A DNA stretch of 36,883 nt. It comes from Chromera velia. Taxonomy: Eukaryota > Sar > Chromeraceae. The notes under the pieces are model-generated. The model made no database searches. It was not told where the DNA came from and saw only the letters and a program-made list of their open reading frames with translations. The DNA lies in contig JAHBMJ010001032.1 in assembly GCA_018398765.1 (NCBI GenBank), positions 1 through 36,883 of the forward strand, given 5' to 3'. Made by a program: the position numbers and the translations under genes. Shown piece by piece: positions 1-36,883 of this stretch; position 1 is the first letter of the stretch; each line of letters begins with the position of its first letter.

Positions 1-3000
1 CCCCCCCCCCTCGCCCGCCAAGGGCCCCCCAGTACCGTCTGAAAGCCTAACGTCGATGGCAACTCTACTGCTGCTGCTGCTGATGTACTCCCCCCCCTGT
101 TTGCCGCTGCCGTCTCTGCCGATTTCAACTCTTGCTGGCTGGTCTCTCCCCCCATCCGAGCGTCCTTTGCTCGGACTGACTGTGCAAAACGTTCTCTGCT
201 GAATCTCTCCGCCTCGTTTTCGTACTCCCTCACACTCCCCTGCAGATTCACCCCCCAAACCCTTACTGGTTGTCCATCCCCCTCTACCGTCTCGTCCTCC
301 ACCGCTACTGCCTCTAGAGTTGAGCGGAGCAATGGGGAATGGGTCGACTCGCCGTGTCTGTCGGAGGATCCGCACATCTCTCGACCGCCCTCCCCTGTCC
401 CCCCCGCCAAGAACATCTGCTGACGCGTCTGCGTCTGAAGCGAAGGAAAAGGAGAGCGACGAGACGCCCAAATGTCCTCCTCCATGCTTGTTGACCCCGT
501 CAGACGGCCCCGGCCCCGCTGACGTCCCCGGACGGCCCGAGGACGCCCGGCCCCCTCTAACAGCCGGGGGGGAAGAGGAGACGGCTCTCCGAGAATCGTC
601 TCTCTCGGTTGCGGTTGTGTGGGAGAACGAGTGCGACTCAACATATGGGGGGGAGTGCGACCCTGCTCGCATTCTTCGACTTGTCCCATCCCCCCCTTCA
701 TTTTCGCCGGATGGTCTTTGAACCGACCCTGTGTCGAAAGAAATCCTCTCTCCTCCTCCTCTGCACCCTCTCCGCGTCCTCTCTTCCTCCGTCTTTTCCC
801 ATTTTCCCCCCGTTCTGCTCCACTCCGTCCGCATAGGTCTGGAGAGATCTCGCCAGTCCGCGGAAAGGGCGGGGGACTCCTCGCGAGAGCGCCCACGGGC
901 ACGGCCCCCGGGGCGGACACGCTGCTTTCGTTGTCGTCCGCTAAAGGCGGCGGAAGGGCCTGTTGGAGAGATGGGAGGAGCGGGGGACGCCCCAGCGGAC
1001 ACGGCGGGGGAGAGTGTTTGTGGAGGCAAGGGGGCGCGGTCGCAAGCGAGTAGAAGCGCCAAACTGCTACTGCCCTTCTTCCTTTCCTGAGATTGCGAGG
1101 AAAGGGTAGAGAGAAAAAACGAAAGGAAAGAAACGAACGCTCTGTGGCCAGAGAGAGAGTCGGCCTGACTGCCGAACGGAAGATGGAGAGGTGGAATGGA
1201 AAGATGAGGAAAAGCAAGACGACAAAAAGATGTTCATGAGATCACTTCCGATACTTCCAGATGGTCAAAAAGGGTCGAAGAAAGCTCCGTGGAAGACGAG
1301 AAGAAGAAAATGAATGACCGGACAAGTTGAGTGCATGAACAAGAAGAAGACTTTCCTTTTGTCTCTCTCTCTCTTCTTCTCCTTCAAACAACAAACAGAC
1401 AGAAACCCAAAAAGAGAAAAAGCTGACTCACCCGATGCGCCCTCTGGAAAGACATCCGGTCGATCTCCCTCCGAAGCGCCGCCACCCGAGCACTTGCACT
1501 CGCAATCGCCCCTCTGACCCCGAGGCCGCCTGTACCTTCTTGACTGCTCCCCACACGCGCAGCCTCTGAGGGGGACGACAAGGGTGATGGAGAGAGGTTA
1601 CGCGGAAACGGGGGTGACAACAATGCTGTCCCCTCTGCCTCCCCTCCCCGCATGCGGACCCGCACAGCAAATTCGACACCCCTGGCGTCCCCCTCTTCAA
1701 CTACTGCCACATTTTGAGGAGGGACGACAGGGGTGACAGCCCTGCCTGGTGGGCTTTCCCGTCTCTCACGCATACCCATTGCCGGGTTGAGACTGCAGGA
1801 GGATCCAGCAACGTGTGCCTCCAGGCCTGACGGCCCTGCTATGACGGGCCCCGGAAAGACAGGTCGAAAGATGGCCCCGGCAGTCGGAGCAGGGACAGGG
1901 GAAAGAAGGGGGGGCGGTGAGGTCATGCGAGTCGGAGAGATGCCGGGAGATGTGGGACCTGGTCTCCTCTCTTCCGTCTCTTTCGCTCGTGGCACCGTCT
2001 CCTTCTCTTGAATGCGGGGGGGGGGCCTCTCCAGGCCCGACGGGGCGCTTGTCCCGTCTCCCAATTGAATCTGTACACGGAGTTCTGGGGACCTCTCAAT
2101 TGTGTCTGGAGCGACAGCCTCTCTGAGGAGGGGGGGTGGGAAGGAGGACGCGGTGGAGGTCCAGACAGGAGGGATGCGGTCATGCAAAGGTTGCAGGGGA
2201 TTCAGAGACGGCGAGGCAATCGTGTGGGTCTCTCTGTCTCTCTCTCTGTCTTCTCTTCCCCCTCCCGCCGGTTGGTGAAGAGGCGGCACTGGAGGTGCAC
2301 GCGAGGGAGGGGAGAAGGGGGACGGCCGTCTGCCTGTGGTTTCTGACCATGGAGAGACCACCGATCGATCCGGCATCTCTCTTCTTCCGTCTACTGGCAT
2401 CAGGGGAGGAGAAGTTGTGCGATGAGGTGCAGGGTCCTCAGAACGCAAGTTGGGCCCAGATGGCTCAAGAGGGCCCCGGCGGTCTTGCAGGGGGCTTGCT
2501 CTGTGGTCCCCTGAAGGCAAGGGTAGAGCTTGAGGGACCACAGGCACGAAGGTGACAGTGGCAGGTTGGGCCTCCGGTGCCGCTGGTGATGCTGCGAGGC
2601 GCAGGGACGACTCCAAGGAACCCTCTCCCGTCTCCTTCCTGTCTCTTTGTTGAGCCTTTGTTTCGGCGGGATTTGTCGAATCGACAACTTCTGTTTCCGG
2701 GATCGCTGCTTCTCCAATCGCTTTTTGATCCAATTGGTTCTGCAGATCTGACAGCTCAGCCAAGGTCGCGTCTCTGGCGGTGAGCTGTTCCTCTAATTCA
2801 AGCACTCTTCCTTCCGCCTTCTCGGCCTCCTCCTCCAACAAACGGATCCTGTCTCGGGCGGCGTCAACCTCCTCCTTGCCCCGCTCGGCTGCCACTGTCG
2901 CCTCTGCTGCTGCGGCTTCTCCTGCTCGGGCCTGAAGATAGAATCGCATACACACACATGAAGAGACGGACAGACAAGAATTGTGGGTCTTTCTTCATTT

Positions 3001-6000
3001 TCTACAATTGCTTTCGCTTTCTTCTTTCCTTGCTTCCTGTCTTTGTGTTGACTGACTGACTGTCAGACAGACAGGGACCCTTTTCGCACAGCCATTCCCT
3101 TTTGCCTCTGTGAACGCCAGCGGAGTGTGTTGGGGAGAGGATAGGTGAGATGGTGCAGAGAGAACACGACAAACACGCCCATCTCTCCTCACTGACCCTC
3201 GCCCTGGCCTCATTGAGTGCCTTCTCGAGTCCCCTCACTTCCTCCCGGAGAGCGAAAACCTCTTCTGCCAGGGTCTCGGCCTGCAAGTCGAGTAGATAGA
3301 TAGGGCAGCAAGTGAAAGAAGGTGAGAGCAGACGAGAGAAGAGAAGGGGTGAAAGCAGAGTTGAGTGGAGTATCCCTTCACTCCCAGACCTCCTCGCCTC
3401 TGTCTCCGCACACCCACCAGAAAATCCATTTGTCAAGATGCCGGTCTGTCATTGTTTCTTTATACGTCCATGTACACTTTTTCTTTTTTCCTGTCGGAAG
3501 CGAAAAGACACAGAAACCCTTCACCCTATGAAAGCCAATTGATGGACTTTCTACCGATTGTTCAGCCGCAGACAAACAAACGCAAAAAGGAAGGAAGGCA
3601 GAGAAGAGAACCCAGAGACCGACCTGCGCAAGGATCGCCTCCCTCTCCGTCTCCATACTCTTCAGCTGCTGCTCTACCCTCTCTCTCTCCAGGCTCTCTT
3701 CTTCTTGCTGGGCTTGACGCTGCCACTGCAGATTTGTTCAGGACACCCATAGCGCCAAGCGTATGCGTGCACACACACACACACACACACACAAGGGGAC
3801 ATACGGACACACGAACTCCCGAACGCACAAAACCAAATAGATGGAATACCTGGAGTGCTTCGAGAAGGAAAGGGGGACGGTGGCAGCCTCAAAGGAAAGG
3901 CGAGTCGACGCAAAAGTGCATGCGCTGTGGCGTCAACCGAATCGGAAAATCCCTTCAAAGTTTACCGTCTCCACGTGCTTCACGCAAAATAGCTACCCCA
4001 CTTGACCTATTTTATTCACGTGCAGTCTCTGGCCGACCGACCTCTGCCTGATTCTTCACTCCTGCTCCTCTCTTCTCCACCGCATGGAAGAGTTCTGCCT
4101 CGGCTTTCTCTGCCCTCTGCCTCTGGTCTTCTGTCTGTTTCCTCCAGGCCTCCCTCTCAGTCCTGTCTCGTGAATCCCGCTCGGCCCTGTACAAAGGGGA
4201 GGGACAAAATGAAAGAAAGGGAAACGCAACGCATCGGCTCGAATAAACTTTGATACTCATCACAACAGTGTATGCATCTGGGCACGTTTGTGTGCAAATA
4301 AGGAACCGGGGAGCGACGAGAACACACAACGAAAACAAAAAAAAGAGAAAGGATTTGCAGGTCCTTTTGTAGGCTCTTTCCTCTGGCAGCATCGACAAAA
4401 ACCGAAGTGCGTCTTTGCCTCTACGTCACTCGTCTCAGACGTTCATGCACTGAACACTCACGACAGACAGAAAAAACCCACCGTTCCTGAGCTGCCACTC
4501 TAGCTTCCTCCGCAGCAACGACCAGCTGTCTAGACAACTCGTCTGCCTCTGCCCTCCAGACCAAAGCAGCCCGTAACGCTCTGAGCAAGCGCCCCTCCTC
4601 ACCCTCACCCCCTTCCTCCTGACTTCCAGAATTCAGCTGCAAGGCTTGTTGCCCCAAGGATCGGAGTGCAGCCACGTGATCGGGAGTACACTCCTCAGTG
4701 TCTCTCTCCTCAACACTCTTTCCCCGTTCATCCCGGCCCTTCCCTCTTCCTTTGCGACTGAAGAGATAAACCACGGGTTCTCCTTCCTTCTCATCACCAT
4801 CAGTCACCCCCGACTTCTCCCGCTGCCCCTGTTGTCGTCGGCACTCTTCCTCATCATCTCCCAAAGGAGAGGGCGAGGATGCACGGCGTCTGTTCAGGAG
4901 CTGAGCACGCACCCTCTTCTCAATTCGTGCAATCAACGTCTGCACGCTCTCGTCCATAATCTCCGTTGCCACACTGTCAGAACGCCCCCTATCTCCTCGG
5001 TGTGCATCCCCTCCCTTGTCTTCCTTTTCTGTTGCAGACTTTATCTCATGAGGTTGGAGAAGAGAAGATCCAGGGAAGGGAGGCGAAGAGGACATAGAAC
5101 CGATACTGACAGGCTCTGATCCCGTCTCTGACGCGGCAGGCCGTCTACCTGATTCGCTCTGTTGCTGCTGCTGCTGCTGCTGCTGTTTTTCTTTCTCTCT
5201 CTGTCCCTCCTCACTCCTCCTTGACCTCGGCCTCGAGCTCCCTCCGACATCTCCTGCTGCTGCCGCTTTAGGGGGGCGATGTTCTGAGTGTGACCCCTGG
5301 GACACAACCTCCGTCTTCTGGATTTGGCCGTCTCTGCACAGACAGACAGACGGTCAAACCGAAGGGGGGCGGGGAGAATCAAGGCGAGAAAGAGACCTAA
5401 CTTGCCTGGGAGAAAAACAGAGCCCACGACTGACGACGGAGAGGATGAATTTCATCCGAAGAGAAACGAGGCATCAGAGAAGAGAACAAAAAATAGAAGG
5501 CACGGAAGAGACAAAGGAGCGCAGGCCCAGGGCCGAGACAAGAGGTGCAAGGAAGCAGAAGAGAAAATTCCATTGCAGTCAGATGCCAGCTGACCTGCTC
5601 TGGATCTTTGTCGGGCCTCTCCCATCCCCCTTCCCCCCTCCCTTCTCTCGAGGGGTCACCTCATCGATAGACAGAGACAACGGAGGGGCCGTCAAAGGAA
5701 CCCTGTGAACTTTCACTCCCCCCTCATCCTCATCCTCCGATCTCTCCTCTATCTCTTCCTGTTCTCCTACAGTCTCTGCATGAAGAGACACAGCAGCAGA
5801 GGCTGGAGGCATCGGTGTGCCTCGACTCGAAGAAACCCGCCGGCTTCCTACTGCTGCATCCATTGTCTGCCTTTCCACCTGCTGCCGTGCAGAGGCAGGC
5901 GGCTTTTCCGTCTGTGTCGCTATTGCGCTTCCTGTGTTGGCCTCCTCCAGCTCCTCTCTTTGCTTTGCCTCCTCCGCCATCCTCTGGGCCTGTTCACGGA

Positions 6001-8383
6001 CCCTCTCAGCCTCTATTTCCTCCGTCATCCTTGAAAGCCTGCAAGCGTGCAATCACATTGTCGACGTTTACAGAACGAAGGAAACAATGAGAGAACGAAC
6101 AAAAGAGCATTTCCGTCAGAATTCAAACTCTCTCTCTCTCTCTCTTTCTCTCTCTCTGCTTTTCTTCATCTCTCTTTCTGCGCAAATCGCTGAATACGAG
6201 CTGAGACATGCGACAGCTGCGGAAAAGAGCCCTCCCTGTTCTTTCCTGGCACAAAAACACCAACCGACCGACCGACCGACTAACCTCATCTCCAGAGCTT
6301 GTCGAGTCTTTGCAGCACGCACTGCACCGTCAGCAGCTGCCTCCCGGACCTCAGCCACCTCGTCCCGGAGTCTCTGTGCCTCTCTGGCCGTCTCTGCAGC
6401 TGCTTGGGCCGAGCTAGTGCTCTCGGCCTCCCTCACGCTGAGCGCCTCTTCGACTGCTGCCAAAAGAAGGTGGAGGAGAGACTCTGCAGATGCACCGGAG
6501 AACGTTCCCCCCCCCGGATTAGCAGCGGATGCTACGCCTGGGAGGCTCAGCGTCCCCCCCTCCTCTCGCTGTTGCTGTAGCTGCCTGTCCGTCCCAACTT
6601 CTTCTTCCGTGCTCTGTGAGTGAGGAAGAGGGGAGGCAAGTTGTCGTACACGTTTCAGGGTCCGCAATGCAAGTTCACGCGTCTTCTCGCTGCCAACCCC
6701 GGCACCTGCCGCCATCTGCATCACAAACGTACGCAGGAGACACGTACAGTAAATCATTCAAACACCCTTTTTGCTTTCCCAGCCAAAGTCCATCTAAAAA
6801 AGCTGCCTAGTCCCTCTCTCTTCCACACTTCCCCGCTTTCCGACCTCTTTGATTGCCTTCCATCCCGATTGACCCTTTCACTTCACATCTTCATTTCTCC
6901 TTCCCATTCTCGAAAGATTGGTCGACTCACCTTCTCTGCAGCGGCTCGACTCGCCACTGCCTTGGTCAGTTCTGCAGCCAGACTGGCGGCCCTCCTCTCT
7001 GCACTTCTGGCTCTGGAGGTCTGCACGCGCACTTCCTCCTCAAGGGTGGCCTCGAGGTGACCTCCTTCTCTTGCCTCAACGCCGTCTCTGTCTCTTTCTC
7101 TCTCTTTTTCTCTGCCCAGGCTGCTCTGGACCCCCTCTCCCACGTCTCCTCCCACCACGATCTCTTTTCCTGTGCCTTCTCCTGAAGACTCCTCTCGGGA
7201 CCTGCACAGAGGCACACGGACAGAACATATGGTTACATGAGAGAGGCGGGGGACCTGAGGTGAGAAAAACGGCCTGTGCATTCATAAAAGAGAGAAAGCA
7301 GATTGACCCCGGGAAACGACCCAACGACTGGTCACACACCTCTCTTCACACTCTTTCAAATTAGGGACATGAAGGGACCCTTCAAAAGATTCATCAAGTC
7401 TTCAAAAAAGAGGGCCATTTCTGTTCTCTTCTTGCAATGAACCAGAGAAGGACATGCACGCAATTTTGACACTGTATTGGAGTGATTCTGTGCATGGCTG
7501 AGTGCGTGTGTCCTTGTGCTTGTCTGCAATGCTGACCTTTGTCCCTTTGCTCCGGTCCCCTTCTCCGATTCTCTTCGCCCTCCCCTCCCCCTCTTCTTCT
7601 CTCTGTCCAAACTTTGAGACAGATGCTCGGCCTCTGCTTTCGCCTGCCGGAGAGCTTCGGATGCCTCCTGCATCTCGCGAGCGTGCTGGGCCTGGAGAGC
7701 TGCAGTGCAACCGGCATCTACTGTCTACATTCTTCCTTTCTTTTCTGGCAGAGGGGTGCGGGAAGCTCGAGTGCAATCGCTCAAATATTATTAATATGTT
7801 GAGTTGACCTGTTATGTCGGCTTGCAAAGGAAAAAAAAAGGAAACTTCGAGACTGTCACTTCCACTGTGCGAGCCAAAGGAGGTTGAGGGAAAAGAATCA
7901 CGATGGTTCAACTACTGCCCAGCATACAAGGAGGCCATTACAGAACCCAGCACGCTTTTCCGGCTTCCCCTCTCCTCCCCCATTCCCTCCCCTGCACCAA
8001 CCTGCTACTGCCGCCCTCGCATCCTCCAAAGGAATCCAATCGGAAGGCTTGGAGGAATCCTGCACACCTCCTGTCTGCTCACGAGACTCCGTGCCTGTCC
8101 CCACAGCCTGTGAGCCTCTGTCAATACCCAGCACGCCCCTTCTCGCCCCCCCACCTTGACGCACTTCCGTCTCTCTTGTTTGCTGACTCCTCCTCAACAA
8201 ATCTTCCAGCCTGCAGCCACGTGAGAAGTACAGAGAGGTCAACGGATAAATTGACCCAGGGGCGTGTTTCTCGCACAAAGACGGTATCTTCCACCTCCAC
8301 TTTGCAGAAATCGAAAAAGCGGGGGCAGGGGGGGAGGGAAGAGAAATGGAGGCAAAAGTTGCACGCACACCCACACACCCACG

Positions 8384-8449
<66 letters not shown>

Positions 8450-9032
8450 GAGAGAGCTTTTCTCTGAAAAGGGTAGCTGCAGATGAGGCCGCTGACCTTC
8501 CTTCCAGCTCATTTGCCCTCATCTCCCATCGATCACGTTCTCTCAACACCTCCACTGTTGCTGCAAACCTCCTCACATAATCGCTGTTCGCACAGTCGCT
8601 GCAACACACAGGCAGGAGCAGAGAGAGAGAAGCAGACAAGACAAGAAAGACGAAAAGGCAAAGGGAAAAAGGGAAGAAGTACGAAACAGCGTATTTCGAT
8701 TCGGAAAAGAAAAAGAAGACGATGCCCTCCCGACACAAGAACAAAAACGTTTTTTGAACAACAGAGCCCGGAAGGAAAGCAACGGACCAAGCGGGAGGGA
8801 AGTGTCAAAAGGTGCTCAGTCTGAGTTGAAAAAAAAGGCAAAGTGCTCAGCTAGGTGATCGAGAAAGCAAAAGAAAGAAACACAAACTTGCGGGGAGGAG
8901 GAACGGCGGAGTCTGCAAGGCAGCCGTTCTTCTCCTCTGGATGGAACTACTTCACTTCACCATGCACCTTTATTATTCGATGCCCCCAATCGCAGATCCA
9001 ACCACTCCTGTCTGAACATACACACACTCACT

Positions 9033-9069
<37 letters not shown>

Positions 9070-10617
9070 GCAGACAGACTGACTGACTGACTGACTGACC
9101 CTGAGAACAGTCTCGCAATGCTCGCCGTCCTCCCCCAGGGCCGGAGGGCCTCCACTTCCCTCTCAGCCTCCCGCAGTCTTCTCAACAAAATCTGCATGAA
9201 CCCACCAACGTCCATCGATCGAAGCAACGACAGAGTGTTCGAACAAACAGCTCAACGTTCAGAGCAAGACCCTACAGGCCGATCACTTCATTTTTGCCCC
9301 TGCTCGACCCAACCCACATGCCTGGATCATTGGAGCAACTGATGGGGGGACGGTTGCAATGAAACAATCAGCCACCGAGAGAGAAGGGCTCGGAGAGTGG
9401 GAAGGAATTTCAGGGACCAAGGGAATGCAAGATCCAATTAAGGAGATTCAACGCCAGCCGAACCAAAGTAAAGGGCAGCGAAAAGGGACGAGGGGGGCAG
9501 AAGAGAACCTTCAGACCTATGTGCGGAGAAGAGACCCGGGCACAGAAGATCGTACAACAGCGAAGAAAAGAAAGCCAACCCCCCTTCATTTTCATAAAAG
9601 GGAGAAACAAAGAGTGCACGTGCAGCTCACCTCCACCTCTCTCTTCAACCGAAAAAGAGATTTTGGGTCCCTTCCCTGTTCATGTCCCCCTGCGTGTCCC
9701 TCTTGAATCGTCTGTCTGTCGCCCTCTGTGGCACCTGACGGTTCTTGCCGCTCTCCTGAACGAAATTCACTTCGCTGTGCAGGAGCAGAGGAACAGCGCA
9801 AACGCATGCGGATATGCGTCTGTCCGTCCATGTCACCTTCCGAGCCCAGCTCCTGGGCCATCAGACCGCCCCTGTACCCAGATGAATGGACTGGAGGAGG
9901 ACCAACGGGGCGGAGACGGGTCCCACAGGCATGCCGGGGCCCATGACCCAATCCTCCCAACCCACGGACAATGCTGCCACGCCTGTCTTCCCCGATCATC
10001 GAAGGAAGTGGAGGAAACGGGGGTGTGACATCTGTTTGTAATGTGCCGGGAGCCGGGGGGGGGGCACGTGACCCAGAGGGCCCCGGCAAGCTCGTGCCTG
10101 CCGGATGGGGTTCGTGGGGGGCGGGGGAAGTGCGCGGCAAAGGCAGGCACAAATCTTCGTGGTGGTGCCGAAGGTGCCGAAGGGATTCGTCTGCTCTCTT
10201 CTTCCAGTGAAGTGATGCATGTGCTTGAACCTGCAGGAAGCAGCGATGGGAAAGATACAGGCGGGAAAGAACGCAGCAGTCAAAGAAAAGAGTGTTGGTG
10301 CGGTTGGAGCTCTGTTGTCTCCCACCCATTTCCTGACCTTATATTTCAGTTCCAGTACCACCAAGTTGTGCCTAAGAATTTGCTGTGCGATGTCTTGCCA
10401 TGCAGCAGTCTCCTGTAGCTGTTCCTTTCTGCGGTGGGCCGCCTCTGTACAGTCCTGCAGGCACGCAGTACAACACTCAAGTGCATAATGAGAACAAAAA
10501 CACGAAGAGGAGAGCTTAGCGGCGCGGCTGAGGCCTCCATACCTGGAGGATCTTGTTTGCAATTTCGGTGTCGCCGAGTGCTGACAGCCCCCGTAAATTC
10601 TCTCCTTCCATTCTCAT
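1..10617 (-). CDS. Giant coiled-coil protein, 5' part of gene (3' end beyond left edge)
   Basis: Sixteen exons keep one frame across 15 GT-AG introns: 10617-10543, 10454-10338, 10230-9631, 9191-9100, 8598-8497, 8210-8002, 7699-7537, 7201-6931, 6715-6285, 6038-5595, 5333-4482, 4186-4042, 3725-3624, 3280-3197, 2931-1432 and 1086-<1, about 2,091 codons. The start is ATG at 10617 (MRMEGENLRG); an in-frame stop lies upstream. The protein alternates charged helical segments rich in E, R, A and Q (for example LREAEREVEALRPW and AETLAEEVFALREEVRGLEK) with low-complexity Pro/Ser/Gly/Arg stretches, mainly in the 600-nt, 1500-nt and last exons. There is a polyglutamine run in the 852-nt exon. No catalytic domain, signal peptide or membrane segment is visible. 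The pattern suits a cytoskeletal, centrosomal or flagellar scaffold, but that is inference. The matching intron phases are the main evidence that all exons belong to one gene. Confidence 0.8.
3770..3793. repeat. (CA)n microsatellite in intron of gene A
   Basis: A pure CA dinucleotide run lies in the intron between exons 4186-4042 and 3725-3624, just upstream of the 102-nt exon in the direction of transcription. Confidence 0.9.
5164..5185 (-). repeat. CAG repeat encoding polyglutamine in gene A
   Basis: A run of CTG on the plus strand reads as CAG codons in the coding frame of the 852-nt exon, giving about nine glutamines between a Lys/Glu-rich stretch (QREKEK) and SESGRR. It is coding low complexity and could vary in length between strains. 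Confidence 0.85.
6128..6160. repeat. (CT)n tract in intron of gene A
   Basis: A CT-rich run with one TTT interruption lies in the intron between exons 6715-6285 and 6038-5595. It reads as GA on the transcribed strand. Confidence 0.8.
8388..8456. repeat. (CA)n-(GA)n compound microsatellite in intron of gene A
   Basis: A CA run passes directly into a GA run with one interruption. It sits in the intron between exons 8598-8497 and 8210-8002. Confidence 0.9.
9036..9098. repeat. (CA)n then (GACT)n repeats beside a splice donor of gene A
   Basis: A CA run at about 9036-9067 is followed by GACT tetranucleotides at about 9077-9098. On the minus strand the tetranucleotide reads GTCAGTCAGTC and contains the 5' splice site of exon 9191-9100, so the repeat offers several overlapping GTCAGT donors. 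Confidence 0.85.
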
Positions 10618-11200
10618 TTCCCGATCACCTCGAGAGTCAAACAGCGAAACTAAAGTAGGAGAGCACCATGTATCCCAGAAGCAGTCTCCTGGCGCAGATC
10701 ATTCTTCTTCTAAATTCCTAAAGGCGTAAACAAGGTCGCTCATTCACACGTTGGCATGGAGCTCTTTGCTCGATCAGTACTCAATCTATGCTGGCTGCCT
10801 GCAGCTTCTCGGAAGAGGTGCTGAGCTTATACATTCTGATATGATACCTGGTGTGATCATTCGTTCTGACAACGATCGATCGAAGTTCCCCGCCAATCCC
10901 TGTCATTTCCCCGCGCGCCGGTCAAACACTCATATGATCTCATATGCAATCTCATGCACGCGTACGCACGCGGGCAATTTTCAATGCATGGCTCAATTGT
11001 CAGGGGGGGTCCGCGCGCGCGGCGGGGGTCGAAAGCAAAAATGGCACTTCGCCTCGATCCTCACTTGCATCCGGCCTCGTACTTGGCTTATCCTGGACAT
11101 CTTATGACCAGTGTTGACCACGCATAATTCATGAGAACGAAAAGAAAGCACAGCGTGTATTTGCTTCGTCAAAGAGAGTCTCAGCGCGAAAGTAACGTGT
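10618..11200. promoter_or_regulatory. Divergent intergenic region between genes A and B
   Basis: This interval separates the start codons of the coiled-coil gene (minus) and the kinase gene (plus), so it should hold both promoters and 5' leaders. I see no TATA box or protein motif. It contains short self-complementary stretches (a repeated CATATGATCTCATATG-like motif near 10930 and GATCGATCGA near 10876) and a CG alternation near 11012. It is not AT-rich, unlike three of the other spacers. Confidence 0.4.
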
Positions 11201-13848
11201 ATGCTTCCTGCTGCTGCTACACCCAAGAGAATAGGTCAGCTCAGGTCGCGCCTTTTCGGTTTGTCAGATCCCATTGCAACACCCGAAATGGCGACTTACA
11301 CCCCTCCCTCTGTCGATCTTAACGAACCTGCTGGGGAAATTGCCGAGCCAGCGACACACCTTGGGGCCAATGTTGCTGGTGCCCAAGACGAAATGATCGA
11401 CATGGCACGAGGATCTGTTGAAGGAGGGGTTGTTCAAGGCGCAGTGCCTGACCTGCCACCGTACGAAAACTTCCGTGTGGGGTCCATCTCCGCTCAGCCC
11501 GGAGACCTCCTCCAGCAGCCCCTGCAACTTCAACTTGCGGGGTCTATACTCCCCGTCGACACGTTTTTCCTGTTTGTCAACCCGAGCTCGGGGGGGAATC
11601 AGGCAGGAACGTTCACATCTGCAGGGGTCGAGACTCTAATCTTTAAACACCCCGCCCCTGCGCAGGTTCATATCTTCGATATTACTGAGGGCCAGCACGG
11701 TGACAAACCCGGATTCCGAAAGCTGAAAGCAGAAGTAGCATCAGTGGCTGCCGCAACCCCCGCAGGCACGCAGCCCCGCCGTGTGCGTTGTCTTGCAGCA
11801 GGAGGAGACGGCACTGTCCTGTGGGCTCTGAGCGAGTTGGAGGCCCACGGTGTTGCTTTGGACTCTGTGGCTGTGGGTGTGATTCCATACGGTACAGGGA
11901 ATGATTTCAGTCGAGCACTGGGGTGGGTCTCGTCCCGCACTGCCCGTGCGTGGGCAGAGGCGGCCCTCCACTTTCGTGCTCTGTTGACCCGCTGGCTGCA
12001 TGCAGAGGTGACTAGGTTTGACCTCTGGAATGTCGAAGTTCACATCCAACAGGGGGGGTCGATCCAGAAGATTGATTCGAAAACTAGGAAAAAGAAGAAA
12101 CTGCTGGATACCGACAACACCCCCATTCTTACCAAATCCTCGACGTTCTGCAACTACTTCAGTTGCGGTTTTGAATCCAAGGTCGGGATTGGGTTTGATA
12201 GGAACAGGAAGAAGTCTGCGCTTGCGAACAAGATGGTGTACATGACGGAGGGAATGAAAAAAATGTACTGCTGCCATTCGATCATGAAGATCGATGAGAT
12301 CTTCGAGAAGATGGTCAAAAAGAACAGTGATGGAACGGAGGAGGTGGTGTTTATGGGGGTGGAGCACGGGAAGCATGCAGCACAGAGCAAGGATGACACA
12401 GCCCATCCCTACTTTGCCAAGCAGCCGGTGAGTCTGGTTGCGATCAACATTGGTTCCATGATGGGGGGATGCGATGTGTGGAGGAATGCGGGGAGGAAGG
12501 TGAACCTGAAGAACGTCGACAAGGCCACTGTGGAGAAACTCAAGTCGTCACCGCAGGTCAGGGGAAGAAAGAGGAAAGGGGGGTGATTTGCATGAAGAAA
12601 GAAGGTTTGGCACCCTTGTTGGTCTTTTTTGTCGTTTACGATTCCTCCATTTTTCTTGTTTTCCTTCTGCCTCTGTCTTCATCACCTCCGTGTCCCTAGT
12701 TCCGACTCCACGGCCAAGAAGGGAACAAACAAGGTTTGGTTGGTTGTCTTTTTGGTTGTGCTCTCTGCGGCAAGGATCTCTCTGGTTTCGCTTTCTGTTG
12801 GGAGGATCCTCCATTGGCCTCTACTTCCATTACTTTGTTCTCTGCTTCCCGCCGTTAAATTGGATGTCACACTTTTCTTTCACTCTCTCCCCCAGCCGGT
12901 TCCTGGCCAAATCCCTTTTTTTGTCCTTTTTGTTTGCTAGGCCTCTTTTTTCTACCTCTTGCCTCCTCTGCCCTCTTCGACTAGCGCAGTGAGATGATTT
13001 GCTTTCTTTTGCAGGATTCATTTTTGCTTCTTTTCTTCTTCGTATTCAACGTCCGCTTTTGGGTTGCGCTTGTCCCCTTTTTATCTGTTTCTTTTTTCTT
13101 CTGGCGGCCGTTCAGTAGTGAATTTTGATTTTTTCTTCCTGTGCGTCTTGTGTTTTCTTTGTGAAATGTTTTCATCCTCCCTCTGTGTCCTTTTTGGCTC
13201 TGTCATTTTGTCATGTTTCTCCTGGGTTCGTGCTCTGACGTTTGCTTGCCGGATTTGATCTGTTTGCAGAACATGGGAGACAAGCAGTTGGAGTTCATCA
13301 CCTTCCCTTCAGGGTCTGCCTTCGGGATGGAGCAGGTCCGCGCGAGTGCCCTTCCCTTCCTGTGTCATTCGCAAGAGTTCTGAAATGGCGCGACAGGCAT
13401 GTGACTTGAGGAGGTTGTTTCGCAACAAGAAGATCAAATAGACAGCTTGAAGCCGCCTTTTTTATGTGTATGTATAGCCAGGCAGAGACGAACAGAGTGA
13501 CAAATGGGCACATTGAGAAACGAATGCGATGGGAGTATGGTATTTGCAGGGTTGACGGGAAGACCCAGACGAATTCGATTCTACCTCTTCCATTGACTCC
13601 TGCAGGTGTTCCCGGGACAGGGCTACCGAGTGCATCAGGGCCCCGGTCCGTGGGAATTAACATTCAGGCGGGATCTGGGGGATACGCGTGTGTACATTCA
13701 GATCGATGGCGAGTTCTATCAGTTGGATCACCCTGACAGGATCCTCCTGAGACACGACAAGCAGGTCAACGTGCTCGATGCATCAGAGAAGAAAATCCCG
13801 AAGAAAATCACCAAGGCGGAGGTTGCAAAGTTTGAGAAGGAGTCGTAG
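11201..13848 (+). CDS. Diacylglycerol kinase (DAGKc + DAGKa domains)
   Basis: The enzyme phosphorylates diacylglycerol with ATP to phosphatidic acid, linking lipid second-messenger pools. Exons are 11201-12556, 13270-13335 and 13606-13848, joined in phase 0 by introns of 713 and 270 nt; the product is 554 aa. An alternative ATG at 11288 (MATYTPPSVD) has the better start context and gives 525 aa. Catalytic-domain motifs counted from that ATG are FLFVNPSSGG (about 94-103), the nucleotide-binding GGDGT (about 172-176) and GVIPYGTGNDFSRALGW (about 197-213). The accessory domain follows: a Phe-Ser-Cys-Gly-Phe-Glu segment, then LEFITFPSGSAFGMEQ across exon 2, then PWELTFRRD and QIDGEFYQL in exon 3. 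The C-terminus is lysine-rich. No C1, PH or EF-hand domain is visible in this model, so membrane recruitment would differ from animal types unless upstream exons exist. Confidence 0.9.
12557..13269 (+). other. Intron 1 of the kinase gene
   Basis: This 713-nt intron runs from GTCAGG to TTTGCAG. It is strongly pyrimidine-rich on the coding strand. It contains no exon or RNA gene that I can support. Confidence 0.75.
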
Positions 13849-15320
13849 AAGTCGGGGGGGGGAGATATGCAGGAGGGCAGAGACTATCTTCCGCATGTGC
13901 TCTGAGCATTTCAGGTGGGGACGTGCCCGCCTTCGTGTACATTTGATCTTAATTTGCATTTTTCTGGATGTTTGGCGTTCGTCACCAGACCTGTCCTTTA
14001 GCGACTGCTCCTTGAGACCATATCCGGAAGATCCGGCAAGACGGGGGACTGGTTTTGGAGTGATAGTGAGCAAAAAGCTCCTTCTCTGCCCCTCCATGCG
14101 AATCCTCGAAAAGAGATGTCAATATTCTCCATCGCTCCGCCCGCCTTGTCTCGTTCATAGACCATTCATGTGGTGTGAGGGCCTATCAGTGGGGAATCGG
14201 GTCCCAGTCACACGGGTTCAGATCTAAGTGTGAGGGCTTCGATGAAAGTTTTAGAGGGCGGGTTCGCATCTGTTTGAAGGGAACAGGATCCAGACGGCTG
14301 ACTGAGGTGCCAGTCCAGCCAGCCGTCGGTGCATGTACTGACTGCTTGAGTATCTGAGAGTACTATGATAGTAACGGGGCATAAGTTAAACGATGGAGGA
14401 GGGTTCGAACCCTTTCTTGTTGCGCGCGCCAACTTGACCGGCGACTTAATTAACTTGACTGCGGTTGCTTGTATTTAGTTCATTTCCATGTGCGATAAGC
14501 TGCGGGTCGCACTGGCAGGCTCTGATGTTCTACTAGTAGCTGATGTTTATGTGCAGTGGTGTCTAGAGTGTTGTCAATTTGTGGCTTAATCTGTGGCGCA
14601 GCGAATGTTTTGATGATTACAATACAGTCTCAACACTGGTTTGCGCGCATGCATCATGATATTATCTAGGATATTATCTGCCATATGGCAGCTATATACT
14701 AATAATATGTACTAGCTACTATGCTACCTAAAGGTTTACTAACTTTCGCATGTGCGGCATGATGTGGCCCATACTTAATTGGCTGTTTTATTGCTTTTTT
14801 GGATCATTCCGTACTTAATTGATTACAGTTTGCCTAGTAGTTTGCTTGCATAAAAAATGTCTCTCACAACAGCCTTGCTCCTTTGGATTTTGCCTTTTAT
14901 CATCATCATCCGAGTTATTCATTATTTAATAATGAAGGAATGGATTACTATAGCCGTCGCATATAAAACAATAAACATTGATACGTTATATTATGACAAC
15001 ATAGCAATCAATATTTAAAAAAGAATCAAATTTATAGTATCATAATGCTTCAATGAATCATATATTCACTTCATTCTTCATTCTTCTTCTTCTTCATTAT
15101 TTAGTAACCAAATGATTGGACTAGTAATTTAATGATTAGGCTAGTCAGTGGGAGAGAGCGCCAACCAGTTTATTGCGGATCAATATTGATATGTCTCTTT
15201 ACTACATTTCACTACCAGAATTGTTAATCATGAGTGCATGCTTTTCCCTTTTCAAGTTCCAAATCGTTTTAAATCTTCGTCACAAAGCTGCAGTTTTTGC
15301 TGTGGTTCCCCCTAAAAAAA
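13849..15320. other. Convergent spacer between genes B and C, with AT-rich island
   Basis: This holds the 3' regions of the kinase gene (plus) and the LCCL gene (minus). The first 600 bases have mixed composition. From about 14460 to 15200 the sequence becomes AT-rich, with repeated ACTTAATT motifs and TTCATTATTTA-type stretches near 14925 and 15095. No open frame with domain-like content was found on either strand. Confidence 0.5.
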
Positions 15321-18300
15321 TCAGCAAGGAAGCGAAACAACGCTCAGCTTCGAAAAGTCCGCAACACCGAGAGCGAAGAGGCCCACGGTTCCAGACTTGA
15401 AGGGCCCAGTCTCTCCAGCGATGCTGTACGAGAGAGTGGGCTTCCCGTCGATGGTCACGGCAATGTCGTTGGCCTTCACCGTGATTGAAACGGCTCTTGC
15501 TCCGGCAACCGGCAGTTCCTTCTCTGCCACGGCCACACCCTTTCCGTCGGCGCGCTTGATGAGCTTCACCCCTGTCGATTCGAGGAGCACGAGGTACATG
15601 TTGTTAAGGTCGTGCACCCTGAAAGCGATCCCGGCAGGAGATGCGGAAGCTGCAAGAGCAATCGAGGGAGGAGCAGTCAGAATGCACCCGGCAGTGTTTG
15701 AACGATTGAGGCGGAGGGCGCTTCTGTGACCCGACTTACAAATGTCCACGTCTATCTTCGTGTTGAAGAATCGCTTGTGTGCGGCAACGAGCAGGGGGCC
15801 GAGGCCAAGGTCCTTTCGAGGGTCTGCGGAGAAAGATAAGCGGAAATGTGAAGTCGCGAAAGAAGAAAGTAAACTTGTGTCAACTGAAAGAAGTACCCGA
15901 CAGTCCCAACTCACCTGTCAGAACGTGCACAGTGGACCTGGAAGCAATGGAGGGCTTCTCGGGGTCGAACGCGAAGCGCTGCTCACCGACAACCTTCTTC
16001 GAAGGCGGTGTGAGGAGATTGAAGTTCGCGGAGATCACATCCGAGGGCTTTCCCGCAAAGTCAGAAAGCGCAAAGCCCTTGTGGCCAACGCTGGCCGTCG
16101 CTGCGATCTGTTTCTTCTCCTTGTCTTGAGAGGCAGAAGCGTACATGTCGACCGCTTGAAGGTCCAGGGTATGGACTGTCTCGAGCAGATCGGCGGCCTT
16201 CTCTGCCAGATCAGCTGCGGAAGAGGGGAGGAGGGAGGGTGAGCTCCGGTGATCTCAGGAGACCCAACGCTCACGAGAGGGAAGGTCAGACGGGCCGAAC
16301 TTGGAGCGTCACTACCGACCGGCACGGGACTCCTGTGTCTTGAAGTAGGAGAGGGGCACCTTCATGGAGTCACGAGCGCCAACGAGCACTCGGGTGGCAT
16401 CCTCAACTTTTGAGTTCACGGAGGAGTGGTCGACTCCTGCGGCCTGTTCTTGCAAGGGGCACACGGCAATGATCTGTGCAGAAGGATTACCTGATTGAGA
16501 TTGGGAAATCCAGAGAGAGTCTACGTACCATCAACTCCATCATGCCCACCACCTGATCAACGACCGCCTTGTTGCCATTGTCTGGAGCCGCGGAAGCTCT
16601 TCCAATCGTGAGGGAAGACTTCTTCTCGAGAAGCGACATTTGGAGAAGAGACACGGGAGGAGGAGCTTGCTGAAAGATATCCATAGGGCAGTCCTTCAGC
16701 ACCTTTGAGATCGTGAAAGCCCTTTCGTCGGCTTCAGCCTTCTCGATGCTCTTTGCAGTGATCCCGTTCTTCTCGAAGTCTCCTCTGTAGTGGGTGCGTC
16801 CCTTCTCAGTGCTGACCTGCGTGAAGAAGCGTCAGGTGAAGGGAGGCAGAGGTGAACGGTACCCATGCTGAGCCCTGGCGACTGCGAGTTTGCACTGGGG
16901 GGCTTACCGTGAAGGTCCCTCCGAGATCTGAAATGGCGCCCTCAAAAATGGCAGCGGCACAAATCGAGCTCTCCGGGGAGTAGATGTCCTGCAAGCGAGC
17001 AGGTGACCAGCTGATGGGACCACAGAAGAGCCTTCGCAAAGTGTCTAGTTGCTGGGTCCATTCTGACCTTCCCGTAAACTGTCAAGCCCTCCTTTGCAAG
17101 ACAGCCCGCAGGACAGGTAACTGTGTAGGCGGTTCCGATAGACCCATCGAACAGCGCGTCAAACCCGGAGCCGAACTGGAAATCTGCTCAAAGGGTCAGT
17201 TGAAGAATCTGTTGGAGGGCTGATCAGCTGAGGAACAGCCAACATCAGCCAACAAGGTGGGAAAATGCCTACCCTTTGTGCAAGAGATCGCTGCAGAGGG
17301 AAGGGCCGCTTTGCTGCCGTAACTGTTAGAGGAGCACACCGCAGCAGCAATGTCCGTGGACTGGAGGTCGAAGTAGAAGGCTCCTTGATCACCGTATCCC
17401 AAGCCCACAGCGTTGACTTGAGAGCGGAAAGTCTGCAGATCGCAAGAGCACTCAGAAAAGACACTTTCCTCCCCAGGAGGTACCGATGGATAGACGGTGG
17501 GAGAGAAAAACGCGTCAGCTGACTTCAGGGCGCTCTGAGACTCCAAACGACTCAACGAAGTCCGTCAGGTCGGCTGCTCCAGTCGCAAGATCTCGGAAAG
17601 AGCCACTGGGCTCTCCGGCATCCGTATCGTAGTCGTAGGCAAGAGGAATGCCCTTCTTCTCAAGAAGGTTGAAACCCATGCTCTCGAGGGCCTTTTTGAT
17701 CACAAAGATCTGCTTGGGAGACTTCAGCACAAGAGGCTCGAGACCCAGCTCAGCGCAGTGGAATCTGCGAAGAAAACAGTCGACTTTGTCAGACTGATCT
17801 CAGACTGCGGAGCAGTCGAGAAAAGAGGATGCTGGCCAGACACACCTGACGTCCTCTACTGATTGAATCTTGTCGTGCAGGCTGGCACCTGGCTTGCGCC
17901 CAGCATTGTAGATGATGTAATCAGTCACCGCGTCCATGTCGCAGTAAGCCCTTATCGGAGAGGAGGCACACTTGGGAAGCAACCAATAAAACCCCGAGGC
18001 TGTGTGAGGAAACTTTGCCTTGATGTGGCCACACGATTCGGCTGCCAAATGTCGTGCGTCCCCGAGATGACCCTTCGACTTGCTGGTGCCTGCAGAAGGG
18101 CAAAGGGCTAAACCACTGAGGCCTGACCGATCCTGGCGACAAGGCGCGAGTCGTGCCGAACCCAACTCACCAAGCTTCACTTTCAAAGCTGCCATCTGCT
18201 CGATCTTCGCCTCGATCTTGTCCATCCTTTTCTCCTGTTCGTCCATGATTTCCTGCAGACCGGCAGCGATGTTCATCTGGCTTTCTGCAATCCGGTTTGC

Positions 18301-20732
18301 ACACTGTGACAGAGCTGTAGGTCTCTCTGACCGCAAAGTCCTTCTTCTGAGTTCCACAAGCGAACATGTCGCCTTTCTTCAACTCCAGCTCAGCAGTGTC
18401 GAGGGACAGAACTTGTTGTGCGGCCTTCACTTCGTCCTTCTGGGAGGCGATGGCTTTTGCAACTGCAGGATCGAACTCGACCGCCTGCTCCAAGAAGAAT
18501 TTGTCCCTCGCGTCGACGGACTCCCTTGCGGCTGCAAGGAGGCAGTGGACAAAGACACAAGACACTCAGGAAAAAGTTAGCGAGACAGACAGTCTGAAAG
18601 ACGAATAGACGATCTCCTCAGAGAGACTCGCAGCCGTGCTTCACCTTTGCAGGGCTCAATCACTGTGTCCAACTGATTGCTTAAGATCTGCACGAAAAGA
18701 GAGAGTCGATCGTGAATGTCACCAGAAACACCAGACACGACAGCTCTCTGAACACAAACACTCACCCGCAAGTTCTTGATGCCGTACACCCACGAGCCGC
18801 CGAAGCGCCCGAATTTCGGCGACGGCTGGACCATCACGACTTTCACCATCTGAGCCGCCTCTCCACCGAGATCATCAGACGTGACGTTCAAGGGGTTTGA
18901 CTGCACTGAGGCCTTAAGATTCCAGTTGACCTGAGGAGGAAGAAGCACTCTACATGGTGAGCTGCAGGACTGTTGAAGATGGAGAGCAAGGAGACCAGGG
19001 CTGCAGTCAACTGACGCCGTCGTCGGATGTGAAGATCTCGTAAGCGAGTGGTGGAAATTCCCAGTCGATTTCCGCGCGAGAAACGGAGTGGCCTTGACCT
19101 GAATGAATCGACAAGGTGAAGGGTCAAAGCCGAATGTCAGACGAAAGGTACTGGAGGGGCCCTGCTGCGTCTGTCCTTACCGTTCTGGAGGTCGACCGTC
19201 ATTTCCACACGGGAGCGCTTGTCCGAATCCAACAGAGTAGAAGCCCAGTAGGTGTCCTTGCCGTCGAGGGCGAGCTCAGGGCCGTGTCCCTCTGAGCTTG
19301 AGTCAGCGGTCGCCTTCTTCTTTTCCGCAAGGTCGAGGAATCCTGCCTTGACGCCTCTCTGGCTGAGGCACATCGAGCCATCCGCGGCCAACAGACGGAG
19401 CTGGTTTGTGGGATCGAGCTTGAAACTGGAGCGGCCATCATTTTCCCGCAGCGCAGCAAGGCAGCTTTGCAGTACGAGCTTCTCCCCGTCGAGCGCATTC
19501 CCAGAAGGCACTGTGACGCAAAGAGGAGGCTCGGAGCGGACTGCTTGAATCTGGTTGGTGTGCGTGAACTTGAACAGTTCTCTTCCATCTCCACTGGCCA
19601 TCGCCTGCAACATGGAAAGGTGACGGCAACGCAGCAAGTGTGCGAAGCCTTATCCCGAACCGTAACCAGCTGACCCCTGCCTACGGTTCGACGAGGTGTT
19701 CACTGAGGACGACCCAACCCCCAATGACTGCGAGACTGACTGCTGTGCAACTATCCAGCTCTAGTCGAGTCCCCTCAACGTTGCTCTTTCCTCCAGCCAC
19801 TTGAAGGCAGAGCTCTTCATCAGAGGAGATTCCGGAGACAATCATGTTGACGGGCTCGCCGCCTCCGATCACCGACACCATGTTGATGCCGAAGTAGCCT
19901 TCGCTGATCATCAAAGGCTCTTTCATGTCGATGCGAAAGGCGCGAATCATGCTCGGGTGCTCAAAGAGGAGGTCACTTTGAAAGGCGACTTCACTCCTTC
20001 CGATGGTTGTCCAGTCCTTTGCGATGATGGGGGTGTCGGAATCAACGGGGTAGACAATGACCTGCAACGTCCAGCCCGGAAGTTAAGCTTTGCCTTTCAC
20101 ACAAGAGCAGCACTGATGTTCCCGATGCCTTTTCTTGTGGATTGTGCCTGTTGGAAGTCGCCTCCATCTCTCACCGACCTTTACAAGGCGGGGTGCATAC
20201 ACCCACGAGACCCGAATTCTGCAAACGTTGAGAAGTCCGTTTCAAGTAGCGAGCTTTCATGACGAAAGGAGCCAGCCGATCTGTTGACACACACCCGGCA
20301 ACTCGGCGTTTGCCTTCCAATGTGCCGCTCCACGACACGACATCGGATCCGTGACCGGCGTCAGAGCACCTGCACGTAGCAAGAAAGACCGTGTTCTTTG
20401 GGAAGTCGCCCTTCTGAAAACATTCCAAAACGACAGAGAAATTCACGTACCAGTACTCTGTCCCAGGGGTGATCGCGTTTTTGGCGTTGAACTCCAGGGC
20501 ATATGACGGAGCAGCACATTCCGTGATCTTGATGAAAGACGAAGGAGCCTGAGCGCAAAGGGACGGTAGTTTGGCTGAACAGAGATCCATCGGTCTACCC
20601 AAAGGATCCGAAGGGCTTCCGCACAGAATCGAAGCTGCTGACCGGTCCTGTGTCAATGCGTGATCGCAAGTTGCGATTGGCTCCCGCTGAGACCAGGCTC
20701 AGGAGAACCGAAAGCAGGAAGCACCGATTCAT
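15321..20732 (-). CDS. LCCL/lectin adhesive-like secreted protein (CCp1/CCp2-type LAP)
   Basis: Twenty-one exons give about 1,217 aa: 20732-20643, 20548-20451, 20369-20295, 20218-20179, 20061-19741, 19604-19181, 19098-19016, 18930-18766, 18687-18645, 18531-18358, 18314-18171, 18089-17846, 17764-17524, 17432-17273, 17183-17068, 16988-16908, 16816-16529, 16473-16320, 16214-15915, 15823-15740, 15649-15321. Order of domains: signal peptide (MNRCFLLSVLLSLVSAGA); discoidin/F5-8C (ALEFNAKN to YFGINMVSVIGG); ricin-B lectin (EELCLQVAGG, CVTVPSGNALDGEKLVLQSC); second discoidin (ALDGKDTYWAS, EIFTSDDG, GSWVYGIKNLR); a helical linker; a neurexin-collagen-like segment (SGFYWLLPKC, PIRAYCDMD); LCCL (YTVTCPAGC, LTVYGK, SSICAAAIFEGAISDLGG); and a C-terminal jelly-roll/levanase-like lectin. 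This order matches Plasmodium CCp1/CCp2, surface proteins of sexual stages. All phases agree. Only the junction of exons 10 and 11 is doubtful: the best model needs a 43-nt intron. Confidence 0.9.
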
Positions 20733-21533
20733 GGCTCGAGAGAAACCCGAAGCCGCTCAGAACTGTTTCAAGAAACTAGTTTGCCGCTTCTGCAACCCTG
20801 CGAGCAAACTTTTCAAACCTCTGAAGCGAATCGGGTGCCCAGCGAGCAGGCTCTATATAACGGACGAGCCAAAGTTTTCGAATGACTTTGGTGCTGAAAT
20901 TTTGTGCGTCTCGGTCGATCGAATCGCAGTCTGTATCGCCATCAGTTCTTCAAATATTAATCTGTATTGATCATTATTGATTTAAATTTAATAATGAATT
21001 TACGATTTAATTTCTGTATGCAATCGATATTTCTGTATGCATGTATACTTTTGAAAATCTGTACATCGCTTTTCTGTATCGCTCCATTTTTTGATTACAA
21101 ATCGTAATTATATATAATTGATTACTTAAATTCAAATAATTACAAAGTTCTCATACAGTAAGCCCGTATACTGTATATATGCCATTTTGCATTTTTTAAT
21201 CTAATTATTTTTACGCGTGCATGCACGCGCGACGATCGAATTATAACGTTTAATTCACACGTGCAGGGGCAGCTGGACTGGTCTTCTTTCTCCCAACGTC
21301 CATCATCTCTGCCTTTGACTTGCATGACATTCAACAAGCAAAGAGATTCAAACATTCAGCCCCGAGATCTAGACGTTCTTCAGACAGTAGACGACTGGCC
21401 TGCGTTTGTTGTTCTTTTCTCTGCACTATCCTTCGGACGATCGGACAGTGCTTGCCTGTGTATCGCTCGTACCAGTCAAGTGCAAGTCTCTCCTTCGTCA
21501 GCGCTGTAACTCACTCAGTTCCTTTCCGCCAAC
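20733..21533. other. Divergent spacer between genes C and D, with AT-rich island
   Basis: The sequence between the start codons of the two secreted-protein genes must carry both promoters. About 20950-21250 is AT-rich with near-palindromic ATTTAAATTTAATAA-like stretches and several copies of TTGATTA (about 20976, 21093, 21118). No convincing coding exon was seen. Confidence 0.45.
20853..20859 (-). promoter_or_regulatory. Possible TATA-like element of gene C
   Basis: TTATATAG on the minus strand lies about 120 bases upstream of the gene C start codon. Because the motif is nearly symmetric it could equally serve the plus strand. No transcript start is known, so this is a weak positional guess. 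Confidence 0.25.
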
Positions 21534-23420
21534 ATGCCGAAGCTTCGAATGATCCTCGCAGCCACGGCCTGCGCTGCCGTCTTCACGCCATCCAGCTCCT
21601 GCAGTGACTGCGGAGACTTCCCTCAGGGACAGGATCCGATGCTGGAGAAATTTGACAAGCTGGGAGCAGATGAGAGTATGCCTACACCCGAGTGAGTTTC
21701 CTTCAGGCCCCCCACCTTCTGGCGCTCTCTCCCTTTCCGAGTCTTCTCTTCCTGTTTTCCGGCCACTTCTTGATAGCGCGAGTGGTGTTCCTTCTATCCT
21801 GAATGTTCGTTTTTGACAGGTACACCGATACACCCCAAGAGAAAACTCTCGACACGTCCTTTGACATTTTTCCGCACCAGAAACAAAGGGAAAAAATCCT
21901 GACACTCTCAAAGTATCTTATCACACTTGAGGAGTCTTCAAAGTCACTGAACTCGTCAAGTGAATCTGTTTTGGGGGGGATGGTGTCGTCTGCACATCTG
22001 TATCGGTTGAGGAGACATGACTGTCCGAGACAGTACAAAATGCATGAAGTCCTCTCGTCTTTCTTTCTTTTCTGTGCAGCAAAATGGCAGAGGTCCTCGG
22101 TCTGTCCCCTGCGGAAGTTCAGAGTGCTCTTGCGGAGGCCGAGAAGGACGAAGCTGAGCACCCCACTTCTTTCCTGGAGACTCAGGCCTCGTATGGGTCA
22201 GCCTCCCTTGTAACTGTGGCAGCACTGTGAAACAGCTCCAGTTCTCCTTGTGTTGAGGCCCTTCCTGCATCCATGAATCCATGGCCCCACTTCAGCTCTT
22301 CATGTTTTGTTTTCCCGCTGTCTGGATTCAAAAATCGAACCGCTTGGGATTCCTGAGTAATCATGCTGGAGGCACGGTCTGCAGTGTATGCGTCTATACG
22401 GAACACCCAGGGAGAAAAGCAGATTGTGTACCAAAGCATGCGCAGGAACATTTGTAGAAGCCTCTTCTCCCATTGAATCTCCGCAGAGTGGCCCCTGTCT
22501 ACCCTGCTGGAGACGTCATCCAATTTGAACACCACCACCACATCGTCCCCGTTGACGCAGGTCGGCTGAGCCTCTTTCCCTTCCCCCCTGGTCTCTATTT
22601 CCCTTAGAGGTGCCTCTTTTTCTTTTGTTATACATCATGTTTTCCCCTATTGTCTTTTCATGCACATCCCTCCTCCGCCCCTTTGCTCTCCGGGAGAGTA
22701 CCCTCTTCCCCCCCCCCTCTCTCCCCTTCGTACGGCAGGTACGCTGGATGCTTTTGAACACCCTCTGTACTCTCCTTTCTCTTGCCTGCAGATGCCGCCA
22801 GCATCCAGGGCATGACCGGCTCTGACGGCGATAGGAAGCGCATCCGTGCTCACCTTCGCCGTGCATTTGCTGCCCAGCTGTCGCACTGGAGGAAGGCCAA
22901 GGCCGAGTCCCTCCTTGAGCAGGAGATCCAGAAGAAGATCCACGAGCGCCAGAGGTACCTCGATGAGTTGCTCACTCAGGTGCAGCTGCGCCACATCGCC
23001 AAGAAGCGCTGGCACGAGACCCTCACCCGCAAGTACAAGCAGTACATTGACCATCTTGAGAAGATGACAAAGAACATCGAAGAGTTGAACAAGGCTGAGG
23101 AGGCCCACCGTCGTCATCTCGAGATGGCTCAGCGTCAGCAGAAGCGCTGGGAGGCTCAGTGGTACAAGACTGCCCGCCTTAAGTTCGCCCTCGAGCAGTC
23201 CCTCCTCTCTCAGGAGGCCCTCAAGCGTCGCCAGCAGCGCCACCAGTCCAAGGCCGACGCCGCTGCCGCCGAGCAGGACTTCGCCATCAGAAAGCTCAAG
23301 GCAGCTGCCGAGGTCTACCAGCACGACATGGACGGTGCTCTCCTTGACAAGCAGCTTGATGCCACCCACAACCAGGAGGAGAAGTCTCTGCAGAACCTCG
23401 GTGCGTCAAACAGTCAAGCT

Positions 23421-23452
<32 letters not shown>

Positions 23453-26400
23453 GGCAGGCAGGCAACCCATGCACCAGTAAAAGAGAGAGAGAGTGATGGG
23501 CGCAGGAAGCCAGAGAACAGATAGACAGCACACCTTTTCTTTTTCTGAGACAGCGAGGCAGGAGCAAAGGGAACCAAGCAGACAAGCACCAGATAGGCGC
23601 CACTCCAGCTGACAAGTACTTGGACAGTCGGGCACACCGAAAGGTCAAGGAATCAAAAGGAGGACGGTACATAGAGAACAGACAGAGGCACACAGGTACA
23701 TGACAGGAAGGCAAATAAGCAGTCGGGCAGACTGAAATACGAGCTGACAGAACGGTAGTCGCATCAGGAGGCAGTCCCCCCGCTTCGCCCCCCTCTCATC
23801 CTCCACCGAAGTGTCTCCAATGACAATCTGTTTGACCGGCTCTCCCCTGTGCTCTGCGTTTTTTTTTTCTCTGTCCGATCTTTTCTTCTCTGCAGGATCC
23901 GTCTCCAACAAGCGTCAGTGCAAACGCGCCTCCGAACTTCCCCCGGCTCATACTTTGCTTTAATTGTGCTGTCATTTGAGCTTCCGACCCTTTCCTCTTC
24001 CCTACTTTGTTTTGTTCTTTCCTCACTTCCTCCTACAGCCCTTTGTTTCCCCGTCGCAATCTCAGTGGCCCTTCTTGTGTTCAACTGCTCCTCGACATCC
24101 GTCATCATCCACATCTGATTTCCCTTCGCGTTGTTGTATGCATCTGCAGACAGCGACTTCATCCGCAACAATCTTGCCGATCGTGAGTCACTCAATTTGC
24201 TTCATTGTTGCCTTCTACGGAATTGCCTCCTCCTTTTATCGCGACTTTGCTCTTCTTGATACGCGTCCCTCTTAATCGTTCCGGACTTCTTTCTGTCTGG
24301 TTCTTCGGAGAACCTACAGACAGACCTCCCAGTTGACGGGGGTTCCGATCCTGTCCTTGTTCCTCTCCTGGTTTTCCTTCTTCACAGTTCGAAACGAACA
24401 AAACCAAATCTGAACTTGTGCTTCCCCTCTTGTGTTTCCTTCTTTGCAGAGTTCAAGATGAACGAGAAGGCCTACGACACTGGTTAGTCAGCAGACAGAG
24501 AAAATAGATCCCGCCTCTTTTCTTTCACTTCAAAAGAGTCCGCTCCCCTTCCTCTTTTCATCGTTTCGTTTGAGTTCTCTTGCGGATGCAACTGTGCTTT
24601 CACTGCGGGGCCCCTCTCTGATCTTGTGAAGGTCTTTTTCTCTCATCCTCCTCCCTCCTCTCTCTGCCTCTTTCTTCCTTGCAGCCACGAGCGATCTCGG
24701 TGCGTGCGAGCTCCCCCCAAGTCCCCATGTCAAGGAGTCCGACAACACCAATAAGAAGAGAGAACGAAAACGGAAGGGCCCATGTTCATCTCAGCTACAA
24801 TCTGTCTGCTTGTTTCTTCTTCTCCTCCTCACTTTTCTGTGTTACCAGGACCCGTGAAAAGTAGAGGGCAGCAAAATTTTCTTCCCGACTGACGTCAACA
24901 GAAACCACTAGAACAGACACAGAGGCGGGTTTGTATACGAGAGAAGGGGAAAAGAAGCGATCGATTGGTGTCTCTCTCTGCCTTTGAGATCAGAAAGAGC
25001 GAGTCCACGCTCCCTGTTTATCTGCTATTTTTTCTCTCCATGAGTCATCGTCGTTTCCTCTTCCCTCCTCTTTTCTCTCTCTTCTCTGCCTGCAGTCAAC
25101 CAGGCAAAGCAGGGTCAGTCTGCTGATTTGTCCCTGCTGCCCGAAATCTCTTTTCGATGAAATTAAGAGGCTTTTTCTCTCCTTTGACCGTCCACCTGAC
25201 TTCATGTCTCCGCTCTGTCTCGTCACTTTCCTTCGCCTGCCCCTTTGCCTGCGTTGTCTCACCTCAGAGCTCGGGAGAGGACTGTTCTAGTTTGTTGTTT
25301 TCTCATGATTCCTCCTTTGGAATTTACCACTCAGATGTAATGCGGCTTTCTTTTCTCTGGAGTGTTTATCCCTCTTAGCTTTTCTTCCAACTTGCCAAAC
25401 TCTGTCTCTGTGTTTTTCTTTTCCTTCTCTACCGTGCAGCTTCCGATGTCGACTCCTTCAAGACACATCTCGGTCAGTTCTCTTTCTGTAATGCAGTTTC
25501 TTTCTTCGCTCCCTATCCTGTGAGTCATACCTTTGAACTCCCGCTTGGCAGAGCTGGAAAGTCAAGCTGCTAAAGGGATCACTCACCGCCTTCCCCCTTC
25601 TTCATTTTGCTGAACCCCTCTCAGACCCCAACGAAAATAGACCCGTTCGACTGCAGAATTTTCTCTCGCGCCCTCTGCTTTGGCTTCTTGTTTCGAAATC
25701 CTCGTCCCCATCTCCCCCCTTCCATGCCTTGCCAACTGCGAAAGCCGCCCTTTGAGATCTCCAGCCTCATGAGTCCTTCTGTTTCCTTGCCCTCTTGTTG
25801 CTTCATCTCTCCATGCATCTATCTGCAGAGCACGAGATCCTCATGGCCAACAAGACTCTGCCCGATGGAGTCACAGAGAGCCCCCCCCCCCAGACTGGAG
25901 CCGCGCTTGTCAACAACCCCGTTCCCCACACAGACACACAGGTCGCCTACGACATGCGCAAGCCCCAACAGTCCTACAAGTCTCTTGTCGGGGGATTCTT
26001 GCAGTTGGCTGAGTCACAGACAGAGAGGGCCTGCACTGCCTGGCAGCAGCCAACTTGTCCCCCTGAGAACAAGCCAGAGCACACCAAGTTGAAAACCGCC
26101 GATGGCAAATGCGTCAAGTCAGACGATAGTGACCCACAAGAGGCCAAGTGCGTTGACGCCGGCTGCGGATTGTACAAGAACAAATGCGCAGACCAGCATC
26201 TGTACAACCCCGATGACGAGCAGTGCTACAAAAGCGATGACGCAAAGAAGGGAGCAGAGCCCGAGTGCGCAGACGCGAAACCCGCTCTTGCAGACGATAA
26301 GCCTGGAGCCAAAGTGAAGTCATGCGCGGCAGATGTCGGAACCGCCGTCACAGAGGCCATATCCTCACTCCCAGCAGTGGAGCCTGCAAAAACAGATGGA

Positions 26401-29400
26401 GACGAGACCGCAAAAAAGATCGATCAGGCAAGGTTCGAGAGAGATGCTGCCAAGAAGGCCACGAAGGTGGCAGAGCTTGAGCAGGAAAAGAAGAGGGGGG
26501 AAGAGAACTGCGAGATCTTACTGAAGAAGGCAACTGATGCACTTCTGGCATCAGGCCTCGCGGGGGTTGATGCTGACGAAGCTAAAGATCATGGGGTCAA
26601 ACTTTGGACTGCGATGAAGGCATTCGACTGGGCTGCCAAGGGGGAAGCCGCAGACCTTAAGTCGACGGTAGCGGATGCCGAAGAAAGGCTCGCGGCAGCC
26701 AAGAAGCTGTTTGCGACCAAGAAGGCGGCTCTCGAGAAGAGCCTCACTGGGTACGAGGCACAGGTCGCCGCGATGATCGCAGACATCAAGGCAAAGGCCT
26801 CCGGGGATCCCACGGCAGAGGCGCTCTCTAGCAATAGCAACGCATATGCAACGCTTGGTACGTCCATTTGTTCTTGCAGATGCTGTTCCTTGCAGTCTTC
26901 CTTTGGGTTGATTGTGTTCCTGATACAACAGCGCGTTTTTATTCGTCGCTTGTCGACGGTCCTTCCTTTGTTTTCTAATTTTCTTCCTCTCATTCTTTCT
27001 CGAGTTCAGCGAGCGCCGCCTGGGTGTGTCTGAAAAATAACTTGCCTCAGCCTATTCGATGTACAAAACGAAAGGTGCCTGCATGTTCCGTTTCCGACCG
27101 AAACCGCCTTGTGACTCCCGTCGTCGATTAGATTCGTCTATGCAATCCCTCTGTCCTGCCTGTCCTTCTCTGTCTGCAGCTCGCGGTCAGTCCTTGGCCT
27201 TTTCCTGCAGATCTGTTTGAGGACATATGTCTTCGGGAGTATGGTTTTCTCTCTCTTCCGCTTTCTTCGGGATATTCCTGCGTTGAGTTCTTCGCGTTTA
27301 GGCAAGGGAAGAGAGTCTGACTTTGACTTCAGTCTGTCAATGGTTTTTGGTCGTTCTCTTTCGGTCGACTCAGCATTCTTCTCCACTTCCCCCTTTGTTT
27401 CGGTCTTTCTTTCGGTTGTCAGCTTTCTATTTTCTTCATTTTCCCTCTCTTATCTCAGCTGCTTTCCGTTTTGGTTTTTCGTTGACACCTAATCTCACCT
27501 TCATCATCTCACATCATTTCTCGCTCTAATCTCCCTCCCCGTGCCTCACAATGTGCATGGTGCAGTGAAGCTGATGGCAGCCGCACTCAAGCAGGAGCAT
27601 GTCCAGGAGAGTGAGAAAATCGGCCACGTTCGGGAGCAATCAGCTGCACTCCGTGAGTTCACAAGACACGGCTCTGTCCTGTACCTGATCGTTTCGTTTT
27701 TTCACCTGAACTTGCTGACCTGCATTGCCCTGTGTCTCCTTTTTTCTTCTTCTTCTGTACAAGCGAAGACCCCGTCTTTCCCCGACCCTCCTCGCCCCAC
27801 GATCTCGATCTTTTCTCTCGGAACGAGAATTCTTTTTCATCGTCGCCTCTCCTCTTTTTTTGTCGCTTCACGTTCGGCCCCCTCGATCCACAGGCCGCCT
27901 CAACAATTTGCGTCCAGCAGCAAATCCTCTATCCTTCCCTCGTGTGTGCTTGCAACTTGTACGTACATTTGGATTGACTCGGGTCTTTCTGCAGTCAAGG
28001 GCCACGAGAAACGTCAGTCAATCTTCTTTGCTTCTCCACCTAGGCGTGCTGTGCGTCTTTTCTCTTTTCTTTTCGGAGTTGCCATGTGCGGCTTGTCGTT
28101 TTTCTTCTGCCGATTTTATTTTCTCGCCCATTCAATCACTCAACGCACCTGAGTAGCTGATCATTGTTTTTCCCCTCCCGTCCCCCCCTTCTGTGCTTGC
28201 AGAAATGCGTCAGTCCGTCAGTCAGGTCTTCACTCTAACTGGGGAGTTGGTGATCAATCTTGTTTGCTGTTTCCATATTGTGCCGCTTTTTCTCTTGTTG
28301 CCTTTGATTTCATCCCCTCATTTTTTTCTTTCTTGCGCCTCGATCTGATCCAAGATTCTTCTCCTTTCGACGCCATCCTTTTTATTTTATTGCTGTGTGC
28401 ACTCATTCTTCCTTTCTGCTTCCATGCTTGCTCGCTTGCAATCCTTCCGCGCGATCAAAATTTGCAGTCACAAGTCAGTTGCTGTTTGAGCTTCGTTTTC
28501 TCATTTTTATTTTCTTCTGGCACTTGCTGTTCTTCTCATGCGGGTTGTGTCGTCTTTTCTGCTTTGTCGTTCTTCCTCTGTTCTGTCATTCTTTCTCTCC
28601 TCCATTGAGTGGAACTCTCTTTGACTGTGTCGCTTCAACCCGTATTGATGAATTTGGAGATGTCTGTCGCGTTTCGCTTCTCTCTGTCTGACCGACTGAT
28701 CGCTGTTCCCCCCCCCTGTGTCCCCTCTTCCTCTGTGCACCTGCCTCTGGACCTCTCCTCAACTCTGCTTGCTCCAGTTGCCGGTCAGTTGACCCTCTAT
28801 CCAATCAAGGTGCAACACTTCTCTTCCGTCCGCCTTCCTCCACTGACTTTGGCTCTATTTCTGCGCTGCCTTCGCTGGGAGAGTGACTTAGTGAACAAAG
28901 CTTCTGGTCTCTTCCTTCGAGCGAATGATGTTCCTGTCATGAGGTCTTCAGGGTTGCTTTTCTTTTTTCAATTGCTCCTCAATTCATCTCTACTGTTCCT
29001 CTCTGACTCTCCATGTGCAGCTTCCAACCTGAAGAAGGCAATCGAGGCCGAGGCGAAAGGCGAGGCTGCACCTTCACCCCAGCGTGAGTCAGGCCTGGCT
29101 CCTTTTCTGTCTCGCTCTCGTTCTCTCTTTCTCCCTTTCTCTCTTTGTCTCCTTCGCTCTTTCTGTATTTCGACACATTCCATCCTGGGTCTCTCCTCAC
29201 TTTGGATTTGCTCTGTCCAAAGCAGCTGCGCCGTCTGAACGTACACACTCATCTCCTTTCCTTCCTGCCTCTTTTTGCTCTTTTATCCTTGCTGGCTTGC
29301 AGAGGTTGGCGCCTACAAGGGAGTCTCGTTCCTTCAGAAACGTCAGTCAATGGTCGACAGTCGTGCAGATAGAAAACGAAAGCAGAATTCTCTGGGAGCT

Positions 29401-29671
29401 TTTTTCACTGTAGTGAGAGCTCCCTCTCCTACCTCCTGGCACCGCTTGTCTTCCTTTTCCTTCTTTCTCTTCCTCATCTCTTCCATCTCTCCTGCCACAG
29501 CTCCTCCTGTCGTTACGATGAGTTTGTACATGAACCAGCATTTTTTCTATCGTGTCTAACGCTTCTCTCCCCCCCTCTCTCTTGGTGTGTGCAGGCAAGG
29601 GAGGAAAGAGCCTCCGCGGAATGAGGGACGACGATGATGGGGACGAGTATGAGGTCCCCGACCAGATCTGA
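21534..29671 (+). CDS. Secreted micro-exon protein, helical and Cys-bearing, family unknown
   Basis: Start ATG 21534 gives a signal peptide (MPKLRMILAATACAAV). Firm exons: 21534-21691, 22080-22190, 22487-22560, 22792-23400, 23896-23913, 24150-24182, 24450-24482, 24685-24699, 25096-25113, 25440-25472, 25829-26857, 27180-27185, 27566-27652, 27894-27911, 27995-28012, 28203-28208, 28468-28473, 28778-28783, 29021-29083, 29226-29240, 29303-29341, 29595-29671. These give 823 aa; a likely extra exon at 21820-21912 would make 854. The 609-nt exon is a charged helix (QLSHWRKAKAESLLEQEIQK) with C-ending codons, suggesting high expression. The 1029-nt exon holds a Cys-bearing segment and then Ala/Lys/Glu-rich helix. 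The tail is acidic (MRDDDDGDEYEVPDQI). Micro-exon peptides join into one continuous helix-like, coil-like sequence, which supports them. From exon 22792 on, all introns are phase 1. I do not recognise the family. Confidence 0.78.
23421..23464. repeat. (GACA)n-(GGCA)n repeat in intron of gene D
   Basis: A tetranucleotide run begins 20 bases after the donor of the 609-nt exon and changes from GACA to GGCA units. It lies in the intron before the first micro-exon. Confidence 0.9.
23896..25472 (+). other. First micro-exon cluster of gene D (six exons of 15-33 nt)
   Basis: Exons are 23896-23913 (18 nt), 24150-24182 (33), 24450-24482 (33), 24685-24699 (15), 25096-25113 (18) and 25440-25472 (33). 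Each lies between a pyrimidine tract ending in CAG and a donor GTCAGT, GTGAGT, GTTAGT or GTGCGT. Each enters and leaves in phase 1. They encode short helical pieces such as SDFIRNNLAD, FKMNEKAYDT and SDVDSFKTHL. An optional 9-nt exon (25552-25560, Glu-Leu-Glu) fits the same rule but has the weaker donor GTCAAG. Confidence 0.75.
26104..26290 (+). repeat. Degenerate tandem Cys/KSDD repeat in gene D
   Basis: Inside the 1029-nt exon, two related units follow each other: GKCVKSDD...AKCVDAGC (from 26104) and EQCYKSDD...PECADAKPAL (from 26218). Both have the form Cys-x-Lys-Ser-Asp-Asp, then six or more residues, then Cys-x-Asp-Ala. With flanking cysteines this makes a small disulphide-capable region in an otherwise helical secreted protein. 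Confidence 0.6.
27180..29341 (+). other. Second micro-exon cluster of gene D (four 6-nt exons)
   Basis: Exons are 27180-27185 (6 nt), 27566-27652 (87), 27894-27911 (18), 27995-28012 (18), 28203-28208 (6), 28468-28473 (6), 28778-28783 (6), 29021-29083 (63), 29226-29240 (15) and 29303-29341 (39). All are phase 1 in and out. All four 6-nt exons are followed by GTCAGT. The joined product reads as helix (for example KGHEKQMLTIAASNLKKAIE) and then a Pro/Ala linker (APSPQPAPSEQ). The acceptor of 28468 has a poor pyrimidine tract and the donor of 27894-27911 is GTCCAG, so these two are the least sure. A possible further 18-nt exon (27211-27228, donor GTCTTC) was left out. Confidence 0.7.
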
Positions 29672-29917
29672 AAAGATCCCCTTCACAAACACCCCCTAAG
29701 ACTCTGACGAATGATCGAACAACGACAAGAACAAGAAGAAAGATCAACCCTCTTGCTGAGGGCCGGTTGGATGATGACCTCTTCAAGCAGGATTTCTCCG
29801 GTTGATCGATTGATTGATCGGATGGGTGTCTTTTCCCTTTTTCTTTCCCTCTGTCTCTGTCATGTCATGCTTGTGTGGTCGGTCTACAAAAAAGGAGGAA
29901 GGACCTTTTTGAGAAGG

Positions 29918-29923
29918 AATAAA
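29918..29923 (+). terminator. Candidate polyadenylation signal of gene D
   Basis: AATAAA occurs about 250 bases after the gene D stop codon in otherwise unassigned sequence. Use of this hexamer in the organism is not known. Confidence 0.25.
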
Positions 29924-30952
29924 AGCATGCAGGGTGGGGTGGATCAGGCAAGGAAAGTCAGTGAAAAGACATCAGCTTGGTGAGGGAGTTGTCTGGCTTG
30001 ATCATTCACAGTGAGAATGAAGGAATAAAAGAATTGACAGAAGGACGCAGGTTCAAAAGAGAAAGGACATACAGGCAGGGGCTTGTAACTAGAAGAGATG
30101 TCAACCGAATCCTCAAGGGATTTTACAAACACCAACAAGGCCAGACTTCGTGAGAATGACAAGAGCATCAAAGCGTGAAAGTGAAGAAAACATCGCATGC
30201 GCTTCCTTGTGCATGCATGCCCTTCCCTACCCATCCTCAGTCGTGCCTCCCGCGGACTTGTCCAAAGAGAGGGAGATCATGCCTCCAGTCCGCCTCCCGA
30301 ATTTGCTTAGGGGCATTGTTGTTTGCTCGCCCCTTCGATTTGTTTCAATCAGTACATGGTGAAGAATGCGTGCGCAGAGAAGAGCGAGAAGCACAGAAAA
30401 GACTGGCGCAGCGTTCGATTCAATAAAAAATCTTATGTCATTTCACATCATACCTTCACCCATAGGCATTCACCATGCAAAGTAGCACTTCACAGCTTTA
30501 TCCGTCACCATACATTCCATGCATATATCGCAACTCATACATCTAGGTTATAAATACTCTCTCTAGTGCTCTTTCTATTTATGAGAGTATATATATACAT
30601 ATTGGGTTTTTAAGAAAAAGTTTTAAGAAGAAAAATCTGAATTAGGAATGGTGTTTTTAATATCTAGCAGGCTAGCTAGCTAGCATTGCCTAGCAAGCCT
30701 CTAGGTAAGCCTCTTTTGAGATACCTTTATTTAGAAAGATTTGAACAGTAGTGGACTGAACTTGGGTCTGAAGGAAAGTCACTATATATGTGTTCATCAT
30801 ATATACTATCAATATATAGTCAATTCGGTCAATTGACTCAAAAAAAAATTTAAAAAATAGAGCGGGTATATGACTGTTAAGAGCTAGGCTCCGATGGCTA
30901 TAGCCATTCATTCATTCATATATAATATATTCAGTTATGCTAAAGTCGGGGG

Positions 30953-31242
30953 CTAGGCCTGGATTCTAGATATATATATTTCAGATTATTTCTATATATT
31001 TTTTCTGAACTAAAATATAATATATAAATATATAAAAAACTAGATAAAAAAATATATTACCCCATCTGTGTCTACTACCTAGTATACTACTCATCATAAA
31101 TTGGTTTGATGACTTCGGTTAACAAGTCAGTTTATATATATAAATATCTATATAAATTTTTAGATAAATTTTTGATTCAATTTTGAAATCAAAATATATA
31201 GTATATTATCTGTATGTATATTTTTATAGAATCCAGGCCTAG
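30953..31242. repeat. 16-bp perfect inverted repeat with 258-bp AT-rich core
   Basis: CTAGGCCTGGATTCTA at 30953-30968 is exactly reverse-complementary to TAGAATCCAGGCCTAG at 31227-31242. The same 8-mer GTCGGGGG lies just before the left arm (30945-30952) and just after the right arm (31243-31250), in direct orientation. The core has no coding potential. This resembles a small non-autonomous inverted-repeat element with a target duplication, but one copy cannot prove it. Confidence 0.65.
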
Positions 31243-32373
31243 GTCGGGGGGTCTACAACCTGTTAATAGGCTGTTATACCGTGACTTATACGACCTATCA
31301 CATATATGTAACGGCCTTTTACTACTAACAGGGCGCAAATAAGTATTTAGATGACTCCTAGTATATGTATACTATATAGATATAGTATTTATATGTATTT
31401 ACTAAAATTGGTATAATATTTCTATATATATAACCCTGCAGATTTTTAAAATACTTTCTATGACTAGTTTTATAACTCTTTGACCGTTTTAGTTGTAACT
31501 GGTAGTATGCAAGGTGCAAGACAGTCACTTGGTTAAGTGATACATGCCGGTCGATCCTAAGATCTGTATTATTAATTGTATTGATACAGATGAGAATACA
31601 GATACAGATAGATCGAACAGAACAAAGACATAAGTAAGAGGAAGTCTCTTCATGTTGTTGTGAACAGTATTAACTTCTGTATTATGAATCTGTAAGGTGT
31701 GAACTCTGGATAACTATACCTTAGGAGCCCGACTACGCCAAAAACTGCTAAGTCGTTACAGTTTCTTCAGAACTAGGATAACTCTAGGGATAATTAATTA
31801 GCATTAGATTCGCGGCTGGAATCTATACAATCATAAGTTCAAAGTTTTTTTCAATTGCAAAGCGAAATGGTGGATCGAGTTTGGTGAACGAGACACTGCC
31901 CACCCTAGAACCCACCGTAGCATGTGCTGGTACAGTGCTATACACACCCAGTTTAATTTAATAGACGGATAGATCGAATCAGTCTGAAGAGTCAGTGAAG
32001 ACTGGTCTACAGATTCAAATCCTAGTTCAAAGTCTATTCAAAGCTAACTGTACAGCGCTACTTGCAAGGTCTTCACTTCATGACCAGTCTCAGACCAGAG
32101 CCTCCTAGTAAATGGTGGCTCACCGGCTTTAACCGCCTCAATTCATGACGCCAGCGTTTACGCGTGCGATAAAAGCTGTTGAATGCGAGCACCATTGTCG
32201 CCAAGAATCGTTTCTCGTGCGACGTCCAATATGCCAGTTTGCCTTGATAGCACGCTTTTCGAGACTCGTTTGTGTGATTCTCCGTCAAGTTCGGCGTCAA
32301 CTAGGGCACTGGGAACTCTTTGATGTGCAAACATGCACATCGAATGCCAACGGTGCTTCGAGACCACTCTGAT

Positions 32374-32950
32374 CTACCCATGAAGAAATGTGTAAACCAG
32401 GATCCAGAAAAACTGCAAAAACGAGAAGAGTTCAGATGGAGAAAACATACTTGCCTGCGCTCTTCCAGTTTTTTAACCATCCTGAGAATGAGGGGAGAGG
32501 GAAACGGAAGATGCGAAGAGGGAGGGGGGCAAGTGAACAGCTCTCAGCTTTTTCTTGAAGTCTAAGCAGCAAGGCAAAAGAAAAACAGAAACTTCAGCAC
32601 ATGTACAACACCAAGCGGAACCAGTAAACATCTCTTTTTGTCTGTCTGTCTGTCTGTCTGTCTGTCACACACAATACACTCACCAAACATACACACGCAC
32701 GCACGCACGCACACAGATCTTTCCTTTTCTCTTCCAAGACAGACAGACAGACAAGAAATATCGTCTTTTCTTTATTTGACAGACAGACTATATCGTCTTT
32801 TCTTCACTTCACCTTTTCCGACTTGACAGACAGACAGAGAGAGCGACAGGCAGGAATGCAGGCAGGCAGACAGGCAGGCAGGCAGGCAGGCAGAAACACA
32901 CACACACACACACATACACACACACATACACACACACATACACATACACA

Positions 32951-33008
<58 letters not shown>

Positions 33009-34432
33009 AGCATACAGGCAAAGAAAGACTTGACAGGGGCTGTCGCTATCCATGTGTCCGTTCGCTATTCCATTTGGTGATTCTTTTTCTCTCTTTTGGT
33101 CTCTCTTGACGCGGAAGCCATTACGCCAACTGAAAGGCGGGGGGTATGCTACAGAGTGGGTTATGCAGAAAGTATGATTCATTCATTAGTCCCACTTATC
33201 ATTCCTTAACACGTTTTTGCAACCGGCTACTCGCACGCAGAGAGACACGCTCTCTTTCTCTCTCGCTCCATACGCGCACGCGCGCGCGCGCGCACACACA
33301 CGCACACGCACACGCACATACGCGCGCCACACACGCAGTGGAAGCGAAGGAGGAGCACGTGTATGAGGGAGGGAGGAAGCATACGTGCACAGACGGATCT
33401 GCACTTCCGCTCTCGTTCTGTCTGCGGTGTATTCGCGTAGGACAGAGGACTCACCAGAAAAGTCAACATTGCGGGGTTGATGCCCTCCATGACAACAGGT
33501 GTGATTTCAATTTCGTCACTCAGCCTCAATCTCTGGGAGTAGTTGATAATGCCAAACACCATCACGGCCCCCAGAGTGATAAAAGGCGCCCAACCAGTCA
33601 CCCCAAAAATCTGCACGCACAGTGACAGTGATACAGCTTTGAGTAGGGGTTGAAGAAAGGGCCGCAGGAACCTGTGCAGGCAGGCAGCGAATGCATATCT
33701 GGTGACATTGAGAAGAGGAGTGATTCTCGTGACCGGTTTCATTAGTGTCATTGAAGTAGATGTGCGTCTTTTGTCCAGTTCAATTGAGTCCACTGCACTG
33801 CGGGAGACAGTTGAAAGGGCAGTCGAAGCAAGCCACTGTGGAGAACAGAAAGAAAAAGTCTGCAGAAATGACAACAGAGCAGGGCGGATGCAAAGAGCAC
33901 AAGCCAATCGAGGAGAACGCATGTACTGTTTGTGCATGGGACGAACGGCACGCGCGTCTTGGATGGTTTCGTGTGCGTTGCGGGGTTGGGATCTGAACAG
34001 AAAGAGCGGGGGGTGAGAGTCAAAGGGGGAGAAAAATCGGCCTGTGATTCCGGAGTAATGTGGACGGGTTCAGTCATCTGAAGATGCAAAGGAGAACCGA
34101 CTGCGCGCATCCTCTGCCGGTCTCGAGGCATTTTTTTCTCCACGGAATTCGCATATACAAGTATTCTCAGACCCACACAAGAACGATACAAGCGACTCAC
34201 CCCTGAGCAGATACCAATTGCTGCAGCAAGTGCGTGACGGATCCAATGAAGAAGTTCCAAAAAGTCGGCCTGCAGAGATCGAGCCCAGACAAAATATATG
34301 ACACAAAAATCAAAGAGGAATGCTCGAGATTCTAACAAGAATTGCAGGCATGCCAACACCGACCTTCGTAAACTCCTCTGCATCGTCTCTAAAGTCAAAC
34401 GCCCGCTTGAACAGGTCGCCTTTGGAGGTCAT
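32374..34432 (-). CDS. RAB5IF/EMC6-family membrane protein (Rab5-interacting protein-like)
   Basis: Four phase-0 exons, 34432-34364, 34269-34201, 33610-33455 and 32412-32374, encode 110 aa. The start is ATG (MTSKGDLFKRAFDFRDDAEE). The sequence follows the RAB5IF (C20orf24) pattern as I know it: a charged N-terminus; an Asp-Phe-Leu-Glu then Trp-Ile-Arg-His entry to a first membrane segment (HALAAAIGICSG); a second (PFITLGAVMVFGIINYSQR); an acidic loop (LRLSDEIEIT); and a third segment split over the last intron (NPAMLTFL joined to FFWILVYTFLHG). Human RAB5IF is a little longer, mainly at the N-terminus. Family members work at the ER in assembly of multipass membrane proteins, and an ER location is inferred here. 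The 13-codon last exon lies 1,042 nt downstream; the match of its sequence to the family C-terminus supports it. Confidence 0.82.
32413..33454. repeat. Intron 3 of gene E, packed with simple repeats
   Basis: Within this 1,042-nt intron are (TGTC)n at about 32639-32666, short GCAC units near 32696-32712, (CAGG)n at about 32858-32892, (CA)n with CATA interruptions at about 32896-32984, (GA)n at about 32985-33009, and mixed CG/CA runs at about 33277-33320. These runs create long artificial open frames of Cys/Val or His/Thr, which are not genes. Confidence 0.85.
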
Positions 34433-35153
34433 TAGACAACGGAGTCCTCCCCAGACGCCTTGCAGAGTGGCCTAAACTCGAATTGGAAAAATCAAACCAC
34501 GCAAAGATTCACAAGTCAAATCGAAAGAAGCGAATTATGTCAGCTGAGGAAGACTACTAACGCTAGTCTGTCAATGGGAGGGCGCTCTCTCACTTCCGAG
34601 CTTGGTCTCTGTGTTGACAGATTGGCAGGCTCCTGACAGTAGACGGACGCCCTTGACACTACTTGAGGTCGGGAGAGCACAAAATACAGAGCCTGTGTAA
34701 ATCTGCAGCAATGTAGCATGCCATTCTGGACCTGCCCTAGGTTGCAGTGGACAGAGAAGGTGGATCAGCAGCTTCTCAACAAGTGCGAGGTATGCGACGA
34801 CTATGCGTGTGAACAAATGTCGTTGAACATCGTTGAGAGCCTGGCCGGATCTCGAGTCAAACAGAATCTCGGAGATTCTCGGAGACGCTTCTCTTGGAGA
34901 CGGCTGCAGGCTCTTGCATGCACATGGGCGCGCGCGCGCCTCGCGTACGTTGTGTCAGGCAAGAGGTATTAATACTTTGCGGGCAACTAAGTGCTGGTGG
35001 CAGTTTGATTGACGGCAGTCTGTGTCAATGTCCGTCACGGTTTTCGGTCAAGCCGCCAGAACAGTTAAAGCTGCCTTGCATTGTCCATCAGGCCGACCGG
35101 CTGAAACATTTGGACCGGGCTGAATCAGCAGCTTCAGGACGAAGGTGCAAGAA
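34433..35153. promoter_or_regulatory. Divergent intergenic region between genes E and F
   Basis: This separates the start codons of the RAB5IF-like gene (minus) and gene F (plus), so both promoters should be here. An 84-codon frame at 34718-34972 has no recognisable features. There is a tandem TCTCGGAGATTCTCGGAGA near 34867 and a CG run near 34930. It is not AT-rich. Confidence 0.35.
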
Positions 35154-36608
35154 ATGAAGTCCCCGGCTCTTTTGCTCGTCATCTGTCTGAGTACTTTGTC
35201 CGTTTCCTGGGGGTTTCTCCTAAACCAGGGGTGTGGGGACCCATGGCTACGGCAGACAGGCTCGTCTCGACTGTGTCTAGCGAGTACAGAAGCTCCGATC
35301 GAACCTCCACTGCCGAAAACCTACGGTGATGTGGCACAGAAAGCCTTTGACTCTTTGTCTGATGTGGAGAAGTACAACAGTCTTGCACAAGGATTGCTGA
35401 GAAAGATCATTCAAGTGAGGGCAGAGAGACAGCAGGGTGGTGAGGGAGCACCAGCTCTGCAGTTTCTACGAGAGTCCCTGCAGGAAGGGGGGGACTTGGG
35501 GGGGTATGAGACCGCATGGGACGTTGTGAAGGAGATGACGCGCAAGGGCATCCGACTGACCCCGCGCTCGCTGTCTCTCCTTGTCGATGCTGCGTCAATC
35601 TCCAGAAGTGCGCGGGTGCTTTCACAGTCTCTTGGCCTTGCAGAGGCAAATGGGGTGTTGCAAGCATTCAATACTACATGCAAGGGCTTGGAGAGGGCTG
35701 CAGTCCAGAAGCCGAAAGTTGATCTTCCATTCCGTCTCCCTCTACCCACAGGGAGACGGCGGGAAGGGGACCAGAATGGGGAATCGAAGCTGCCTGAAGA
35801 CGATCGTAAGGGCGAGGTGCTTAGTGCGTTAGGTTTCTTGGGCTACACGGGGGGTTGGGTTGGGGATGAGATTGTGGGTCCGCTTGTCGACACAGACTGG
35901 ACGTTTTTCGATCAGGCCCTGCCTGGAGTTGCCCTCGCGGGGTTGGGGGCTGCTGCCCTGTATGACTTTTTGCAGGGGGGGCAGAAAGTGGGTCGGCAGG
36001 TGGCTGCAGGACTCAAGAGACTTTTCTTGCAAGACGTTAAGAGAGAGAGTCTGGTGGAGGCAGCTTCGTTCCTGACTGCCTACTTAGATGGTGTGCCTGC
36101 GTTTCCCTTTAGGCCAACTAGCCAAGATGCCCTGCGTGTTTGGGCACTGTCCACTGAGGAGGGAAAGTCAACAGCAGGAGGGAGAAGAGCTCCCGAAGTA
36201 AATGGGTCTGTCGACAGTCTGCTCGTGTGGTTGATGGCCCCTGTTGTTGCCGAGAGTGATGCTCATGAAGATTTGATCTATAGTGACCCCCGCATTCCCC
36301 GCAAGTTTCTGCAGGCTGTGGATGAAATAGAGAAGGGGGGGGGGGTCGAGGTGGACAAAGGAGAGATTGAGAAAAGGTTGCGTGCTGCGTTTGATAAAGC
36401 ATCTGCACTCCTTTCGAAATATCGTTCGTTGCATCTTCTCTTGGCGGAACGTATGGAAAGTGAAATTTCGACGGTCGGAGACTGTGTTGCTTTTGTTGAA
36501 AACTTCTTTCGACAAGCAGACGAATCAAAATCGTCACCGGAGAAAGAAAAGACTCTCAAGAGCGAGGGATCAGAAAGGAAGCAGATCCTGTGGCAAAAAC
36601 AGTGGTGA
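35154..36608 (+). CDS. Unrecognised protein with complex-plastid-type leader
   Basis: A single exon encodes 484 aa from ATG 35154; an upstream GTG is not needed. Residues 1-20 form a signal peptide (MKSPALLLVICLSTLSVSWG) followed at 21 by Phe and then a Ser/Arg/Thr-containing stretch low in acidic residues (GSSRLCLASTEAP). This is the two-part leader, often with Phe at the junction, of proteins sent to secondary red-lineage plastids. The mature part has helical regions at about 55-180, a hydrophilic linker at about 200-220, a Gly-rich segment with GFLGYTGGWVGDEIVGPL (about 227-244) and one likely membrane segment (ALPGVALAGLGAAALYDFL, about 255-273). The C-terminal half is helical and ends in a charged tail. 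I do not recognise a family. Plastid location is inferred from the leader only. It is the only intronless gene in the window. Confidence 0.75.
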   Translation: MKSPALLLVICLSTLSVSWGFLLNQGCGDPWLRQTGSSRLCLASTEAPIEPPLPKTYGDVAQKAFDSLSDVEKYNSLAQGLLRKIIQVRAERQQGGEGAPALQFLRESLQEGGDLGGYETAWDVVKEMTRKGIRLTPRSLSLLVDAASISRSARVLSQSLGLAEANGVLQAFNTTCKGLERAAVQKPKVDLPFRLPLPTGRRREGDQNGESKLPEDDRKGEVLSALGFLGYTGGWVGDEIVGPLVDTDWTFFDQALPGVALAGLGAAALYDFLQGGQKVGRQVAAGLKRLFLQDVKRESLVEAASFLTAYLDGVPAFPFRPTSQDALRVWALSTEEGKSTAGGRRAPEVNGSVDSLLVWLMAPVVAESDAHEDLIYSDPRIPRKFLQAVDEIEKGGGVEVDKGEIEKRLRAAFDKASALLSKYRSLHLLLAERMESEISTVGDCVAFVENFFRQADESKSSPEKEKTLKSEGSERKQILWQKQW

Positions 36609-36883
36609 GAGAGCGACTCACTGAGAGAGGTTGGACCTGTCAAGTTTTGTGTGAAATACTCATGTGCCTCGAAGTTGATCAACCAGAGGTCCTTCTGACC
36701 CTTTCCCATCTGGCTAGCTTCTCTCGTTCTCTCTTTTTCCTGCTCTCTCCCTCTCTTTCTCCCCCGGGAGTCCCCCCCTCTCGCCCCCCCCCCCTTCCCT
36801 CACTCCCTTCATCCCTCTTTCCTTCTCTCCTCTCGCTCTCTTTCTCCCCCTTTCTCCTTCTCTCCTCTCTCTCCCTCCCCCCC
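36609..36883. other. Pyrimidine-rich 3' flank at right edge
   Basis: After the stop of gene F the sequence soon becomes almost pure C and T (about 36718-36883) with C runs. It could be a pyrimidine tract beyond the gene or part of an intron of a gene outside the window. No gene is seen in it. Confidence 0.6.

What the first reader, a model, noticed from the sequence alone, without database searches (positions are those of the whole stretch)
23896..29341. A micro-exon gene (MEG-like architecture) in a probable alveolate alga
Gene D has 17 consecutive internal exons that are all multiples of three and all bounded by phase-1 introns. Thirteen of them are 36 nt or shorter. The gene also has a signal peptide. 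Schistosome micro-exon genes are defined by the same combination (secreted product, symmetric exons of about 36 nt or less), and skipping exons gives protein variants. Here any subset of exons could be dropped and the frame would survive. The joined peptides form a smooth helical sequence, which random splice-like sites would not do. I know of no report of such a gene in chromerids or apicomplexans.
Basis: partly seen in the sequence, partly recalled or inferred. Interest (0 to 1): 0.93.

Follow-up and report, generated by a model that had tools for sequence, protein, structure and literature searches.

The report
Algal gene with tiny in-frame exons
A gene in a probable chromerid alga is cut into many tiny exons, some only six letters long and nearly all in the same reading phase, and a distant duplicate keeps several of the same exon sizes while an unrelated gene shows the same design, so the pattern looks real and not unique, though no RNA data were available to show how it is spliced.

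Summary
I model a 20-exon gene D with a signal-like start at 21534-29671 (+); introns 3-19 are all phase 1. The decisive evidence is a paralogue, P, on contig C962 of the same genome. Across the first block (16 of 50 residues, 75 of 150 bases identical) it keeps the same micro-exon sizes in order (18,33,33,15,18,33,[long],6); my model of P has 22 exons of 36 nt or less, ten of 6 nt. Splice matrices trained on D alone find 28 short-exon candidates in P; 22 are multiples of three, all open in phase 1 (shuffles: mean 1.8, maximum 6 of 200). An unrelated coiled-coil-like gene on C346 carries a similar array in phase 2. Pooled genome-wide hits to strict 6/9/12/15-nt exon patterns give 27 same-strand pairs within 2 kb, none on opposite strands. 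Twenty-one other introns are mixed in phase. D is not a schistosome-type MEG: micro-exons make 8% of its coding sequence. Inclusion in mRNA and alternative splicing are untested. The organism is probably Chromera velia (inferred). New variant of a known kind, probably convergent with schistosome MEGs and aphid bicycle genes.

The parts
21534..21691 (+). Exon 1, ATG and signal-peptide-like N-terminus MPKLRMILAATACAAVF; intron 1 phase 2
22080..22196 (+). Exon 2 (117 nt); intron 2 phase 2
   Evidence: aligned exon in P
22487..22560 (+). Exon 3 (74 nt, as in P); first phase-1 intron follows
   Evidence: same phases in P
22792..23400 (+). Exon 4 (609 nt), charged, rich in helix formers; the matched part is 61% identical to P
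23896..23913 (+). Micro-exon 5, 18 nt, phase 1-1
   Evidence: same size in P (C962:13834-13851)
24150..24182 (+). Micro-exon 6, 33 nt, phase 1-1
   Evidence: same size in P
24450..24482 (+). Micro-exon 7, 33 nt, phase 1-1
   Evidence: same size in P
24685..24699 (+). Micro-exon 8, 15 nt, phase 1-1
   Evidence: same size in P
25096..25113 (+). Micro-exon 9, 18 nt, phase 1-1
   Evidence: same size in P
25440..25472 (+). Micro-exon 10, 33 nt, phase 1-1
   Evidence: same size in P
25829..26857 (+). Exon 11, 1029 nt, phase 1-1; homologous to the 999-nt exon of P
27180..27185 (+). Micro-exon 12, 6 nt, phase 1-1
   Evidence: a 6-nt exon at the same place in P
27566..27652 (+). Exon 13, 87 nt, phase 1-1 (its place is taken by several micro-exons in P)
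27894..27911 (+).
   Evidence: weak splice sites; resembles EELNNLR of P by eye
27995..28012 (+). Micro-exon 14, 18 nt, phase 1-1
28203..28208 (+). Micro-exon 15, 6 nt (AAATGC; P has AAATGA)
28468..28473 (+). Micro-exon 16, 6 nt (TCACAA; P has TCAACG)
28778..28783 (+). Micro-exon 17, 6 nt (TTGCCG; P has CTTCCG)
29021..29083 (+). Exon 18, 63 nt, phase 1-1 (P has a 72-nt exon at this place)
29226..29240 (+).
   Evidence: weak splice sites; left out by the Viterbi path
29303..29341 (+). Exon 19, 39 nt, phase 1-1 (P: 42 nt, shared FLQK)
29595..29671 (+). Exon 20, terminal, stop TGA

Best explanation
Gene D encodes a probably secreted, charged, helix-rich protein whose coding sequence is broken by a phase-locked array of real spliceosomal micro-exons. 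The array is part of the normal mRNA. Every micro-exon adds a whole number of residues and is flanked by introns of one phase, so exons can be gained, lost, split or skipped without shifting the frame. The architecture predates the D/P duplication. Its first block has kept its sizes while sequence drifted; the C-terminal block has kept changing in exon number, with more micro-exons in P. I infer that arrays grow inside one founding intron: any new exon born or cut there must be symmetric in that intron's phase, which explains uniform phase within a gene and different phases between genes (1 in D and P, 2 in C346). Shown by sequence: exon series, phases, size conservation, recurrence. Inferred: inclusion in mRNA, secretion, mode of growth. 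Not shown: use for protein variation.
For: Paralogue P: seven micro-exons of identical size and order, although over the first six the DNA is 75 of 150 identical and the protein 16 of 50 (BLOSUM sum 69; best of 10,000 codon permutations 26). Scan of P with D-trained splice matrices, frame ignored: 28 candidates, 22:2:4 by length modulo 3, all 22 open in phase 1; shuffles mean 1.82, maximum 6 of 200; reverse strand 6 candidates; the two stricter thresholds agree (16 against 0.80, 12 against 0.24). Unrelated C346 array: 12:1:0 by length modulo 3; 12 open in phase 2 against a shuffle mean of 1.03, maximum 4 of 200; a chain of 13 exons scoring 109, against at most 21.4 for any chain on both strands of 12 random loci; it ends on a terminal exon with 461 codons open in the same frame. 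Elsewhere 21 introns have phases 9/7/5 for 0/1/2, with none called in one shuffled control. Pooled genome-wide pattern hits cluster on one strand: 27 pairs within 2 kb against 0.
Against: No transcript was available; inclusion in mRNA is inferred. I chose P's exons with phase 1 in view, so the full list of P is weaker evidence than the blind scan. On C346 the splice scan alone does not settle the phase: the best phase-0 chain scores 99.5 and phase 1 64.6, and of the 13 short candidates 11 are also open in phase 0 and 11 in phase 1; phase 2 rests on the 69-nt exon and the terminal exon. The growth model is not proved: between shared anchors D has 87+18 nt where P has 15+9+30+12+9+6+6+6, which fits splitting or fusion as well as addition. 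Candidate short exons in the random sample show no 3n excess (39/41/26).
Confidence: 0.72

Rival explanations
1. MEG-like variant generator: the micro-exons are alternatively skipped to make many secreted protein variants, as proposed for schistosome MEGs.
For: All modelled internal exons of the array are symmetric; in D none of 136 possible exon junctions creates a stop; signal-like N-terminus; micro-exon number differs between D and P in the C-terminal block.
Against: In P 18 of 378 junctions make a stop, one of them by a single-exon skip; sizes in the first block are fixed between diverged paralogues, which points to steady inclusion there; only two members were found in this genome.
Confidence: 0.25
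2. Constructive neutral evolution: micro-exons accumulated because phase-locked introns make them harmless; they are constitutively spliced and have no role in regulation.
For: Recurs in an unrelated gene in another phase; the U1 5' end is standard and C at +3 of the donor is common in other introns here (14 of 21), so no special machinery is evident.
Against: No array turned up in 12 random loci and strict pattern hits form few clusters, so arrays are not spread evenly; constant sizes in the first block suggest constraint on the protein.
Confidence: 0.4
3. Introner-like intron invasion cut one long exon into micro-exons.
For: An alveolate with mobile introners is known (Amoebophrya, PMC7789003, abstract and passages).
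Against: The introns are GT-AG and not similar to one another apart from short or low-complexity matches, the longest 112 nt at 67% to a repeat-filled intron of P; four introns examined have no paired terminal inverted repeats, only one short internal palindrome; random insertion would not give one phase.
Confidence: 0.1
4. Artefact: chance splice-like sites strung together by eye.
Against: Shuffle tests in three arrays and size-matched micro-exons in P.
Confidence: 0.04

Closest known systems
Schistosome micro-exon genes (MEGs)
   Same: Very small symmetric exons, mostly multiples of three and down to 6 bp, long introns, N-terminal signal peptide (PMC4350168 and PMC10526429, passages)
   Different: In MEGs about 80% of the coding region lies in 6-36 bp exons (PMC5825161, passage) and the longest of 87 aligned proteins is 189 residues (PMC10526429); D has 8% in such exons and about 814 residues; homology to MEGs was not tested; alternative splicing unproven here
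Schistosome VAL-6
   Same: A gene with one portion built of very small symmetric exons (PMC4350168, passage)
   Different: Different protein and lineage (inference; not compared)
Aphid bicycle and megacycle genes
   Same: Many small internal exons nearly all of one phase; divergent members recognisable by gene structure (PMC9168663, passages)
   Different: Bicycle internal exons are almost all phase 2, about 17 exons on average; D and P are phase 1 and include exons of 1029 and 999 nt; C346 is phase 2; lineage unrelated
Introner elements of Amoebophrya
   Same: Unusual intron proliferation in an alveolate (PMC7789003, abstract and passages)
   Different: Those are non-canonical repeated introns with inverted and direct repeats; these are GT-AG and dissimilar

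Membership tests
Schistosome-type MEG | Most (about 80%) of the coding region in symmetric 6-36 bp exons | tested here: not met
   192 of 2445 nt in exons of 36 nt or less; definition from a passage of PMC5825161
Schistosome-type MEG | Several symmetric micro-exons in series | tested here: met
   11 exons of 36 nt or less, all 3n and phase 1-1, in D; 22 in the model of P
Schistosome-type MEG | Secreted product | tested here: inconclusive
   The strongest hydrophobic stretch is at the N-terminus in both D and P, and no 19-residue window after residue 40 averages above 1.07; no signal-peptide predictor or experiment
Schistosome-type MEG | Protein variants by exon skipping | not testable with these tools
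   No transcripts held
Schistosome-type MEG | Sequence homology to known MEGs | not tested
   No schistosome proteins were compared; Pfam gave no match over its cut-off for D or P
Aphid bicycle genes | Nearly all internal exons small and of phase 2 | tested here: not met
   D and P are phase 1 in nearly all introns from intron 3 on and have exons of 609, 1029 and 999 nt
Introner-derived introns | Introns similar to each other, with terminal repeats | tested here: not met
   introns after exon 4 of D and after exon 5 of P compared; inverted repeats in four introns only

The most novel reading that the evidence does not exclude
This chromerid genome carries a whole class of genes with phase-locked micro-exon arrays, in unrelated protein families, each locked to one phase of its own. 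Such arrays arise by repeated birth or splitting of exons inside a founding intron, a general route by which eukaryotes evolve micro-exon genes that was hidden because gene predictors tend to skip exons of 6-15 nt.
Probability: 0.4. Interest if true: 0.86.

Novelty: new variant of a known kind. Interest (0 to 1): 0.76.

Why it matters
Genes built partly of series of symmetric micro-exons have been described in schistosomes and aphids, where they are tied to parasitism or plant feeding. [quoted passage not shown] It also suggests that proteins in such genomes may be mis-annotated wherever exons of 6-15 nt occur; I did not see the existing annotation.

Tried and rejected
That phase 1 is a genome-wide habit: 21 other introns are 9/7/5. 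That 6-nt exons are common in the genome: the strict 6-nt pattern has 81 hits in 177.8 Mb (reversed-pattern control 24); the 7-nt pattern has more, 165 (control 82), with many TCAG repeats among the 100 listed. In that capped 7-nt list I see one same-strand pair within 5 kb (C303, 3.1 kb apart) and none within 2 kb. A gapped pattern (536 hits, control 255; 100 listed) showed no clear length rule (41/34/25 modulo 3); nor did the random sample (39/41/26). That an altered U1 explains GTCAGT donors: its 5' end is standard. That tandem donors mark micro-exons: 4 of 26 against 3 of 17, and 2 of 20 ordinary introns. Introners. A permissive gene finder over-predicted everywhere; only its path through D, whose splice sites trained it, was informative. 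A first intron caller was too strict: it returned one intron. Species check by two light-harvesting fragments against the PDB found relatives but, among the 60 matches shown for each, none that I could tie to Chromera. No PDB relative of D/P (best E 0.34). The minus-strand chain on C346 (8 exons of 6-66 nt, score 41.6) was not followed up. Of 20 random loci fetched, 8 with many N were left out; all 20 entered. In some searches the terminal exon of P was entered two bases late; one search gives 28014-28051 and the junction count is unchanged.
Full report
What was checked. I rebuilt the gene from the raw sequence: 20 exons at 21534-29671 on the plus strand, about 814 codons, plus two doubtful exons. 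Introns 1 and 2 are phase 2; introns 3 to 19 are phase 1.

Chance. Splice-site matrices trained only on D's exons of 33 nt or more were used to scan the stretches between those exons. At the third of four thresholds they find 9 candidates that are multiples of three and open in phase 1, 8 of them distinct, against a mean of 0.77 and a maximum of 4 in 300 shuffles; four are 6 nt long against a mean of 0.037. The strictest threshold agrees (8 against 0.29, maximum 3). At the two loosest the observed 11 and 10 exceed the means (3.43, 1.74) but are each reached by at least one shuffle. A Viterbi gene finder with no rule about phase returned the same exons 2 to 20, without the two doubtful ones, but it was trained on D's splice sites and over-predicts elsewhere.

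The paralogue. A protein search of the whole genome found one other locus, C962; with P as query the best hit outside D and P has E 0.05. Read from 9800 to 30000, P has a signal-like start, introns 1 and 2 in phase 2 and intron 3 in phase 1 as in D, one extra phase-2 intron inside the counterpart of exon 4, and then 27 introns in phase 1. After that its sizes are 18, 33, 33, 15, 18, 33, 999, 6, 15, 9, 30, 12, 9, 6, 6, 6, 6, 6, 6, 72, 9, 6, 6, 6, 45, 42 and a terminal exon of 38 nt at 28014-28051. The exons were picked with phase 1 in view. The first seven micro-exons match D in size and order. The DNA of the six before the long exon is 50% identical (75 of 150) and the protein 32% (16 of 50), yet the protein alignment scores 69 against a best of 26 in 10,000 permutations. 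A 6-6-6 run before the 63/72-nt exon is also shared (AAATGC/AAATGA, TCACAA/TCAACG, TTGCCG/CTTCCG). A scan of P with D-trained matrices, frame not considered, gave 28 candidates with lengths 22:2:4 modulo 3; all 22 are open in phase 1 (not every one is an exon of the model; one, for instance, uses an alternative acceptor inside the 42-nt exon); shuffles average 1.82 with a maximum of 6 of 200, and two stricter thresholds agree. This is the strongest single piece of evidence.

Recurrence. Complete lists of strict patterns (two pyrimidines, TGCAG, n bases, then GTCAGT for n = 6, 9, 12 and GTGAGT for n = 15) were obtained over the genome: 81, 95, 98 and 84 hits, with reversed-pattern controls 24, 28, 37 and 36. 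Pooled, they give 27 same-strand pairs within 2 kb and none on opposite strands, where 0.72 each are expected for even scatter; within 5 kb 42 against 1, with 1.8 expected. Of the 27, twelve come from C346, three from D and two from P, six (one each) from C104, C3884, C2637, C3565, C811 and C3762, and four from C1315 and C3880, whose near-identical matches look like repeats and should be discounted. Pairs in one locus are not independent, and n = 12 and 15 were chosen after C346 had been read, so its share is partly by design; the six unread loci are the freer evidence. Of these loci only C346 and P were read besides D. On C346 13 exons, twelve of 12-21 nt and one of 69 nt, form a chain in phase 2 that runs into a terminal exon with 461 open codons in the same frame; the joined peptide is a smooth charged sequence typical of coiled coils by eye. 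Phase 2 is set by the 69-nt exon, open only in that phase, and by the terminal exon; on splice scores alone phase 0 is close (99.5 against 109.1). Short candidates there are 12:1:0 modulo 3. The protein shows no similarity to D (best E 5.5). Twelve random 10-kb loci on both strands give no chain above 21.4, while C346 scores 109 and P 136; D scores 65.6 because exons over 99 nt are excluded.

Against a general habit. In 21 introns called elsewhere with no phase rule (none in one shuffled control) phases are 9, 7 and 5 for 0, 1 and 2 (one of the 21, on the minus strand inside gene D, is probably false; acceptors were scored with the D matrix). C at +3 of the donor is common there too (14 of 21), and the U1 RNA has a standard 5' end, so the splicing machinery looks ordinary. 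In the random sample the length spectrum of candidates shows no 3n excess (39/41/26).

How it works. Shown: symmetric phase-locked exons, conserved sizes, recurrence. Because each array sits in introns of one phase, exons can be added, split, fused or skipped without a frameshift. I infer that arrays grow within a founding intron, which fixes the phase; this accounts for phase 1 in D/P and phase 2 in C346. Whether growth is by exon birth or by splitting is open: between shared anchors D has an 87-nt and an 18-nt exon where P has eight micro-exons of similar total length (93 nt), while P also has five extra exons of 6-45 nt further on. Constant sizes in the first block suggest that those exons are normally included. 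The protein has a signal-like N-terminus, no other strongly hydrophobic segment, high charge and few prolines or glycines in exons 4-10, no Pfam match over its cut-off and no solved relative. A secreted structural or granule protein is my guess.

Organism. 58 light-harvesting matches, 11 alveolin-domain matches (that model also rings in Caulobacter) and an assembly size near that of Chromera velia (193.66 Mb in 5953 scaffolds; PMC4501334, passages) make Chromera velia likely; it was not tested directly.

Known relatives. Schistosome MEGs and aphid bicycle genes share the arithmetic. D fails the MEG description by share of coding sequence. Papers were seen as search listings with starts of abstracts and as passages; none was read whole. 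No paper in the library holds 'Chromera velia' with 'microexon', 'Chromera' with 'micro-exon', or 'Vitrella' with 'microexon', and the 20 listed of 1,008 hold no 'microexon'; the library lacks most subscription journals.

Noticed in passing
G000 C346:1246-8356 (L046, L047): Unrelated gene with a phase-2 micro-exon array (twelve exons of 12-21 nt and one of 69 nt) and a long terminal exon
   Followed up: yes
G000 C346:9900-13640, minus strand (L047): Chain of eight 3n exons of 6-66 nt, scoring 41.6, phases 1 and 2 equal by score; perhaps a further gene with symmetric small exons
   Followed up: no
   Followed up: no
window 24150-25472: Exons 6-10 of D (7-11 of P) encode 11, 11, 5+6 and 11 residues, i.e. 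eleven-residue units, possibly hendecads of a coiled coil (not tested)
   Followed up: no
window 11135-12586 +: Diacylglycerol kinase catalytic and accessory domains (Pfam)
   Followed up: partly
window 19137-19649 -: Minus-strand open frame with a weak ricin-type lectin match, below Pfam's cut-off
   Followed up: no
window 35124-36608 +: 494-codon open frame with a hydrophobic start that might be a signal or plastid-targeting leader (by eye); only a weak PPR match below the cut-off
   Followed up: no
window 2309-2384 +: ARAGORN calls a tRNA-Arg (tct) inside a region of long open frames; not verified
   Followed up: no
window 30001-32000: Drop in GC (0.40 and 0.33) not far from long AC/AG repeats at 32.9-33.0 kb
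   Followed up: no
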